From positions 83,414 to 147,413 of the forward strand of contig NZ_JAMBOH010000013.1 of NCBI RefSeq assembly GCF_023715505.1: a stretch of 64,000 nucleotides of DNA, given 5' to 3'. The stretch is from Neobacillus cucumis. GTDB lineage: Bacteria > Bacillota > Bacilli > Bacillales_B > DSM-18226. Positions 1-64,000 of this stretch are shown here, piece after piece. The position numbers and the translations under genes were made by a program. The stretch's first letter is position 1, and every line of letters starts with the position of its first letter. The notes below the pieces were generated by a model, which did no database searches, had not been told where the DNA came from, and saw nothing but the letters and a program-made list of their open reading frames with translations.

Positions 1-1355
1 TCATCAATTTTCCCATTAGCCGGCAGATCATGTTCCCGCTGGAAGCCCTTCACCGCTACCTTTGTTTCTTCACTAAAATAACCATCCTTGCGGCCAGGTT
101 CAAATCCCAATCCATCTAAGATTTCCTGTGCATTCTTCACCTGTTCATTGTTCATATCCTCCGCAAGCGGTTCATCAACCTGAATGGGATGGGTATCAAA
201 GATAGCGGGCTGCTGGATCGCTACATCCGGTTTAATCCCTTTCTTATGAATCCAGTTTCCATCAGGTGTCAGCCACTTGGCCAATGTCAGCTTAATATTG
301 CTGCCATCTCCCATTGGGATCGCCTGCTGGACAGTCCCTTTGCCAAATGTCGTTTCCCCTACAAGCTTATACCCGTCTGCCTCCTGCAGGGATCCGGCTA
401 GTATTTCTGATGCAGACGCACTCCCTTTGTTAACAAGGACAAGGACTGGATAATCCTTTTTCTTGGAAAGGGTTGAGAAGAAACGCTGCTTTTTACCATC
501 GCGCTGCTCTACTTGCACATATGGTTTATCCTTTGGAACGAACTCTTTCAAGATTTCTCCGACACTGTCTAACAAGCCGCCAGGGTTACCGCGCACATCA
601 AGGATCAATCCCTTGATATTGTCATTCTCAAGCGCCTTTAAATTCTTCTTAAAATCGGCAGCAGTATCCTCTGAGAACGTGGTAATTTCAATATAGCCGA
701 CCTTCTTTCCATCCTGTTTCTTGATCGAAGAATGAACCGTTTCGAGGGGAATTTCGTCCCGCTTAACATCGATGGTCAGTGGATCTTTAAGGCCTTTTCT
801 GGCTATTTCTAATTCAACAGTGGTACCCTTTTTTCCACGAATTTTGAGAGTTGCTTTACTTAAATCGAGACCTTCCACACTTTTTCCGTTAACCTTTAAA
901 ATTTGGTCATTCGGCTTGATGCCTGCTTTTTCAGCGGGTGAATTTTTAAAAGGGGAGACAATCACAATTTTACCGTCCACCATACCAACCTCAGCACCAA
1001 TACCTTCAAAAGATGATTCTAATGTTTGCGTGAATTGCTTAGCGGTATTCTTGTCCATATAAACCGAGTATGGGTCCTTAAGAACAGACAGCATCCCTTG
1101 AATGGCTCCTTCCACTAATTGATCCCGATCCACTTTCTCCACGTAGCGGTTTAAAATGAGATCATAGGCCTGTTCTACCTTTACAAGATTGTCTGTATTT
1201 TCCTCGGCAGTGGCAGCCTGTTCTTTAGGACTGACTGCTTGCTCCAATTTGGATGTGGCATCTGTTTTATTAAAATAAGTCATCCCAGCATAAGTACCGC
1301 CTGCTCCTGTCAGGAGTGAACCTGTCATTAACAGGGCAATCCATCTACGATTCAT
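1..1355 (-). CDS. ctpB: S41-family carboxy-terminal processing protease, CtpB-like (3' end outside window)
   Basis: Secreted or membrane-anchored serine protease of the tail-specific protease family; B. subtilis CtpB cleaves SpoIVFA during sporulation signalling. The start ATG follows a strong TGAGGAGGAT ribosome site. Visible parts are an N-terminal hydrophobic anchor (about residues 5-24), a PDZ domain (about 110-190, with GIGAEVG and PNDQILKVNG), and the S41 core with GNPGGLL, GSASASEILAG and FGKGTVQ. Ser314 and Lys339 have the 25-residue spacing of the CtpB Ser-Lys dyad. A C-terminal peptidoglycan-binding-like segment begins near residue 405 and runs off the left edge, so the stop is not seen. 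It lies downstream of ftsE-ftsX and an M23 hydrolase, close to the B. subtilis order. A CtpA-type paralogue is the only real alternative. Confidence 0.9.
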   Translation of the reverse strand, partial: MNRRWIALLMTGSLLTGAGGTYAGMTYFNKTDATSKLEQAVSPKEQAATAEENTDNLVKVEQAYDLILNRYVEKVDRDQLVEGAIQGMLSVLKDPYSVYMDKNTAKQFTQTLESSFEGIGAEVGMVDGKIVIVSPFKNSPAEKAGIKPNDQILKVNGKSVEGLDLSKATLKIRGKKGTTVELEIARKGLKDPLTIDVKRDEIPLETVHSSIKKQDGKKVGYIEITTFSEDTAADFKKNLKALENDNIKGLILDVRGNPGGLLDSVGEILKEFVPKDKPYVQVEQRDGKKQRFFSTLSKKKDYPVLVLVNKGSASASEILAGSLQEADGYKLVGETTFGKGTVQQAIPMGDGSNIKLTLAKWLTPDGNWIHKKGIKPDVAIQQPAIFDTHPIQVDEPLAEDMNNEQVKNAQEILDGLGFEPGRKDGYFSEETKVAVKGFQREHDLPANGKID

Positions 1356-1487
1356 CCAGAATCCTCCTCAAGTAAAAAAATGCCTGTCCTATCTATTTCT
1401 CAAAAATCCACCGAACTCCTGCCCGATTATTAACTTATATGTAAGGAAAGGACGAGTTATGATTAGAAAAGCGGGATGAAACAAGAA

Positions 1488-1672
1488 AAGCGCAAGGCGA
1501 CTGTCCGAGGACTCTAGACTAAGACGGACCCTGCAAGAAGGCGCTTTTTTCCTTCTTCAGGGGGGCTTTGGCTTCGAGTCCCAAGGAGCCGAAACTGGAT
1601 ATGTTTGTGACCTCGAGCCGATGGCGCCTAGAGCTGAACAATTCTCGAAGTGAAATTTATACTTTCGAACAA
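1488..1672. repeat. Dispersed palindromic intergenic repeat, copy 1
   Basis: Starts with the family signature AAAAGCGCAAGGCG and ends with GCGCCTAGAGCTGAACAATT. It carries the long-variant internal block (GACTCTAGACTAAGACG, then GCAAGAAGGCGC, then TCGAGTCCCAAGGAGCCG) that is also present in the copies near 48 kb and 60.7 kb. The outer ends are mutually complementary around GCGCC/GGCGC. It sits between the M23 hydrolase gene and ctpB and has no coding capacity of its own. Confidence 0.8.
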
Positions 1673-1673
1673 C

Positions 1674-1709
1674 GAAAAAGGAAGAAACCAGTTGGTTCCT
1701 TCCTTTTAA
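1674..1709 (-). terminator. Rho-independent terminator of the M23 hydrolase gene
   Basis: On the minus strand a stem of about 14 bp (AAAAGGAAGGAACC paired with GGTTTCTTCCTTTT, one mismatch) closes a four-base loop and is followed by further T. It starts directly after the hydrolase stop codon, so ctpB probably needs its own promoter. Confidence 0.75.
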
Positions 1710-1711
1710 TA

Positions 1712-3022
1712 TTATGGCAGCGGCACAATACCGACAGGATTAATTGCAAAGCGCTTATCCTGTGTCCAAGGACCTTTATGAAGTTCAAAGTGTAAATGCT
1801 GACCATGAGATGCGCCGGTGTTACCCATGACGCCAATTTGCTGGCCTTTTTTCACGACTGCACCACTGCCGGCTAAACGGGTAGTCATGTGGGCATAGAC
1901 TGTCGTATATACTTGTCCATTAATAGAGTGAGAGATAAAAATACAGTTTCCATAAGTGCTAGATAAATAGGAACGAATGACGACACCATCAGCTGCGGCA
2001 ACAATTGGCACTGCTGCACGATTGGCAATGTCTACACCGACGTGTCTCTCACTGCCTCGTGTTCCAAAACCAGAGCTTAAATAACCGACAGCTGGCTGTG
2101 TCCAATAGCCGCTCGATACGCCAGGTGTCGCTCCGGAACTTACTTGGTTAGAACTACTGCTAGAACTTGTACTGCTGCTGCTACTGCTGCTAGCCGCCTT
2201 GCGCTTTGCAGCCTCTGCCGCTTCTGCAGCCGCTCTCGCTTGTGCTTCCTGCTCCATCGAGATTGCTTTTTGAATAGCTGCCTGTTGGGCTGCAAGAAGG
2301 GCATCTTGCTCTTGTAAATCCATCACGCCTTCATGTGCTTCGTTTTCCTGCTCCTTTAGGCTTGCTAATAATTTATCTTTTTCTGCCTTTTGGGCACTTA
2401 ATTGTTGATTCAATGTTTGTAAATCCGACACCATTTTTTCCAAGCTGTCAAGATTTGTTTTGACTTCATTTTGTTTTGTTTCTAATTCTTGTTTATCTGC
2501 CTCATGCTCTTTTAAGATGGCCTGGTCCGCCTGCATAATCGTCACGACCGCATTGGCACGATCAACAAAGTCACTAAAGTTTTCTGACCCCATTAAAACA
2601 TCGATATAGTTGACCATACCGCCTGTTTCTTGATAGCTGCGGGCCCGATCCTTCAACAAAACATTCCGTTTTTCAATCCGGTCTTTGATGACCTCCATTT
2701 GACCTTGAAGTTTCATAATTTCAGCCTTCGTGCTTTCAAGCTTAGCTGTTTTTTCTTTAATCTTATTGGTTGAGTCGGTAATCGCGTAATCTAGTCTTGT
2801 GATTTCACTTTTTACATCTGCCTGCTGATTCTGTAATTCACTAATCTGATTGTTTTTTTGATTAATAGTAGAATTTAGATCGGAGCGTTGTTCCTGAAGT
2901 TTATTTTGTTCGCCCTTTAAGCTGGAGATTGATGCTGCTTCCGTTATAACAGATGTTCCTCCAAAAATGGTTCCAAACCCTACCGTTACCGTAACGGCAA
3001 GTGTTACTACTGATTTCCTCAT
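1712..3022 (-). CDS. Secreted coiled-coil M23 peptidoglycan hydrolase, probable FtsEX partner
   Basis: A 436-residue exported wall hydrolase. The chosen ATG (MRKSVVTLAV) has GGAGGGGAAC just upstream; a longer reading adds 20 unlikely residues. Order of parts: signal peptide (1-29), long coiled coil (about 30-265), Ser-rich linker (about 275-295), C-terminal M23 domain. The M23 motifs HVGVD (HxxxD) and HGQHLHFEL (HxH) are complete, so an active zinc endopeptidase is expected, unlike E. coli EnvC, whose LytM site is degenerate. Lying just downstream of ftsX, it has the coiled-coil-plus-hydrolase design of FtsEX-controlled proteins (EnvC, PcsB, CwlO). B. subtilis CwlO uses a different (NlpC/P60) catalytic domain, so the name cwlO is not assigned. 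Control by FtsEX is inferred from position and architecture. Confidence 0.88.
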   Translation of the reverse strand: MRKSVVTLAVTVTVGFGTIFGGTSVITEAASISSLKGEQNKLQEQRSDLNSTINQKNNQISELQNQQADVKSEITRLDYAITDSTNKIKEKTAKLESTKAEIMKLQGQMEVIKDRIEKRNVLLKDRARSYQETGGMVNYIDVLMGSENFSDFVDRANAVVTIMQADQAILKEHEADKQELETKQNEVKTNLDSLEKMVSDLQTLNQQLSAQKAEKDKLLASLKEQENEAHEGVMDLQEQDALLAAQQAAIQKAISMEQEAQARAAAEAAEAAKRKAASSSSSSSTSSSSSSNQVSSGATPGVSSGYWTQPAVGYLSSGFGTRGSERHVGVDIANRAAVPIVAAADGVVIRSYLSSTYGNCIFISHSINGQVYTTVYAHMTTRLAGSGAVVKKGQQIGVMGNTGASHGQHLHFELHKGPWTQDKRFAINPVGIVPLP

Positions 3023-3092
3023 CTGAAATGTTCCCCTCCATGTCTCTTTACACAGGTAAATCGTTAAATCGACCATCTTCATTCATAATTGA

Positions 3093-3120
3093 AGGAAGGA
3101 CAGAGTGTGCCGTCCTTCCT
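3093..3120. other. Hairpin between ftsX and the M23 hydrolase gene
   Basis: GGAAGGAC pairs perfectly with GTCCTTCC across a ten-base loop. No T-run follows on the minus strand, so it may act as an attenuator or a 3'-end stabiliser rather than a full terminator, allowing partial read-through from ftsEX into the hydrolase gene. Confidence 0.5.
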
Positions 3121-3126
3121 CACAAA

Positions 3127-4020
3127 TTAAACTTTTAAAAACTTCCGTACGGACATGACACTGCCCCAAACACCTATTAAGGCACCCATTAGAATCAATA
3201 TGCCTGAAAGTTGATAGACAAATGGGTCAAACGGCAATACCTTAATAAAAGTCCCTTGAAGCTTAGGTCCTAAATAATCATAGGCACGATAGTAGGCAAT
3301 CGAAATCAGTACAATTGGTAAAATGGAACCAACAATTCCGAGCCACAGACCTTCTAAGAAGAATGGCCAGCGAATAAAGCTATTCGTTGCTCCTACTAAT
3401 CTCATAATCTTAATTTCTCTTCTTCTCGCAATAATCGTAATCTTAATCGTATTCGAGATTAAGAAAATTGCCGTAAAGAATAAGCCAATCACAAGAACAA
3501 TCCCAACATTTCGAGCCGCATTGATAAACTTAAATAATTTTTCAACTTTGCCCTGACCATATTTAACCTTTGCGACAAAATCGTCTTTTGCAATCTGCTT
3601 CGCCACTTTCATCGTATCAGCAGGGTCTTTCGTCTTGACGATAAAGACATCATTTAGTGGATTATCTTGTTCAAAAAGTTTAAACGCTTTTCCGTCCTCA
3701 CCAAGGTTTTTTACTAAATTATCCAATTCCCTTGTTTTTGGCGAGAACTCAATACTTTTTACTTCTGGGATACTAGCAATCTCATTTTTTAACGTTTGCT
3801 GATTTTGTTGATTAGCAGCCACATCGATATGAACACGGATTTCTACATCCTCTTCAATCGTTTGAGCCACCCTGTTAAGATTCATCATAATGGCGTAAAA
3901 GACACCGACTAGGATTAATGTAACGGTAACGGCACCAATGGAGGCAAAAGTCATCCAGCCGTTTCTTTTAATACTCTTTAAACTTTCACGTGCGTGACGG
4001 CCAACTGTTCTAATTTTCAT
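3127..4020 (-). CDS. ftsX: FtsX, cell-division ABC transporter-like permease
   Basis: Membrane subunit of FtsEX, which transmits ATP-driven changes to extracellular peptidoglycan hydrolases. The start chosen gives MKIRTVGRHARESLKSIKRNG, preceded by a GAGGTGA ribosome site. The ATG overlaps the last codons of ftsE by 11 nt (ATGAAAATTAG holds the ftsX start and ftsE stop), indicating translational coupling. The 297-residue protein has one N-terminal membrane segment (about 24-45), a large extracellular domain, and three C-terminal segments of the FtsX/MacB type with the conserved RRREIKIMRLVGAT loop. Length and order match Gram-positive FtsX. Confidence 0.95.
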   Translation of the reverse strand: MKIRTVGRHARESLKSIKRNGWMTFASIGAVTVTLILVGVFYAIMMNLNRVAQTIEEDVEIRVHIDVAANQQNQQTLKNEIASIPEVKSIEFSPKTRELDNLVKNLGEDGKAFKLFEQDNPLNDVFIVKTKDPADTMKVAKQIAKDDFVAKVKYGQGKVEKLFKFINAARNVGIVLVIGLFFTAIFLISNTIKITIIARRREIKIMRLVGATNSFIRWPFFLEGLWLGIVGSILPIVLISIAYYRAYDYLGPKLQGTFIKVLPFDPFVYQLSGILILMGALIGVWGSVMSVRKFLKV

Positions 4021-4696
4021 AACCGTAGTCACCTCTTTGCTCATCGCGAACAATCTTGCCGCCTTCAATAGCAATAACGCGATGTTTTATTGCATTTACG
4101 ATTTCTCTGTTATGCGTTGCCATCACAACAGTTGTTCCTCGATTATTGATTTCCTCAAAAATCTTCATGATTTCCCATGACGTTTCCGGGTCAAGGTTAC
4201 CAGTCGGCTCATCCGCAATAACCACTTTTGGAGAGTTCACAATCGAGCGGGCAATTGAAACACGCTGTTGTTCACCACCGGACAGCTCTGTTGGCAGCAT
4301 TTTAATTTTATGCTTTAACCCAACAAGGTCGAGTACTTCCATTACTCGTTTGCGGATGTATTTAGGCTGCGCTTCAATTACCTCAAGTGCAAATGCCACA
4401 TTTTCATAAACCGTTAGGGAAGGAAGGAGTTTAAAGTCCTGGAAAACGACGCCTAAATTCCGTCTAAACAGTGGTACTTTTTTCATTTTTAATTTGGCAA
4501 GGTTGACGCCATTCATCGTGATCGTTCCTGTAGACGGTACTTCTTCGCGGTACATCATCTTAATGAAGGTTGATTTACCTGCACCACTTGGACCAACAAC
4601 ATAAACAAATTCGCCCTGATTGATTCGGACATCTATACCGTTTATGGCTGTTACACCATTGGGATACTTCTTATATACATCTTGTAATTCAATCAT
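4010..4696 (-). CDS. ftsE: FtsE, cell-division ATP-binding protein
   Basis: Cytoplasmic ATPase subunit of FtsEX, 228 residues. It has Walker A GPSGAGKS (35-42), Q-loop FQDFKLL, ABC signature LSGGEQQRVSIARS and Walker B VVIADEPTGNLD, followed by the H-loop ATHNREIV. It overlaps ftsX and heads the ftsE-ftsX-hydrolase group. In B. subtilis FtsEX controls CwlO and affects entry into sporulation; the same role is inferred here. No unusual residues were seen. Confidence 0.96.
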   Translation of the reverse strand: MIELQDVYKKYPNGVTAINGIDVRINQGEFVYVVGPSGAGKSTFIKMMYREEVPSTGTITMNGVNLAKLKMKKVPLFRRNLGVVFQDFKLLPSLTVYENVAFALEVIEAQPKYIRKRVMEVLDLVGLKHKIKMLPTELSGGEQQRVSIARSIVNSPKVVIADEPTGNLDPETSWEIMKIFEEINNRGTTVVMATHNREIVNAIKHRVIAIEGGKIVRDEQRGDYGYEN

Positions 4697-4912
4697 TTAT
4701 TATCACCTATATTGGAAGTTTGTTCGAATAAAATTCGACAATAATCTTCGTATTTTTTACACAATGGACCAAAATAACAAACAATATGTGCATAATCTCG
4801 CATATTTTTATTATAACATCATAATTTGCTAAAAAAAGTGGTAATTGTATTACAGTTTCTTTTCAATCAAAAAACAAAACTTGACAAAATTTTCACTATT
4901 CACAACTTACTT

Positions 4913-5053
4913 AGGAAAGCGCAAGCGCCTTGATCAGCCCCGACAAGCAAAAGACGAGCCGGCCGAAAGGTTGCTGTTTAACCTTTTGGACGGATTGGCT
5001 TGTGACCTCGAGGGGCTAGGCGCTGGAGCTAGACAATTCTCAAAGTCAATCAC
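4913..5053. repeat. Dispersed palindromic intergenic repeat, copy 2 (short form)
   Basis: About 140 bp, from GGAAAGCGCAAGCGCCTTGA to GGCGCTGGAGCTAGACAATT. The ends pair as GCGCC...AGCCCC with GGGGCTAGGCGC, and the centre forms a second hairpin (GGCCGAAAGGTT...AACCTTTTGGAC). It is nearly identical to the copy directly after secA. It lies upstream of ftsE and downstream of cccB. Confidence 0.85.
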
Positions 5054-5060
5054 AAAATAA

Positions 5061-5098
5061 AAAACGCCCTGTTTTATTGTAACAGAACGTTTTCTTTA
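5061..5098 (-). terminator. Terminator downstream of cccB
   Basis: Minus-strand stem AACGTTCTGTT / AACAGGGCGTT (11 bp including two G-U pairs) closing a short A-rich loop, followed by TTTT. It begins immediately after the cccB stop. Confidence 0.75.
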
Positions 5099-5102
5099 TT
5101 CC

Positions 5103-5450
5103 TTATTTCTTCGCTGCAAGCCATGTTGCCATGGTTTCAGCATCATCGCCGGTTACCACTTTTGCCGGCATTCCGCCTGATTTACCGTTTTTAAGAATGT
5201 CTAAGATTTCATCTTTTGAATACTTTGAACCAACCTTCGTTAAGTTTGGCCCCATCGCACCCTTCATATCGCCGCCGTGACAGCTAGAGCACTTTTGATC
5301 GTAAATCTTTTGGGCATCACCTGCATTTGAGGTTTGCTCTGTACCGCCGCCATTATCTTTTGACGTATCCTTGTTGTTACCGCCGCCACAAGCTGCAAGT
5401 CCCATCACAAGAGAGGTTCCGAGTAATAGGGTTAACAATTTCTTCATCAT
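5103..5450 (-). CDS. cccB: Cytochrome c-551, lipoprotein type
   Basis: Small membrane-attached c-type cytochrome that carries electrons on the outer face of the membrane. The signal sequence ends in a lipobox (GLAAC), giving a lipid-anchored Cys, followed by a Gly/Asn/Asp linker. The single haem motif is CSSCHG, and a Met in GGMPAK is the likely distal ligand. A GTG and two ATG codons lie in tandem at the start; the first ATG, seven bases after a GGGGG ribosome site, was chosen. It follows yvjA and precedes ftsE as in B. subtilis. It could exchange electrons with the multihaem cytochromes 5 kb away, but nothing in the sequence proves that. Confidence 0.93.
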
Positions 5451-5503
5451 CACATTACCCCCGTTTAAATAAATGTTTCCATCAATGTACTATTATACCA
5501 ATC

Positions 5504-6370
5504 CTATGCACGTTTGAAACCTTCACCAAGCACCTCGGCAGCGTCCATAACAATTACGAATGCAGTTGGGTCAAGGGTTTTAACCAAATGTTTCAATTTT
5601 GTGAACTCCGTTTGATCTACCACGCACATGAGCACTGGCCGTTCATGGTCTGTAAAACCACCATATGCTGATAGTTTTGTCACTCCACGGTCAATTTTAT
5701 TCAAGATACCTTCACGAACTTCATCCTGATTATTCGTTATGATCATAGCCATTTTCGAGCGTCCAAAACCAACCTGAACAAGGTCAATTGTCTTGCTGGT
5801 CACATAAAGGGCAATTAACGCATACAATCCCTTTTCAATATCAAAAACAACCGCAGCTGTAAGAACAATCAGCCCGTCAATTATTACCACGCATCTGCCA
5901 AGGGTAAAACCGGTATATTTATTAATGATTTGAGCGGCTACATCGGTACCGCCAGTGGAGCCATTTCCTCGAAAAACAATTCCAAGCCCAAGTCCAACGC
6001 CTATTCCTCCAAATAAAGCTCCCAGAAGGGCATCGTGTGTCCAAGGTTCAAGATGTTTCGTCTGAAAAACAACAAATGGCAGAAAGATGGTTCCGGCAAG
6101 GGTTTTCACTCCAAATTGTTTTCCTAAAAAGAAAACACCTGCAATAAATAACGGAATATTAAAGGCCCATTGAACATAGGCTGGTTCCCATCCAAATACG
6201 CCCTTTAAAATGGTACTAATTCCGCTTACTCCGCCTGAAGCGACTTGGTTTGGAAGCAAAAACACATTAAAGGTTATTGCGATGATTGCTGCTCCTATTA
6301 ACACGAACAAATATTCAAACGCCACTCTCAGTTTCGGATAGGTTTGTGTTAGGTTGTTTAATACGTTCAT
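5504..6370 (-). CDS. yvjA: YitT/YvjA family membrane protein (DUF161 + DUF2179)
   Basis: 288-residue integral membrane protein of unknown activity, with about five or six hydrophobic segments in the first 200 residues followed by a soluble C-terminal domain of the DUF2179 type (about 205-280; GVTKLSAYGGFTDHERPVL). The family is widespread in Firmicutes; no transport substrate can be assigned. The position between prfB and cccB matches B. subtilis yvjA. A 21-bp minisatellite separates it from the prfB stop. Confidence 0.88.
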   Translation of the reverse strand: MNVLNNLTQTYPKLRVAFEYLFVLIGAAIIAITFNVFLLPNQVASGGVSGISTILKGVFGWEPAYVQWAFNIPLFIAGVFFLGKQFGVKTLAGTIFLPFVVFQTKHLEPWTHDALLGALFGGIGVGLGLGIVFRGNGSTGGTDVAAQIINKYTGFTLGRCVVIIDGLIVLTAAVVFDIEKGLYALIALYVTSKTIDLVQVGFGRSKMAMIITNNQDEVREGILNKIDRGVTKLSAYGGFTDHERPVLMCVVDQTEFTKLKHLVKTLDPTAFVIVMDAAEVLGEGFKRA

Positions 6371-6605
6371 ACAACAAATTCTCCTCTATTTTCTTTTCTA
6401 TCTAAATCTGAAAGTGAGTATAGCATTTCATAAATATTGGTGTAAATGGCATTAAGTTAACGTGGTAAAGTGGTAATAAAGTAAAACTCCCTGTGGTGAA
6501 TTTCATTAGCTAGTTGTAGCTTTTGCCTTTATTTGTGTTTTCATGAGAGGATTAGATTTAATATTCATTTTGGGCATAGTTCCTGGAGATTCCTGGCTTA
6601 CTTTA

Positions 6606-6835
6606 CTGGCGCATGGCGGCCGATTTCTGGCGGATGGCGGCCGGTTTCTGGCGCATGGCGGCCGATTTCTGGCGATGGCGGCCGATTTCTGGCGCATGGC
6701 GGCCGGTTTCTGGCGCATGGCGGCCGGTTTCTGGCGCATGGCAGCCGGTTTCTGGCGCATGGCAGCCGGTTTCTGGCGCATGGCGGCCGGTTTCTGGCGC
6801 ATGGCGGCCGATTTCTGGCGCATGGCAGCTATTTA
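6606..6835. repeat. 21-bp minisatellite, ten full copies plus one degenerate copy
   Basis: Head-to-tail units of the form CTGGCGCATGGCGGCCGATTT. The variable positions are A/G in CCGATTT/CCGGTTT and G/A in GCGGCC/GCAGCC. The fourth copy lacks one C (20 bp), which shifts all reading frames; the last copy decays into GCAGCTATTTA. There are no spacers. The array is GC-rich in an AT-rich intergenic region and ends beside the prfB terminator. Confidence 0.95.
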
Positions 6836-6840
6836 CCGGC

Positions 6841-6879
6841 AAAAAAGCCTTTGCTGAGCAAATCGGCAAAGGCTTTTTT
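6841..6879 (-). terminator. Terminator of prfB
   Basis: GCCTTTGC and GCAAAGGC form an 8-bp stem, extended by flanking A/T pairs, with a T-run on either strand, so it could work in both directions. It starts four bases after the prfB stop. Confidence 0.9.
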
Positions 6880-6883
6880 ATGA

Positions 6884-7985
6884 TTATGAAATTCGTGAAC
6901 GCAAATAAGCATTAATGAATTGATCTAAATCTCCGTCCATAACACCCTGCACATTTCCACTTTCCGTATTCGTCCGATGGTCTTTTACCATGGAATAAGG
7001 ATGGAAGACATAGGAACGGATTTGGCTTCCCCAGCCAATTTCCTTCTGTTCGCCGCGGATTTCCAAAAGTTCTTGCTCCTGACGCTCAATTTCCAGCTGA
7101 TACAGCTTCGCTTTTAACATTTTCATCGCTGACTCACGGTTTTTAATCTGTGAACGTTCCGATTGGCAGGTCACGACAACTCCCGTTGGAAGATGGGTAA
7201 TCCGGACCGCCGAATCTGTTGTGTTGATATGCTGTCCACCTGCACCCGTTGCACGATACGTATCAATTTTTAAGTCCTCCGTACGGACTTCAACCTGAAT
7301 TTCTTCATTAAATTCAGGCATCACTTCGCAGGAAACAAATGAGGTATGACGCCGCCCTGAAGCGTCAAATGGCGAAATCCGGACAAGCCGGTGAACCCCT
7401 TTTTCTGCTTTCAAATAGCCATAAGCATTATGGCCTTTAATGGACAATGTGACACTCTTGATTCCTGCTTCATCACCAGGAAGATAGTCAAGTGTTTCCA
7501 CTTTAAAGCCCTTCTTCTCCGCCCAGCGGGTATACATCCGCAGCAGCATCGAGCCCCAGTCCTGTGATTCCGTCCCGCCGGCACCAGGATGCAGCTCAAG
7601 AATGGCATTATTTTTATCATATTCCTCACTTAAAAGGAGCTGAAGTTCAAACTGGCTTAAACGGCTTGTTAATTGTTCCAGCTCTTCTTCGAGCTCTGCC
7701 CTTAATTCCTCATCATTTTCTTCCTTGACAAGTTCGTAGGTTAGTTCAAGATTCTCATAGGAGTCATTTAACTCCATGAACTCGTTCACTTGATCTTTTA
7801 AAGCATTGGACTCGCTGATAACGGCTTGTGCCTTTTCCTGATTGTTCCAAAAGTCAGGATGGAGCATTTCATCATCTAGTTCAGCAATTCTGGCTTCTTT
7901 ATTTTCAAGGTCAAAGAGACCCCCTAAAGTCCGCTAATGTCTTAGCTGTTTTCTCAAGTTCATTCCGAATTTCTGCTAATTCCAT
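6884..7985 (-). CDS. prfB: Peptide chain release factor 2 (with programmed +1 frameshift)
   Basis: Release factor recognising UGA and UAA. It is read in two frames: 24 zero-frame codons from ATGGAATTAGCAGAAATTCG, an in-frame TGA at codon 25, then a +1 shift (CTT TGA C read as CTT GAC) into the main frame, giving 366 residues. The main frame carries the peptidyl-hydrolase motif [16 protein letters not shown] and the RF2-type region [13 protein letters not shown]. The start has GAGGTGAAG upstream. The downstream frame alone could be mistaken for a truncated protein starting MLHPDF. In B. subtilis prfB is downstream of secA on the same strand; here its upstream neighbour is a divergent SEC-C gene. 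Confidence 0.97.
7910..7925 (-). promoter_or_regulatory. prfB programmed +1 frameshift site
   Basis: The minus strand reads AGGGGGTCTCTTTGAC: an internal Shine-Dalgarno-like AGGGGG, the slippery CTT, then the UGA stop and C. This is the classical autoregulatory element by which RF2 senses its own level. The upstream peptide ends LADFRGSL, as in most RF2 leaders. Confidence 0.95.
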
Positions 7986-8279
7986 TTTCTTCACCTCTAT
8001 AAACATTAATCATTTACGTTTCTTTAATTAGTCAGTCCCTATCCATTATAGCGTGTTAACCTAAATAAATTCAAAATTTGGCCATTCGTCCCCATTTATT
8101 TTTCATAAATCACTCCATTAAAAATCATAAAAATCCATTAAATATCCTTAGTATTTATATATTTCATTGTGTCAAAGATGGTACTATTAAATAGGAATAA
8201 TCCGGATTTTAACCAGAACTTATACATACATAAATAACTACAGTACGGGAGCCAATTTATTGAGAAGGAGCAAAGGCAA

Positions 8280-10214
8280 ATGGAGAAAATAAATCGTAAT
8301 GAACCTTGTCCTTGCGGGAGTGGTAAAAAGTATAAAAAGTGCTGCGGAGCGAATGACGCCATTTCGATCACTGAGGTGCTTGTTAATGAAATAGAGGAGT
8401 TGCAAAAACAGTTCCTCCATTTTTCTTACTACCACTTTGGTCATGAAATAACTGAGGATTTTGAACTGCTTGAAGAGATGCTAGACATCGAAACAGACCA
8501 AGAACGGGAATTCTATGAAATGATTCATGCCGTATGGTTTTCCTTGTTTGAAGGGTTGGAGGACGGGGAAACCATTATTGAAAAATTCATTCATGCCGAA
8601 GCTGGTAAAATGAAACGTCCTAAATTAAGACATATTTTACAAACATGGACAGATGCAAGAACCATCGCAGGAAAAGTTTTGTCTATCGGCAATAACACAC
8701 TAACAATCGAAGACGGTTTCACCTCGGAACAACTTGAGGCCATTAATTTAACAGACTCCATTCAAGTAAAAGAAGGCTCGTTTTTTACGGGGATTCTGCT
8801 CCCATTTGAACATCAGTATGTATTTTTCCCAGCACCATTAGAACTGGAGGGACTCAAACCAGAGCTTGCTATTTCCTACATCGAGGAATCCAGTTTTGAG
8901 GAAGAGTACGACACACCTCAAGAGTATATGACAAATCTTTTTATGTTGGTGCTAAGCGAGCTGCCAATGGTTGGAAGTTTAGTGGAAGTCGACCAAATGG
9001 ATTGGCCCGCTCCTATTTACAAGGAAGTAGCAGATCTTTTTAAGGACAAGCTGCAAATGCAGCTGCCGCCACAAGTCTTAGATACAGGCTTGATTCTTTG
9101 GCATCATTTTTGTCAAAAGAAACAAAAGCGAATCCAAAATCCAAATATATATGTAGCCGCTCTTCATTATTTATTGGCAACGGTTGCTCCAATAGAATAC
9201 TTTACAAAAAAGGATCTGGCAAAACAATATGGGGTTTCAGCCGGAAGTATTTCGTCTGTTGTATCTGATTTAGAATTTGAATTAGCAGAAGAAATGACCG
9301 AGTTAATCGGGATCCTCCATGGGGAAGATGATGAGATCGAGACACCTCTCGTTAAAATAGCACCTGTGATAGAATTCCCAGTTAATAAGGCGGCTCGAGA
9401 TGCGAAGAAAACGGATAGCACCTCTACTGTTAAGACACTTCCAAGTGCTGCAGATAAGCACACGAAGAAAACCACCGTGCGGAAAGTATCAAGGCGTGAT
9501 GAGGAACATGCACGCAACTTGATTTATGACGCCTTCCAAACTGATGGTAAGCAGCGGTATAAATTGGCAGAAAAAGCGTTAAAGCTCAATCCGAATTGTG
9601 TGGACGCCTACGTAATTCTTGCCGAAAAAACTAAGAGCTTAGAGGAAGCGATATTATTATATGAAAAAGGAATCCAAGCCGGCGAGCGTGAGCTAGGAAA
9701 GAACTTTTTCAAGGAGAATAAGGGTTATTTTTGGGGATTGCTCGAAACAAGACCATTCATGCGGGCAAAACTTCATTATGCCGAGGCCCTTTCGGTTCTG
9801 GGTAAAATAGCAGAGGCAGCCCGGCAATACGAAGAATTGCTTGAATTAAATCCAATGGACAACCAGGGTGTACGCTATTCGTTGTTTGTTGCTTATATGG
9901 ATTTAGAAGACTTCGACAAGGCCCATGCGCTCCTTACACAATTTTATGAAACAAGTGCCCATGAATTATACAATAAGCTATTGCTAGAGGTCACTAAGCA
10001 CGGGTTTACAGCTAAGGCAGAGATGCTCTTGAAAGGTGCTAAAAAGGAAAACAAGTATGTGATTCCTTATTTAACCGGTAAAAAACGATTGCCTGCCTAC
10101 CCTCCTGATTTTTATGGTGTTGGGGATGAAAATGAAGCGATTGTTTATGCGGATATGCATTTGCATTTGTGGAGGAAGGTTGATGGGTTGGAGAAGTGGT
10201 TGAAGGGGAAATAG
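8280..10214 (+). CDS. SEC-C zinc-motif protein with C-terminal TPR region
   Basis: 644-residue cytoplasmic protein of unknown role. It opens with a SEC-C motif ([17 protein letters not shown], residues 6-22), almost the same as the SecA C-terminus, which in SecA binds zinc and SecB or ribosomes. The middle (about 30-390) has no recognised domain except a short HTH-like stretch ([20 protein letters not shown], about 305-325). After a Lys/Thr-rich linker come TPR-like helices (about 410-560) resembling bacterial homologues of the ST7 family ([27 protein letters not shown]). The start has GAGAAGGAGC upstream. It is divergent from prfB. The function is unknown; a link to translation or secretion is suggested only by the SEC-C motif. 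Confidence 0.85.
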
Positions 10215-10340
10215 ATTAGTTCGAAAAAACCTTCGAAGATTCATTTGGAATACTAGGAGGCTTTTCCCTACAGCAACCTACATTTACGTTTCATCAAATA
10301 TTCAGGCATTTTTATTCATACCTGGAGTTATTATATATAG

Positions 10341-10375
10341 AAAAATCGAGAGGTCGGAAACCTCTCGATTTTTCT
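10341..10375. terminator. Bidirectional terminator between convergent genes
   Basis: Near-perfect stem AAAAATCGAGAGGT / ACCTCTCGATTTTT around a short loop, with T-runs on both strands. It serves the SEC-C gene from the left and the octahaem cytochrome gene from the right, and touches the latter's stop codon. Confidence 0.93.
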
Positions 10376-12365
10376 ATGGAGTAATTATGGGTGAATGCAC
10401 AGCTTCGGTAAATGACTTGCTTTGACTATGACACTCTGAGCAAACCTGTGTACCACTCTTTGCATGGCCCGCCTTTACTGAATCGCTTGTAGCAATCAGT
10501 GATTGTCCATTTTCATCAAAAATAGCTTTTCCTGTTACACCGAAAATAATTGTTTTACCGTTGTGGCAAGTTAAACAATACTCTCTTTTCTTTTGATCCG
10601 TCCAATCATCGATTTTAGTTAAAGAAAATACCTGCTGATTTTCATGGCCCAGTTTTTCCTTTAATAAAAGTATATTTGTAGAAGCGTGCGTATCATGGCA
10701 TTCTGAGCATGGGAGCGAACCATTTAGTTTACTCCCGTCCAACGCGGTCAATTTATGCTGGGAATTACTATTAGTATAGTAGGTAAAAATATCTTTCGTG
10801 CCATCTTTAGATTGTTTTTCACTATTATGGCAAGTAAAACACAAGTTATAATCATCCACTTGTAAAACTTTATTTGTAACCCCATTTTTCACTTCTTCAG
10901 TTTCTGATATATTTCCAATCGCCGTAGTCTCTTGGCGGTAATGGAGGACATTATAACCACCACTGTTCTCCGCTAATGACTTATAGGAATATGTAAATCT
11001 ACCATGACAAGCTTCACACATCTGAACATTGCTGTCGATTTTACCTACTGGTTTCCCTTCCAAAGTATCTCCTGTTTTATGATCATATACATAATGATCA
11101 TTTAATAAATTAGGGTTGTCTTCACTCCAGGTTAGATGTGGATTATGACAGGCTGTACAGGACCCAGACTTCGGGTCGTGGTCGATAATCTTTTGTGTTT
11201 CGTGCTTGGATTTATTTCCTGAATCAAAATTCACCATTTTAGGTCCAGTTGTTCCATCATGGCAAGCCATACAGTAACCTTGGGCAATATCTTTATCTTC
11301 CAAACTACTATTTGCACCCTCGTGAGTATTATGGCAAATTGCACAGTTATTGACATTATTGTTGTACGCCCCGTGCGGCAGCTGTTGTAAATTAGTCATT
11401 TCTTGAACCGTGTATCCATTTATCGCGAAGTTTTTGGCTGCGCTGCTTACAGTCGTAAATTGCTTGGTAATGGAAAAGAACGGGTTATCCAAATTATCTA
11501 CTAGCTTTCTCGTACTATCACTATAATCAAGACTAATTAAGCTCGGGTTAAACCTTAAATAATAGGTTTCACCCGGATTAAGCGCCCCTTGATTAGTAAG
11601 TGTTATTTTGTTAGAAGGCGGTGTAAAGTTGACATCAAATGGAACTTCTTTTTGATTCTTATCATAGATGATAAAAGGATTATTATTGTTATCTATAGCA
11701 TTTGATAATGTATCACTAAGTTCAATTATAATCGTTTGATTTAACGAGACTCTGGTAATGACGTCTTTTTCTAAGATATTTACACTTGCAGTTACATCCT
11801 CTTCTTTATAGGGTTCAGGGCTTTCATAAACCTTCTGACGGTATTTAAAAACATTCATAGTAATTGATTGGATGTAGGGACGTTGAACAAAGATTTCCGA
11901 GATGTTATTTGATGCGTCGATTGCTTCTATTTTGTAATGATTGAGTTTTGCAGTAATGGCTGTTTTAAAAGACCAGTCCTCGGAGTTTGGAACTAATGGT
12001 TCTTTATGACCATCGGGATAGATTACGTTCATTGTTAATGGGTCAGTTGTTGGCTGATTGTCCGAAACCGTTCCTGTAACCGTAATTCCATCGCTTTTTA
12101 TGGTTATACTTTTTACAAATATCAAAGGCTTAACGGTATCCGCCACTGCTGTAGTTGCTTGAATTAGTTCAGGTCCATTAGGAGAGGCTGGCACTGTTTC
12201 TTCAACTGTAACAGGCGCAGTAGTTACTGTATTATCAACTGGAGAAGAGTTAGCTGCTGGTATCTGTTCTTCCGCAGATGTTTTTAAAGGAATAATGGTG
12301 GTTAGGAAAAAAATTATAAATACAATTAATATTGTATTTTTCTTACTAAGTTTGAATGGAGTCAT
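10374..12365 (-). CDS. Secreted octahaem c-type cytochrome with Ig-like N-terminal domains
   Basis: 663 residues. A signal peptide (1-31, ending KTSA) is followed by a Thr/Val/Ala linker, an Ig-like domain (about 80-165) and a second beta domain resembling Big_5 (about 190-305). The C-terminal half (341-655) holds eight CXXCH motifs: CAICH, CMACH, CTACH, CEACH, CFTCH, CSECH, CLTCH and CSECH, several followed by THxG or PH as in doubled-CXXCH families. No sortase motif or C-terminal anchor is visible, so attachment to the surface is unresolved. The HGxYxNN...CxxCHxTH opening of the haem region recurs in the neighbouring hexahaem protein, indicating related modules. A transcript of its own is likely: a terminator lies upstream and a promoter region with repeated TGTGAA sites precedes it. 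An electron-transfer role is inferred. Confidence 0.9.
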   Translation of the reverse strand: MTPFKLSKKNTILIVFIIFFLTTIIPLKTSAEEQIPAANSSPVDNTVTTAPVTVEETVPASPNGPELIQATTAVADTVKPLIFVKSITIKSDGITVTGTVSDNQPTTDPLTMNVIYPDGHKEPLVPNSEDWSFKTAITAKLNHYKIEAIDASNNISEIFVQRPYIQSITMNVFKYRQKVYESPEPYKEEDVTASVNILEKDVITRVSLNQTIIIELSDTLSNAIDNNNNPFIIYDKNQKEVPFDVNFTPPSNKITLTNQGALNPGETYYLRFNPSLISLDYSDSTRKLVDNLDNPFFSITKQFTTVSSAAKNFAINGYTVQEMTNLQQLPHGAYNNNVNNCAICHNTHEGANSSLEDKDIAQGYCMACHDGTTGPKMVNFDSGNKSKHETQKIIDHDPKSGSCTACHNPHLTWSEDNPNLLNDHYVYDHKTGDTLEGKPVGKIDSNVQMCEACHGRFTYSYKSLAENSGGYNVLHYRQETTAIGNISETEEVKNGVTNKVLQVDDYNLCFTCHNSEKQSKDGTKDIFTYYTNSNSQHKLTALDGSKLNGSLPCSECHDTHASTNILLLKEKLGHENQQVFSLTKIDDWTDQKKREYCLTCHNGKTIIFGVTGKAIFDENGQSLIATSDSVKAGHAKSGTQVCSECHSQSKSFTEAVHSPIITP

Positions 12366-12478
12366 GGTCGGTCTTCCTTTTTTTGCTTTGACATAAAAGC
12401 TATTTGAGGCTTCTAGATGTAGAAATATCTTTTAAGGTAAGTGGTTTTTCTAAGTTTTTATCTATAACCTACATTATT

Positions 12479-12568
12479 ATTATACTTTTATTAAAAAACT
12501 AATTGGGTAACAGAACTGTGAAGATAATTCGACAAAATTGTGAACCTAATAATTGACAGTATTGTGAA
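12479..12568 (-). promoter_or_regulatory. Candidate ResD-type promoter of the octahaem cytochrome gene
   Basis: On the minus strand a perfect TATAAT (12484 to 12479) has no good -35 hexamer at normal distance. Upstream are three evenly repeated TTCACA sites, read TGTGAA on the plus strand at 12517, 12539 and 12563, spaced 22 and 24 bp (about two helical turns). Two of them read TTGTGAA, close to the B. subtilis ResD consensus TTTGTGAAT. A poor -35 with phased upstream sites suits an activator-dependent promoter. Rex or Fnr were considered, but the sites are direct repeats, not palindromes. Confidence 0.55.
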
Positions 12569-12581
12569 CTTATGGTTCAAT

Positions 12582-12614
12582 TTAAATAAATAACAGCCCA
12601 CAGAAGTGAGCTGT
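12582..12614 (-). terminator. Terminator downstream of the hexahaem cytochrome gene
   Basis: Minus-strand stem ACAGCTCAC / GTGGGCTGT (one G-U pair) with a four-base loop, followed by TATTTATTT. It separates the hexahaem gene from the octahaem gene. Confidence 0.65.
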
Positions 12615-12643
12615 CATTTCGTTACTTAAATATTCCATTCAGG

Positions 12644-12679
12644 GCTATCAAATAGTGGGGCTATTTGGTAGCTTTTTTT
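12644..12679 (+). terminator. Plus-strand terminator-like hairpin at the end of the hexahaem cytochrome gene
   Basis: GCTATCAAATAG and CTATTTGGTAGC form a 12-bp stem with one G-U pair and a five-base loop, followed on the plus strand by seven T. In that orientation it would block antisense transcription; on the minus strand it is only a 3'-end hairpin. Confidence 0.6.
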
Positions 12680-14588
12680 AATAGTCAGTAATACCGTTAC
12701 GATCTGTATCTACACCAGGTGTTGGGTTGTATTGGTAAGAGTCGGTATTTCTTGTACCACCAGAGTGGGAAGAAGTATGACATCCCCAACATACAGCCAT
12801 GTTAGTGTAACGTTTTAATGCAGAGTCTGGGTTTTTGTCGATTAGATAATCTTTAACTAAAGCTTCACGTTGAGAGTTATCAGCACCAGTTGTTGCATTG
12901 TATGGTTTTGAAGTGAAGTAGTTTGATCCACCATTTAGTCCTTTTAAGATATCATTGTAAGTTAAACCACAGGCATCGCGCATGATTGTTACGTCCGTAC
13001 CGTGTGCATAGTGACAGCGTACGCAAGTGTAGCTATCAGAATTTGTAGTATGGCGATAAGCATGATCAAATGTACCAGTTTTTTGACCAGAAGAAGCAAG
13101 GTAATCAGTGTGACAAGAAGCACACCATGTAGATATTGCTACACCATTACCTGAAATGTATTTTGCATTTTGGCTATTCCATAATGCAGATACATCAGTA
13201 GTAATTGTGTTTTTAGAAGCATCGTCAACAGTTTTTGCGAATTTGACTACATAACCACGAGCAATATTACCAGTTGTAACACTATTAACAGCAGCTTTTA
13301 ATTCGCTGACCTTAGTATATTTAGTTGAGTCATCTCTTACCCCTAAGAATCCTTTGCCTAAAATTTCACCGTTTTTCAAGCTATCAGTATGGACTATATC
13401 GATAAGCTTACCATCAAAATTCCCGTCTTCATTATAAGTAGTGGTATTGGTTGGGTCGGTATTTTGGAATACTGAACCATCATAGAATGCAGTCCAATAG
13501 TGTTTAGTATGAGACGAGTCAAAATCATATTCATGTAAAAATGGATCTTGAACACTTACATATTTTCCTTCTCCAGTATCTTTTCCATCATGATCTAGAG
13601 TTGGAACCCATTTCATTAATTGTAGTACTACATCACCGGATTGCAATCCAGCTTCGTTATAATAGTTAACAGGGCCATCAACCCATTTTTTTGTAACAGG
13701 ATCTTTTACTAAATTTTTGTTAGTAGGTTGTACAGTGTCTCCAATATTAAAACGGAAAACGATATAGTTTTCAGTATGACTAGTACCTGTAGCATCTGAA
13801 TATGTTACATTTGCACCCGTACCAGTGTATTTAGTAGTCAAGTTGGCTATATCATCCTTGTCAATTACAGGAACACCTTCTAGTTTTTTACCACCATCTT
13901 CAATAAGGGTGTTACCCATTCCGTTTGGATCTTCATGCAATAAACGGTCAGAATAAGAACCGTGTGGTGCGTGACAGTTTGCACAAGTGAATTCTTCTGT
14001 CCATTCTCCGCCTACTCCAGCAATTTCTTTATTATTTCCACCAGGAGCTGCACTTAATTTAACAGATCCATTAGCTAAGTGGGCAGACATGTTACCATCA
14101 TGAGTTCCGCCAAAAGTACCAGCAGAGTTAGAACCAGCTCCCATTACGTTATAAAAGCCTAATGTACCATCATGGCATGCAGTACAAGTTGCATATTCAC
14201 CGTCTTTAAACAATAAACCTTCAGATGCACCAGTATGTGTTTGGTGGCAGCTGGCACAAGAGTTAGTATTGTTCATGTACTCGCCGTGTGTACGTTGTGT
14301 TCCGTGTGAACCATCTGTTCCTTTAACTATATCATCAGATTTAATAACATCACCAAAAGTAGTTCCATCATTAGTCCCTACTTTAGAACCAGTTTGGTTG
14401 GCGTTACTTTTGTTAACAGTATTATAGTTATTATCTCTACCTTCATCAGTTGTTTGGACTCCTGCCTTAACACCACCAGTGTCACTTGGTTGTGTGCCAG
14501 TACTGCCAGCAGCAGAAGCCACAATGCTAAACATTGCTAATAACATTAATGTTAGCAGGAACGAAAAGCTTAATTTAATCTTACTCAT
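12678..14588 (-). CDS. Secreted hexahaem c-type cytochrome
   Basis: 636 residues with a signal peptide (1-26, ending VASA) and a Gly/Asn/Thr-rich stretch up to about residue 105. Six CXXCH motifs follow: CASCH (from 111), CTACH, CANCH near the N-terminal side, then CASCH, CVRCH and CWGCH near the C-terminus. The two groups are separated by about 280 residues without haem motifs, rich in Thr, Asp and Gly, which could be a beta-rich or binding domain. Many extra His residues could serve as second axial ligands. No wall anchor was seen. It is the last gene of the group starting at the decahaem gene, 116 bp after the NHL gene. A terminal surface reductase or electron-relay role is inferred. Confidence 0.88.
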   Translation of the reverse strand: MSKIKLSFSFLLTLMLLAMFSIVASAAGSTGTQPSDTGGVKAGVQTTDEGRDNNYNTVNKSNANQTGSKVGTNDGTTFGDVIKSDDIVKGTDGSHGTQRTHGEYMNNTNSCASCHQTHTGASEGLLFKDGEYATCTACHDGTLGFYNVMGAGSNSAGTFGGTHDGNMSAHLANGSVKLSAAPGGNNKEIAGVGGEWTEEFTCANCHAPHGSYSDRLLHEDPNGMGNTLIEDGGKKLEGVPVIDKDDIANLTTKYTGTGANVTYSDATGTSHTENYIVFRFNIGDTVQPTNKNLVKDPVTKKWVDGPVNYYNEAGLQSGDVVLQLMKWVPTLDHDGKDTGEGKYVSVQDPFLHEYDFDSSHTKHYWTAFYDGSVFQNTDPTNTTTYNEDGNFDGKLIDIVHTDSLKNGEILGKGFLGVRDDSTKYTKVSELKAAVNSVTTGNIARGYVVKFAKTVDDASKNTITTDVSALWNSQNAKYISGNGVAISTWCASCHTDYLASSGQKTGTFDHAYRHTTNSDSYTCVRCHYAHGTDVTIMRDACGLTYNDILKGLNGGSNYFTSKPYNATTGADNSQREALVKDYLIDKNPDSALKRYTNMAVCWGCHTSSHSGGTRNTDSYQYNPTPGVDTDRNGITDY

Positions 14589-14704
14589 TCCAAAAAACCT
14601 CCCATGTAACTCTCTCTTTTTGTGTTTCTCTCTCTTTTTTGATCTAGCCTATGAAAAAACATTCAACCTTATTTTCAGCACCACCTCCTTAATATAAAGA
14701 TAGT

Positions 14705-15670
14705 TTAATAGTATAACGCCACACGTTGATTTAACGTATCGGTAATATATACCCGGTCATTATCATCAACATATAAACCATTTGGAAGGTAGAACTGTTC
14801 GTTTTGGTCTCCCATTGACCCAAACGTAAAGACTTGCTCGCCTTTTTCATTAAAACCATAAATCGTATGAGATAAATTGTTTACCACATAGAGGACACCT
14901 CTTGAATCAACACCAATTCCACGTGGATTAACAAACACAGAAGATCCTTTTCCGTCTTTTGATCCATTAATAGTTCGTAGATATTTTCCTTTTTTATCAT
15001 AAGCTAAAACTCTTTGATTTCCGGAATCACACACAAACAGTTCATCTGTTTTCTTATCTAAAGCAATTGCATTCGGAGCTTTAAATGTATCGTCTTTCGT
15101 TACAGCAGTACTAATTTCTTGAAGCTTTTCACCGGATAGTTTATAAACAAATACCTTGTTTTGTTGTACATCTGTTACATATAATTTTTCATCAAAGATT
15201 CTAATTCCAGCAGGAGACTTTATTAGTTTTTCTTTATCATCAAAGTATTTAATAAATTTACCTTTTGAATCAAATATAGAGATTTTTCCGTTATATAAAT
15301 CTGCCACATAGACTTCGCCTTTTTTATCACCAGCAATCCCATATGGAAATTTAAACTCACCTTTTCCTTCTCCTTCTTTACCAAACATGAAGACTCGGGT
15401 TCCTGAAGTATCAAAAACTTGAACCCTCTTATTATTGGTATCGGAAACATAGATAAATTCTCCAATTTTGGCTACATCCATTGGTTTATCTAATGCATTA
15501 TTAAAGTCACCGTAAATAAGCTGGCTAAAGGTTGGAGGTGAATTGGGATCAATCACATTCGATGCCTTTTTTACAGTTGATTCCATATTCAAGAAATAGA
15601 TGGCAGTAAACGCTGCAATTACTAGAATCACAATCCCGCCCATCCACATGTATACGGTTTTCTTTTTCAT
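14705..15670 (-). CDS. Membrane-anchored NHL-repeat beta-propeller protein
   Basis: 321 residues: Lys-rich N-terminus and one membrane segment (about 7-27), then an outside-facing six-bladed NHL propeller with repeats such as YVSDTNNKRVQVFD, YVADLYNGKISIFD, YVTDVQQNKVFVYK, FVCDSGNQRVLAYD and YITDTLNQRVALYY. There are no haem motifs or catalytic residues. NHL proteins often accompany multihaem cytochromes in metal-reducing bacteria, where they are thought to assist assembly or docking; the same is inferred here. It lies 20 bp after the TPR gene and is probably co-transcribed with it. Confidence 0.87.
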   Translation of the reverse strand: MKKKTVYMWMGGIVILVIAAFTAIYFLNMESTVKKASNVIDPNSPPTFSQLIYGDFNNALDKPMDVAKIGEFIYVSDTNNKRVQVFDTSGTRVFMFGKEGEGKGEFKFPYGIAGDKKGEVYVADLYNGKISIFDSKGKFIKYFDDKEKLIKSPAGIRIFDEKLYVTDVQQNKVFVYKLSGEKLQEISTAVTKDDTFKAPNAIALDKKTDELFVCDSGNQRVLAYDKKGKYLRTINGSKDGKGSSVFVNPRGIGVDSRGVLYVVNNLSHTIYGFNEKGEQVFTFGSMGDQNEQFYLPNGLYVDDNDRVYITDTLNQRVALYY

Positions 15671-15690
15671 TGGTCTTCACCCCTTGTTAG

Positions 15691-16398
15691 CTATTTTTTT
15701 CCGATTCTTTTGAGACCTTCTAAGGCTGGTTTGTACATTGGGTCGTAATTTAATGCGTCTTTGTAGATTTCTTCAGCATTCTTTTTATCACCTTGGTCTT
15801 CAGCTACACGACCAATTTCAAAGAGAATGTCAGTATTTCCTGGCATTAGTTTATTAGCTTCATTTAATGCCTCAATCGAATCGCTGTACATCTTTAGCTT
15901 CCGATATGACATACCTTTTAAAAGAAATCCTTTATAGTCTTTAGGTGATATTTCCGTTGCCTTTTGGGCCATTTTCACAGAGTCATTTAGTCGATTTTCT
16001 TTGTTATAAACAAGCCCAAGGTTGAAATAGGCATCGAAATAATTTTTATCTAAATCTATCGCCATCTTGTATTGTTTAATGGCTTCGTCGTTATCACCAT
16101 TTAAAAAATAGGCATAACCCAGTGATACATAAGATTTGGGGTCATTAGGCTTCTGATCAACAGAATCTTTTGCACTTTCTAACTGCTGTTTAAGCTGATC
16201 CTTATCATAACCCGACCATAAGTACTTACTGCTTACATAGTAGCCAGCACCTACTGAAATAACTAATGTCAGAGTTAAAAGGAGAAGTGTTTGCCACCAT
16301 TTAAATTTTTCATTTTTCAACTTCTTTTTCTTCTTTTCAGGTTCTTGTTTTGTACGTGTCTCTTGTTCTTGACTGAGTGGTTGTTCTTGAGCTTCCAT
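15691..16398 (-). CDS. Membrane-anchored TPR protein
   Basis: 235 residues: a cytoplasmic Lys/Glu-rich tail, one membrane helix (about 35-57, LLLLTLTLVISVGAGYYV), then four to five TPR units (about 75-230) with typical spacing, e.g. PKSYVSLGYAYFLNGDNDEA and YFDAYFNLGLVYNKENRLND. The arrangement recalls the TPR domain of CcmI/NrfG factors that present apocytochrome for haem attachment, but Bacillus uses the ResBC (system II) pathway, so that role is only a guess. Between the dodecahaem and NHL genes with short spacings (34 and 20 bp), it is presumably an accessory protein of the cytochromes. Confidence 0.85.
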   Translation of the reverse strand: MEAQEQPLSQEQETRTKQEPEKKKKKLKNEKFKWWQTLLLLTLTLVISVGAGYYVSSKYLWSGYDKDQLKQQLESAKDSVDQKPNDPKSYVSLGYAYFLNGDNDEAIKQYKMAIDLDKNYFDAYFNLGLVYNKENRLNDSVKMAQKATEISPKDYKGFLLKGMSYRKLKMYSDSIEALNEANKLMPGNTDILFEIGRVAEDQGDKKNAEEIYKDALNYDPMYKPALEGLKRIGKK

Positions 16399-16432
16399 AC
16401 GAACCCTCCTAATCTAGCAATATTCCTATCTA

Positions 16433-17596
16433 TTATTTATGGCAGGCGGTACATTTATTTTTGACGTGACAGGTATAACAATACTCCGTGACACTCTGTT
16501 TTTCAGCGAGCGGGACAGGATGTCTTTGTTTATCAAACCCTTTGTGCATCGCAGGGTGACAGGATGAGCAAGCAACCATAGAGGTGCTTATACCACCTGC
16601 TTGTTGGTAACTATGACACGCCAAACATTCCTGTTTATCTTTTGATGCTTGATTGCCATGCTCCTTCATCCAACTACTACTGTGACTTTCAGGACGTTTG
16701 CTATGGCAATCTTTACAGAATGTGTTTTCCTTTGCATAGTCGTATTGGCCCTTTGTATTCTGAGTTGTAACTTGACCCTTATTTAGATACTTTGTTACTG
16801 TAGGTATATCCTCATATCCCTCAAGCGGAACAGATGACATATCCTTATGGCATTGATTACACTTTTGTAAATTAGCAGCGGCTTGTTTGCCGTGTATCTT
16901 CGTTGCAAAATCTTCCTTTTTATGACTTTTTGGAACCATTCCCGTTTTATGGCAAGCGCTGCATTCTGTTGTTACTTTACGGGCCTTATGACATTCAATA
17001 CAGGTATCCATATCTGGCCTGATGAATTTAATATCAGCCATTGCTGCTGTTCCGACTTGGCTATCCCATTTGTCAAGGTCTGTTGAGTAAGTCATTTTTC
17101 GATCAGCCACTTTTCCGTGGGCGACTCCACTATGACATTGGACACATTCGACACCTTTATTTTCATGTTTGTCATGGGGAATAATGATATCCCCCGAAGG
17201 TGTTACGTCCCTAGTTAGCACGTCATGACAAGATTCACATGCACTATTTGGTATCTCATTAGGCATTCGTATTGGTGCAGCTGAAGTGCCTGTTGATTGC
17301 TTTTTCAATTGCGCCACTAATTCTTGGGTCTTATCTTTCGCTAAATCCGTATACACTCCGTCAGTATGACAACTAGTACATTCAACCTCACTATGTGTGG
17401 AAGCTTTCCACGTATAATACTCCGGTTTCATCTCGTGGCAGGATGAGCATACCTTTGAGCTAGAGGTTGTTTCTAGTCCGAAAAATCCGGCAAAGGATAA
17501 TAGGACTAGAAACAACAGTGTTAAAGTGGCAATTTTAATCAATTTATACCGAAGTTTTGGAGGGGTCGGCAGCTCTTGCTTGTGCTCCTCTTCCAT
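16433..17596 (-). CDS. Membrane-anchored dodecahaem cytochrome with NapC/NirT-like N-terminus
   Basis: 387 residues with one N-terminal membrane helix (about 18-40) and twelve CXXCH motifs: CSSCH, CTSCH, CESCH, CVQCH, CIECH, CSACH, CNQCH, CKDCH, CLACH, CSSCH, CYTCH and CTACH. The opening VCSSCHEMKPEYYTWKAS matches the NapC/NirT quinol-dehydrogenase signature. It shares order and local motifs (MxTCIxCH, PKSHK, FCxxCHSxRPxxH) with the decahaem protein 26 bp upstream, so the two are paralogues. Likely role: taking electrons from menaquinol and passing them outward across the wall. The very high haem density (one per 32 residues) is unusual for a Bacillaceae protein. Confidence 0.92.
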   Translation of the reverse strand: MEEEHKQELPTPPKLRYKLIKIATLTLLFLVLLSFAGFFGLETTSSSKVCSSCHEMKPEYYTWKASTHSEVECTSCHTDGVYTDLAKDKTQELVAQLKKQSTGTSAAPIRMPNEIPNSACESCHDVLTRDVTPSGDIIIPHDKHENKGVECVQCHSGVAHGKVADRKMTYSTDLDKWDSQVGTAAMADIKFIRPDMDTCIECHKARKVTTECSACHKTGMVPKSHKKEDFATKIHGKQAAANLQKCNQCHKDMSSVPLEGYEDIPTVTKYLNKGQVTTQNTKGQYDYAKENTFCKDCHSKRPESHSSSWMKEHGNQASKDKQECLACHSYQQAGGISTSMVACSSCHPAMHKGFDKQRHPVPLAEKQSVTEYCYTCHVKNKCTACHK

Positions 17597-17622
17597 AAAA
17601 GCGACCCTCCTTTGTGGTTTAA

Positions 17623-19035
17623 TTAGTTATTTACTGCAGACTTAAAGCCGGTTCTATGACAATATTGGCAATAGACATCTGTAGCTGCTTTTGGAGTCGT
17701 TGAACCTGCGGCAGGTTTTTGATTATCATGGCAAACGAAGCATTCAGATTTTTGCTCTGCTGTTAATGCCTTTTTAGCGTGTCCTGTTAACCATTGATTG
17801 CTTTCACCGTGTCCGGATGGGCGGTCTGAATGGCAGGCGCTGCAGAACTTATTAATCCGTGCTTGCTCTTTAACCACATTTAGGTTTGGCACGTATTTTG
17901 TTTTTATCTCTTTCATTTTAAGGAGTGAAATAATATCTTCTTTCGGGATTTCTCTTACCCACTTAGAATCTTGGTGGCAGTTCACACACTTATCTACATG
18001 TTGAATCGCTGTCTTTCCATGGTTTCCATTCCAACCTTCCACTTTGTGACTCTTTGGTACCTTAATCTTTTTATGACAAGTTTCGCAGGCCATGGACAGC
18101 TTAACGTCTTTTTGCTGCTTACCAATTGCTTGAAGGATGATGTCTTGTGTTTTTTGATCGTGCGCCGCTAATGCAGCTGCATCTGTTTCATTATTGGCTG
18201 TTTCTGTTTTTACCGTATCAGTGGCATCTGTTGCAGTTGTTGCTTCACCTGATGATGTATTTTTGTTTTCCTCAAGTTTCTTCTCTACCTCTTCAGGGTT
18301 TTGTGGTACGTTGTATGAATCTTCCTTCCAAGGTTTCACCCCGTTATTTACTTGGTCATGACAATTAATACAGGTACCCATGTTAGGTCTCAAGTATTTT
18401 TCTTCCATTAACTTTTCGGCACTTGCCTGTGTCCAATCACCGCGAACATCTTCTGTATTGATTCCTCGAGAGGCCATTTTCGCGTGAACGACACCAGAGT
18501 GACAGGTAATACAAGGGATGCCCTCCTCAATATGGCCTTTGTGATTAACCTTTAAGTCTCCTGAGGCGGTAACCAGACGGTTTTTAGAGTGACATTGTAA
18601 ACAGTTCTGACTTGAAACTGCTTCTTCTTCAGTTTGAACAATTTGTGTTGGTACTCCTGTTACGTGATAGTAAACTTCTTTCAACGACTTCATTTTGTGT
18701 GTCAGCATATTAACCGTACCGGGTTTAATGTGACATTGAACACAGGAAATCTGGTTGTGGGCACTAGCTGTATAAGATGTATATTCAGGCTGCATTTCAT
18801 GACAGCTGGAACAGAATGACGGTGAATTGGTAAAGGAAAGCACCCCATATCCTCCGCCAAAAATAACTATACAACCAACTAGTGAAACAAATAATAACTT
18901 CCATCTATTAACTGGGTTCTTCCAATCAATGGTTCTGAACTTTTGCCAGAGTTTACGTATTAGGCCCGTCCTTTTTCTTTTTTCTCTAGATTCGGGATCT
19001 GTTTCTCTATTTTTCTTTTTCCCCCAAATGGCCAC
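17623..19035 (-). CDS. Membrane-anchored decahaem cytochrome with NapC/NirT-like N-terminus
   Basis: 470 residues: a basic cytoplasmic N-terminus (1-45), one membrane helix (about 47-68), then ten CXXCH motifs (CSSCH, CVQCH, CLQCH, CITCH, CINCH, CETCH, CVNCH, CSACH, CFVCH, CQYCH). SFCSSCHEMQPEYTSYTASAH is the NapC/NirT-type start. An insert of about 70 residues rich in Glu, Thr and Asn (about 225-295) without haem separates haems 5 and 6 and is not in the dodecahaem paralogue. It heads the minus-strand block with short spacings downstream. A TTTGTGAAT site lies about 100 bp upstream. Role: probable quinol oxidation and electron relay. Confidence 0.92.
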   Translation of the reverse strand: MAIWGKKKNRETDPESREKRKRTGLIRKLWQKFRTIDWKNPVNRWKLLFVSLVGCIVIFGGGYGVLSFTNSPSFCSSCHEMQPEYTSYTASAHNQISCVQCHIKPGTVNMLTHKMKSLKEVYYHVTGVPTQIVQTEEEAVSSQNCLQCHSKNRLVTASGDLKVNHKGHIEEGIPCITCHSGVVHAKMASRGINTEDVRGDWTQASAEKLMEEKYLRPNMGTCINCHDQVNNGVKPWKEDSYNVPQNPEEVEKKLEENKNTSSGEATTATDATDTVKTETANNETDAAALAAHDQKTQDIILQAIGKQQKDVKLSMACETCHKKIKVPKSHKVEGWNGNHGKTAIQHVDKCVNCHQDSKWVREIPKEDIISLLKMKEIKTKYVPNLNVVKEQARINKFCSACHSDRPSGHGESNQWLTGHAKKALTAEQKSECFVCHDNQKPAAGSTTPKAATDVYCQYCHRTGFKSAVNN

Positions 19036-19137
19036 TTAACTCACCCTTCCCATTTCGGACTTTTTATCTATTTATTTTCCATATTAACCTCTCTAAAGGT
19101 AGTATCTAACATTGCAAGAGTATATTCCAATGTACAA

Positions 19138-19146
19138 TTTGTGAAT
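19138..19146 (+). promoter_or_regulatory. ResD-like site upstream of the cytochrome block
   Basis: The plus strand reads TTTGTGAAT, identical to the published B. subtilis ResD-binding consensus. It lies in the 523-bp spacer between the divergent decahaem gene and secA, nearer the cytochrome side. The same core recurs three times before the octahaem gene. Single short matches are common in AT-rich DNA, so weight comes only from the repetition. Confidence 0.45.
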
Positions 19147-19184
19147 ATTTTTTCATACTTCCCTAGGTTGAGTTTACACCTAAA

Positions 19185-19204
19185 AACAACATAAAAATGT
19201 TGTT
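19185..19204. repeat. Perfect inverted repeat upstream of the cytochrome block
   Basis: AACAACAT-AAAA-ATGTTGTT, 8-bp arms around a 4-base centre. It could be an operator or a small hairpin. The rest of the spacer, about 520 bp in all, is AT-rich and shows no convincing gene. Confidence 0.5.
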
Positions 19205-19451
19205 ATCTAAAGGTTTCATTAATACTACGATTGTGATGTTAAATGATAAATCTATGTATTTTTATAAATATATAGTTGTTTTTATGCAATTTTTATTCAC
19301 CATTAGGTATAATTACCTTTCCTTTCAGCTAAATGCCATCAGTCTGTCATAATTGACAGAAAATCGAATCCTTGGCACCGCTTTATTAGTAGTTCGATGA
19401 TAGATAATATATAATAGTAGAATCACCATTTTTACACTGTTTTTAACATTG

Positions 19452-19480
19452 TTGTCACTGTAATGAGTAAATGGTAAGAT
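19452..19480 (+). promoter_or_regulatory. Candidate SigA promoter of secA
   Basis: TTGTCA (5/6 to the -35 consensus), a 17-bp spacer, then TAAGAT (4/6 to the -10), about 80 bp before the secA start. No other good pair was noticed in the same orientation. Confidence 0.45.
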
Positions 19481-19558
19481 GAAAAGGAAAATTATCGAAC
19501 ATTTTGACATGAATTTTTTTTTGTGAATTAGTCTCAGATAAAGGAGCGTTCATCAGGT

Positions 19559-22069
19559 ATGGGGATTTTAAATAAAGTATTTGATTTGAACAAACGCGAA
19601 CTAAAACGGTTAGACAAGCTGGCTGCCAAGATTGACGAGCTTGCAACCGAAACAGAAAGATTAACAGATGATCAGCTTCGCGAAAAAACAGAAGAATTTA
19701 AAGCGCGCTATCAAAAAGGCGAAACACTTGATGACTTGCTTGTAGAAGCATTTGCGGTTGTCCGTGAAGGTGCCCGCCGTGTACTTGGCTTATATCCATA
19801 CCACGTTCAGTTAATGGGTGGTATTTCTCTACATGAAGGTAACATTTCCGAGATGAAGACTGGTGAGGGTAAAACCTTAACAGCGACCATGCCCGTTTAC
19901 TTAAATGCCCTTTCTGGCAAGGGTGTTCACGTTGTTACCGTCAATGAATACTTGGCTAGCCGTGACGCCACGGAGATGGGCCAGTTATACGAATTTTTAG
20001 GTCTTACTGTTGGCTTGAACCTTAACAGTATGGATAGTGAAGAAAAGCAGGCCGCCTATGCTGCTGATATTACCTATGGAACCAACAACGAATTTGGCTT
20101 TGACTATCTTCGTGACAATATGGTCCTTTATAAAGAGCAAAAAGTTCAGCGCCCGCTTTTTTATGCGGTCATTGACGAAGTTGACTCCATCTTAATTGAT
20201 GAAGCCCGTACACCTTTGATTATCTCAGGTTCAGCACAAAAATCAGCTGCACTCTATATCCAAGCCAATGCGTTTGTTAGGACGCTGACAAAAGATGTGG
20301 ATTACACTTATGATGAGAAAACGAAGGGCGTTATGCTCACAGAAGAAGGGATTAGTAAATCGGAAAAAGCATTTGGTATTGAAAACCTCTTTGATATGGC
20401 GCATGTTACCTTAAACCATCATATTAATCAGGCATTAAAAGCGAATGTCAGCATGCACCTTGATGTCGACTATGTCGTGCAAGACGGCGAAATTGTCATC
20501 GTTGACCAATTTACTGGCCGTTTGATGAAAGGGCGCCGCTATAGCGAAGGCCTGCATCAAGCGATTGAAGCAAAAGAGGGACTCGAAGTTCAAAATGAAA
20601 GCATGACAATGGCAACCATTACGTTCCAAAACTACTTCCGTATGTATGAAAAATTGGCTGGTATGACCGGTACAGCGAAAACGGAGGAAGAAGAATTCCG
20701 TAACATCTATAATATGAATGTTATTGTGATCCCAACGAACCGGCCAATCGCCCGTGATGACCGTGCCGATTTAATTTACGCTACTATGGACGGCAAATTC
20801 CGTGCGGTTGTCGAGGATATTGCAGAACGCCATCAAAAAGGACAACCTGTTTTGGTTGGTACTGTGGCCATTGAAACATCAGAATTGATTTCAAACTATT
20901 TATCTAAAAAAAGGATTCCGCATAATGTCTTAAATGCGAAAAACCATGAACGTGAAGCGGAAATTATTGCTGAAGCAGGCCATAAGGGCGCGGTTACGAT
21001 TGCGACCAACATGGCAGGCCGTGGTACGGACATTAAGCTTGGTGAAGGTGTCATCGAACTAGGCGGCCTTGCTGTGATTGGTACCGAGCGTCACGAAAGC
21101 CGGCGGATTGATAACCAGCTCCGTGGACGTTCTGGGCGTCAAGGGGACCCTGGTATTACTCAGTTCTACTTATCAATGGAAGACGAATTGATGCGCCGCT
21201 TTGGCTCTGACAATATGAAAGCCATGATGCAAAGACTTGGTATGGATGATACCCAGCCAATTCAAAGTAAAATGGTCTCCCGTGCTGTTGAATCTGCACA
21301 AAAACGGGTTGAAGGGAACAACTTCGATGCCCGTAAACAGCTTTTACAATATGACGATGTACTTCGTCAGCAGCGTGAAATTATTTACTCACAACGTGAT
21401 GAAGTATTAGAATCTGAAGACCTGCGCGAGATCGTTCAAAAAATGATACTAAATTCGATTCAGCGTAATGTGGAGGTCCATGCCCCTCGCCATGAGGATG
21501 AGGAAGAATGGGATCTTCAAGCGATTATCGAATATGTGCAGGCCACCCTTCTTCATGAAGGTGATATGACGATAGATGACCTAAAAGGCAAAGAGCCGGA
21601 AGAGATGGTTGAAACGATTTTTGCAAAAGTCAGGGAGCGCTATGAGGAAAAAGAACAGATTCTGTTCCCTGAACAAATGCGTGAATTTGAGAAGGTTGTC
21701 ACGCTAAGAGCGGTTGACTCTAAGTGGACGGACCATATCGACGCGATGGATCAGCTTCGTCAAGGAATTCATTTGCGTGCTTATGGACAAATTGATCCGC
21801 TTCGTGAATACCAGCATGAAGGTTTCGCGATGTTTGAAGCGATGATACAATCGATCGAAGATGAAACGGCGATGTATATCATGAAGGCAGAAATTCGCAA
21901 TAACCTTGAGCGTCAAGAGGTGGCTAAAGGTCAAGCGGTGAACCCGAAGGAAGATGGCGAACCTGTTAAGCAGAAGCCAAAAGTGAAGCAGCTTGATGTG
22001 GGACGTAATGCCCCATGTATCTGCGGCAGCGGAAAGAAGTATAAGAACTGCTGTGGAGCGGGGAAATAA
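19559..22069 (+). CDS. secA: SecA preprotein translocase ATPase
   Basis: 836-residue motor of the Sec pathway, which pushes unfolded preproteins through SecYEG. The start has AAAGGAGC upstream. It shows Walker A GEGKT (102-106), the DEAD-type box [19 protein letters not shown], the second nucleotide-binding fold ([24 protein letters not shown]), scaffold and wing helices, and the C-terminal zinc-binding tail [13 protein letters not shown]. Length is normal. Strand is unusual: hpf on one side and prfB on the other are both minus, whereas in B. subtilis all three are co-oriented and secA-prfB are adjacent. A copy of the dispersed repeat starts directly after the stop. Confidence 0.98.
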
Positions 22070-22070
22070 T

Positions 22071-22208
22071 AAGAAAAGCGCAAGCGCCTTGGTCAGCCCC
22101 GACAAGCACAAGACGAGCCGGCCGAAAGGTTGCTCTTTAACCTTTTGGACGGATTGGCTTGTGACCTCGAGGGGCTAGGCGCTGGAGCTGGACAATTTTC
22201 GAAGTCAA
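22071..22208. repeat. Dispersed palindromic intergenic repeat, copy 3
   Basis: Short form of the family, beginning at the secA stop (TAA then GAAAAGCGCAAGCGCCTTGG) and ending GGAGCTGGACAATTTTCGAA. The flank AGTCAAAAACATTTATACTT that follows is also present after the copy near 48.3 kb, so the unit or its target extends further right than the palindrome. Confidence 0.88.
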
Positions 22209-22236
22209 AAACATTTATACTTTCTTATCTTTCAAG

Positions 22237-22362
22237 AAAAGTGCAAGGCGCCCGCCTATCGGCGACAAGCATAACACGAGCCGGCCGATAGGTTGCTTTT
22301 TAACCTATTGGACGGATTGGCTGTAGACCATGAGGACTTGGCGCTGGAGCTGGACACGCCTC
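22237..22362. repeat. Dispersed palindromic intergenic repeat, copy 4 (diverged)
   Basis: In tandem with copy 3. It keeps the ends (GAAAAGTGCAAGGCGCC and GGCGCTGGAGCTGGACA) and the inner hairpin, here GGCCGATAGGTT/AACCTATTGGAC. Compensating changes on both arms (CGAAAGG to CGATAGG, CCTTTTGG to CCTATTGG) show selection for base-pairing or concerted change. Confidence 0.85.
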
Positions 22363-22391
22363 TAAGATTTTTATTATTTCTTATATTTATT

Positions 22392-22426
22392 AGAGGCCAG
22401 CAATGTGGTGCTGGCCTCTTTGTTTT
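22392..22426 (+). terminator. Terminator of secA
   Basis: AGAGGCCAGCA / TGCTGGCCTCT, an 11-bp perfect stem with a six-base loop, then TTGTTTTC. It lies after the two repeat copies. Confidence 0.9.
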
Positions 22427-22461
22427 CTAAAACACCATCAATCCCCAATCTTTTTCGCAAT

Positions 22462-22569
22462 TTATCCACAAACTTCAGAAAATATAATTAACTCCTGTGG
22501 TTAATGTGTATAACTATTCAGAATTTTGTGGATAAACATGATTATAAAGAGTTATCCCCATGTGGATAA
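22462..22569. promoter_or_regulatory. Cluster of DnaA-box-like nonamers
   Basis: Four exact TTATNCACA matches in 108 bp: TTATCCACA at 22462 (plus) and its reverse-strand forms TGTGTATAA at 22505, TGTGGATAA at 22527 and TGTGGATAA at 22561; a fifth, TTATCCCCA at 22552, has one mismatch. The last two form a perfect inverted repeat (AAAGAGTTATCC / GGATAACTCTTT). The spacing resembles the DnaA-box clusters found away from oriC in Bacillus, which titrate DnaA. No replication gene is nearby, so oriC is not suggested. Confidence 0.6.
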
Positions 22570-22618
22570 CTCTTTATTTCTTTTGAAAGTTTTAGTCTTC
22601 TCGTAAATTTGCTATTAC

Positions 22619-22654
22619 AAAAACACTGCTCCAGTCACCCGGAGCAGTGTTTTT
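22619..22654 (-). terminator. Terminator of hpf (bidirectional)
   Basis: ACACTGCTCC / GGAGCAGTGT, a 10-bp perfect stem with an eight-base loop and T-runs on both strands, ending two bases from the hpf stop. Confidence 0.92.
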
Positions 22655-22656
22655 TA

Positions 22657-23205
22657 TTATTGTGCCTCAATTAAGCCGTAGCGGCCATCTTTACGCTTGT
22701 AGACAACATTAGTACGGTTAGTATCTGAATTTGTAAAGACATAGAAGCTGTGGCCAAGCATGTTCATTTGCAGGATCGCTTCTTCACTGTCCATTGGTTT
22801 CAAATCAAAACGCTTCGTCCGGACTAATTCAAGATCTTCTTCAGCATAATCGTGAGTTTCAGGGCTTTCAGGTGCTGTAAACGTGAAAGATAGTTCCCCT
22901 TTTTCACGGAATTTACGGTTTACTTTTGTTTTATGTTTGCGTATTTGACGCTCAAGCTTGTCGGTGATTAAATCGATCGCCGCATACATATCAATGTTTG
23001 TTTCTTCAGCACGTAAGACTAATTGCTGCAGTGGAATAGTGACTTCTACTTTTGACGATTTATCTTGATTGAATCTTAGATTCACGTTTACCTTTGCATC
23101 AGGTGCTTCAGTAAAATAACGCTCTAATTTAGAAATTTTCTTTTCAACATACTCTCTAATTGCTGGAGTAACCTCAATGTTTTCGCCACGTACGTTGTAT
23201 TTCAT
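22657..23205 (-). CDS. hpf: Long-form ribosome hibernation promoting factor
   Basis: 182-residue HPF (YvyD). The N-terminal S30AE domain (about 1-100; MKYNVRGENIEVTPAIREYVEKK) binds in the 30S decoding region and the C-terminal domain (about 125-180; MDSEEAILQMNMLGHSFYVF) dimerises to make inactive 100S ribosomes. AAGGAGGAG precedes the ATG. Upstream are overlapping SigB- and SigH-like elements, as known for B. subtilis yvyD. Its normal neighbour secA lies beyond two repeats and in opposite orientation. Confidence 0.97.
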   Translation of the reverse strand: MKYNVRGENIEVTPAIREYVEKKISKLERYFTEAPDAKVNVNLRFNQDKSSKVEVTIPLQQLVLRAEETNIDMYAAIDLITDKLERQIRKHKTKVNRKFREKGELSFTFTAPESPETHDYAEEDLELVRTKRFDLKPMDSEEAILQMNMLGHSFYVFTNSDTNRTNVVYKRKDGRYGLIEAQ

Positions 23206-23239
23206 GTGGACTCCTCCTTTTGTTAAGGCTATGTAATTA

Positions 23240-23275
23240 TAATTCTATTTTACCCTATGAGATTCCTGCTAAAAC
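23240..23275 (-). promoter_or_regulatory. Overlapping SigB-like and SigH-like promoters of hpf
   Basis: On the minus strand, GTTTTA-N14-GGGTAA fits the SigB consensus (GTTTAA, GGGTAT), and GCAGGAATC-N12-ATAGAATTA fits SigH (RnAGGAWWW, RnnGAATWW). The two are interleaved within 36 bp, about 35-70 bp before the ATG. B. subtilis yvyD is known to be under both factors, for general stress and for stationary phase, which supports the reading. Confidence 0.7.
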
Positions 23276-23479
23276 AGAACTAAAATTTTGTCGAATTATT
23301 GACAAAAACAATAAGGAAATAGTGACAATAGCGGTTACACTCGTTGACTTTAATAGGTTTTTTTTACTAAAATGAATAGTTATTCATATATTTATTGTAT
23401 TATTTTGGAGGACAATTTGCCACTAGAACGCTTATTGAATACGTTACATTGATGTGAACAGGAATGGAGGATGTCAATT

Positions 23480-23977
23480 TTGGAACAAGAAAATAGAAAG
23501 TTGCTGGCCTGGCATGAGACCTTGGAATTACATGAGTTAGTGGCCTTTCAATCATTAGGATTAATGAAACTAAAAATGTCGATTAAAAAAGTAACGGATT
23601 CTGAGCTTAGAGAATTATACCGATTATGTATTCAAGATCTTGAAAAAAATCTAAATGAACTCTTAAAATATTATCCTTCGGCCCAAGGCTATCAAGCCCG
23701 GGAAGAGGAAGAGGTCCGCGAAGATATCGGCTTTTTTGCCGGTGACCTTTTAGCATTATCAAAGACAATGGTACGGAATCTTTCTGTTGCGATTACAGAA
23801 ACAGCGACACCAGCTCTACGAAGAACCTTTACAAATCAGTTAATGGGAGCCATCCAAGGTCATGAGAGGGTATATAACTATATGCACAAGCATGGCTACT
23901 ATCCTTCATACGATTTAGGGCGCCTGCTCGGCCATGACATTGAAAATGCTCAAAAGGCGCTAAGAATGAGATTCTAA
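23480..23977 (+). CDS. Coat-F domain (spore coat protein CotF-like)
   Basis: About 165 residues, all-helical, with two halves of about 60 residues of the coat-F type (LAWHETLELHELVAFQSLGLMK and ALSKTMVRNLSVAITETATPALRRTF). A TTG start is preferred because the GGAGG ribosome site lies nine bases before it; the ATG three codons earlier abuts that site. Coat-F proteins are made in the mother cell or at low level in vegetative cells; many family members have no proven spore role. It stands alone between hpf and comFC, where B. subtilis has the late flagellar genes. Confidence 0.8.
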   Translation: MEQENRKLLAWHETLELHELVAFQSLGLMKLKMSIKKVTDSELRELYRLCIQDLEKNLNELLKYYPSAQGYQAREEEEVREDIGFFAGDLLALSKTMVRNLSVAITETATPALRRTFTNQLMGAIQGHERVYNYMHKHGYYPSYDLGRLLGHDIENAQKALRMRF

Positions 23978-24000
23978 TTTTTTAGGGGCGACGGCGGGCT

Positions 24001-24717
24001 TTACCTTGCGATTGTCAAGGATTGGATGCTCGCTGCCCCCGCCATTTTTAAAAGCTTCGCAGCGTGTCTCAATGTCGAGCCAGTTGTGTAAATATCATCG
24101 ACCAACAAAACCCTTTTTCCCTCTAATTCACAGTCGGGATCCACCTTAAAGACTTGGGGAATGTGGATTCTTTCTGCTCTTGATTTTTTCGATTGCTTTT
24201 CAGAATGGACCCGCGTAAGGAGTCCAGCTGACGGGAAGCCGGCAAGGGTTATCAATACAGTTGCCTGGTTAAAGCCGCGTTCATATAGGCGCTCTTCGCT
24301 TAAAGGAATTGGAACCAATAAATCTGGATTAATTTTTGTGATTTCCTTTTTAAGAAGTTCTGCAAAAATCTTTGCTAATACATAATCACCTCGGAATTTA
24401 TAGGTGGCAATTAGTTCTTTTAAAAAATCATTATAGAGATAGAGAGAGTGATTTCTTTCAAGAAAACCCTGCCAATCAGGGTCCTCCTCCCATCGCGTGC
24501 AATCATGGCACAAATCACCATCACGGAATTGTTCATTTAAGTGGTGGAATGGACGATTGCAGATGCGGCAGGTTTCCCCATTAATTTTTTCCAGCTTTTC
24601 TTCACAAGTTGGGCAAAGGAGTTGTTCTTTTTCTCTAGAGAAAAGTGCAATCCATCCGATGTTCGGAGCTATAACATTGTGGCAATAGAGACAACGGTCT
24701 TGCTGAAAGATAGTCAT
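24001..24717 (-). CDS. comFC: ComFC competence protein, phosphoribosyltransferase-like
   Basis: 238-residue cytoplasmic protein needed for DNA uptake in competent Bacillus. The N-terminus has two zinc-ribbon pairs (CLYCHN, CPTC, CRIC, CHDC) and the C-terminal half is a type I phosphoribosyltransferase fold with the PRPP loop VLLVDDIYTTGSTLR (about 200-215). Its ATG overlaps the comFA stop by four bases (ATGA), so the two are coupled. ComFB, which lies between ComFA and ComFC in B. subtilis, is missing. Confidence 0.95.
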   Translation of the reverse strand: MTIFQQDRCLYCHNVIAPNIGWIALFSREKEQLLCPTCEEKLEKINGETCRICNRPFHHLNEQFRDGDLCHDCTRWEEDPDWQGFLERNHSLYLYNDFLKELIATYKFRGDYVLAKIFAELLKKEITKINPDLLVPIPLSEERLYERGFNQATVLITLAGFPSAGLLTRVHSEKQSKKSRAERIHIPQVFKVDPDCELEGKRVLLVDDIYTTGSTLRHAAKLLKMAGAASIQSLTIAR

Positions 24718-26216
24718 TTGGCTGCCTCTTGTTTATCAAGCAGCCCTTTTTTAAGTCCTTCTAGGTTCATGGTGACAATCTGCCTTCTTGCTTTTAACAT
24801 GTCTTCGGTTTTTCCATAATGAAAAAAGGTGACATTACCCGTGGGATGATCCTTGCTCCGACCTGCCCGGCCGGCAATTTGGACGAGGGCACTTTCGGTA
24901 AAAATAGTGTCCTCTGCTCCTACTACGGCTACGTCGATATTTGGAAAGGTAACACCCCGCTCAAGAATGGTAGTGGTGAGAAGCATAGGTATTTCTTTGT
25001 TCCGCATTTTTTGTACCTTGCTTTTTCGGTCAGGATCTTCGGCATGGACGGCCTCAATCTCGGGATGAATTTGCTGCAAGATTGATAGTGCCTTTTCCAT
25101 CAGCGGGATATGAGGGAAAAAGACTAATATCTGTTTGTCCGCTTGGATTCGGGTTTTTATCCAACGTATTACATTTGCGGGAAGGTTCCCTTTTTTAAGC
25201 TGCTTTTGCCAGTTGCCACACCAATTGAATTCCGGGACAGGGAGCGGTTTACGGTGGAACCGGGCCGGAATGGTAGTGTATGCTCTTGTACCGGTTCGGC
25301 ATTCCCTTTGCCAATTGGAATTAGGGGTGGCGGTTAGGTAAATCATGGCGGATGCTGGTTTTCTGGCCTGAACGGCAGCGTACTGGAGCGATTCTTCCAC
25401 TGTATACGGAAAGGCGTCAACTTCATCTAATATGATGGCATCGAAGGCATGGTAAAAACGGAGGAGCTGGTGGGTAGTTGCGATGGTTAGAGGGGCAAAA
25501 AGGTGGCGGTCCTCACTCCCGCCGTATAGGGAGGCAATCGGGATATCGGGAAAAGCCGCTTTTAATCTTGGTGATAGTTCTAAGACGACATCTGTTCTTG
25601 GGGTGGCGATGCAGATTCTTTTTTTGGCCGCGAGTGCGGATTCGATTCCAGCAAATAGGACTTCCGTTTTCCCCGCCCCGCACACGGCCCAGACAAGGTG
25701 CTCCTGATTTTGGCGGATGGCCTCGACAACATGATCCGATGCCACTTTTTGACCCTCAGATAGTGTCCCTTGCCAGGCCATGATTTGGGCTGGGTTCTGA
25801 ATTTCAGGGGCTGGGCCGCTCCAGCCAATGAGTGGGGTACATTCACTGATTCTGCCCATCATGAGACACTTTCGGCAATAAAGGCAGTTTTCCCCGCATC
25901 TCGCGCAAGGGTATGCGCCGAACCACTGCGGATCCTTGTTGCCACAGCGGACACAGCTGGATTGTTTTCCGTTTTTTTCGATTCCTTTTCGGTATGTAAG
26001 ATAGCCATGTTGATAATGTTCTTGAATGTCAGGGAGTGGGAATGGGAGATCATCGAGAAGGAGCTGCTTGCCGGTAAGCCGCTGTTGAAGCTCTGGGTTG
26101 TAGGTGAATGAGGGGGTAAGCGGTGGATTCGGAATCATTAGGATTTGTGCGATTGGCAGGGAATCTTCTTTTGTTTTGCTTGGGATGATTAGGTTGTCTT
26201 TTTGAATAAAACGCAT
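24714..26216 (-). CDS. comFA: ComFA, DEAD-box-like ATPase for transforming-DNA import
   Basis: 500-residue membrane-associated superfamily 2 ATPase that drives single-stranded DNA uptake. It has a four-cysteine zinc finger set (CVRCGN, CARCG, CLYCRKC, about 85-125), Walker A GAGKTEV, Walker B DEVD, motif III TATPN, and the helicase C domain with TTILERGVTF and AGRAGRSK. It begins 7 nt after the NERD gene and overlaps comFC. Presence of comF genes does not prove natural competence. Confidence 0.96.
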   Translation of the reverse strand: MRFIQKDNLIIPSKTKEDSLPIAQILMIPNPPLTPSFTYNPELQQRLTGKQLLLDDLPFPLPDIQEHYQHGYLTYRKGIEKNGKQSSCVRCGNKDPQWFGAYPCARCGENCLYCRKCLMMGRISECTPLIGWSGPAPEIQNPAQIMAWQGTLSEGQKVASDHVVEAIRQNQEHLVWAVCGAGKTEVLFAGIESALAAKKRICIATPRTDVVLELSPRLKAAFPDIPIASLYGGSEDRHLFAPLTIATTHQLLRFYHAFDAIILDEVDAFPYTVEESLQYAAVQARKPASAMIYLTATPNSNWQRECRTGTRAYTTIPARFHRKPLPVPEFNWCGNWQKQLKKGNLPANVIRWIKTRIQADKQILVFFPHIPLMEKALSILQQIHPEIEAVHAEDPDRKSKVQKMRNKEIPMLLTTTILERGVTFPNIDVAVVGAEDTIFTESALVQIAGRAGRSKDHPTGNVTFFHYGKTEDMLKARRQIVTMNLEGLKKGLLDKQEAAK

Positions 26217-26223
26217 GGGGGTA

Positions 26224-27237
26224 TCACCTTTCCTTTCGGATGGTTTCTTCTGTTATTAAGTAACTTTTGCTACCTGACCATTGATGATATAATCGCTTTT
26301 TGGTATGTCCGGTTGTGGGTAGTTTAAGGGATATTAGTACTTTTCGTGTGATGTCCGATGTCGGGAGATGAAGAATCGTCTGGCATTCGTGATTGGTGAT
26401 GGTTGGTTTAATCAAGAGAAAGTAGTTATTGATTGCTTCGATATGGCCAGTTTTGAAGGGCTTGCTGCATTTTGGGCAAATCCAGGTTCCTCTTTGATAA
26501 TTCATGGGGACGTGGGTACACGATGGACACTGGACTCCATAGTGAAGGTCTGTTTCGGTCAGGTCGTACTCTTTTAAGATATCTATGGGTTTTGGGTTAT
26601 GTTTACTTAACAGGAAATGAGCTATTTCATTCAATTTTTCAGGTTGAATTCTTACCTGTTTGTATCGCTTTTCGGAGTCCTCAATTTTATTAAACAGGTC
26701 TCTTCCTTTACAAATTCTTGTTGTGTCTGTATTTGTACCGGTGGCTTTTAATATCGTCTTATTGGTGCTTTTGAAAAAAACAAGGTAATCAATCGGCAAG
26801 AAAATGAGCTTATGTTGGATTAGCCATCTAGCTAAAAGGGATTGGAGTCTGCGGCATTGGGTCCGCGGGTCCTCGAAGGATTCTTCTGTTCCGTCAAGGT
26901 TATTACGGATGAGCTGGTTAAAGACATGATCAAAGTACAAGGTTCCAATAATATTTTTGGCTTCGATGATTAGAATGTGGGTTTGGGAGATTAGTAGGGT
27001 GTCGATTTGGAAGTAGATGTCGTTAAGGTTAAGTTGAAGGTCGTGGAGGATTAGGTATTTTTCTTGTGGCAGTTCTTTTACGTAGTTGGCTAAGGCCAGT
27101 TCGCCCCAATATCCCGCCCATCTTTTGGCTAGGTCTTTTTCTAGAATAGGATACTTTGAGTGGCTGCGGTTTAAGTATTTTTTTAAGATCTCGGTCAAGA
27201 TGAGTCTCTGGGGGAGAGTTAGTTCTTTTATTGCCAA
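26224..27237 (-). CDS. NERD-domain protein with C-terminal zinc ribbon
   Basis: 337 residues. The start is TTG, nine bases after AAGGAG. An N-terminal helical part is followed by the NERD (nuclease-related) domain (about 40-160) with WGELALANYVKELP, FQIDTLLISQTHILIIEAKN and the E-x-K type nuclease core. A zinc ribbon (CPSCTHVP...CPKCSKPF, about 235-260) and a short HTH-like tail follow. It is the first gene of a three-gene unit with comFA and comFC; B. subtilis has no such gene there. NERD proteins are suspected to process DNA, so a link with DNA uptake is attractive but unproven. Confidence 0.85.
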   Translation of the reverse strand: MAIKELTLPQRLILTEILKKYLNRSHSKYPILEKDLAKRWAGYWGELALANYVKELPQEKYLILHDLQLNLNDIYFQIDTLLISQTHILIIEAKNIIGTLYFDHVFNQLIRNNLDGTEESFEDPRTQCRRLQSLLARWLIQHKLIFLPIDYLVFFKSTNKTILKATGTNTDTTRICKGRDLFNKIEDSEKRYKQVRIQPEKLNEIAHFLLSKHNPKPIDILKEYDLTETDLHYGVQCPSCTHVPMNYQRGTWICPKCSKPFKTGHIEAINNYFLLIKPTITNHECQTILHLPTSDITRKVLISLKLPTTGHTKKRLYHQWSGSKSYLITEETIRKER

Positions 27238-27342
27238 GATATATCACTCCTTTTTTGTCTATAATTCTACATAAAATACAATTTTCCTACATGATTGATA
27301 AAATATTTTTGAGGATTTTTTTGAGGATTCCGTCTGTTTATG

Positions 27343-27905
27343 AATTTATTCCGCCGACTTTTTCATTTATTCCGCCAACTTTTTCATTTATTCCGCGTAC
27401 TTCTCTCTTTTTTCCGTCGATCTTTCTATTATTTCCGCCATCTTACTTTTCAGTTACCTTTTTTAAATCCCTACCAGGGTTCCGTTTCCGCCATTTTGGG
27501 CCGGAATTCCGCCGACTTTTTCATTTATTCCGCGTACTTCTCTCTTTTTTCCGCCTATCTTTCTATTATTTCCGCCATCTTACTTTTCAGTTACCTTTTT
27601 TAAATCCCTACCAGGGCTCCGTTTCCGCCAGTTTGGGCCGGAATTCCGCCGGTTTTCTCTTTTATTCCGCCGACCTTCTAATTTATTCCACGCACTTCTT
27701 CCTTTTTTCCGCCGATATTCCCATTATTTCCGCCATCTTACTTTTCCGTTACCTTTTTTAAATCCCTACTAGGGCTCCGTTTCCGCCATTTTGGGCCGGA
27801 ATTCCGCCGGTTTTCTCTTTTATTCCGCGCACTTCTTCCTTTTTTCCGCCGATATTCCCATTATTTCCGCCAACTTATTTTTCAGTTACATTTTTAAAAT
27901 TCTGC
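27343..27905. repeat. Long intergenic tandem array (137-158-bp units with TTCCGCC sub-repeats)
   Basis: The 720-bp gap between the NERD gene and degV is filled by about three and a half units, roughly 27355-27504, 27505-27641 (137 bp), 27642-27799 (158 bp) and 27800-27905. Each contains short sub-repeats of the form TTTATTCCGCCGACTTTTTC, then the block TTACTTTTCAGTTACCTTTT, AAATCCCTACCAGGG and CCGCCATTTTGGGCCGGAAT. Length differences come from gain or loss of one about 20-bp sub-repeat. Frames across it give only low-complexity Phe/Pro/Ser peptides, so it is not considered coding. Confidence 0.9.
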
Positions 27906-27912
27906 TAAAACA

Positions 27913-27949
27913 TAAAAAAAGCCATCCCGGCCCATAAACCGGTATGGCT
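27913..27949 (-). terminator. Terminator of degV
   Basis: Minus strand: AGCCATACCGG / CCGGGATGGCT (one mismatch) with a short loop and seven T, directly after the degV stop. Confidence 0.88.
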
Positions 27950-27963
27950 GCAAAACTAAAACT

Positions 27964-28803
27964 CTATTTTTTCATCCAGCCCAGCCCCATCGCACCCTCA
28001 CCAAGATGGGTACCAATAACCGCACCAAAATAACCGATCACGAACTCAACATTAGGGTACAGTGCACCCAACTCCTGCTGCCACTCCTCTGCCTCCGCCT
28101 CACGATTCGCATGAATAATGACAGCCCGGTATTCCCCGCCGCCTGACACCACTTCACCAAGTAAATCCATAATCCGTTTGATAGCCTTCTTCCGCGTCCG
28201 GATTTTTTCAAACGGAACAATAACCTTATCTTCAAAATGCAGCAGCGGCTTCACCTGCAGAAGGCTGCCAATAAAGGCTTGGGCGCTCGACAGCCGTCCG
28301 CCCCTCTGAAGATTCAACAAATCATCTACCATAAAATAAGCATCGGCCGTTTTCTTTAGCTCGTCCAATCGATTCATAATTGCTTCAGCCGATTCCCCGC
28401 GGCCCGCCATCGCGGCAGCCTCTAGCGCATAAAACCCCTGAACCATGCAGCTGATCTCAGAATCAAACGGATAAACCTTAATTCCCTCCACCATACAGCC
28501 AGCGGTAACCGCCCCTTGATACGTGCCGCTAATGCCGCTTGATAAATGAATGCTAATAACCGCATCATAGTCAGCTGCCAATTCTTCAAACAACTCCACA
28601 AATTTCCCAATCGGGGGCTGAGAGGTCGTCGGCAGTTTTTTTGTTTTTATCTCTTCATAAAACGCATTTGCGGTTAAGTCGATTTCTTCCTGATAGACTT
28701 CCGTTTCGAAAATGACGTTTAAGGGAATCATATGTATAGTTAATTCTTCTCGTAACTGTTTCGGTATGTACGCGGTGCTATCCGTGACAATTGCCGTTTT
28801 CAT
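27964..28803 (-). CDS. degV: DegV-family fatty-acid-binding protein
   Basis: 279 residues, complete DegV fold: N-terminal MKTAIVTDSTAYIP, the ligand-contact motif TTSQPPIGKF (about 60), SSGISGTYQ (about 88) and the C-terminal GAVIGTHLGEGAMGLGW. Family members bind fatty acids and in Staphylococcus (FakB) supply them to the FakA kinase. No fakA is nearby. It follows degU as in B. subtilis, but a terminator lies between, so it may have its own promoter. Confidence 0.93.
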   Translation of the reverse strand: MKTAIVTDSTAYIPKQLREELTIHMIPLNVIFETEVYQEEIDLTANAFYEEIKTKKLPTTSQPPIGKFVELFEELAADYDAVISIHLSSGISGTYQGAVTAGCMVEGIKVYPFDSEISCMVQGFYALEAAAMAGRGESAEAIMNRLDELKKTADAYFMVDDLLNLQRGGRLSSAQAFIGSLLQVKPLLHFEDKVIVPFEKIRTRKKAIKRIMDLLGEVVSGGGEYRAVIIHANREAEAEEWQQELGALYPNVEFVIGYFGAVIGTHLGEGAMGLGWMKK

Positions 28804-28855
28804 AAAAGTGTACCATCCTTGTCTCTTGAACTAAGCTTTATTTTATATGAAACCA

Positions 28856-28891
28856 CAAAAAAAGAACACACCGATTGAAGGCGTGCTCCTT
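28856..28891 (-). terminator. Terminator between degU and degV
   Basis: Minus strand GGAGCACGCC / GGTGTGTTCT (several G-U pairs) then seven T. Moderate stability. Confidence 0.65.
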
Positions 28892-28898
28892 AACAAAT

Positions 28899-29585
28899 CT
28901 ATCTTACTTCTACCCAGCCATTTTTAATGGCAGACACAACTGCCTGGGTCCGGTCATTTACGTTCATTTTTTGTAAAATATTACTTACATGATTTTTAAC
29001 TGTTTTTTCACTGATGAATAAAGATTCACCAATACCGCGGTTGCTTTTACCATCGGCAAGCATTTGTAATACTTCACACTCACGGCGGGTTAACAAATGC
29101 AATGGACGGCGGATTTCAAGCGTTGGCACATAGCCGCCTCCAGTATGTCCTACTGTTGCTGCCAGCTTACGGTATTCGTTAACGAGGTTGTGGGTCACTT
29201 TTGGATGTAAGTAAGAACCGCCATCAGCCACTACACGAACCGCCTCAATAAGAGCGTCGGCATCCATTTCTTTTAACAAGTAGCCGCATGCTCCAGTTTT
29301 TAAAGCATGGGTCACATAGTTTTCGTCATCATGAATCGATAAAATAATGACTTTGGTGTTTGGGTATTTTTCAATCAGCTCACGGGTTGCCTCGACACCA
29401 TTCATTCCCGGCATATTGATATCCATAATTACCACATCAGGCTGGTACTGCTCCACCAGTCCTAAAGCATCGCTGCCGTCATCGCCTTCAGCCACAACTT
29501 GGAACGACTTTTCGAATTCTAGTATTCTCTTCACACCTTCTCTGAATAGTTGGTGATCATCAATAATAGCAATTTTGGTTATCAT
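28899..29585 (-). CDS. degU: DegU response regulator
   Basis: 228-residue NarL/FixJ-type regulator. Receiver domain (1-120) with acidic pocket DD (9-10), phospho-acceptor Asp55 in [10 protein letters not shown] and Lys in LLKEMDAD; LuxR-type HTH (about 160-225; [23 protein letters not shown] and [18 protein letters not shown]). It controls exoenzymes, competence, motility and multicellular behaviour in Bacillus. It follows degS by 48 bp. It is retained although the flagellar genes normally near comF are absent from this locus. Confidence 0.97.
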
Positions 29586-29633
29586 TTGGATTTCCCCCTT
29601 ATTACAATTTTATCATTTGCCGCAAGAATTTCT

Positions 29634-30776
29634 TTAGTTAATTAATGGAACACGGATTAAAACCGATGTTCCTTTACCAATTTTTGAATCATAGGTAATT
29701 TCGCCTTCAAGCAGGTCGACACGCTCTCTCATCCCAATCATCCCAAAAGATTCAGGTTTCTTAATCGATGGATCAAATCCAACACCATTATCCTTAATGA
29801 GGACGGTGACGGCATCTTTGGTAATTTCCAATCTGACTTTGATTTCGCAGGCGTTGGCATGCTTGAGCGCATTTTGCACAGACTCTTGGATCATCCGGAA
29901 CAATGCGACTTCATACTTAGTTGGAAGGCGGCGCTCCAGACCAATATTCACAAATTCAATCCTCGAGTGGTTATGATATTCTTCAATAGTTTTTAAATAT
30001 TTTCTGAGAGTAGGGACAAGACCTAAATCATCAAGTGCCATTGGACGAAGATCATAAATAATTCTCCGCACCTCATAAAGCGCGGCACGGACCATTTTTT
30101 TATAACTGTGCACTTCAGCAAACGCCTCTTCCGGACCTTTGTCCCTGTACACACGTTCAATCAAATCAGATCTCATAATGACATTGGCCAGCATCTGGGC
30201 GGGTCCATCGTGAATCTCCCGGGACAACCGTTTTCGCTCTTCTTCCTGGGCTTCGATAATTTTTAGACCAAAATCTTGTTTGGCCTTCGCGGTTTCGATA
30301 ACTTCCCCTACTTGTTTCAAATCGCTTGTTAAGTAATTCATCACAACAGAAATTTGGGAAATAAGCTGGTCGGCACGGTCAATTGTGTCATCTAACCCAA
30401 TCAATCTGCGTTCCAAATCGTCTCTTTTTTCCAAAAGCTGTTTCTTATACTGCCAATTGATAGAGAGGTCCATTTGGAGCTGGTGAGCTTTTTCGTAGGC
30501 CTCACGAACTTCCTCTTCTGTGTAATTCTTAAAATTCATACTCACTTCTGAGAGCATAAGCCGTGCTTGGTGAACCTGTTCTTCTAGCTGGTTCCCCTCT
30601 TCGATGAGGTTAACCATCATTTCCTTAATATTTCGGAGTTCAGTTGTCATACTTTCGTAATCTTGACGGCATTGCTCGCCAATTCGAAAAATATCACTTT
30701 TACTGTTTGTAACCCGATCAATCATTTCTTCACGAATTTCATCAATAGACTTCGTATTCACTTTTTTAAGTTTCAT
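29634..30776 (-). CDS. degS: DegS sensor histidine kinase
   Basis: 380-residue soluble kinase with no membrane segment. An N-terminal coiled-coil sensor region (1-175) is followed by the HisKA_3 box ERKRLSREIHDGPAQML with phospho-acceptor His189, the same number as in B. subtilis DegS, and a C-terminal ATPase domain (FRMIQESVQNALKHA, VLIKDNGVGFD, SFGMIGMRERVDLLEGE). Partner of DegU, encoded just downstream. The 237-bp spacer to yvyE holds divergent control regions but no promoter is assigned with confidence. Confidence 0.97.
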   Translation of the reverse strand: MKLKKVNTKSIDEIREEMIDRVTNSKSDIFRIGEQCRQDYESMTTELRNIKEMMVNLIEEGNQLEEQVHQARLMLSEVSMNFKNYTEEEVREAYEKAHQLQMDLSINWQYKKQLLEKRDDLERRLIGLDDTIDRADQLISQISVVMNYLTSDLKQVGEVIETAKAKQDFGLKIIEAQEEERKRLSREIHDGPAQMLANVIMRSDLIERVYRDKGPEEAFAEVHSYKKMVRAALYEVRRIIYDLRPMALDDLGLVPTLRKYLKTIEEYHNHSRIEFVNIGLERRLPTKYEVALFRMIQESVQNALKHANACEIKVRLEITKDAVTVLIKDNGVGFDPSIKKPESFGMIGMRERVDLLEGEITYDSKIGKGTSVLIRVPLIN

Positions 30777-31013
30777 TTCATTCCCTCCAGGGCTTTCCCT
30801 TTAGGCCTTTAACACTTATTTTACATTGAATGTACGTATTTAGCGAACCATAACACTCATATTGACCTTCTACTGGGGTGAAAGTAATATAATAATAGTG
30901 TTACATTCTCTTTAAGAAGACGTATTGAACTATTACTATTATATCATTCGAACGTTACCATCATATTAAAGGTATATTACAACAATATTTTTTAAAAATG
31001 AAAGGAGACTACT

Positions 31014-31652
31014 ATGCTGCCTCGTTATCTTACTGTTAAACAGACAGGCGAACACGAGATTGCCATCCAAAGATCCCGATTTATTGCCCATTTAAAACGC
31101 GTTGAAACCGAAACGGAAGCGCAAGAGTTCATACAAACCATTAAGAAGCAGCATTGGGATGCTACTCATAATTGCTCAGCCTACTTGATTGGCGAGCACG
31201 ACCAAATCCAAAAAGCTAACGATGACGGTGAACCAAGCGGGACAGCCGGGGTACCGATTCTTGAGGTTTTAAAAAAACGAAAGTTAAAGGACACGGTCGT
31301 TGTTGTTACCCGCTACTTTGGCGGCATTAAATTGGGAGCCGGCGGTCTTATCCGTGCTTACGGCAAAGCCACTTCAGAAGGACTTGAGGCTGTGGGCATT
31401 GTTGAAAGAAGACTTTCCCGAATCATCCATGTGAAATTTGATTATACCTGGCTTGGGAAAATTGAAAAAGAATTGCGTGCCGCTGATTATAAAATAAAAG
31501 AAATTCATTACTTAGATACTGTCGAGGTTGAAACATATGTAGACGAAGGTCAGGTCCAAGCCTTCAAGCTATGGATGACCGAACTGACCAACGGCCAATG
31601 CACACTCGAATCAGGAAATAATGTTTATCTCGAAGAAGATCTGATCAGGTAA
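31014..31652 (+). CDS. yvyE: YigZ/IMPACT family protein YvyE
   Basis: 212-residue cytoplasmic protein with an N-terminal UPF0029 (Impact) domain (about 15-125: AYLIGEHDQIQKANDDGEPSG, VTRYFGGIKLGAGGLIRAYG) and a C-terminal DUF1949 ferredoxin-like domain. AAAGGAGAC precedes the start. It is divergent from degS, as in B. subtilis. Biochemical role unknown; eukaryotic IMPACT regulates translation through GCN1. Confidence 0.93.
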   Translation: MLPRYLTVKQTGEHEIAIQRSRFIAHLKRVETETEAQEFIQTIKKQHWDATHNCSAYLIGEHDQIQKANDDGEPSGTAGVPILEVLKKRKLKDTVVVVTRYFGGIKLGAGGLIRAYGKATSEGLEAVGIVERRLSRIIHVKFDYTWLGKIEKELRAADYKIKEIHYLDTVEVETYVDEGQVQAFKLWMTELTNGQCTLESGNNVYLEEDLIR

Positions 31653-31760
31653 ATAGTATTATCTTAATGTCGATTATATTCTGATTCACTATAAGGCACA
31701 ATTGGGAAATTTTCTATAACCAAGCGTATTTAATTAGAACAGACAATTATTAACGAGAAT

Positions 31761-31808
31761 ATAAGACATAAGAAAGGACTCCCTTTGCCTTATGTCTTAT
31801 ATTTTTTT
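31761..31808 (+). terminator. Terminator of yvyE
   Basis: ATAAGACATAAG / CTTATGTCTTAT, a 12-bp perfect stem with a 16-base loop that itself can pair partly (AAAGG..CCTTT), then a seven-T run. The remaining part of the 330-bp spacer contains TTGACA at 31858 as a possible -35 for the next gene. Confidence 0.88.
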
Positions 31809-31979
31809 CACTTTTTTCAAGAAATAACGACAGTCTGTTGTACTCCAATCTGGGTTATTGACAAAATTTAAATACATTAATTCTACTAAAATAAATGATT
31901 GAATTAACTTATGGGAATGGTAAAATTAAATACGGTAAACTATTTTATGGTATTTCTATTTTCTAATAAGGAGACTTAT

Positions 31980-32966
31980 ATGATCCAAACAAGAATAAAT
32001 CAGAAAAAAAGAAGAAGGTTCAGGCTAAAAAGATTTTTACTATTTGTTTTAATAGTTATGGTTCTCCCGACCGCATTTTACTTTGGATTTGTTTCGTATA
32101 AAACATATAAAGCCACAGCAAAAACTTACTCCCAGCTAGAAAGGGGCAGTCATTCCGACTTAAGGGATAAAGAAGTTACCATTAGTAAGGATCCTATCTC
32201 CATTTTATTAATAGGTTTAGAGAATTATAGTACAAACTATAAAGGCGGACATACTGATTCCTTAATGGTAGCCACTTTTAATCCTGAACTAAAAACAATG
32301 AAGTTGGTTAGTATTCCGAGAGATACCTATGTATATATTGACAAAAAAGGGAGAAAAGATAAAATCACCCATGCATATGGTGTTGGTGGTGCTGATGAAA
32401 CCATTAAAGCGGTTGAAACCTTGTTGGATATTCCTATAGACTATTATGTTCAAGTAAACTTTAAGGGCTTTAAAGATGTTGTTAATGAACTTGGCGGGGT
32501 AAAAGTGAATGTACCATTTGATTTTTATGAACACTCTGACTCGACAGGCAAAAATATCTACTTTGAAAAAGGTCCTGCAAAATTAAATGGAGAAAAGGCC
32601 TTAGCTTATGCAAGAATGAGGAAACAAGATCCCCGAGGTGATTTTGGAAGAAATGACAGACAAAAAGAACTTATAAAAGCTATATTGGATAAAGCTTCTT
32701 CACCAAATAATGTATTAAAGATAGATAAGATAGCTGAACGTTTAGAAAAGAATATTACTACGAACCTTACAATGAGTCAACCACTTTACTTTTTTAAAAA
32801 ATACAAGGGGTTTCCTTCTAAAAATATAGAGACCCTTAAAATTGCAGGCACAGATGATTATATCAATGATATCTATTACTTTATCCCTTCTGAAGAAAGC
32901 CTATCAGAGGTTCAAAAGCAGTTACAAACACATTTAGAATACAAGAAAGCGGAAAATAAAGAATAA
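31980..32966 (+). CDS. LCP (LytR-CpsA-Psr) family glycopolymer ligase
   Basis: 328 residues from the ATG with AAGGAG seven bases upstream. Basic cytoplasmic N-terminus, one membrane helix (about 20-40), then the LCP catalytic domain (about 75-235) with DPISILLIGLEN, GHTDSLMVATFNP, LVSIPRDTYVYI and ALAYARMRKQDPRGDFGRNDRQ; the conserved Arg and Asp residues are present. LCP enzymes move undecaprenyl-linked polymers (teichoic or teichuronic acid, capsule) onto peptidoglycan. It is divergent in role but adjacent to tagO, fitting wall-polymer attachment. It could correspond to TagT, TagU or TagV; which one cannot be told. Confidence 0.93.
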   Translation: MIQTRINQKKRRRFRLKRFLLFVLIVMVLPTAFYFGFVSYKTYKATAKTYSQLERGSHSDLRDKEVTISKDPISILLIGLENYSTNYKGGHTDSLMVATFNPELKTMKLVSIPRDTYVYIDKKGRKDKITHAYGVGGADETIKAVETLLDIPIDYYVQVNFKGFKDVVNELGGVKVNVPFDFYEHSDSTGKNIYFEKGPAKLNGEKALAYARMRKQDPRGDFGRNDRQKELIKAILDKASSPNNVLKIDKIAERLEKNITTNLTMSQPLYFFKKYKGFPSKNIETLKIAGTDDYINDIYYFIPSEESLSEVQKQLQTHLEYKKAENKE

Positions 32967-32970
32967 AAAA

Positions 32971-33007
32971 AAACCTCCAAAGCAGGCTAACTTTGGAGGT
33001 TTTTTTA
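32971..33007 (+). terminator. Terminator of the LCP gene
   Basis: ACCTCCAAAG / CTTTGGAGGT, a 10-bp perfect stem with an eight-base loop, A-run before and seven T after; it can act in both directions. Confidence 0.93.
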
Positions 33008-33063
33008 TTCATAAATTGTCCAATTTAAATTGAATAAATTTTTTGTTCAATGGTAATAATAAA

Positions 33064-33098
33064 AAAGAAAATGCATGTAATATGCATTTTCCTTTTTA
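33064..33098 (-). terminator. Terminator of tagO
   Basis: Minus strand GGAAAATGCAT / ATGCATTTTC with a short loop, then six T. It touches the tagO stop. Confidence 0.8.
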
Positions 33099-34163
33099 TT
33101 AATGCTTGCCAGATAGTTTCCGGTACATTTTTAAGAAAGCTTTATTTCGTTCACTTACAATACCAACCAGTTCGGCGATAATGTGTATGATGATGAACAA
33201 AACGACTAAAACAATTAAAGCTACCCATAATGTAACGGACTCTAAAAGAATGGCTGCAACACTAAATAATATCCCAAAACAATAAATGATTAATACTGTG
33301 TTTCTATGTGATAACCCTAATTCCATAATCCGATGGTGAAGATGGGACTTATCTGGTGCACCGATGGGCTGTCGATTCATAATTCTTCTAATTATGGCAA
33401 AGGTGGTATCAAAAACTGGTACACCTAAGATAATTACTGGAATAATGATACTAAATAAGGTTACACTTTTATATAGCCCCAATAGGGACATAATCGAAAT
33501 GCAGTAACCTAAAAACAACGCACCTGTATCTCCCATAAATATTTTTGCCGGGTGAAAGTTGTAAAACAGAAAAGCAAGTGTACTTCCTAGTACAATAAGA
33601 GCTATGGTTAATATTAATCCTTTGCCAGAAAGAGCAGCAAGAAGACCTAAAGATGCGATACCAATTGAAGAAATTCCTGCGGCTAAACCATCTAGACCAT
33701 CAATTAAATTAATAGCATTTGTTATTCCAACTATCCAAAATATTGTTAAGGGATAGGAGAATAACCCCAAATCCATTCGGTCAACAACAAATGGAATCGT
33801 TAAAAAATCTACTTTTAATCCCGAGCTGACAATTAAAAGAGCCACAAGAAGCTGTCCAGCAAATTTTACTTTTGCCGACAATTCATATAAATCATCAAGA
33901 ATTCCGATGATGATAATTAACACTGCCCCCACAGAAATCGTTAATATACGCTGGGAGTATAATCCGGAAACGAAATAACCTACAAAAACACCGATAAAAA
34001 TAGCGAGTCCACCCAAACGCGGCATAATTTTTTGGTGTACTTTTCTCTTGTTTGGTTTATCTGTTGCTCCAATTTTTATCGCAAGCTTCATTACAAATGG
34101 AGTAGCTATAAGCACAGTAACGAACGAAGCTACAAAAGCTAGGATGTTTTGTAGATTAAACAT
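33099..34163 (-). CDS. tagO: Undecaprenyl-phosphate GlcNAc-1-phosphate transferase, TagO type
   Basis: 354-residue polytopic enzyme of the MraY/WecA family that starts wall teichoic acid or other polymer synthesis by transferring GlcNAc-1-P to undecaprenyl phosphate. About ten to eleven membrane helices are visible. Family motifs: DKPNKRKVHQK, GILDDLYEL (the DD pair), NAINLIDGLDGLAAG, FHPAKIFMGDTGALFLG, and the WecA-type C-terminal APDKSHLHHRIMELGLSHR. Length and motif set fit TagO/WecA rather than MraY. It marks the start of the surface-polymer locus. About 250 bp upstream contain no gene. Confidence 0.94.
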   Translation of the reverse strand: MFNLQNILAFVASFVTVLIATPFVMKLAIKIGATDKPNKRKVHQKIMPRLGGLAIFIGVFVGYFVSGLYSQRILTISVGAVLIIIIGILDDLYELSAKVKFAGQLLVALLIVSSGLKVDFLTIPFVVDRMDLGLFSYPLTIFWIVGITNAINLIDGLDGLAAGISSIGIASLGLLAALSGKGLILTIALIVLGSTLAFLFYNFHPAKIFMGDTGALFLGYCISIMSLLGLYKSVTLFSIIIPVIILGVPVFDTTFAIIRRIMNRQPIGAPDKSHLHHRIMELGLSHRNTVLIIYCFGILFSVAAILLESVTLWVALIVLVVLFIIIHIIAELVGIVSERNKAFLKMYRKLSGKH

Positions 34164-34384
34164 TTATGAAATCTCCTTTATAGGTAGGATTATTTATATT
34201 TTTAACTACATGGAAAATTTAATACAAAGAAAAAAACACATGTTTTGGATTTATTACCCTTATACTTTCATTCAAAACCACGTTTATTGTATCACTTTAT
34301 TTCATTGATGACTAGGGAAAAATGTTTACCGAAGTTAACATTAACAGGAAAAGTGTCGAAATTAGGATTCTTTTGTTGAACAAA

Positions 34385-34418
34385 ATAAAAAAATCCCTCT
34401 CTAAAGAAAGGGATTAAG
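34385..34418 (-). terminator. Terminator of the first minus-strand glycosyltransferase gene
   Basis: Minus strand AATCCCTTTCT / AGAGAGGGATT with two mismatches, then seven T. It overlaps the end of the gene. Confidence 0.75.
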
Positions 34419-35175
34419 ATTTTTTAATTGCGTGATATGCATAACCAGTAAATGAAATAATCGACTTTAGCAGCGAAAGCTTTTCAATTTGTCTATATAC
34501 CTGCCAATTTCTTTTCGCCGCCTTTAATTTATTGCTTGAAATCGATCCTTCTACCTTCCGATAGTAAGCCAATGCTTCATCTAAACCATAGGCAATATAC
34601 CCACGTTTTAATATATCCAGCCATAAGACAAAGTCTTGTCTAGTCCTAATGTTTACCATTTCGATTCTGCCGATCATTTCTTTATTTAAAACAACGGTTA
34701 GGCAGCCGATAATTGTATTTCTAAGTAATCCATTATAATCAATGGATTCAGGAACATGAACTATTTTACCTGTCCGAGTACCATCCTCTTTCATAATTTC
34801 ATATCCAGTAAAGGCGAACGGTAAATTCCTCTCTTCCATAAATTTAATTTGCTTAGTTAACTTTTCGGGGTGCCAGAGATCATCACTATCTAGAAAAGCA
34901 ATATATTTTCCATTTGCAGCCTTAATTGCAGTATTTCTAGCAATCGCTGCACCACTATTGGTAGGAAGGTTAAGTAATCGAATTCGTTTATCAGAAACTG
35001 CAAACTCGTTGATAATCTTTACACTATTATCTGGTGATTGATCATTGACTAGAATCATTTCCCAATTTTTATACGTTTGTTCCTGTGCCGACTGAATTGT
35101 TTCGGCAATAAATTTTTCTGCTTTATAAACAGGAGTTATTATTGAAACTAGTGGTTGAGAACACAATATTCCCAC
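34414..35175 (-). CDS. Family 2 glycosyltransferase
   Basis: 253-residue GT-A fold transferase, cytoplasmic or membrane-peripheral. It opens with VSIITPVYKAEKFIAETIQS, has NDQSPDNS and the metal-binding DxD motif FLDSDDLW, and an acceptor-side region (RTRQDFVLWLDILKRG) typical of TuaG-like enzymes of teichuronic acid synthesis. Donor and acceptor cannot be assigned. It lies between tagO and a second GT2 gene, 90 bp from the latter, on the same strand. Confidence 0.88.
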   Translation of the reverse strand: MGILCSQPLVSIITPVYKAEKFIAETIQSAQEQTYKNWEMILVNDQSPDNSVKIINEFAVSDKRIRLLNLPTNSGAAIARNTAIKAANGKYIAFLDSDDLWHPEKLTKQIKFMEERNLPFAFTGYEIMKEDGTRTGKIVHVPESIDYNGLLRNTIIGCLTVVLNKEMIGRIEMVNIRTRQDFVLWLDILKRGYIAYGLDEALAYYRKVEGSISSNKLKAAKRNWQVYRQIEKLSLLKSIISFTGYAYHAIKKS

Positions 35176-35265
35176 CTCCTACTTATTTTCATTAATATTA
35201 AATTTTTAGCATCTATGTTCAGGTTAATTCCTTCGCATATTAACTTCTTCTTTCATCTATTGGCA

Positions 35266-36081
35266 TTACGAATGATTACGGTAGTTCAATTGCTCTTTTA
35301 TCGCAGAATAATAAAAATTTAACGGACGATCTAATTCCTTAAATTTTTTCACAAACAAAGCAGTTAACATCAAAAATCCAATATAGGGTCCAAAAATTTC
35401 CTTAAATAGTGGTCCCTTGCTTTGAAAAGCTTTTAGATTGAGCCTAGACTCCTTTGAAGGTTTTGCATGGTATACAATTACTTGATTTATGTAGGATATG
35501 GTATATTCTTTTCTTAATAATTGACTTAATAGAATATTTTCCTCACCGCTAGGATATTTAGCCCCTAATCCAAATTCCTCATTAAAGACTAAATCTTCCG
35601 TTTTTATTCTATCCAAACGAATAAAAATTTCTATGGATGATTTTTGAAATATTTGCCTGAAATTTAATTTTTCATTCGAAAAATCAGAGTACATTTTATA
35701 ATATTGGTTCAAATTCGGATCAAAAATTTGAAAGCAAATAACATCACTTTTGGAATGGTTTTCCTGGAAGACATTTATCACAGATTCAAAAGCATTATCA
35801 GGGTACCAGCAGTCATCATCAGAAAAAGTGACAATGTCACCTGTAATAAATGGTATAGCGGCATTCCTAGCTTTCGAAAGACCCTTCTGACTTAATTTTA
35901 CATGTTTAATAAATAGATTATCATTAAATGGTTCTATATTCCTTTCAACCATAGAATGATTATCCTGAGATACAACAATAATCTGAAGATTTTTATACGT
36001 TTGATTCTTAAGGCTTTCTAATAACCTAACGAGTTCTTTTTCCCTTGTACCAAGTGTCGGAATTATTATACTAAGATTCAA
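35266..36081 (-). CDS. Family 2 glycosyltransferase
   Basis: 271 residues, GT-A fold: LSIIIPTLGTREKELVRLLESL, nucleotide-site region IIVVSQDN, DxD-like FSDDDCWYPD, and GLGAKYPSGEENILLSQLL, which suits a rhamnosyl- or galactosyltransferase-like acceptor region. The C-terminal hydrophobic stretch (FGPYIGFLMLTALFV) may contact the membrane. Substrate unknown. Upstream is about 300 bp of AT-rich spacer holding the next gene's terminator and no visible gene. Confidence 0.85.
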   Translation of the reverse strand: MNLSIIIPTLGTREKELVRLLESLKNQTYKNLQIIVVSQDNHSMVERNIEPFNDNLFIKHVKLSQKGLSKARNAAIPFITGDIVTFSDDDCWYPDNAFESVINVFQENHSKSDVICFQIFDPNLNQYYKMYSDFSNEKLNFRQIFQKSSIEIFIRLDRIKTEDLVFNEEFGLGAKYPSGEENILLSQLLRKEYTISYINQVIVYHAKPSKESRLNLKAFQSKGPLFKEIFGPYIGFLMLTALFVKKFKELDRPLNFYYSAIKEQLNYRNHS

Positions 36082-36318
36082 AGCCCGATCTCACCTCATT
36101 ATCTCTTTATGTGAAAAGACTTAATATGCATTATAGCAGATACATGTTATTAATAAAAACTTTCCAAGTTAAAACTATTAAACAAAATTTCCAAAGACCT
36201 AGTTAAATATTCCCCTAAATTTCACTGCAGTTCATACAGGTTAAAGCTTTTCTTACTTAGAGGACCCATACACTGGATGTTCCTTCACTTAAATCTTCTG
36301 CATGATTTTCCTAAATTG

Positions 36319-36367
36319 AAAAAAAGGGTCGACCTAAAAGTAAGAACTTTTAAGCCAACCCTTTTTA
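36319..36367 (-). terminator. Terminator of the PA14/glucosaminidase gene
   Basis: Minus strand AAAAAGGGTTGGCTTAAAAGT / ACTTTTAGGTCGACCCTTTTT, a long imperfect stem with T-run, directly after the stop codon. Confidence 0.82.
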
Positions 36368-36380
36368 AAGGAAATGAAAA

Positions 36381-39300
36381 TTAATTTCTGCCAATTTCAG
36401 CGATATAATTTTCTGATCCAATCCCAACCCAGGCCATGGTATTACTAGAAGGAACATAAACTTGATACCATAAACCAGTAGAATCTTTAACATAATTATT
36501 AGTTGAGTCAAGAACAGCTCTGAGATAAGTACCATTGTCTAAATTGCCAATAATGGTGCCCCCAGGAGTACTGCGTATGTTTAATTTACCACCCGACTGA
36601 ATATTTTGAACCTGAAGCAAGTTATTGACATTTACATAATTTGCTGATATCCAGCCAACCGTTCCATTTACCGATACCTTATACCACCCATTTTGATATC
36701 CCAATACCGTTATATTCGTGTTGGCTGATAAAGTGGTGATAATAGAATCAGACGTCGATGGGCCAGTTCTTAAATTCACTGATCCGGTTGTATTACCAAT
36801 AATATTATCTGGATAAACTACCAAGGTAGAATTCGGTATATCTCTACCTGGCGTAGGAGGTGGAGTATTACTTTCAGGCAATACCGTTGCATTAGTATAG
36901 TCTGCAGAATTATATGCCAGCATCTTGTTCATCAATCCAGATATTTTTTCTGCCCAATCAAGATCTGTTGCGTACCTCACATTCATACCTTTTAAATTTG
37001 GTGCCCCAGAGTACCATTTACCATCGCTATTCAGGTAGTTTTCCCTTACATACCATGCGACATAATCAATAGATTCGCTAAAGGATGGGAAATAGTAAGC
37101 TGAATCAAATGGTGAACTATCATATGCCCCAAATCCAAAAAGATTATGCTTTCAGTGGCTAGTCTCGAACGGCCCCAATTACTTTCAACAAGTGAATGTG
37201 CTGCCATATATAGTGCGTTTACACCATATTTATTTTGTGCATTAATAAAAGACTGCCCATAACCAATTAAAGGACTATCCGGAACTACGGACTTGATATA
37301 GCTATCAATTGTACCTGCTGTTACATATGATGCAAACCTTAGGTCTAACGATTTATACGGTGGAATAAAGGTTCCAACATAATTATCAGAAGTTGCAGTC
37401 CGCAAGTAAAACTTATCAGCAGGATCTTTTACGTACACATTCCCTTCTTTTAAGAAGGCTGGCGAAGGACCAACGTAGATTGTAGCAGTTACACTCCCCG
37501 GTTCACCCAAATAATGATAAAGTGTTCCGCTTTTGACCTGATAAAAATCCGGTCCATATGGAGCAGGACGCGCCGCCACTCTAAATCCTGTATCTTGGTC
37601 AAGTGTTAAGTTAAAGCGTGCGTTAGAGACATTTTCAAAATACTCAACAATTATTTCATGATATCCTTCAGTCAGTGAAAAACTTGCTGATTTTGCTGTC
37701 CCATTAGCTTCCGCACCATACCAGGCATCTACGACCAGCTTTCCATCAACCCATATTTTTGCCCCATCATCAAAGAAAGCATTTAAAACATAATTACCAG
37801 CTTTATAATATGCTTTTTTCTTAAAACGTGCTGAAAATTCATCACTAGGAATCATGGGGCTTGGGGATTGATCTTTCCAATCAAAATTCAAATCATTGAT
37901 TTTTGTAGTAGAGTTCTTTCCGCCAATTACAACAGCATTTCCGGTTAATGATTTGTTTGGATAAATAAATCCGACCCATTGATCAGTATAGTAATCGGAA
38001 CTAAACGGTTCCAAAGCAAAACTAATACTGCTATCTCCCGTATTTTCATAATACTCAATATCAATCCAATGAATATTTTCCTGACCGGCTGGAACATTAC
38101 TGCGGTTTTTAATATTTACTAGAACAGCATCTTCGTCTACCGAACCTTTCGTCCAGCGGTTTAATACTAGCTCACCATCAACGTAAACCTTTACACCATC
38201 GTCAGCATTTGTTCGGATGATGTAATCCCCGGCATTAATCCGAGAAGAAGTTGAATATTTGGCACTGAATTGATCGGAATTTACTTTTCCCGGAATCGGG
38301 CTTCCAGTAGCATTATTTTCACTAAATTGGCCATTTACAGATGGTATTACTTTTGAATCAATAGGTGGTCCATCTAAGGAAGTATTATTATAGTAATAAG
38401 CTACCCATGAATTAAACGGCACAATATTTGAGAAAATAGATGCTTTTCCAGCGTCCTCATAATAATTTGTTTCGATATTATGGTATCCAGTAGAAGCGTT
38501 TAGCCATAATGCTCTATCTGTTTGACCATCAGAAGCAGACATACGGTCAATAAGGGTTTGTCCATCGACGTTAACTTTTATGCCATCATCCGCCAGCGTC
38601 TGAATAAAATAATTCCCGGCACTAAAATTAGCGGATTGATCAAAAAGCATCTTAAAGTTATCAACAGGAATGTCTTCAGATGGACTTCCAGTTCCCCAAT
38701 TGTAATGAACTTGAGGGGAGGCGTTAAGGAAAAGGTTATTGTCCACTTGCTCATAATTCAATTCTGCATATGCAGTACCACTATTTTCGTAATATTGAAC
38801 TTCAATCTGATGCAGACCGCTGGTTAGATTTACAAGTCCATAACGAATGTTTCCTGAACTATTAATCCATGAATCTATTATAGGAACCCCGTCAACTAGC
38901 AATCTGACACCATCATCTGCCTTTAATTTAAAAAGGTATTTTCCAGGTACGGGGATGTCTAGTTGTTTTTTGAATTTGGCTGCGAACATGTCTGCAGGAA
39001 TCGATTGCTGTGGAGTGCCATTTCCCCAATCAAACCGTAATTCAGGAATAGGCTTAGCAGAATTTTTACCGCCTAATATAATCGGATTACCTGTGAAATC
39101 CAAATTTGGATAGATCTCAGCAAGCCAGCCATTTTCATCGTATGAAGTATTATATGGTTCAATAAAAAAATCTACTAAACTTGCGCCTGTGGCATCATAA
39201 TAATCGACCTGAATCCAATGGATTTCCTTTTCGCTAGCAGGAACATTTTCTCGATCTTTAACCTCAAGTTTAATAGCCTCTTCCGTCTTACCATCATTCG

Positions 39301-41125
39301 CCTTCCATTTATCTATGACAAGCTTACCGTCCACATAGATTCTCATCCCATCGTCAGATCGACTGCGCAAAATATATTGACCTGCAGTTAAGCGTTTGGC
39401 CGTTGTATATTTCGCCGAGAAGTTGTCTTTCGGTATTCCGGATGCAGGACTATTGATGCCAATATTCTCAGTCAATTTCTTCAATGAACCAACTGGTGAA
39501 ATTATTTTGGCTGCAGTTGGATTTCCTTGTAAATTATTATTAGGATAATAATAAGCTAGCCAATGATCCAAAGGGACGATATCTGAATAAACAAAAGCTT
39601 GACCGGTCCCTTCATAATAGTGGGTCTTTACGGTATGTGGCCCTTGATTTACGTTTAACCATAATGCTTGGTTAATAGATCCATTGGAAGGTGTCCATCT
39701 GTTTATTTTCGAATTATTATCGATTTCAACTTTCACACCATCATCAGCTATGGTTTGTAAAAAGTAATCCCCTGCTTGATAATCCCTTGATTGATCAAAA
39801 GTCGCAGAAAAGTAATCTTTTGAAATATTTGCCGGGTTTCCGTATCCCCAATTATAGTGAACTGTATTTGTTTTCACATTTAATACAGAATTCGGGGTTT
39901 GAAAATAATTGAGCTTTAATTTAGCAAGACCAGTATTTTCATAATACTCAACTTTTACTTTATGAATACCCTCTGAAAGAAGGACTTTCCCCTCTTTAAG
40001 AACTGCTGATCCCGGGCCCCAAGAATTGAGTACCAGTTTGTCATCCACAAAAATTCTAAAACCATCATCACTATACGTTTGAAATGTATAATAGCCTTTA
40101 TGAAAGAAATCAGACTTTGTAAACCTAGCGGTATAACGATCATTTGGAATTAACGGATGAGGAGAATGGGAACCCCAATCAAAATTCAAACTCGAAAATT
40201 GCTTCGCAGAGTTGGTACCTCCCAAAATAATAGGAGACCCATTAAAATTAAGGTTTGGGTAAATTTCACCTACCCAAGTATTTTCGTAAGTATGATATGG
40301 CTCCACAAAAAAATCAAGCTGACTGCCGCCTGATCCGTCATAATAGTCTACGTCAATCCAATGGACGTCCTTTTCCCCCGGAGCGGCATTTACTCTATCA
40401 TTAATATCAAGCTTTACCGCATCTTCGGTTTTAGCATCACTGGGTTTCCAATGATCCAAGACAAGTTTTCCGTCTAAATAAACTCTAATTCCATCATCTG
40501 ACCGGCTGCGAAATATATATTGCCCCGCAGGCAACCTTTTTGCGGTTGAATATTTTGCAGAAAAATTATCTTTTGGTATGCCTGAGACAGGGCTGCTTAA
40601 ACCAAGATTTTGAGTTAATCGTTTTAATTTCCCAGATGGTGCAATAACCTTTGCCGCCGTTGGAATTCCTTGCAAGTTGTTATTGGGATAATAGTAGGCT
40701 AGCCAATGATCAAAGGGAACAATATCAGAATATAAGGCTGCTTGTCCCCCGCCTTCATAGTATTCTGTTTTTACAGAATGCGCACCCTCACTAACATTTA
40801 GCCATAGTGAACGATCAACTGTACCAGATGTTGAAGCCCAGCGATTAATTTTATAATTTCCATCTGTAATGACTCTTACTCCATCACTAGCAAGTGTTTG
40901 GATAAAATAGTCACCAGCACTATAAGTACCTGATTGATCAAATAATCCTCTAAAATTATCTTTAGGGACATTATTTGCTGGACTGCCGTAACCCCAATTA
41001 TAATGAACGGTGTTTGTTTTTTGAGTATAATCAAACCCAGCTGCTTTAACACATGGTGAGAAATATAGCAATGAACAAGCAGTAATTCCTGTGGCGATAA
41101 TTGTATTAAGTTTTAAAGACCTCAA
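36381..41125 (-). pseudogene. Giant secreted PA14-repeat glucosaminidase, split by a one-base deletion
   Basis: Two frames form one gene of about 1580 codons. The first gives a TTG-started signal peptide (to about 28), nine PA14-like units in three triplets (SDDGIRVYLDGKLVLDHW-type cores) and the first half of a glucosaminidase domain (NKYGVNALYMAAHSLVESNWG, catalytic Glu in VESNWG). After RLATES the frame breaks near 37148. Restoring one C turns GAAAGCATAATC into GAAAGCCATAATC, and the minus strand then reads on as HNLFGFGAYDSSPFDSAYYF through the second half and two SH3b domains to the stop. The intact domain of the 48.4-51.0 kb gene (KMNLFGYGAFDSTPFVGAYRF) supports this. The break truncates the enzyme after its catalytic Glu. 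A true mutation, phase variation or a sequencing error are all possible. Role: wall turnover, with PA14 units perhaps binding surface glycans. Confidence 0.85.
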
Positions 41126-41450
41126 TATTATAAAAAAACTCCTTTCCTATAAAATTATTTAACTATCATTTTTCAAAATGTTACCAAGGTAATATTATCA
41201 TAATTACCGACAAAATCTAACAATTTCTTACAATATTTTATTGGAAATAGGCTGATAGTTCGAGAAAAAGACAGATAATTTTTAGAACATAAAGTATTTA
41301 TTAGTAATTTTCTATATCTCTCATTATCAAAATCCGTATATGTATTATTTATTATCATGAAAGGAAACCATATAAATGTTTACCTTGATTTGTGTTTGAT
41401 GTATTCTTTTAATGATTTAAATTTTATCGAATAAAGAAGGTGTATAGATT
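41126..41450. other. Intergenic control region between divergent genes
   Basis: 325 bp, very AT-rich, between the PA14/glucosaminidase gene and the flippase gene. Only ribosome sites at both ends (AGGAAAGGAG on the minus strand; AGAAGGTGT on the plus) are clear. No RNA or further gene was recognised. Confidence 0.6.
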
Positions 41451-42866
41451 TTGAAAAAAAACAGCATCATCGGCAATGCTTTTTACCTGTTTTTAGGAAA
41501 TGTTCTGGTACGGTTCTTAACAGCTGCCTCTACTATATTAATTGCCCGTTACTTGGGTGCGGAGGATTATGGGGTTTTAAGTATTGCTTTAGCATATGCA
41601 TCTGTTGCTGCATATTTTACCGATTTAGGGCTTACTCATACTCTTATCAGGGAAGGAACAAAGGAACATTCTTCTATCCCTATTTTGATGAGCAGCTTTT
41701 TTAGAGTTCGTATTATTCTTTCGCTAGTAACTATTTTATTTTCTATTTTAATAATAGAGTTTCTTTACCACGATGATTACCTGAAAGAGGTATTATATAT
41801 AGTCCTTATTCCTACTATAATGGGAGCGGCACTTCAAGGTGTGGGAGCTGTTTATTATCAATTAATTGAAAAAATGCACATAACTGCAATCATAAGAACA
41901 ATTGCAGGATTGACTACAGCCATTGCCTTAATAGCTGGTATGATATTTAAGTGGCCTTTACTTTTTATTGCCCCTGTTTATGGTTTAGCCAATGTTTTGG
42001 CAGGGTTATTTTCCATTTTTATTGTAATAAAATATGTAAATATCTTTAAAGGGTGGAACAAATCGATTTTAGACGGGCTGTTTAGCTTTACTATAAGCGG
42101 TCTTACAATTATGCTTTTACCTCAAATCGGCCCCATTGTTATTGAGAAAGCTTCTGGACTAAAAGAAGCTGGCTTTTTCTCAGCAGCCTACCGGATACCG
42201 TCCCTGCTATATCAAATACCAGGTGTTGTGGCTGCCGCCTTTTATCCTGTTCTTTTTAGGCTTGGCAATAACCAAGAATTTGACAAACACTTAGAATTAA
42301 ATACACGACAATTAAAAATAATGTCCTTTTTAGGGATATCGATGGCAATACCGTTTTTATTCTTTAGTAAATGGTGGATTCACTTTCTTTTCGGGGCTAA
42401 ATGGGAACAATCAGCAACTCCCTTATCAATACTTGCTTTAATGGTTGTTTTACAATCCTTTAACTACCCAATGGCGGATTCCCTAACCACAAAAGGTAAG
42501 CAAAAAACTAGAACGATCATTCAGTTATTCGCTTTGATTTTAGGCATAGTTTTATATTATACTCTAAGTTCAAAATTAGGGAGTACTGGGGGAGCACTAG
42601 CCGCTGTTTTAATCGAAGGAATTTTATTTACATGTTTCTCACTTTTTCAAAAGAACAGCCTTAGATTGTTGTGGAATGGCGGGGCAAAAGTTTTGGCTTC
42701 ATTCTTCATTGTCTGCCTGCTGTATTGGTTGACTCGATCATTTATACATCCATTAATCGGAAGCATTGGATTGGATATAATATTTATTGTATTCATTTTA
42801 TTAATTGATTCAGAAATCAAAAAGTTTTTATTCGATAAAGTCATTTCCAAATTAGTAAAAAAATGA
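41451..42866 (+). CDS. Wzx-type polysaccharide flippase (MATE/MOP superfamily)
   Basis: 471-residue membrane protein with about 12-14 helices, starting LYLFLGNVLVRFLTAASTILIARYLGAEDYGVLSIALAYAS after a TTG start with AGAAGGTGT upstream. It belongs to the polysaccharide biosynthesis (Wzx/RfbX, TuaB-like) family, which moves lipid-linked oligosaccharide units across the membrane. First gene of a plus-strand trio, followed after 6 bp by a GT2 and then a GT4 gene. Confidence 0.9.
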   Translation: MKKNSIIGNAFYLFLGNVLVRFLTAASTILIARYLGAEDYGVLSIALAYASVAAYFTDLGLTHTLIREGTKEHSSIPILMSSFFRVRIILSLVTILFSILIIEFLYHDDYLKEVLYIVLIPTIMGAALQGVGAVYYQLIEKMHITAIIRTIAGLTTAIALIAGMIFKWPLLFIAPVYGLANVLAGLFSIFIVIKYVNIFKGWNKSILDGLFSFTISGLTIMLLPQIGPIVIEKASGLKEAGFFSAAYRIPSLLYQIPGVVAAAFYPVLFRLGNNQEFDKHLELNTRQLKIMSFLGISMAIPFLFFSKWWIHFLFGAKWEQSATPLSILALMVVLQSFNYPMADSLTTKGKQKTRTIIQLFALILGIVLYYTLSSKLGSTGGALAAVLIEGILFTCFSLFQKNSLRLLWNGGAKVLASFFIVCLLYWLTRSFIHPLIGSIGLDIIFIVFILLIDSEIKKFLFDKVISKLVKK

Positions 42867-42872
42867 GGGGTT

Positions 42873-43802
42873 ATGTTGAAAGTATCTGTTATCATACCTA
42901 CATATAATGTAGAGAACTATATAACGAAATGTTTGGAATCAGTTCTAAACCAGACATTTGAAAATATCGAAGTAATTGTAATAGATGATGTCTCAAGTGA
43001 TAAAACGGTAGAAATGGTTAAAGCTTTTTCAAAAAAAGATGCTCGGATTAAGTTACTTGAAAATCAAAAAAACAGCGGCCCTTCTTATACTAGAAATAAG
43101 GGAATTAAAGCTGCAACGGGAGACTTTATTGCTTTTTTAGATAGTGATGACTGGTGGCATCATGAAAGACTTAGCATGATGACTAAGGCTGCAATTCAAT
43201 TGAACGCAGAAATGATCTGTGACAATCAATATTTAATTGATGATAATAGTGTAACACCATGGGGAACTATCTTTCAAAATGGTAATGTTCATATTACAGA
43301 GCCTACTCGGTTTTCAGCCGCAGATTTTATCAATAAAAATTTAGGCTTGAAACCATTAATTAAAAGGTCATTTCTTAAAAAGAATCACATTCTTTTTGAG
43401 GAAGGGTTAAGATATGGCGAAGACTACTTATTGTTTCTAAACTGTCTTATGAACGGAGCAAATGCATTTTTATTACCCGAGGCATATTATTTTTATCGTG
43501 CAAGAGAAGGCTCTCTTGTAACAAATAATATGAAGCTTCTAAACCAAACGTTATCTACTACTAAAGAACTATTATTAGAACCTTTCTATACAAAAGATCC
43601 CCGGGTAAAGGAAGCGCTGGAAAATAGAAAGAAAAATATTCAAGAAGCTATTAAATATTATCAATTTATGCAGCCAATTAAAGAAGGAAACATTGCAAAG
43701 GGTGTATTTCAATTAGCGAAATCACCGAGTATTTTCCTAATTTTCGGCAGAAGACTGCCAAAAATTTTCAAAAATAGAGTACTGAGAAAGATACTGAAAT
43801 AA
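42873..43802 (+). CDS. Family 2 glycosyltransferase
   Basis: 309 residues with GT-A motifs VSVIIPTYNVENYITKCLESVLNQTF, VIDDVSSDKT, and DxD in AFLDSDDWWHHERL. The C-terminal part (EEGLRYGEDYLLFLNCLMNG) resembles WcaA/EpsJ-like sugar transferases. It follows the flippase by 6 bp, and its stop is 10 bp before the chosen start of the next gene. Sugar specificity unknown. Confidence 0.9.
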   Translation: MLKVSVIIPTYNVENYITKCLESVLNQTFENIEVIVIDDVSSDKTVEMVKAFSKKDARIKLLENQKNSGPSYTRNKGIKAATGDFIAFLDSDDWWHHERLSMMTKAAIQLNAEMICDNQYLIDDNSVTPWGTIFQNGNVHITEPTRFSAADFINKNLGLKPLIKRSFLKKNHILFEEGLRYGEDYLLFLNCLMNGANAFLLPEAYYFYRAREGSLVTNNMKLLNQTLSTTKELLLEPFYTKDPRVKEALENRKKNIQEAIKYYQFMQPIKEGNIAKGVFQLAKSPSIFLIFGRRLPKIFKNRVLRKILK

Positions 43803-43812
43803 GGTGATATCA

Positions 43813-44889
43813 GTGAAAAGTAAATTGGCTTTCCTTCTTCCTTCATTTGAGGAAGGCGGGGTAGAAAAGGTGACTATTAACCTTGCTTATGGCTTAAGAA
43901 GTATGGGGTATGATGTTGAATTTGTTGTTTTTAAGAAACAAGGGGCTTTCCTTTCAGAGGTTGAAAAAGAATTTACCATTCATGAACTAAAGATAAACCG
44001 ATCCTCCGAGAGTATTTTTAAATTAGTTACGTACTTTAAACAAAACAGACCGGATTTTTTCATTTCTGCTAAACATTATATTAATACTAATGTATTAATT
44101 GCTAAATTACTCTCACGCACAAAAACAAAGATTATTGTTTCAGGTCACGGGATGTTCTTTAAACGTAGAGGTCTACTGCCATTTTTAATGAAAGTAACAT
44201 ACACTAAAGCAGATGCAATCGTGGCTGTTTCAAACGGAGTGGGCAAAAATATTAGCGAAATTACTAATATTTCTGCTGATAAGATTACTGTTATTCATAA
44301 TCCTGTTATTAGTGAAGAGTTCATTCAAACCTATCAGCAAACAAATGCTTATGTGAAACCCGATGGTTATAAATTAATTCTCTCTATTGGCAGGCTATCT
44401 CCTGAAAAGGATTATACTACCCTTATAAAAGCATTTCACAAGGTCCGAGAGCACCATCCAGTTAAATTAATGATTGTTGGTGAAGGCCCTGAAAGGGATA
44501 AACTCCAAGAAACAATAAACGAATTAAATCTTAACGAGGATGTAGCACTCCCTGGTTTTAAAAAGAACCCTATTGGTTATCTAAAAGCGGCAGATCTCTT
44601 TGTTCTATCTTCGTTGACCGAGGGTTTGCCAACTGTATTAATTGAATCGCTCTATTGTAAGACACCAATTGTTTCAACTGATTGCCCTAGTGGACCGGAT
44701 GAGATATTATGTAACGGAGAATATGGAAAACTAACTCCTGTGGGTGATGCAGGACAACTTGCGGAAGCGATCGAGCACTCGCTTTTGCAAGCAGAAACCG
44801 ATGTCACTCGACTTCGTGATCGAGCCCTTGATTTCACAAGTGAGAAAGCGACCAAGAAGTACGATCTGCTAATAAACAGTTTAATGTAA
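43813..44889 (+). CDS. Family 4 glycosyltransferase
   Basis: About 358 residues. The GTG start six bases after AAGGTG is chosen; an earlier GTG lies inside that ribosome site. GT-B fold: N-terminal LAFLLPSFEEGGVEKVTINLAYGL, C-terminal nucleotide-sugar site ILSIGRLSPEKDYTTLIKAF, IVGEGPERDKLQE, and the GT4 EX7E motif in LSSLTEGLPTVLIESLYC. Most like galactosyl- or GalNAc-transferases of polymer clusters (TuaC/EpsD/GtfA types). Last gene of the flippase operon. Confidence 0.92.
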   Translation: MKSKLAFLLPSFEEGGVEKVTINLAYGLRSMGYDVEFVVFKKQGAFLSEVEKEFTIHELKINRSSESIFKLVTYFKQNRPDFFISAKHYINTNVLIAKLLSRTKTKIIVSGHGMFFKRRGLLPFLMKVTYTKADAIVAVSNGVGKNISEITNISADKITVIHNPVISEEFIQTYQQTNAYVKPDGYKLILSIGRLSPEKDYTTLIKAFHKVREHHPVKLMIVGEGPERDKLQETINELNLNEDVALPGFKKNPIGYLKAADLFVLSSLTEGLPTVLIESLYCKTPIVSTDCPSGPDEILCNGEYGKLTPVGDAGQLAEAIEHSLLQAETDVTRLRDRALDFTSEKATKKYDLLINSLM

Positions 44890-44890
44890 A

Positions 44891-44919
44891 AAAAAGAGGG
44901 AAATTCCCCTCTTTTTTTA
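44891..44919. terminator. Bidirectional terminator between convergent genes
   Basis: AAAAAGAGGG / CCCCTCTTTTTTT with a short AAATT-type loop, serving the GT4 gene and the convergent lipoprotein gene. Confidence 0.85.
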
Positions 44920-44927
44920 TTTATAGA

Positions 44928-45887
44928 TTATTTTTTTATCATCATTATCTCAGTTAAATTCCCATCCTTAATGGTGTATTGGATTTTAAAATCTCCAAAT
45001 TCAGTTGGTTCTAGATTTTTCAAATCATGTGCCTTTTTAAACGTATCAATCGGTAAGTAAACAGGCATTTTTATTACTCTAACCTTTTCTGTCTCATCTA
45101 TCCCCAAATAAAGGCTATATTGTTTATAATAAAAAAATGCTTTAATATCATTTTTACCCTCAAAAACATAGTTTGGTTCTCCAAATCTTCTTGTTAAATC
45201 ATTCTTACTCGTCTCAATGGGAATAGGAACACCTTCGATCAGTCCTAATTTAAGGTAATCATAAAATTTATTTGACAATGCCTTGTTATTATTAACGTCT
45301 AAATCAAGATTAAAGGTAAGAAACTCGGAGCTCTTTAAAATTTCCTCATCGGACTTAGATTCTTCATCTAAGACTGACTTTCCGTTAATTAATTCATCTA
45401 AGGAAACCGTATTATTCGCTACGGTTATTTTAGTAATTTGATTTTCTCCCATATTCAAGACTACTTTTTGATTATCCCTATTAAAAAATATGACCGAATT
45501 ACCAGGATCCTTCTTTTTATACTCAAATAAATCCAAGTCATAGAATTGTTCCAACAGTTGGTCTTTAAACATTCCTACTTTAATTTTTCCGAGTACTTTA
45601 TAATCCGGATTAGTTGTTTCTATATATTGCGAAATATTATACGCATAATGAACAACTAATTTTTTATCTGCAAAAACATCCAAATTCTCTTTAGATTCAC
45701 TCGGGTTCCCTAAGATCTCATCAATATTCCTCATATTCTCACCAATACCAAACCCAAAAAGCTTCATTTCGTTTCCTACGGAATGGTATTTCTCTTTTTT
45801 AACTTCATTGGTTTTTAATTTCAAGCTACAAGCTGAAAGTAAAAACATCACACAAAAAAAACTAAGAACCACTTTTCGATTTGTCAA
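44928..45887 (-). CDS. Lipoprotein with SmpA/DUF4309-like repeated motif
   Basis: 319 residues, signal peptide with lipobox LLSAC (Cys20). The mature protein has two or three similar segments with the pattern FGxGIGENMRNIDEILGNPSE / IKVGMFKDQLLEQF / NDLTRRFGEPNYVFEG, the IGMxxxxVxxxLGxP-like motif of SmpA/OmlA-type and DUF4309 proteins. Function not recognised. It starts 6 bp after the polymerase gene, so it is probably co-transcribed with it and may help polymer assembly at the outer membrane face. Confidence 0.75.
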   Translation of the reverse strand: MTNRKVVLSFFCVMFLLSACSLKLKTNEVKKEKYHSVGNEMKLFGFGIGENMRNIDEILGNPSESKENLDVFADKKLVVHYAYNISQYIETTNPDYKVLGKIKVGMFKDQLLEQFYDLDLFEYKKKDPGNSVIFFNRDNQKVVLNMGENQITKITVANNTVSLDELINGKSVLDEESKSDEEILKSSEFLTFNLDLDVNNNKALSNKFYDYLKLGLIEGVPIPIETSKNDLTRRFGEPNYVFEGKNDIKAFFYYKQYSLYLGIDETEKVRVIKMPVYLPIDTFKKAHDLKNLEPTEFGDFKIQYTIKDGNLTEIMMIKK

Positions 45888-45893
45888 TTTATC

Positions 45894-47258
45894 TCACTCC
45901 ACCAAGCTATTTTTCCTTTTAATTTCTTCACCACATCTCATCAGAACAAAAATTATTAGAAGTACTCCCCAAAAGCGAGGTGTAACGAAATCAGCCCTAT
46001 ATGAAGAAGTTATTAACAGATGGACATATTCCATTAGAGCGATAAAATAATAAATATTTTCTCTTCCATACTTTAGAAGCTTAAAGAAAAGTCCTGCAAG
46101 TCCAATCAATATTAGGGTAACACCAATAACCCCATTTTCAAAAAAGAGATCAATATACATGTTATTAGATGAAGTACTGACACTACCTGTATTAGGGAGA
46201 ATTTTAGTACTTGAAAGAAATTCAAAGGACCCTGGTCCATAACCAAATAATGCAGAAAAAATGGAATGATCGAACAACCAATATAGAGGCATGACATACA
46301 TATAAATTCGGCTTGAACTTTGAACGTTAAATAAATTGTTTACTCTACCCAAAATAGGACTAAAAAACTTAATAAAAATTTCTGGTTTTAGGAGTAAAGC
46401 AACTAAAATGACCCCTACGATAATTCCAATTAATATAAACAAATATTTTTTAGGGAATTTAGGATGAAAAATTAAGTAAACAAATAAAAAAGCTGCAAGT
46501 AATGCAATGTTAAAATACCCACTCACTGAAAAAGAAAATAATTGAAGAATTAATCCAGGTATAGCAAGCACAAGTATATATATCCACTTCCGCTTAAAGG
46601 CTATAAATCCAATAATTAACATATCAATTATAATGGGTCCCAGATAACTTGGCTCATCCGCAAAGGAGGTAAGCCGGAAATTAAAGAAAGTAAGCTTACT
46701 TACACTATGGACATAAGATCGAGTTTCAATATCAAGAAATGGGACTCCGTATAGAAAATATAATAGCTGCCAAAGACCAATAATGATTAATAGAAGTACA
46801 GAAATAGGATAAACCTTTATAATTTTTAAACTTTTTTTCATCTTTAAGATGACTAGACTTTTGTAACCGAAAAAAACCATCACTAGAAAAGTGACATAGT
46901 ATAGTATTCGAGTAATTAAAGATCTTTTTAGGTAAGATTGATATTCAATACTTTTAATAACCGTACTAGTGTAAATAGCTGATAAAAGTGACAATAAAAT
47001 AGATAATGCAAATAATAGAACAAAAAACTTTACAATATCATCGGTCTTATATTTTTCAGCTTTATACTGCTTCGCCACATACCAGAATAGAAAAAACAAA
47101 AAACTCATGACTAACGTTAGCAAGGCTGGAGTCGGTATTGGTAATAAGTGAATATATGGATAAGAGGTAGTAAATTGAATTAGAGCCAGGTAAAAACCAA
47201 AAAAAATTATTGTACACAATCTAATTAAAGGTTCAATAGGTGCTAAAAGGTTCTTCAT
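45894..47258 (-). CDS. Wzy-type polymerase / O-antigen ligase-like membrane protein
   Basis: 454 residues with about 11-12 membrane helices and a larger outside loop around residues 285-370 (FSPILGRVNNLF, SRIYMYVMPLYW, FGYGPGSFEFLS), the layout of Wzy polymerases and WaaL/TuaE-like ligases. The GxGxG...F and Arg in the loop fit the O-antigen ligase domain. With the Wzx-type flippase convergently encoded, it probably polymerises flipped repeat units. It is preceded by a small lipoprotein gene (27 bp). Confidence 0.82.
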   Translation of the reverse strand: MKNLLAPIEPLIRLCTIIFFGFYLALIQFTTSYPYIHLLPIPTPALLTLVMSFLFFLFWYVAKQYKAEKYKTDDIVKFFVLLFALSILLSLLSAIYTSTVIKSIEYQSYLKRSLITRILYYVTFLVMVFFGYKSLVILKMKKSLKIIKVYPISVLLLIIIGLWQLLYFLYGVPFLDIETRSYVHSVSKLTFFNFRLTSFADEPSYLGPIIIDMLIIGFIAFKRKWIYILVLAIPGLILQLFSFSVSGYFNIALLAAFLFVYLIFHPKFPKKYLFILIGIIVGVILVALLLKPEIFIKFFSPILGRVNNLFNVQSSSRIYMYVMPLYWLFDHSIFSALFGYGPGSFEFLSSTKILPNTGSVSTSSNNMYIDLFFENGVIGVTLILIGLAGLFFKLLKYGRENIYYFIALMEYVHLLITSSYRADFVTPRFWGVLLIIFVLMRCGEEIKRKNSLVE

Positions 47259-47285
47259 CTTTAATCTCCTTCGTAAATCGCTAGA

Positions 47286-47636
47286 TTATCTAATGTAGGA
47301 AATATCCGACAAGTAATACTTCCCATTCTCTTTTTTCCAGGAAGTCATATACATCAAGGACTGGTCGGCTTGAAATCTGTAAAATTTGTCATTCATAATC
47401 ATACTTGATGATGAGTATTTTTTTGTTAAGATTTTTTTTAAATAATTGAACTCACTTTCTGTTACTTTATTGTCCTTACTTGTGATCAGTTTAAATTCTT
47501 GCCAGTTTAACTCTTTAATATTATTTCTTATGTATTGGTCTGCTTCCGTTAAATTTCTAAATTTAAGTGGTTCCCTTCCACATGCAGTTAGGACTAAAAT
47601 AAACACTATAATAAGAACTAGAAACCATTTTTTCAT
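47286..47636 (-). CDS. Small lipoprotein of unknown function
   Basis: 116 residues with signal peptide and lipobox LTAC (Cys19), then a soluble domain of about 95 residues (FRNLTEADQYIRNNIKELNWQEF and YMTSWKKENGKYYLSDISYIR). No family was recognised. First gene of a minus-strand trio with the polymerase and the larger lipoprotein. Confidence 0.75.
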   Translation of the reverse strand: MKKWFLVLIIVFILVLTACGREPLKFRNLTEADQYIRNNIKELNWQEFKLITSKDNKVTESEFNYLKKILTKKYSSSSMIMNDKFYRFQADQSLMYMTSWKKENGKYYLSDISYIR

Positions 47637-47945
47637 TATTTATACTCCTTTTAGAATGATAAAGCGATCGAAAACTTTTTCCTTTTACGCCCTTAATTAT
47701 GTATTACATTATTGACAAATAATATTTTGTATAGGTCATGCCCGTTTTTCTCTCTCTATTTTTAACACACCATTTTATTTTACAATATGTTAGCTGCAAG
47801 GTGAATTCTTTTTTTAGTACTTACAGAATCCTAATCTTTATAATTTTAGTATATCTAAATCAAGTCTACATTATTTTACCTCTAATACTAACAGCTTTTG
47901 AATAAATGACCAATATTAGAACCTAATAATTGAGGTGTCTTTTAG

Positions 47946-48287
47946 AAAAGCGCAAGCGCCTTGGTTAGCCCCGATATAGGGCGACTTGTCGACTGGCCAG
48001 CGAAAGCAGGGTCAAAGACTAGTCGCCCTTAATGCGTACAGAAAGCGATAGCTTTCTGTAGCCAAGCACAAGACGAGCCGGCCGAAAGGTTGCTCTTTAA
48101 CCTTTTGGACGGATTGATTTAAATGTGGAGGCGACTGTTCTGGGACGAATGCATAAGACGCACCCTGTAAGAAGGCGTTCTTTGCCTTCTTCAGGGGGGT
48201 GGCTTATGACTTCAGTCCCAAGGAGCCGCAACTGGATAAGCTTGTGACCTCGAGGGGCTAGGCGCTGGAGCTGGACAATTTTCGAAG
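47946..48287. repeat. Dispersed palindromic repeat, copy 5 (composite long form)
   Basis: Begins GAAAAGCGCAAGCGCCTTGG and ends GGCGCTGGAGCTGGACAATT. Two extra blocks are inserted: one near 47980-48060 with its own hairpins (AGGGCGACT...AGTCGCCCT and CAGAAAGC-GATA-GCTTTCTG), and the long-variant block (GTGGAGGCGACTG, CCTGTAAGAAGGCG, AGTCCCAAGGAGCCGC) seen also near 1.5 kb and 60.7 kb. It looks like nesting of one element type inside another. The rest of the 776-bp gap (47637-47945) is AT-rich with no gene seen. Confidence 0.85.
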
Positions 48288-48319
48288 TCAAAAACATTTA
48301 TACTTTCTTATCTTTAAAT

Positions 48320-48361
48320 AAAAAAACATGAGTACCGAAGTTGGTACACATGTTTTTTTAA
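48320..48361 (-). terminator. Terminator of the SH3b/glucosaminidase gene
   Basis: AAAAAAACATG-TGTACC / GGTACT-CATGTTTTTTT with a mismatch pair in the middle; T-runs on both strands. Confidence 0.85.
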
Positions 48362-48412
48362 AAAAATATGAATTACTTGTAAATGAAAGTTTGTCCCTAA
48401 ACTATATTCTAA

Positions 48413-51043
48413 TTACCGAAGCTCTTGGACTACATATTGCGAACTTACCCATCCGTCTTCTCCATTCGACAGTTTTATCTTAAACCACTTTTGCGACGTG
48501 TCTATGATTGGTTTTTTATCATCGTCCAGAATTAACTGGATATAATTATTTAATGGTACACTTCCAATAAGATTGTTTGCAGCTATTAAAGGTGCCGAAC
48601 GAACATTAACCGAGTCGGCATTCGTCACTCTACCGAGATTGAGAACAGTAAAATAGTTTTGGTATTTAGAAAAGTCTATACTGCTTGTCCAATAGGCAAC
48701 ACCATTCAATTGCACCTTTAATTTATAATCATTTGTTTTTTCAAGAATAATAAAAGTTGATCCTGCTTTAATAGTATTAGCGAATAAATCTACTTTTGCC
48801 ACCGCTTGAATATTATTAGGAAATATGTCGCTTCCTACTGGAATTCCAGGAATACCAGGAATAGTGGTGTTAATGGCTGCATTTGCATAATAATTTTTGT
48901 CATAAGGCAACATCTTTTGCATGTGCTGTGCAACAGCATTCGCCCAATTTGGGTCGGATGCATACCAATAATTCATTCCGATACTTTTGCTTTCATCTCT
49001 TGTACCATTTGATGCATTGGTCCGATAACCAAGGAAAGCTCCCTCAAAATGCATACCTTTCGGATTTAGATAATCCGATTTAATTTTTTGAGCAATATAG
49101 TTTATACAGTCATCAATGGTTGCAAAACGATAAGCTCCTACAAAAGGAGTAGAATCAAAAGCCCCATAACCAAATAAGTTCATTTTCCCTAAGGAAATGT
49201 TGGAAGTTCCAAAACCACTTTCATGAATAGCGTGTGCTGCCAGGTATAGGGCATTTACACCAAAATTTTTCCCTGCATCAATAAAGGCTTGACCTTTATT
49301 CAGTAAAACACTTGGCCGGCCATTTACATTTGCAGCGATGTAAGTATTAATTTGACTAGCTGTTACAGGAGAAGTGGTTCGTAAATCAATAAATTTATAA
49401 TCATCTGTTTTCACATATTCTTTTAAGTAAGTCCCAAAGACATATCCCGTTTTACCGTTATATGTTACTTTATACCACCCATCACTCGTAATCTCCCCAG
49501 CTGTGACAGTGGTTCCGTTTGGAATGACAGTAAGAATAGAGGATGATGGATCACCTGATTGCCTTAAATTTAAATCATCTGTAACTAAATATGTTTTTTC
49601 TGTTGATACCACTGGGTTTCCGCTGCTTTGCGGAGCAGATTTTAGAACGCTTCCTTGTACATAACCGGTTTTACCTTGATAGGTTACTTCATACCAATTT
49701 CCAATTGTCTTTGCTGAGGAGATCAGTGTATCTTTAGGAAGAGCTATCAATTTCGCATAAGTATCTCCAAATGATTCATACAAATAAGAATTGTCTATTA
49801 ACTGATAATTGGATTTAGTAAAGGATTTAACTGCACCAGCTAAAACATCACTATTTATCACATATAAAGACTTTCCATTATAGGATACTTGATACCAAGT
49901 TTCTCCAATGCTATTCACTACTTTTTGAGTTGACAACAAGCCGTTTCCTGTGGCAAGAGTAGTAACAGCTTTATTCTTTCTATCAGGAGTGGGGTATAAA
50001 CTCACATTTTTATTTGTAAAATAATAAGTTCCACTTGTGTTACTATAAATATAGTATTCCTTTAAATATTCTCCGCTTAACCAACCTGTTACGGTGACAT
50101 TTTTTCCATTGTTAGTGTATGTATATGAAACCTTGTACCAGGAACCTATTTTCTCTGAGGAAGTAAGAATTTTCCCATTTGGGATGGTAATGATCGTTTT
50201 ATAGCTTGCACCTGCACCTGAACGCAAATTAAGATTTGTTGTTGTTTGGTAGGAAGTTTTAACTTGATTCGTTGTTACAACTGTATTTCCAGTACTTTGC
50301 TGAGCTGTTTTAAGATCAGATCCTGGAACATATCCTGTTTTACCTTGATAAGTTACTTCATACCAATTTCCAATTGTCTTTACTGAGGAGATCATCGTAT
50401 CTTTTGGAATTCCCTTCAATTTCGAATAAGCATTTCCATATGAAGAATACAAATAAGAATTCCTTATTAGCTGATAATTGGTTTTAGCAAAGGATTTAAC
50501 AGTGGCTGCCGAAACATCACTACTTATTGCATACAAGGACTTGCCATTATAGGTAACTCGATACCAAGTTTGTCCAATGCTGTTTACAATCTTTTGAGTA
50601 GATAATAAACCGTTTCCTGTGGCAAGAGTGGATATGGCTTTATTCTTTTTATCAGGTGTAGGATATAAACTCACCGTTTTATTGGTAAAATAATAAGTTC
50701 CACTTGTATTGCTATAAATATAGTATTCCTTTAAATAACTCCCAGTTACCCAACCCGTTGTGCTAACATTTTTTTTATTAACCGTGTATGTATATGTAAC
50801 TTTGTACCAAGATCCTTTTTTCTCTGACGAAGTAAGAATTTTCCCTTTAGGAATCGTTGTAATAGTTTTATAGTTTGCCCCTGCTCCTGAACGTAAATTT
50901 AAATTCGTTGTTGTTTGGTAAGTAGTTTTTATAATACTATCGGCATAAACGTGACCCAAACTATTAGATGCATAGGGAATTATCGCACCGCTCCCTAGTA
51001 ACAAACCGGTCGATAGGACCATCACTTTCCCCATTTTTCTCAA
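48413..51043 (-). CDS. Secreted SH3b-repeat glucosaminidase (wall hydrolase)
   Basis: 876 residues from a TTG start eight bases after AAAAGGGAG; a GTG further up overlaps that ribosome site. Signal peptide (to about 37). Two long duplicated blocks follow, each with an SH3b-type unit (TNLNLRSGAGANYKTITTIP), a linker beginning YIYSNTSGTYYFTNK, and further SH3-like units; then another SH3b (DDLNLRQSGDPSSSILTV). The glucosaminidase domain (about 585-740; GVNALYLAAHAIHESGFGTS with catalytic Glu, KMNLFGYGAFD, NPKGMHFEGAF) is of the LytD/LytG-like endo-beta-N-acetylglucosaminidase type, and two C-terminal SH3-like units end the protein. It is a paralogue of the PA14-bearing gene 7 kb away. Confidence 0.9.
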   Translation of the reverse strand: MRKMGKVMVLSTGLLLGSGAIIPYASNSLGHVYADSIIKTTYQTTTNLNLRSGAGANYKTITTIPKGKILTSSEKKGSWYKVTYTYTVNKKNVSTTGWVTGSYLKEYYIYSNTSGTYYFTNKTVSLYPTPDKKNKAISTLATGNGLLSTQKIVNSIGQTWYRVTYNGKSLYAISSDVSAATVKSFAKTNYQLIRNSYLYSSYGNAYSKLKGIPKDTMISSVKTIGNWYEVTYQGKTGYVPGSDLKTAQQSTGNTVVTTNQVKTSYQTTTNLNLRSGAGASYKTIITIPNGKILTSSEKIGSWYKVSYTYTNNGKNVTVTGWLSGEYLKEYYIYSNTSGTYYFTNKNVSLYPTPDRKNKAVTTLATGNGLLSTQKVVNSIGETWYQVSYNGKSLYVINSDVLAGAVKSFTKSNYQLIDNSYLYESFGDTYAKLIALPKDTLISSAKTIGNWYEVTYQGKTGYVQGSVLKSAPQSSGNPVVSTEKTYLVTDDLNLRQSGDPSSSILTVIPNGTTVTAGEITSDGWYKVTYNGKTGYVFGTYLKEYVKTDDYKFIDLRTTSPVTASQINTYIAANVNGRPSVLLNKGQAFIDAGKNFGVNALYLAAHAIHESGFGTSNISLGKMNLFGYGAFDSTPFVGAYRFATIDDCINYIAQKIKSDYLNPKGMHFEGAFLGYRTNASNGTRDESKSIGMNYWYASDPNWANAVAQHMQKMLPYDKNYYANAAINTTIPGIPGIPVGSDIFPNNIQAVAKVDLFANTIKAGSTFIILEKTNDYKLKVQLNGVAYWTSSIDFSKYQNYFTVLNLGRVTNADSVNVRSAPLIAANNLIGSVPLNNYIQLILDDDKKPIIDTSQKWFKIKLSNGEDGWVSSQYVVQELR

Positions 51044-51249
51044 ATAATCCACTCCCTTTTTTTAATTAATTTATATGAAATAATGGAAAATATTTCGAAA
51101 TTTAGTATATTATCTCGTAGTACGAATGTTTTTTAAATAGATTTATGTCATAATTTGTTGCAAAAAGAAGAAAATAGGTATATTTGCCTATTAATATATT
51201 AATATAAACTTAATTACCTGTTAATATAGTAACTTTAGATAAATTAAAA

Positions 51250-51272
51250 TAGCCAATAGGGTTTAATGGCTG
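51250..51272 (-). terminator. Weak terminator of the amidase gene
   Basis: Minus strand AGCCATT...TATTGGCT, a short imperfect stem, followed by ATTTTAATTTA. Low stability. Confidence 0.4.
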
Positions 51273-51287
51273 ATTCGAATATCATTA

Positions 51288-51998
51288 TTAAAACATCATT
51301 CCCCATGTTTTTGGACCTACAATCCCATCCACTATTAATCCATGAAGTTTTTGATAGGCTCGCACCGCTGCTTCTGTCTTTGGACCAAAAATGCCATCAA
51401 CAATTATATGTACCGCCCTCTGAATGAGCTCGACATCTTTCCCTGTAGATCCTCTTAGTACTAAATGACCAGGAAAAGGCACACTTTTTTGTTTATGTTT
51501 GTGATTAATGCCACTACCTACCAACTGTATAAAGTCAGACCAGTCCATCCCCTTTTCACCGTTCCGAAGGTATCTAGGGCAATTTTTCCCGCTCCAATGG
51601 TTGTGCTGGACAACATTTGCAATGGGAATATGATAGGTCTTGATCGACTGGTTCGTCACTTCTGCAGCATTGGCTACGGCCTTTTTAAAATCGCCATCAC
51701 TGTTTACACAAATTTCAATATGGATGGATGAGGTATTGCCTGTCCCACTTCTTCCATCTCCGGCCGCCCATGCGACCTCATGAAATGGGATGGATTGGAT
51801 GGCTTCATGGTCATCAATTTGAAGATGCCAGGAGGCCGAACGGTCATTTCCCCGTTCCTGCAGTCTTGCATGTGCTTCGGCATCTGCACCTGGGTTTGGA
51901 TTATCTGTTTCATGAATCGTGATGTAGTTAGGGACCATTTTGATGCCCGGCCTCGCGGCTTTATTTGAAGCAGGAATAAATCGTTGAATAATGTTCAT
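51288..51998 (-). CDS. N-acetylmuramoyl-L-alanine amidase with peptidoglycan-binding domain
   Basis: 236 residues. Amidase_2 domain (about 15-145): YITIHETDNPNPGADAEAHA (zinc His in IHET), SWHLQIDD, HIEICVNSDG, and the second zinc region HNHWSGKNCPRYLR. C-terminal PG_binding_1 repeat (VLRGSTGKDVELIQRAV, VDGIFGPKTEAAVRAYQK). No signal peptide, as in phage-derived XlyA/CwlA/CwlH enzymes. No other phage genes are near; a prophage-derived or mother-cell lysis enzyme is likely. Confidence 0.92.
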   Translation of the reverse strand: MNIIQRFIPASNKAARPGIKMVPNYITIHETDNPNPGADAEAHARLQERGNDRSASWHLQIDDHEAIQSIPFHEVAWAAGDGRSGTGNTSSIHIEICVNSDGDFKKAVANAAEVTNQSIKTYHIPIANVVQHNHWSGKNCPRYLRNGEKGMDWSDFIQLVGSGINHKHKQKSVPFPGHLVLRGSTGKDVELIQRAVHIIVDGIFGPKTEAAVRAYQKLHGLIVDGIVGPKTWGMMF

Positions 51999-52105
51999 AC
52001 ATATCCACTCCTTTCATCTATATTTATGCAAAACCCTATGATTTGGACAGGCTATTGCTAGTTTTTGCATTTCTTTTCACAAATCATTAGTATGGAGGTA
52101 ATCAT

Positions 52106-52144
52106 ATGAAAAGGATTGAAGGGCTAGTATGGAAAAGTTACTGA
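52106..52144 (+). CDS. Possible 12-codon leader peptide overlapping gtrA-like gene
   Basis: ATG with a near-perfect GGAGGTAAT ribosome site encodes MKRIEGLVWKSY and stops inside the next gene, 14 bases past its ATG, in another frame. The downstream gene has only a weaker GAAGGG site, which suggests coupled translation. A frameshift removing the natural start of the GtrA gene is the alternative. Confidence 0.4.
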   Translation: MKRIEGLVWKSY

Positions 52145-52521
52145 AGTTCGGCCTTGTCGGGGTCGTGAATACGTTGATTTCAATCGGCTGTTATATTTTG
52201 TTTGTAAAATTAGGCATGCACTACCTTCTCGCCAATATCATTTCTTATCTAATTGGGTTAGTAAATAGCTATTATTGGAATAAGAAGTGGGTGTTTAAAA
52301 ATAAGGAAAACCATCTTTCTGTTTTTGCTAAATTTGTGATTGTCAATTTAGTGGTGCTCAGTTTCAATACCCTATGCCTTTTCTTATTTGTTCATAAATG
52401 GGGATTCAATCAGTATCTTTCACAATTAGTGGCAACTGCGCTAGGAATGGGAATCAATTTTATTTTAAATAAAAAATGGACCTTTGAATCTAAAATGAAC
52501 AACCAGAAACAAGTGAACTAA
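52129..52521 (+). CDS. GtrA family membrane protein
   Basis: 130 residues with four membrane helices: LLKFGLVGVVNTLISIGCYILF, HYLLANIISYLIGLVNSYYWNKKWVF, FAKFVIVNLVVLSFNTLCLFLF and LVATALGMGINFILNKKWTF. The N(x)K(K)WVF motif is typical of GtrA, proposed to flip undecaprenyl-phosphate-linked sugars for glycosylation of surface polymers. No partner glycosyltransferase is directly adjacent, though the polymer locus is 1-20 kb to the left. Confidence 0.9.
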   Translation: MEKLLKFGLVGVVNTLISIGCYILFVKLGMHYLLANIISYLIGLVNSYYWNKKWVFKNKENHLSVFAKFVIVNLVVLSFNTLCLFLFVHKWGFNQYLSQLVATALGMGINFILNKKWTFESKMNNQKQVN

Positions 52522-52652
52522 ACATTTTTAAATAGAATATAGGTATTTTTAAATAATAATTTGGATAATAAATGGATTTTTCGTAACTATTTATAGTAGG
52601 ATAGTATTAGTTTTTATTTTAATCTATTCTATTATAATGGGGGACTTGGAAG

Positions 52653-53252
52653 ATGCTGACTCCTGCCCAACAAAAAGTGAAACAAGAGCTAGAAGAATTG
52701 CAAGCGGCGGGAAAATTCCACCACAAGGCCCAACAGGAATTCCACACTCCACAACCTTCTTCATTGAAAAAATGGATGCTTTCTTTTGTCGGAATCCTGT
52801 TAATCTTGTTATTGGTTGTTATGTATCTATCTGACCCTAATGAATCCGAAACGGTCGCCTATTTAGTGAAAGAGCAGCATGTATATCGGCAAAGTGAAAA
52901 ACTGCTCAATGAAACACTTTATGAGCATCCGGTTGACTACCAGGAAGCAAAAATGAAGCAAATTCAATTATGGATAAAACTCTCAGAGCTTAATTCAACA
53001 TCGCGCCTTCATGACCATAAACTTGATTTGCTGCATGTTATGGAGCAGCAGCAAGAGGTGCTGATTGATCTCGTTGCCTCTAAGAATATAGATTCAGCCA
53101 CAATCAACCAGAAAATGATTGAACTTCAAGTCAGGAAAGAGCTGGCATTTGATAGTTTGCGAGCAGCGCTTGAGCGCGATAACTTTACATACGAGACACT
53201 TGAGGATGGGTCGGTTCGGTATTGGGTGCACTCGAAAATCTATACATATTAA
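52653..53252 (+). CDS. Single-pass membrane protein of unknown function
   Basis: 199 residues: a cytoplasmic N-terminus rich in Gln, Glu, Lys (LTPAQQKVKQELEELQAAGKF), one helix (about 44-64), and an outside helical domain of 130 residues. GGGGGACTTGGAAG lies before the ATG. Not recognised as any family. It stands alone between the gtrA-like gene and a convergent CPBP protease gene. Confidence 0.7.
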   Translation: MLTPAQQKVKQELEELQAAGKFHHKAQQEFHTPQPSSLKKWMLSFVGILLILLLVVMYLSDPNESETVAYLVKEQHVYRQSEKLLNETLYEHPVDYQEAKMKQIQLWIKLSELNSTSRLHDHKLDLLHVMEQQQEVLIDLVASKNIDSATINQKMIELQVRKELAFDSLRAALERDNFTYETLEDGSVRYWVHSKIYTY

Positions 53253-53288
53253 AAGAGGTCCTGCTATTAAAAGCAGAACCTCTTTTGC
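53251..53288. terminator. Bidirectional terminator between convergent genes
   Basis: AAAAGAGGTCCTGCT / AGCAGAACCTCTTTT, a 15-bp stem with one mismatch and six-base loop, with T-runs on both strands. Confidence 0.93.
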
Positions 53289-54211
53289 TATTCAGCCGCC
53301 TGTGCCTCTTCGGCAGTCCCCAGCTGCTGCAGCGCGCGTTTTCGGTTTAATTTTTCTAATGTGAGGAGAAAAACATGAATAATTAAAACGGCCAAGGCCA
53401 TTAGTTCGACAGCAGAATCAAGATAGTACCACGAAAGCGTTGCGGTAATATCGTAAAGGGAATGAACGAGGACCGTCACCCAAAGGCTCCGCGTCCACAA
53501 TAAGATTAATCCAAATAATAAGCCCATATTCGCAAAGGTAACGATAGCACCAATCTTCACTCCCCACGGTTCAACGGAATCTAATGTGTGGTCAATCCCA
53601 AATAGGATAGATGTGAGAAATAAAGCTACCATCAAAAATAGATCTCTTTTCCCGCTTGCCCATCGGTTCGGAAAGAGCTTTTTACATACAACCAACAGGA
53701 GAATAATATAGGCCAGACGCCAAACTTCCTCTAATCCTGCGAGGGCATCCGTATATAAATCAGCGCCAATGGCATCTACTTTTTCAAAAAAGGTGGAAAC
53801 GGGTTCGGCCTTTGTCTGATGGTCTGCCGCTGCTGGCGGCTGTTCCACATCCATCTGCATGTCGGTATAATCTTGCACGTATTGATCATAATCCGTGTTG
53901 AAATCATTGAAGATGTTGGATGAATAGATGTTAATGATCGTACTTCCGAGAAAGAAGACTAAGAAGGCCCCGGTAAACTTTAAGACTTGCTGCCGTTTTG
54001 TTAATCGAAAACGTTCTGAACTGCTAATCCGCTGGTGCAGTTTTAGGCCGACAAAAAAGGAAGATACCATCATTGCATCATAAAAAGTGCCCGCCAAATA
54101 GCTGTACCGGGTTAAATAAAGAAGCACTTCAGCCCCTATGGTTACAACCAGCATGGTAAAGAGTAACTTGATTGAAATCGGTTTGGTTAGGTTTGTTGTC
54201 ATCCGCGTCAT
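53288..54211 (-). CDS. CPBP-family intramembrane glutamic protease
   Basis: 307 residues with about seven or eight membrane helices and a soluble loop (about 95-145). The CPBP motifs are present: EExxR in GLEEVWRLAY, FxxxH in LFGIDHTLD and HSLYDI near the C-terminus. Family members cleave CAAX-like or membrane substrates; some give bacteriocin self-immunity. An ATG three codons in is an equally possible start. A 31-codon gene lies 15 bp upstream on the same strand. Confidence 0.82.
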   Translation of the reverse strand: MTRMTTNLTKPISIKLLFTMLVVTIGAEVLLYLTRYSYLAGTFYDAMMVSSFFVGLKLHQRISSSERFRLTKRQQVLKFTGAFLVFFLGSTIINIYSSNIFNDFNTDYDQYVQDYTDMQMDVEQPPAAADHQTKAEPVSTFFEKVDAIGADLYTDALAGLEEVWRLAYIILLLVVCKKLFPNRWASGKRDLFLMVALFLTSILFGIDHTLDSVEPWGVKIGAIVTFANMGLLFGLILLWTRSLWVTVLVHSLYDITATLSWYYLDSAVELMALAVLIIHVFLLTLEKLNRKRALQQLGTAEEAQAAE

Positions 54212-54226
54212 TCCCTGCCTTATTGC

Positions 54227-54322
54227 TTATTTTAAAATCGTTACTGCCAATATTCCGAATCCATTTAATAATAGCAGGAATAGCAAACAGCCTAAGAGCC
54301 ACTTCCAGGTTCTCTTCTCCAT
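54227..54322 (-). CDS. Small single-helix membrane protein (31 aa)
   Basis: ATG preceded by AAGGAG at five bases spacing. The product starts MEKRTWKWLLGCLLFLLLLN and ends GILAVTILK: a basic start, one hydrophobic helix and a Lys end. It ends 15 bp before the CPBP gene and is probably in the same transcript, so it may be a partner or substrate of that protease. No homologue is known to me. Confidence 0.6.
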   Translation of the reverse strand: MEKRTWKWLLGCLLFLLLLNGFGILAVTILK

Positions 54323-54532
54323 GTTATCTCCTTAAATAATGATTGTTTTTAGCCACATGTTTACCGAATTTATTAATAGATAATAATAGTAATAATTTAA
54401 CATATCAGCAGACAAATATCATTACTATGTTATTTCCAATATTATTGGTACTTGGTGATTTTTTTGGTTTGCGGTACATAAGAATGTACAAGCTGTATTG
54501 TATGTCCATTACTGGAGATGGGAGGTTATGAA

Positions 54533-54841
54533 ATGAGGCGTTTTATTTCTTTGATTTTATTGGTCGTTATCATCTATGTATTGTCTGCAACAAATCCAGG
54601 GCGGTCGGAATATATTGACTGGGTGAATCACAAAACAATGGATCAGTCATCGAACATGCTAAAAAGGGGTATCCTCTCAATTGCAGGAAAGTCTATCTTT
54701 GATGCTAGGACGACAAAATCCGATTATGTTGTTTTTTCCATCTACAAGACGGATTTTTCAGATGTCGGAATGGGGAAGATGACCACGCTTGGGATATTTA
54801 ATGAGTTTATTCCGCTTTCTAGTCTTGAAAAAGAAAAATAA
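54533..54841 (+). CDS. DUF4359 family small membrane or secreted protein
   Basis: 102 residues from the ATG with GGGAGG upstream (a longer reading adds five residues). An N-terminal hydrophobic segment (4-19, RFISLILLVVIIYVLSATNP) is followed by the DUF4359-type region with NPGRSEYIDWV, IFDARTTKSDYVVFSIYKT and VGMGKMTTLGIFNEFIPL. Function unknown. The 320-bp upstream stretch contains the small minus-strand gene and otherwise AT-rich spacer. Confidence 0.75.
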   Translation: MRRFISLILLVVIIYVLSATNPGRSEYIDWVNHKTMDQSSNMLKRGILSIAGKSIFDARTTKSDYVVFSIYKTDFSDVGMGKMTTLGIFNEFIPLSSLEKEK

Positions 54842-54845
54842 ATCT

Positions 54846-54882
54846 TAGGACCGAATGGGGCGAGCCCAAACGGCCTTTTTTT
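54846..54882 (+). terminator. Terminator of the DUF4359 gene
   Basis: AGGACCG / CGGCCT with an inner GGGC-GA-GCCC stem and seven T. Moderately stable. Confidence 0.55.
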
Positions 54883-55194
54883 ATGCATGGCTAAAGAACC
54901 TCTTACAGTCCGGGTCATATTGATACTTCCTCCCAATCAGTTCGATGGTGCTCACTTTAAGACTGCCCCAGTCCAGGTCGGGGTTTACATGGATGATAAT
55001 GCAAAGCCCTTTTAACCGTTCTTTTGGCAAATCCGGAAGGAACTCTTCAATAAAGGAAGGGAAATCGAGGATAAAAAGCTGGAATTTTCCACAAATCCTT
55101 CCGAAGCCGTTTTTTATTGGTAGTGATATTCGTAATTTATGAGTTTAAAAATCCGAATGAAAACTAGAATACTGGTAAAAATCAGCCCAAACAT
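54881..55194 (-). pseudogene. Degenerate small gene (two frames)
   Basis: On the minus strand an ATG after GGGGAGGA encodes a hydrophobic 26-residue piece (MFGLIFTSILVFIRIFKLIN...) that stops at 55114. In another frame, open from 55141, a protein-like sequence runs for about 85 codons without a start codon, containing FIEEFLPDLPKERLKGL, IIIHVNPDLDWGSLKVSTIE and a stop after CKRFFSHA. Together they look like one roughly 100-residue gene broken by a frameshift. No family recognised. The rest of the gap to the next gene (55195-55373) shows TATAAT at 55296 as a possible -10 of the following operon. Confidence 0.4.
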
Positions 55195-55373
55195 CCATTC
55201 CTCCCCTTTTTCACCAATAAGAAGCCTGGGCAATTCTCTATGAGACAACTTTCTAAACGACCAACTTTATCATTCTAGGGAGTACAGCTTGGGAATATAA
55301 TGACAACAATTGGGATGGGCTTGGAGGTTATTCCATTTTTAGAGATAGATACTGCTAATGGAGGTGGCAGCAC

Positions 55374-57155
55374 ATGTTAAGAAAGACAATTAGTGGTTTC
55401 ATCATACTGGCGGTTATTTTCTGCAGCATTAGTTATCTTAATGTACGCGCGGCAAGTCCGTTACATTCCACCTCAGGAATGGAAGGAATGCTTGTTGTGG
55501 ACGTCAGTAATTCCATGAAAGACAGCGATCCGAATAATATCAGTAAGGAAGCGATGAAGATGTTTATCGATATGTCATCGCTCGAAGGAAATAAAATCGG
55601 GGTCGTTGCCTACTCGGACGAGGTGATGCGAGAAAAGGCGCTCGTAAAAATCGGCTCGGAACAAGATAAAAAAGAATTGAAGTCGTTCATCGATTCACTT
55701 GAGAAATACACCTACACAGACTTATCCACTGGGGTTTCTGAGGCTGTAAAGATGCTAGAATCCAGCCATGAAAAGGATTTTACCCCATTGATTGTCCTCT
55801 TGGCGGACGGAAATAACGAACTGAATCCGCGAAAGTCTAAAACGATTTCTCAGGCGGATCAAGATCTCCAATTAGCGGTCAGTCAGGCAAAAGCAAATGG
55901 CTACCCCATTTATACGATTGGATTAAACGCAGATGGGAAGCTCAATAAGGAAGTGCTAACGAATGTGGCGAACCGCACAAATGGAAAATTTTTCGAGGCC
56001 ACTTCAGCGGAACAACTCCCTAAGATCCTGAGTGAAATCTTTGCTCGACATTTTAAGTTAAAGATTATCCCAGTTTCACAACTAATTGGTAATGGTGCGT
56101 ATCAGGATATCAAGATTACCGTGCCAAATGAAAACGTTCGGGAAGCTAATATCTCCCTTATGTCTAATCAGCCTGTTGAGATTCAACTGATTAACCCTTC
56201 CAGAAAAGTGGTGGAGATTCCATCTGATCAGGTCGTGCTAACGAAATCAAGAACCTATTCGATGGTCAAGCTGCTGAAGCCCGTTCAGGGGGATTGGACA
56301 TTGAGGGTAAAGGGTGTCCCACATGAAAAAATCGATATCAATCTTATTTTTAACTATGATTTACAGTTGAAATTGGCGGCTCTTTCCAAGGAGAGCTACA
56401 AAGCTGGTGACACCGTTCAAGTACGTGCATTCTTTGAGGACAACGGCACGGCCCTTAAGGATAAATCTTTTTATCACTCGATGAAAGGTACACTGTTTGT
56501 CAGGGATCTTGATAAGGGAAAAACAGAGGAGTTTTCATTAGACTCTGGCAATAGTGGATTTTCTGGTACGTTTAAGCTTGGCAACGCATCTGCCTATGAA
56601 GTGATGGTGAAAGCAGAAGATAGCAGCTTTTTCCGCCAGACGATTCCACAGAAAATTACGTTGAAAACAGCACCCGCTGCCCCTGTAAACGAGAAACCGA
56701 GCAAGGTGTTGAATGATGGCGGCAAATCCTTCCCTTGGCTTTCGATCGGCGGAGCTGCCGCGGGTATTCTCTTACTCGCTGCGATCGCTTCCCTGCTTTG
56801 GTCCAAATTAAAGAGCAGAAACCGCAGGTTCAGCGGACAGATCGTCATTGAAGTCAAGGATGAAGAAACGGGTGAACGGATCAGCCCGCAATATAAAAAG
56901 TTGAAAGCCTTTAAGGGAAAATTCCGTCTCCATCAACTTTTATCCCTGGCACCGGAGTTTGCGGACACCGAGAAGCTCATATTCAAACCACTCGCAAATG
57001 ACTCTTTGTTACTTATCAATCACTCTAATTGCACCATAGAAAAAAACGGCCGGGCAATCAATGCCCAAAAAGGCCTTACGATCAAACGCAACGACCGCCT
57101 GCGTATCACACCAAAGAAAGTCAATAAATCTATCTACATTGAGTATATTTCATAA
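55374..57155 (+). CDS. Membrane-anchored von Willebrand factor A protein
   Basis: 593 residues. Signal peptide (1-26, VRAA) and an outside VWA domain (about 35-225) with a full MIDAS motif DVSNS (from Asp43), Thr in TYTDLSTG and Asp in LLADGNNE. Then beta-rich domains (about 230-450), a membrane helix (about 463-483, GGAAAGILLLAAIASLLW) and a cytoplasmic domain of about 105 residues resembling a small beta fold, possibly FHA-like. GGAGG lies upstream of the ATG. Only 37 bp separate it from the Tubulin_2 gene. It may sense or bind ligands outside and signal inward. Confidence 0.85.
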   Translation: MLRKTISGFIILAVIFCSISYLNVRAASPLHSTSGMEGMLVVDVSNSMKDSDPNNISKEAMKMFIDMSSLEGNKIGVVAYSDEVMREKALVKIGSEQDKKELKSFIDSLEKYTYTDLSTGVSEAVKMLESSHEKDFTPLIVLLADGNNELNPRKSKTISQADQDLQLAVSQAKANGYPIYTIGLNADGKLNKEVLTNVANRTNGKFFEATSAEQLPKILSEIFARHFKLKIIPVSQLIGNGAYQDIKITVPNENVREANISLMSNQPVEIQLINPSRKVVEIPSDQVVLTKSRTYSMVKLLKPVQGDWTLRVKGVPHEKIDINLIFNYDLQLKLAALSKESYKAGDTVQVRAFFEDNGTALKDKSFYHSMKGTLFVRDLDKGKTEEFSLDSGNSGFSGTFKLGNASAYEVMVKAEDSSFFRQTIPQKITLKTAPAAPVNEKPSKVLNDGGKSFPWLSIGGAAAGILLLAAIASLLWSKLKSRNRRFSGQIVIEVKDEETGERISPQYKKLKAFKGKFRLHQLLSLAPEFADTEKLIFKPLANDSLLLINHSNCTIEKNGRAINAQKGLTIKRNDRLRITPKKVNKSIYIEYIS

Positions 57156-57192
57156 GGTGACAGGCACCGTTTCTAACACCGAGGGAGGAATA

Positions 57193-60100
57193 ATGATGAA
57201 AGCTAGTTTAAGAGAGCATATTCAGCAGTTGGATGTTTCTTTAGGCGGTGGGATTATTTCGGAGAAGATCCGTGTCGATACGATCGAGAATCCCATGCTT
57301 GTCATCGGTCTTGGCGGAACAGGGATTGATGCCTTGCTCAGACTAAAATACCAGGTGAACCGCCGCTTTAAGCTGCCACAGGATCCTTTATCCAAGAAGA
57401 AAAAGGAAAAACCCAACAATATTGAGTTCCTGGCCTTTGAAACCAATGAATACGACCGCTACAAAACATACAAAGGGATTGGTCTTGATCCAAATAAGGA
57501 GTTCGTCCTCCTCTCTAACCCTGAGATCGGCGGCCTGCTCCAAAACCGCAGCACACTCGAGCCGTGCATCAAGGAGTGGCTGTCACCGGAATTATCCATC
57601 ACAGATGGGATCAGCGGGGCCTCCGGTGTCCGCCAGGCCGGACGGCTGTTGCTATTTACAAAAATCAACCAAGTGGTACAAACGATGGAACGAAAAATCG
57701 AGTCGGTCCTTGAAGGAACAAATAAACGGCTATATGTTTTCATTTTGACCGGTGTTTCCGGAGGCACCGGCAGTGGATGTTTTCTTGATATTGCCTACAT
57801 CACGCGCGGGATCATGGAGCGGAAATTTGGCCCGACCGGTATCGATAAAGTCAGCATGCTTGGGTATCTGTTCATGCCCGATGTGAATCTGTCCAAACGC
57901 GGTCTAAGCTCCCATACGGTTGAGTATATCGAGAAAAATGGCTATGCAGCCCTAAAGGAACTGGACTACTGGATGAATTGCGATGAACGAAATGAACGTT
58001 TCAACATGAAATATGGCAGCATCTTAGACGTCAACTCCCCGATGCCGCCGTTTAATCTTTGCCATTTCATCTCAGGAACGAATCTGGAAGGGAAATGGCT
58101 TGAAAATGCTTATGATTACTGCATGAATGTCACCGCTGAAAATATTACCAACTTCATGGCCAATGAGGATAAGAAATCCAGCGAGGAATTTGCCATCCAT
58201 GACTATATCAGCAATATCCGTACCAATATCGCCCAAATGCCAAAACCCTATGCCGCCAACTACCAATACAATATTATCGGTGCCTCGATGGCCGAAATTC
58301 CTGTTGAAGAAATGACCACATATATCGGCTATAAACTATTTGAAAAAATGAAGAAAATGTTTGAGGCCCAACCGGACCAAACGGATGTCGAGAGGTTTGC
58401 GGAGAAACTGCGTATTGACCCTGACTCCATTCATCAGCAGTTCAATGAGCGTGTACCTGAGCCCCTCTCAGGGTACGAGCACAGTGAACGTTTTTCCTAT
58501 AACAACGTCATTAAATCAGCCGTGATTAATCTTGATGAAGAGCTAGAGAGAGAATATTTAGTAAAGGCGAAAGAACAATACCGAAAATGCAAAAAGCAGC
58601 ACCCAGGCGAGAGCCTCGAGGAGTTCCGCCGCCAAATGGAGCGGATCTTCCTTAGTCCAGAAAAGGGTCCCATCTATGCATCTAGGCTAATCTACTCCAA
58701 TGACAGTTCCTGTCTGTTAAAAACCTTAAAGATATATACCGAGCGATTGCGCGACCGATTGGAACACCTGCCGCGTGCGATTCAATCGGAACAAGATTAC
58801 GCTTATAACAAGCTCGAGGAGGCCAGGAGTGCATTTATCTCTAAAGACCGCAAAAAGAATGCCTATATCGAGGCAAAATTAAACGAATTCTCTGCTCGGG
58901 CAGAAAAGGCAAGACTCGAAGAAATGATTGAATTTTATGAGGAACTGTACCAGCTTCTTTACAACCAGAACAACAAAATATATGAAGTTTATCAAGAAAT
59001 CCTACTGACCTTGAAAAATATCTTTGAAAAAAATGCCGGTATTTTAATAGAAAAAGAGGAGCTCCATCAGGATACCCCCCTCACCTATTATTGGCATTTG
59101 GTCAGTATTCCTGATACCTCCCCAGAGATTCAGCGGATGTTTGATTCGAAAGATGGCGAATTGCTGCTACAGAAATGGTCGGAAATGCTCCTTGAAAAAT
59201 CAGCCTATTGGATCAAAGAACAAGATGTTGATGTGGTTGGCACCGTATCCGAGTTTCTCACCGATCAGTTCGGTGATTTGATCACGAAATCGATGGAAGA
59301 CTTCCTGCGTCTAAAGTATGGCGAGGATAAGCCGATTGATAAAATTATTGAAGAAAAGATCGCTTCCCGCTTGGACCGCGACGCCCTGCCAGTGTTCCAT
59401 CTTGCCAATGGCAACGGCCAGCTCCACTTCCCGCAATGGGGGTTTGTGAGCGTACCAGTAAAAGCTCCAAAGATTTATAACGGGATTAAAAATTTTGAAA
59501 AGCACTCGTTAAGCCATTCCCGCTTCACCATTAAAGAAAGCGAGCTGAGAAATCGGATTTTCTGGTTAAATACAAAAAACGGAATTCCCCTCTTTGCCTA
59601 CTCGCCATTAAAAATTTACGAGGCATCCTATGAAAAGACGATCTTAGAAAAAGAGGGAGTCGGCCGGCACCTGGTGCAGACAGAGAAGGAAAACTGGCTC
59701 TACCTCCCCTCACCTATCCCGGAAAAATCCTGGGGAGATACCTACCAAAACCTTCGGGTGAAAGAATACAATGCAGGAGTACGAGCATTATTTGATCAAG
59801 CGCTGGAATTCGGCTGTATCACGGTGAAAGAGGACGAACGGAATACCAGTGCCAAATACCGGTGCCATTTTACAAAAGAGTTAAACAGACGGGCATTTTT
59901 CGCGAAGTATGAGATTGACCTAAAAAAGCTTGATAAAGCCAGTCTTGGAAACTTAAATCAAGTGCTAAGAAAGCTGCAAGAATGGTCCGCTGGGGGCATG
60001 GATCCTGAAGGCAGCTGCGATATCTTCGGAAGCACCAACTTAGAAATGGCAAAGGAAAACTTTATTCGTTCCCCTAAGTTGATTGAAAAAGTGAAACTAG

Positions 60101-60588
60101 AGGTTCGAAAATACCAATTTATACAGGAAATGATGACGGAAATTGAACAATTCATTTCCTTACAGAAAGAGAATGAGAGACTTAAAAGCCTGTATATTCA
60201 GGCCATTTACACCCATACGATAAAAAAACGAGGGGCACTTTACGTATACGATCATGGATTGGAGGAAGACGCGTGGGAGCCGTTGGTTAATCTAATGAAG
60301 AATACAAAATTCGTCGACTATGAAATCTTTCAAGCATTGAAGGCATTAACCCCAAAGCAAATGGCCCAGCTTGAAAAAAAATCGGAGCAGAAGAGCCATG
60401 AGCTAATCTTACAAGAAAGCGCGGCACAATTAATCTTCGCCTTAGAACAAATGGCAAACACCTTTCAACAAGAAAAGGAAGCCCTTGATTATGAATACAA
60501 GGATTTGGTTAATGGCGAGGAAGTGTACAACTTCTATAAAGAGCTGATGATCAAGGTGCAGGAAATGCTTAGACAGCTAAAATCATAA
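57193..60588 (+). CDS. Tubulin_2 family (FtsZ/tubulin superfamily) GTPase-like protein
   Basis: 1131 residues from the ATG with GAGGGAGGA upstream; longer readings start inside the VWA gene. The N-terminal tubulin-like nucleotide fold has LVIGLGGTGIDALLRLKYQ (about 36-54) and the tubulin signature GVSGGTGSG (187-195), followed by DIAYITRG and GYLFMPDV. It is far longer than FtsZ (about 380) and has a long helical C-terminal region (about 430-1131) with coiled-coil stretches (SFISKDRKKNAYIEAKL; EEMIEFYEELYQLL). Comparative work on this family proposed a membrane-remodelling role together with VWA proteins, which fits the neighbour. Whether it polymerises is unknown. Confidence 0.88.
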   Translation: MMKASLREHIQQLDVSLGGGIISEKIRVDTIENPMLVIGLGGTGIDALLRLKYQVNRRFKLPQDPLSKKKKEKPNNIEFLAFETNEYDRYKTYKGIGLDPNKEFVLLSNPEIGGLLQNRSTLEPCIKEWLSPELSITDGISGASGVRQAGRLLLFTKINQVVQTMERKIESVLEGTNKRLYVFILTGVSGGTGSGCFLDIAYITRGIMERKFGPTGIDKVSMLGYLFMPDVNLSKRGLSSHTVEYIEKNGYAALKELDYWMNCDERNERFNMKYGSILDVNSPMPPFNLCHFISGTNLEGKWLENAYDYCMNVTAENITNFMANEDKKSSEEFAIHDYISNIRTNIAQMPKPYAANYQYNIIGASMAEIPVEEMTTYIGYKLFEKMKKMFEAQPDQTDVERFAEKLRIDPDSIHQQFNERVPEPLSGYEHSERFSYNNVIKSAVINLDEELEREYLVKAKEQYRKCKKQHPGESLEEFRRQMERIFLSPEKGPIYASRLIYSNDSSCLLKTLKIYTERLRDRLEHLPRAIQSEQDYAYNKLEEARSAFISKDRKKNAYIEAKLNEFSARAEKARLEEMIEFYEELYQLLYNQNNKIYEVYQEILLTLKNIFEKNAGILIEKEELHQDTPLTYYWHLVSIPDTSPEIQRMFDSKDGELLLQKWSEMLLEKSAYWIKEQDVDVVGTVSEFLTDQFGDLITKSMEDFLRLKYGEDKPIDKIIEEKIASRLDRDALPVFHLANGNGQLHFPQWGFVSVPVKAPKIYNGIKNFEKHSLSHSRFTIKESELRNRIFWLNTKNGIPLFAYSPLKIYEASYEKTILEKEGVGRHLVQTEKENWLYLPSPIPEKSWGDTYQNLRVKEYNAGVRALFDQALEFGCITVKEDERNTSAKYRCHFTKELNRRAFFAKYEIDLKKLDKASLGNLNQVLRKLQEWSAGGMDPEGSCDIFGSTNLEMAKENFIRSPKLIEKVKLEVRKYQFIQEMMTEIEQFISLQKENERLKSLYIQAIYTHTIKKRGALYVYDHGLEEDAWEPLVNLMKNTKFVDYEIFQALKALTPKQMAQLEKKSEQKSHELILQESAAQLIFALEQMANTFQQEKEALDYEYKDLVNGEEVYNFYKELMIKVQEMLRQLKS

Positions 60589-60832
60589 GAAAAGCGCAAG
60601 GCGCTTAGACTTCGGCGACAAGCACAAGACGAGCCGGCCGAAAGGTTGTTCTTTAACCTTTTGGACGGATTGGCCTAAATGTGGAGGCGACTGCCCTGGG
60701 ACTCTAGACTAAGACGCACCCTGCAAGAAGGCGCTTTTTGCATGTGGCTTAGGCTTCGAGTCCCAAGGAGCCGCAACTGGATATGCTTGTGACCTCGAGC
60801 CGAACGCGCCTGGAGCTAGACAATTCTCAAAT
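60588..60832. repeat. Dispersed palindromic repeat, copy 6 (long form)
   Basis: Starts at the last base of the Tubulin_2 stop codon (TAAGAAAAGCGCAAGGCGC), exactly as the copy after secA does, and ends CGCCTGGAGCTAGACAATTC. It carries the long-variant block (GTGGAGGCGACTG, GACTCTAGACTAAGACGC, GCAAGAAGGCGC). It separates the second and third genes of the operon by about 320 bp. A GGCCACA/TGTGGCC hairpin follows at 60843-60870. Confidence 0.88.
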
Positions 60833-60906
60833 TTATTTTAGAGGCCACACGTATTTCGTTGCATGTGGCCCACCTCATTTCATGTTTTTCAAGGAGGGAT
60901 ACACTT

Positions 60907-63258
60907 GTGCAAGACCTATTACAAAAATATGCTGATTCCTTCGCCATTCAACTTGAAAAAATAAGCCAATCTGAAAATGTGCAGCGCAGTGTCAACTATC
61001 CGATTGTTTTTTTATTTTTAGGCGACCTCGTTAAGGATGCCCTATTAGCGATCAAAAAGTTGAACAAGGAAAAATGGCATAACAGTAACGGAGTCTTATA
61101 CTTTCATGCCTATCAAACAGAAACCATCCTTGCCGATAATCTGTTTTCACTCCAGCTGGCGAATAATGGCTTCGATCGCCAATCCCAACGGAAAGAACTG
61201 GTAGAGATTTTTTACCAGGATGAAACGATGCTGATTGAACTCAATAAGACCTTTCGGAAGCTTACATCAAAGCTAGCCGAATATGGAAGGACCTTTTCTT
61301 CGCTCCAGAAAGTAAACCTTTGTGTGGTAACTGCCGCTCATGACCCGGCAAATATCCTGATCCAAGAATTCACCCTTCTTCTTAAAAGCATCCTTCAGGA
61401 GTCGTTCCGAATCGTGGAGGTGGATTTATTCGGGCTGTTAATGGAAAAACAGGACGGTGAGAACTTTGCCTTCACCACATCGCTTGGGATCAGCTTCCTA
61501 AAAGAGCTAGATAATTATCAACAAAATGATTATTATTTCGAAAAGGACCTTCAGCTGACAGAGGACCATTTAAGATTGCCCATCTGCCATCCCCCATCCC
61601 CGCTCTTTGAAATGGTCTATTTATTAAGCGATAAAAATGAGAACGGTCTGATTGGGGATGAAGCCGTTCAACAAAACTATGAATTAATCAGTCATTTAAA
61701 CCTGTTGAAGAATCGCAAAATATGGACCGAGCATCATGAAAAAATGAATGGATATTCTCACCAATCCTTTAAGCGCGCGATGAAGGGAAATGCACGGGAT
61801 CCTGTTTATGCATCAGCCGGATTTGCAAAAGTGACACGGCCCAATAAAGCGATTGTTCTTAACGCTGCGAGTCACCTTTTCCAAGATTTATTAGAAACCC
61901 TAAAAAGACAAAGCAAGCAACCTAGAGAGAAAATCCTTCAGCTCTTCGATTTATCTGAGGCTTCTTTTCAAAAATATTATGAGCACTTCCTTCCTCCAGC
62001 AGACCGCCTTTATGACATGCTTGGATTAATGAGGGTTAGCAATTCCTATAGGGCCGTGAGGAAAATGTCACTGAACGAAACAGAAGAGTTTCTTTACCAA
62101 GGTGCTACGGAAACGTTCTTTTACCAGAACTTCGAAGAACCCGTCCGTGAATTTTTAGGGGTTTTAGACCTAAGAGAGCAAATTGAATGGTGCTTTTATG
62201 AAAATGTAATCAATCATGAACAGTACGGAATCTATTGCGCTTATAGTTGGACGGCGGACAACGTTCACTCTGAGTCAAATATATTAAATGCGATTAGCAA
62301 GCTTTTCCAAGAAACAAAACAGGAAAAGTTAAAGCTTGAAGAACATCTGGAACAAACTTATCAGCAAATCGTGGATCATTGTGATTTTAAGAAAAGCTAT
62401 CTACCCTTTTCAGCCAAGAAAAACCTGACCAGTTTTGTAGAATACTTTTTCAACGAAGTATATGGGACCAAATACGAACTGTTAAGACTTAAAGTGAAAC
62501 TGGCGATTTTAAATCAATACCGAACGGTGCTCAAGGGACTGCATCGCTCATTGCAGCCAAAGATCCGGCTGATGAACAAGGTGGATACCTTTCTGAAAAA
62601 GACCGCGGCGGACAGTTTATTTGATTCCAATGATGATTTAGACAAGAATATTGCCCAATATTACTCAAGAGTCATTCAGCAAATTACAGCAAAGTTAAAG
62701 GAAAAACGAGGGCCCCATTTCTTTTTGAATGAACGTTTTTTTAAAAACCTCTATGGTTATCTGGAAGACGATCAACCTGAAGTTCTTTTGGAGCGATTGT
62801 TGGTCGTTTGCGATCGGGAGATATTAACACAGGAAGAATTCCACCGTACCTTTGAAGATGAAATGCTAGAAAGAGCCAATGTGATTACCGATTATGAAAA
62901 CAGGGAGATTCTCTCTAAAGAGGAATTGTTTAAAAAATTATATCTTCGATTGGACGAAAGTTCGTCGATCCACATTGAAGTGTTCAACTACACTCAAGTG
63001 AACCGTTATGAAGAAAAGTATTTTTTTGGCGACTTTTACAGTCAGTTCATGCGGTTTGCCTTAGAAAAAGAACATGACACACGGCAATGGAAGGTCGGCT
63101 GTGTACATGAAAAGAAAACAAGCGGGATTGAGAAGCTTACCCTCATGGGAGGATTCACATTAAAAGACCTTATGTTTTATCGGAACGGTGAACGATATTA
63201 CAAAAAATATACTGATAATGGTTATGAATTCCACTCCAAAGCGGAAGCGTCCGTTTAG
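60907..63258 (+). CDS. Large helical protein of unknown function, partner of the Tubulin_2 operon
   Basis: 783 residues from a GTG with AAGGAGGG nine bases upstream. Probably soluble and mostly helical, with YPIVFLFLGDLVKDALLAI near the N-terminus as the only hydrophobic stretch, and a mid region of long charged helices (about 475-560, 600-680). No signal peptide, nucleotide motif or known domain was seen. Same strand as, and next to, the VWA and Tubulin_2 genes, so a shared function is inferred. Bacillus homologues carry uninformative names. The repeat inserted before it may weaken cotranscription. Confidence 0.75.
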   Translation: MQDLLQKYADSFAIQLEKISQSENVQRSVNYPIVFLFLGDLVKDALLAIKKLNKEKWHNSNGVLYFHAYQTETILADNLFSLQLANNGFDRQSQRKELVEIFYQDETMLIELNKTFRKLTSKLAEYGRTFSSLQKVNLCVVTAAHDPANILIQEFTLLLKSILQESFRIVEVDLFGLLMEKQDGENFAFTTSLGISFLKELDNYQQNDYYFEKDLQLTEDHLRLPICHPPSPLFEMVYLLSDKNENGLIGDEAVQQNYELISHLNLLKNRKIWTEHHEKMNGYSHQSFKRAMKGNARDPVYASAGFAKVTRPNKAIVLNAASHLFQDLLETLKRQSKQPREKILQLFDLSEASFQKYYEHFLPPADRLYDMLGLMRVSNSYRAVRKMSLNETEEFLYQGATETFFYQNFEEPVREFLGVLDLREQIEWCFYENVINHEQYGIYCAYSWTADNVHSESNILNAISKLFQETKQEKLKLEEHLEQTYQQIVDHCDFKKSYLPFSAKKNLTSFVEYFFNEVYGTKYELLRLKVKLAILNQYRTVLKGLHRSLQPKIRLMNKVDTFLKKTAADSLFDSNDDLDKNIAQYYSRVIQQITAKLKEKRGPHFFLNERFFKNLYGYLEDDQPEVLLERLLVVCDREILTQEEFHRTFEDEMLERANVITDYENREILSKEELFKKLYLRLDESSSIHIEVFNYTQVNRYEEKYFFGDFYSQFMRFALEKEHDTRQWKVGCVHEKKTSGIEKLTLMGGFTLKDLMFYRNGERYYKKYTDNGYEFHSKAEASV

Positions 63259-63300
63259 CGGCGTATCGACTGAGACTTACTTTTGAATCCTTAGCCTGCC

Positions 63301-63779
63301 ACCATCAGTATTCAGCCAGACTATGCGTATTTATTAAAAGATTATCTTAACCTTCGTATAAATACTTTGAAATTAGAGGATATAACGTTCTTTAAGGAGA
63401 TTATAACGTCGACTTTGGATGCGTTATAAAATAGATTTTCAAAGACTTTCTATAGAGTAAATCTGTTGCAACAAGGTTAGCATTCTCTTTTATAAACGAA
63501 CACATGGTGTTCTCGTTATAATGGTCAATAGGAAAATCTAATAACATAGGGTAATCAACGCCATTATTACTCCTTTCAAAGGCAACAAAAAATAACTGTA
63601 TTGGAATAGTTGATGATTATTCTCTGAAGAATCCCGTTCAGCTGTTCACGCCCATTCAATGGAAGGATAAAAGTGGTGTGAGGAAGGTTAATGATGGTAA
63701 ATTTAAACTTTTAATTAGAGGAAGTAGAGAAAGACACCGCCAATCCACTGTTTTGGTTCCTAAAAAAGACTGGAATTAA
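63301..63779. pseudogene. Short coding remnants on both strands
   Basis: In the 580-bp gap before the rRNA operon three protein-like open stretches lack usable starts. Plus 63301-63429 contains SIQPDYAYLLKDYLNLRINT and ends STLDAL. Minus, from about 63620 down to a stop at 63401, contains VDYPMLLDFPIDHYNEN and DLLYRKSLKIYFITHP. Plus 63555-63779 contains KNPVQLFTPIQWKDKSG and ends LVPKKDWN. They overlap, so at most some are true relics. No family was recognised. Confidence 0.3.
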
Positions 63780-63803
63780 CCCCTTTTAAAACCTTTTTAA
63801 AAG

Positions 63804-63837
63804 ACAAAAAAGGGCAGCTACATTTAGCTGTCCTTTT
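63804..63837 (-). terminator. Terminator of the rRNA operon
   Basis: Minus strand AAAAGGACAGCT / AGCTGCCCTTTT (one mismatch) with a six-base loop and T-run, four bases after the 5S gene. Confidence 0.88.
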
Positions 63838-63841
63838 CCGT

Positions 63842-63958
63842 GCCTGGCAACGTCCTACTCTCACAGGGACAAGGTCCCAACTACCATCGGCGCTGAGAAA
63901 CTTAACTTCCGTGTTCGGTATGGGAACGGGTGTGACCTTCTCGCCATTATTACCAGAC
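63842..63958 (-). rRNA. rrf: 5S ribosomal RNA
   Basis: The minus strand contains the conserved 5S core CACACCCGTTCCCATACCGA, ACACGGAAGTTAAG, CAGCGCCGATGGTAGT and GTGAGAGTAGGACG. The ends GTCTGG and CCAGGC pair to form helix I. Length of about 117 nt is normal. The 23S gene should lie beyond the right edge; the last 42 bases are AT-rich spacer. Confidence 0.97.
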
Positions 63959-64000
63959 TATTTATTCGACACTATTTTATTATAATGTCTTTTTCATATT

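Follow-up and report, generated by a model that had tools for sequence, protein, structure and literature searches.

For extracellular electron transfer (EET) in Thermincola ferriacetica and T. potens a chain of cytochromes, ImdcA, PdcA, CwcA and OcwA, has been described, in which the hexahaem CwcA was modelled on OmcS as a polymer that crosses the wall (PMC7911101, in the sections available). Genes for secreted multihaem cytochromes, for a quinol oxidase of the CymA kind and for NHL and TPR proteins lie together in the iron clusters of Dethiobacter alkaliphilus, which additionally encode flavoproteins, MtoA homologues and one homologue of Otr (available part of PMC10376724). In the Uet cluster, NHL proteins (UetHI) lie beside an extracellular cytochrome, UetA (PMC10734462, in part). 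The cytochrome filaments solved so far come from Geobacter and two archaea, and a term search of the accessible text of a 2026 review of such filaments found no occurrence of Gram-positive, Firmicutes, Bacillota or monoderm (PMC12954529). In the OmcS filament 11 of the 12 axial histidines come from the subunit itself and one from its neighbour (PMC6584659, in part).

The window analysed here is a stretch of 64,000 nt from Neobacillus cucumis (contig NZ_JAMBOH010000013.1, positions 83,414 to 147,413, forward strand). A preliminary description had reported in it a minus-strand block of six genes with 36 CXXCH motifs; all six open reading frames were recovered, and a script returned the same number of motifs, distributed over four cytochromes as given in Table 1. 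When the residues of these four proteins were shuffled 1000 times, the pooled count averaged 0.14 and never exceeded 2, versus the 36 real motifs. Elsewhere in the window only two stop-to-stop frames of at least 60 aa contain CXXCH, with one motif each. The kinds of protein predicted were borne out by Pfam, which placed NapC/NirT domains in two products, NHL and TPR domains in two others and doubled-CXXCH domains in both secreted cytochromes. In hydropathy analysis all six products show a single hydrophobic segment close to the N-terminus.

Table 1. Coordinates of the block and its flanking elements (numbering of the window).
Feature	Position	Strand	Basis
A663, secreted 8-haem cytochrome	10374..12365	-	8 CXXCH; PF09699, PF22113
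Two strong stem-loops	12588..12675		Between hexahaem and 8-haem genes; 14- and 16-pair stems
B636, secreted hexahaem cytochrome	12678..14588	-	6 CXXCH; signal peptide-like N-terminus; OmcS-related family
NHL beta-propeller protein, N-terminal anchor	14705..15670	-	PF01436, E 5.8e-28; hydropathy
TPR protein	15691..16398	-	Hydrophobic segment 37-57, TPR repeats after it; PF13181 and other TPR models
C387, 12-haem membrane-anchored NapC/NirT-type cytochrome	16433..17596	-	12 CXXCH; PF03264, E 5e-17
D470, 10-haem membrane-anchored NapC/NirT-type cytochrome, GTG start	17623..19035	-	10 CXXCH; PF03264, E 2.8e-25
Promoter-like element TATTCACAAATTGTACATTGGA...TGTTAGATACT	19101..19147	-	Upstream of 10-haem gene; conserved across loci

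Both membrane cytochromes resemble the NrfH/NapC quinol dehydrogenases in their N-terminal domain, their anchor and the CXXCHxM at the first haem, and both match NrfH (2j7a; E 1.6e-11 for D470 and 2.8e-7 for C387). They differ in carrying 10 and 12 haems rather than 4, and in lying in a block that has no NrfA. PF03264 in the two proteins, together with the NrfH matches, points to membrane-anchored multihaem proteins of the NapC/NirT type, as an EET cluster in a monoderm would possess. D470 is probably a menaquinol oxidase. The TPR protein is a probable assembly factor, and the NHL protein probably serves in assembly or docking. A663, in which about 340 haem-free N-terminal residues precede the first CXXCH at residue 341, is probably an outer partner or the protein that faces the acceptor.

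Comparison with Bacillaceae and EET-type genomes showed that this arrangement recurs. The order 12-haem NapC/NirT, TPR, NHL, secreted hexahaem was present in 53 of 60 hexahaem-bearing loci, a count of order alone with strands read separately, which is conditional on the hexahaem because the loci were picked by hexahaem peptide patterns; a stricter census of haem motifs had missed several hexahaems. These loci come from Bacillaceae, Desulfosporosinus and genomes labelled Thermincola and Dethiobacter, so that the hexahaem and its neighbours are shared with genomes labelled as genera known for iron reduction. At the Bacillaceae loci a 10-haem NapC/NirT gene usually precedes the core module, and in most of them an A663-type 8-haem gene follows the hexahaem. 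In a tree of 69 rows, built by a quick method (LG+G4) that gave long-branch warnings, 48 of the 49 rows taken as Bacillales form one clade (99), and the remaining one (L029) lies outside it on a long branch. The preliminary description had called such systems rare in Bacillaceae. This does not hold for the GTDB family of N. drentensis, in which at least 80 of 193 genomes carry the hexahaem family (E<=1e-30), though in the N. drentensis order it was found in only a few of the sampled genomes (at least 7 of 397); both numbers are lower bounds, since only the best few candidates per genome were scored (7, and 3 for the order). Among 14 loci (L093-L106) chosen from the family survey for short repeated matches, and therefore not a sample of tandem frequency, 11 have at least two hexahaems.

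The block resembles the Thermincola chain, in which, as the available part of its description has it, a membrane decahaem is likewise combined with a secreted hexahaem that is suggested to span the wall. One member of the B636 family is P0136, a hexahaem of T. ferriacetica, with 41% identity to B636 in the best segment (B636 residues 23-302, 287 columns); this value refers to P0136, which is not equated with CwcA (Tfer_0075/TherJR_1122). The Bacillaceae loci differ by having a 10-haem gene next to the module and an 8-haem gene besides; directly ahead of the module, the Thermincola-labelled loci showed no 10-haem gene. The block itself yielded no protein recognisable as OcwA-type. Two Dethiobacter-labelled loci (L054, L059) have the core genes in the order seen here, and the accessible portion of PMC10376724 yielded no description of the core module as a unit. 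The Uet cluster differs in being porin-based and in the tetrahaem nature of UetA (PMC10734462, in part).

How the genes of the block vary among close relatives was examined at 34 loci, the window not included, with one hexahaem copy taken at tandem loci. Distances for the 12-haem, TPR, NHL and hexahaem genes correlate with one another (r 0.76-0.94) and barely track SecA (r 0.13-0.27); with SecA controlled for, 0 of 2000 permutations matched the correlation for each of the six core-gene pairs. The distance of the D470-type 10-haem gene tracks SecA and not the downstream block, and C387 is the first gene of the co-varying module. In close relatives the four core genes differ jointly, and the neighbouring 10-haem gene keeps pace with the chromosome. 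The core appears to pass between relatives as one unit, and recombination is the simplest reading of this co-inheritance. Ancient paralogues followed by differential loss would look alike, and one locus, L030, has two copies each of TPR, NHL and hexahaem.

Six histidines of the B636 family beyond those of the CXXCH motifs are conserved in 178-179 of 179 relatives; in this alignment one of them, H118, belongs to the motif by which rows were selected, but all six are also conserved in two other alignments that had no such filter. Compact relatives also have six invariant further histidines. With the six CXXCH motifs these would suffice for bis-His ligation of all haems. B636 and OmcS share six haems and CXXCHXXH at haems 1, 3 and 5, and compact Bacillaceae relatives are similar in length to the 407-residue OmcS chain (ORFs of 339-445 aa). 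The stretch between haems 3 and 4 is large and variable in the family, with 287 residues from motif 3 to motif 4 in B636 versus 99 in OmcS. OmcS is from Geobacter sulfurreducens, whereas B636 comes from a monoderm host and has 12-haem, TPR and NHL partners.

A profile of the compact hexahaems (A3) matched OmcS among solved structures (6ef8/6nef, E 6e-8) in one stretch covering haems 3-6. The same profile matched 7tfs, which we take to be OmcE, with E 1.5e-4, and placed 6r2q, presumably MtrA listed under another name, above OmcS but as three short pieces. When OmcS residues 121-405 were shuffled with C and H fixed, none of 2000 shuffles reached the real score of 40.2 bits (maximum 21.5), and with profiles A2 and A4 none of 500 did so in each case. 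A2 was built on window positions 12678-14585 with the start codon dropped, so that its residue numbers are one lower. The single B636 sequence and profile A1 gave no match to OmcS, and A2 gave only E 0.15. With three profiles A663 beat all its shuffles (0 of 500 each), D470 shuffles reached the real score in 0, 5 and 4 of 500, and C387 did not beat its shuffles; since A663 passes and D470 nearly passes, the test is not fully specific. By profile comparison the hexahaem family is shown, at the family level only, to be related to OmcS, with apparent sequence homology beyond the haem motifs.

Ahead of the 10-haem gene lies a promoter-like element, found by locus-to-locus comparison with shuffle controls that leave shared descent in. 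In 31 of 33 secA-linked loci, the window counted in, it lies between -84 and -119, with AAANNNTTCACAA in 21 of the 33; in L019 it is diverged. Its first 21 bases, allowing up to 3 mismatches, found a single match genome-wide in each of five of six genomes, and all five matches lie between -93 and -112 relative to the 10-haem gene. The element may resemble ResD/Fnr sites. An Fnr-box scan of the window (up to 2 mismatches) was uninformative, with 36 matches versus 27 expected and 5 of 100 shuffles reaching 36, and an Rfam search of positions 5000-23000 gave no match. For the stem-loops between the hexahaem and 8-haem genes any role is a guess, because the total of the stem-loop scan, 8, is near the shuffled mean of 6.3.

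On balance we think it probable, with real room for doubt, that the block encodes a dedicated anaerobic electron-export module, in which a menaquinol-to-surface chain is joined to a hexahaem conduit through the wall. The chain itself, as drawn in the preliminary description from menaquinol through NapC-type membrane cytochromes to secreted cytochromes and the surface, fits the domains, topology and relatives and is likely, its function being proposed from sequence; stacking of the hexahaem into a wall-spanning polymer is plausible. Expression would be driven from the one conserved element ahead of the 10-haem gene. Membrane menaquinol would be oxidised by the 10-haem cytochrome, the 12-haem cytochrome or both, whose haem chains would pass electrons to the secreted hexahaem. 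The latter would probably stack head to tail, giving electrons a path across the peptidoglycan. Because they are co-inherited with the hexahaem, the TPR and NHL proteins, both anchored in the membrane, may be devoted to assembling or docking their cognate hexahaem. The 8-haem protein, in other species with the extra tandem hexahaems, could then pass electrons out of the cell, with Fe(III)/Mn(IV) minerals, humics or some other extracellular acceptor as the likeliest destination. Mesobacillus subterraneus, a species reportedly described by Kanso in 2002 as reducing iron and manganese, carries the cluster in strain MER TA 170 (L027); as that genome also has NrfA, the cluster by itself does not account for anaerobic respiration in this strain.

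A somewhat unlikely variant retains electron export and has the hexahaem act, once secreted, as a monomer or in a loose network, its kinship with OmcS reflecting only distant descent. All steps but one are common to this account and to the export module with a wall-crossing conduit, so our confidence in the two overlaps. The OmcS match is indeed distant, the stretch between haems 3 and 4 is variable, and AlphaFold models (pLDDT 75 and 70) gave no match to a cytochrome fold and no OmcS-like fold. Moreover, multihaem proteins that form no filaments have the same haem packing (PMC12954529, in part), so that neither kinship nor packing is proof of a filament. Evidence against a monomer comes from the conservation of all six further histidines, the tandem hexahaems of relatives and the co-inherited TPR and NHL partners, and from recombinant CwcA, which could not be kept soluble, a behaviour interpreted in that study as pointing to polymers (available part of PMC7911101).

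Two further explanations concern what the electrons are for. The membrane cytochromes might supply electrons to a reductase of nitrite, NO or N2O, with the secreted cytochromes as its carriers, as their NapC/NirT domains would allow; five of 10 cluster-bearing genomes have NrfA, and narG, nirK, norB, nosZ and nrfA are present in strain OS1-33, to whose genome L040 belongs (PMC13199352, in part). Judged on NrfA (PF02335) and CXXCK, this alternative, raised in the preliminary description, is weakened to the point of being highly improbable: a motif script found no CXXCK in the six proteins, nor do they contain an NrfA domain, so that no NrfHA pair is encoded in the block. PF02335 is absent from the other five of the 10 genomes, N. 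drentensis JC05, ISL-18, N. cucumis, UNC438CL73TsuS30 and Desulfosporosinus sp. BG, which include the three closest relatives. In addition, nirK pseudogenes and nitrite accumulation are reported, in a source available in part, for another N. drentensis strain, yet all six cluster genes of JC05 are open. Distinctly unlikely, in our estimate, is a chain that runs inward, with Fe(II) or minerals as the electron source, or one that reduces extracellular compounds of selenium, sulfur or chromium. Dethiobacter multihaem proteins have been seen during Fe(III) reduction and also during Fe(II) oxidation (PMC10376724, in part) and selenate reducers occur within Mesobacillus (PMC12016495, in part), but Pfam found no molybdopterin or other catalytic oxidoreductase domain in the block. 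The direction of electron flow is not readable from sequence.

As a whole, these results suggest extracellular respiration by a common group of soil bacilli. They provide a candidate in a facultatively anaerobic Neobacillus, which should grow more easily than Thermincola, and the co-inherited partners of the hexahaem (12-haem, TPR and NHL) point to candidate assembly factors. We would go further only tentatively, to a proposal that is quite possible though not one we would call probable: that Bacillaceae make OmcS-related wall-crossing polymers by means of a four-gene module, whose parts must match and which is exchanged whole at one chromosomal slot, like surface-polymer loci. If this is true, the type of wire would be a swappable surface trait of common soil spore-formers.

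Six open reading frames are present in the window where the preliminary description had placed them, and its count of 36 CXXCH motifs is confirmed as 10 + 12 + 6 + 8; after shuffling, the same residues gave on average 0.14 motifs and never more than 2 over 1000 trials. Pfam assigns the NapC/NirT N-terminal domain to the two membrane cytochromes (10-haem D470 and 12-haem C387), doubled-CXXCH domains to both secreted ones (hexahaem B636 and 8-haem A663) and NHL and TPR repeats to the remaining two products, and by hydropathy every product has one hydrophobic segment close to its N-terminus. Nothing unusual flanks the block: secA lies to one side, and to the other genes for a SEC-C/TPR protein and prfB (all three assigned from reading the sequence), then ftsX and ftsE.

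A hexahaem-family scan of the GTDB genome collection returned 60 loci; they lie in Bacillaceae, in Desulfosporosinus, in genomes labelled Thermincola or Dethiobacter, and in other Bacillota. At 53 of these, genes for the 12-haem cytochrome, TPR protein, NHL protein and hexahaem (the core) lie in this order on one strand. Among the other seven, L055 keeps all three partners and its hexahaem runs off the contig end, L060 spans a contig of 3.5 kb on which the hexahaem is split into two pieces, L056 offers little sequence upstream, L057 has the partner genes on the opposite strand, and in the stretch examined at L037-L039 no partner gene was found. The 10-haem gene directly precedes the 12-haem gene at 38 of the 60 loci (Bacillales, Desulfosporosinus and two other Bacillota). 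At 14 additional loci of related Bacillaceae, chosen for short repeated matches in a search of the GTDB family of N. drentensis, the hexahaem slot holds one to four compact, OmcS-size hexahaem ORFs of 339-445 residues, the 445-residue ORF having eight motifs and one undetermined base. At E<=1e-30 the family occurs in at least 80 of 193 genomes from the GTDB family of N. drentensis, at least 7 of the 397 sampled genomes of its order and at least 25 of the 398 of its phylum, all lower bounds because few candidates were scored per genome. In a tree, the cassettes closest to the window's are those of Bacillus sp. ISL-18, N. drentensis JC05 and N. cucumis, with SecA identities of 96-97%, which places the host in Neobacillus. 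The three loci tabulated with a second 10-haem gene (L005, L025, L040) are from closely related genomes; in the Dethiobacter-type L053 and L054, 17-haem proteins adjoin a second 12-haem gene of the NapC/NirT type, which precedes the cassette.

Positions of individual features in the window and in related loci
Feature	Sequence	Positions	Strand	Observation
47-base conserved element	window	19147-19101	minus	84-119 bp ahead of the 10-haem gene in 31/33 secA-linked loci
A663 gene	window	10374-12365	minus	
21-bp unit, 10.6 copies	window	6606-6826		95% identity; beside prfB; several frames open on either strand; looks like a mini-satellite rather than a gene
Nested tandem repeats	window	27344-27900		periods 21, 137, 158 and 295 bp; TTCCGCC-rich
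Interrupted hexahaem	L003 (N. cucumis DSM 101566)	10001-11632		five motifs, stop, remainder in separate piece
Second 10-haem NapC/NirT-type gene	L005	963-2291		across secA from block
Second 10-haem NapC/NirT-type gene	L025	920-2242		across secA from block
Second 10-haem NapC/NirT-type gene	L040	2-1021		across secA; cut by locus end, seven motifs visible

Pairwise protein identities were compared over the 34 loci at which SecA and the full set of five genes are present. The four core proteins correlate at 0.76-0.94 among themselves and at 0.13-0.27 with SecA. For the 10-haem protein the values are 0.78 with SecA and 0.14-0.32 with the core. With SecA controlled, 0 of 2000 permutations were as high for each of the six within-core pairs. 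The corresponding partial r for the 10-haem protein was 0.17 with the 12-haem protein (1 of 2000 permutations), 0.05 with TPR (220), 0.07 with NHL (90) and 0.08 with the hexahaem (128), and there is therefore a weak tie of the 10-haem gene to its 12-haem neighbor. Loci L005 and L025 are 99% identical in SecA and 95% in the 10-haem protein, and 56, 44, 53 and 43% in the 12-haem, TPR, NHL and hexahaem proteins. When the 12-haem, TPR and NHL proteins are concatenated for a tree, 48 of 49 Bacillales rows form one clade, containing several allele groups mixed across species; the Bacillales locus L029 falls outside on a long branch. Linkage alone fails to account for the co-variation, since the 10-haem gene next door does not vary with the core. 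Differential loss of old paralogues is a possible cause, and the simplest reading of these sequences is that the core is exchanged as a block by recombination.

All six haem motifs, together with six additional histidines (101, 118, 170, 209, 513 and 529 of B636), are kept in 178-179 of 179 relatives, rows picked by the first-haem motif and hence by H118; the pattern agrees in two alignments built without this filter, one of 114 rows and one of 93 compact and related rows. Profile A3, from 38 compact, Thermincola-type and shorter hexahaems, matched the Geobacter filament cytochrome OmcS (6ef8, 6nef) at E 6e-8 in a single stretch over OmcS 121-405, and 7tfs at 1.5e-4. That stretch scored 40.2 bits, against a maximum of 21.5 in 2000 shuffles with Cys and His fixed. 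Profile A2 reached E 0.15, and neither profile A1 nor B636 by itself matched OmcS. The chain ranked above OmcS in the A3 search, which we take to be MtrA, matched through three short pieces. As controls against three hexahaem profiles, A663 scored above all 500 shuffles each time, D470 was reached by 0, 5 and 4 of 500, and C387 by 350, 359 and 304; the shuffle test therefore separates C387 from OmcS, and does not separate A663. Because it lies so far above its own shuffles, A663 could be distantly paralogous to the hexahaem. Haem motifs 3 and 4 are 99 residues apart in OmcS, 92 in the compact P0198 and 287 in B636. By profile similarity, the hexahaem family is distant kin of OmcS.

The element upstream of the 10-haem gene is conserved. 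Scanning six genomes with its first 21 bases (up to 3 mismatches) gave one match in each of five, every one at this operon, and none in Mesobacillus subterraneus; as a control, the pattern in reverse matched twice, both times in the same genome. Of 33 intergenic stretches, 23 contain AAANNNTTCACAA, 21 of them at the element, and the element's reverse strand, with AAANNNTTCACAA, presumably resembles a ResD site. This pattern suggests a single dedicated, perhaps anaerobic, promoter ahead of the operon.

The main alternative in the preliminary description was nitrogen-oxide respiration. Some cluster-bearing genomes do have such capacities: OS1-33 (L040) has a denitrification set and nrfA according to passages of PMC13199352, and NrfA accompanies the cluster (L027) in M. 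subterraneus. The same passages report nirK pseudogenes and nitrite accumulation in N. drentensis. The block, however, has neither a CXXCK motif nor an NrfA domain, and NrfA is found in only 5 of 10 cluster-bearing genomes; N. drentensis JC05, ISL-18, N. cucumis, UNC438CL73TsuS30 and Desulfosporosinus sp. BG lack it. All of this argues against the nitrogen-oxide role. As for an acceptor, the title of its species description names M. subterraneus an iron- and manganese-reducer, which is a hint at species level.

Among the papers listed in literature searches for comparable systems of Bacillaceae or Neobacillus, no title or abstract opening was about this cluster, which leaves absence from the literature unproven. 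Passages of PMC7829351 mention a group of hexahaem proteins of various Firmicutes without assigned function, and according to those of PMC10376724 the iron clusters of Dethiobacter include genes for NHL and TPR proteins. For Thermincola, parts of PMC7911101 propose that the hexahaem CwcA polymerises across the wall in the manner of OmcS and is supplied with electrons that set out from the membrane decahaem ImdcA; the T. ferriacetica hexahaem P0136, which may or may not be CwcA, belongs to the B636 family.

Gene content, the conserved module and kinship with OmcS make an extracellular electron-transfer module the best reading of the block, as the preliminary description had proposed; menaquinol oxidation and outward flow belong to the model that follows. 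The NapC/NirT cytochromes would oxidise menaquinol and pass electrons outward to a hexahaem that might polymerise, the TPR and NHL proteins would act in assembly, the 8-haem protein would be the outer partner, and expression would be under anaerobic control. The polymer is a real possibility that we would still place slightly on the doubtful side, and the whole export statement, with that step entered as probable, is one we somewhat favor; electron export across the wall as such is quite likely.
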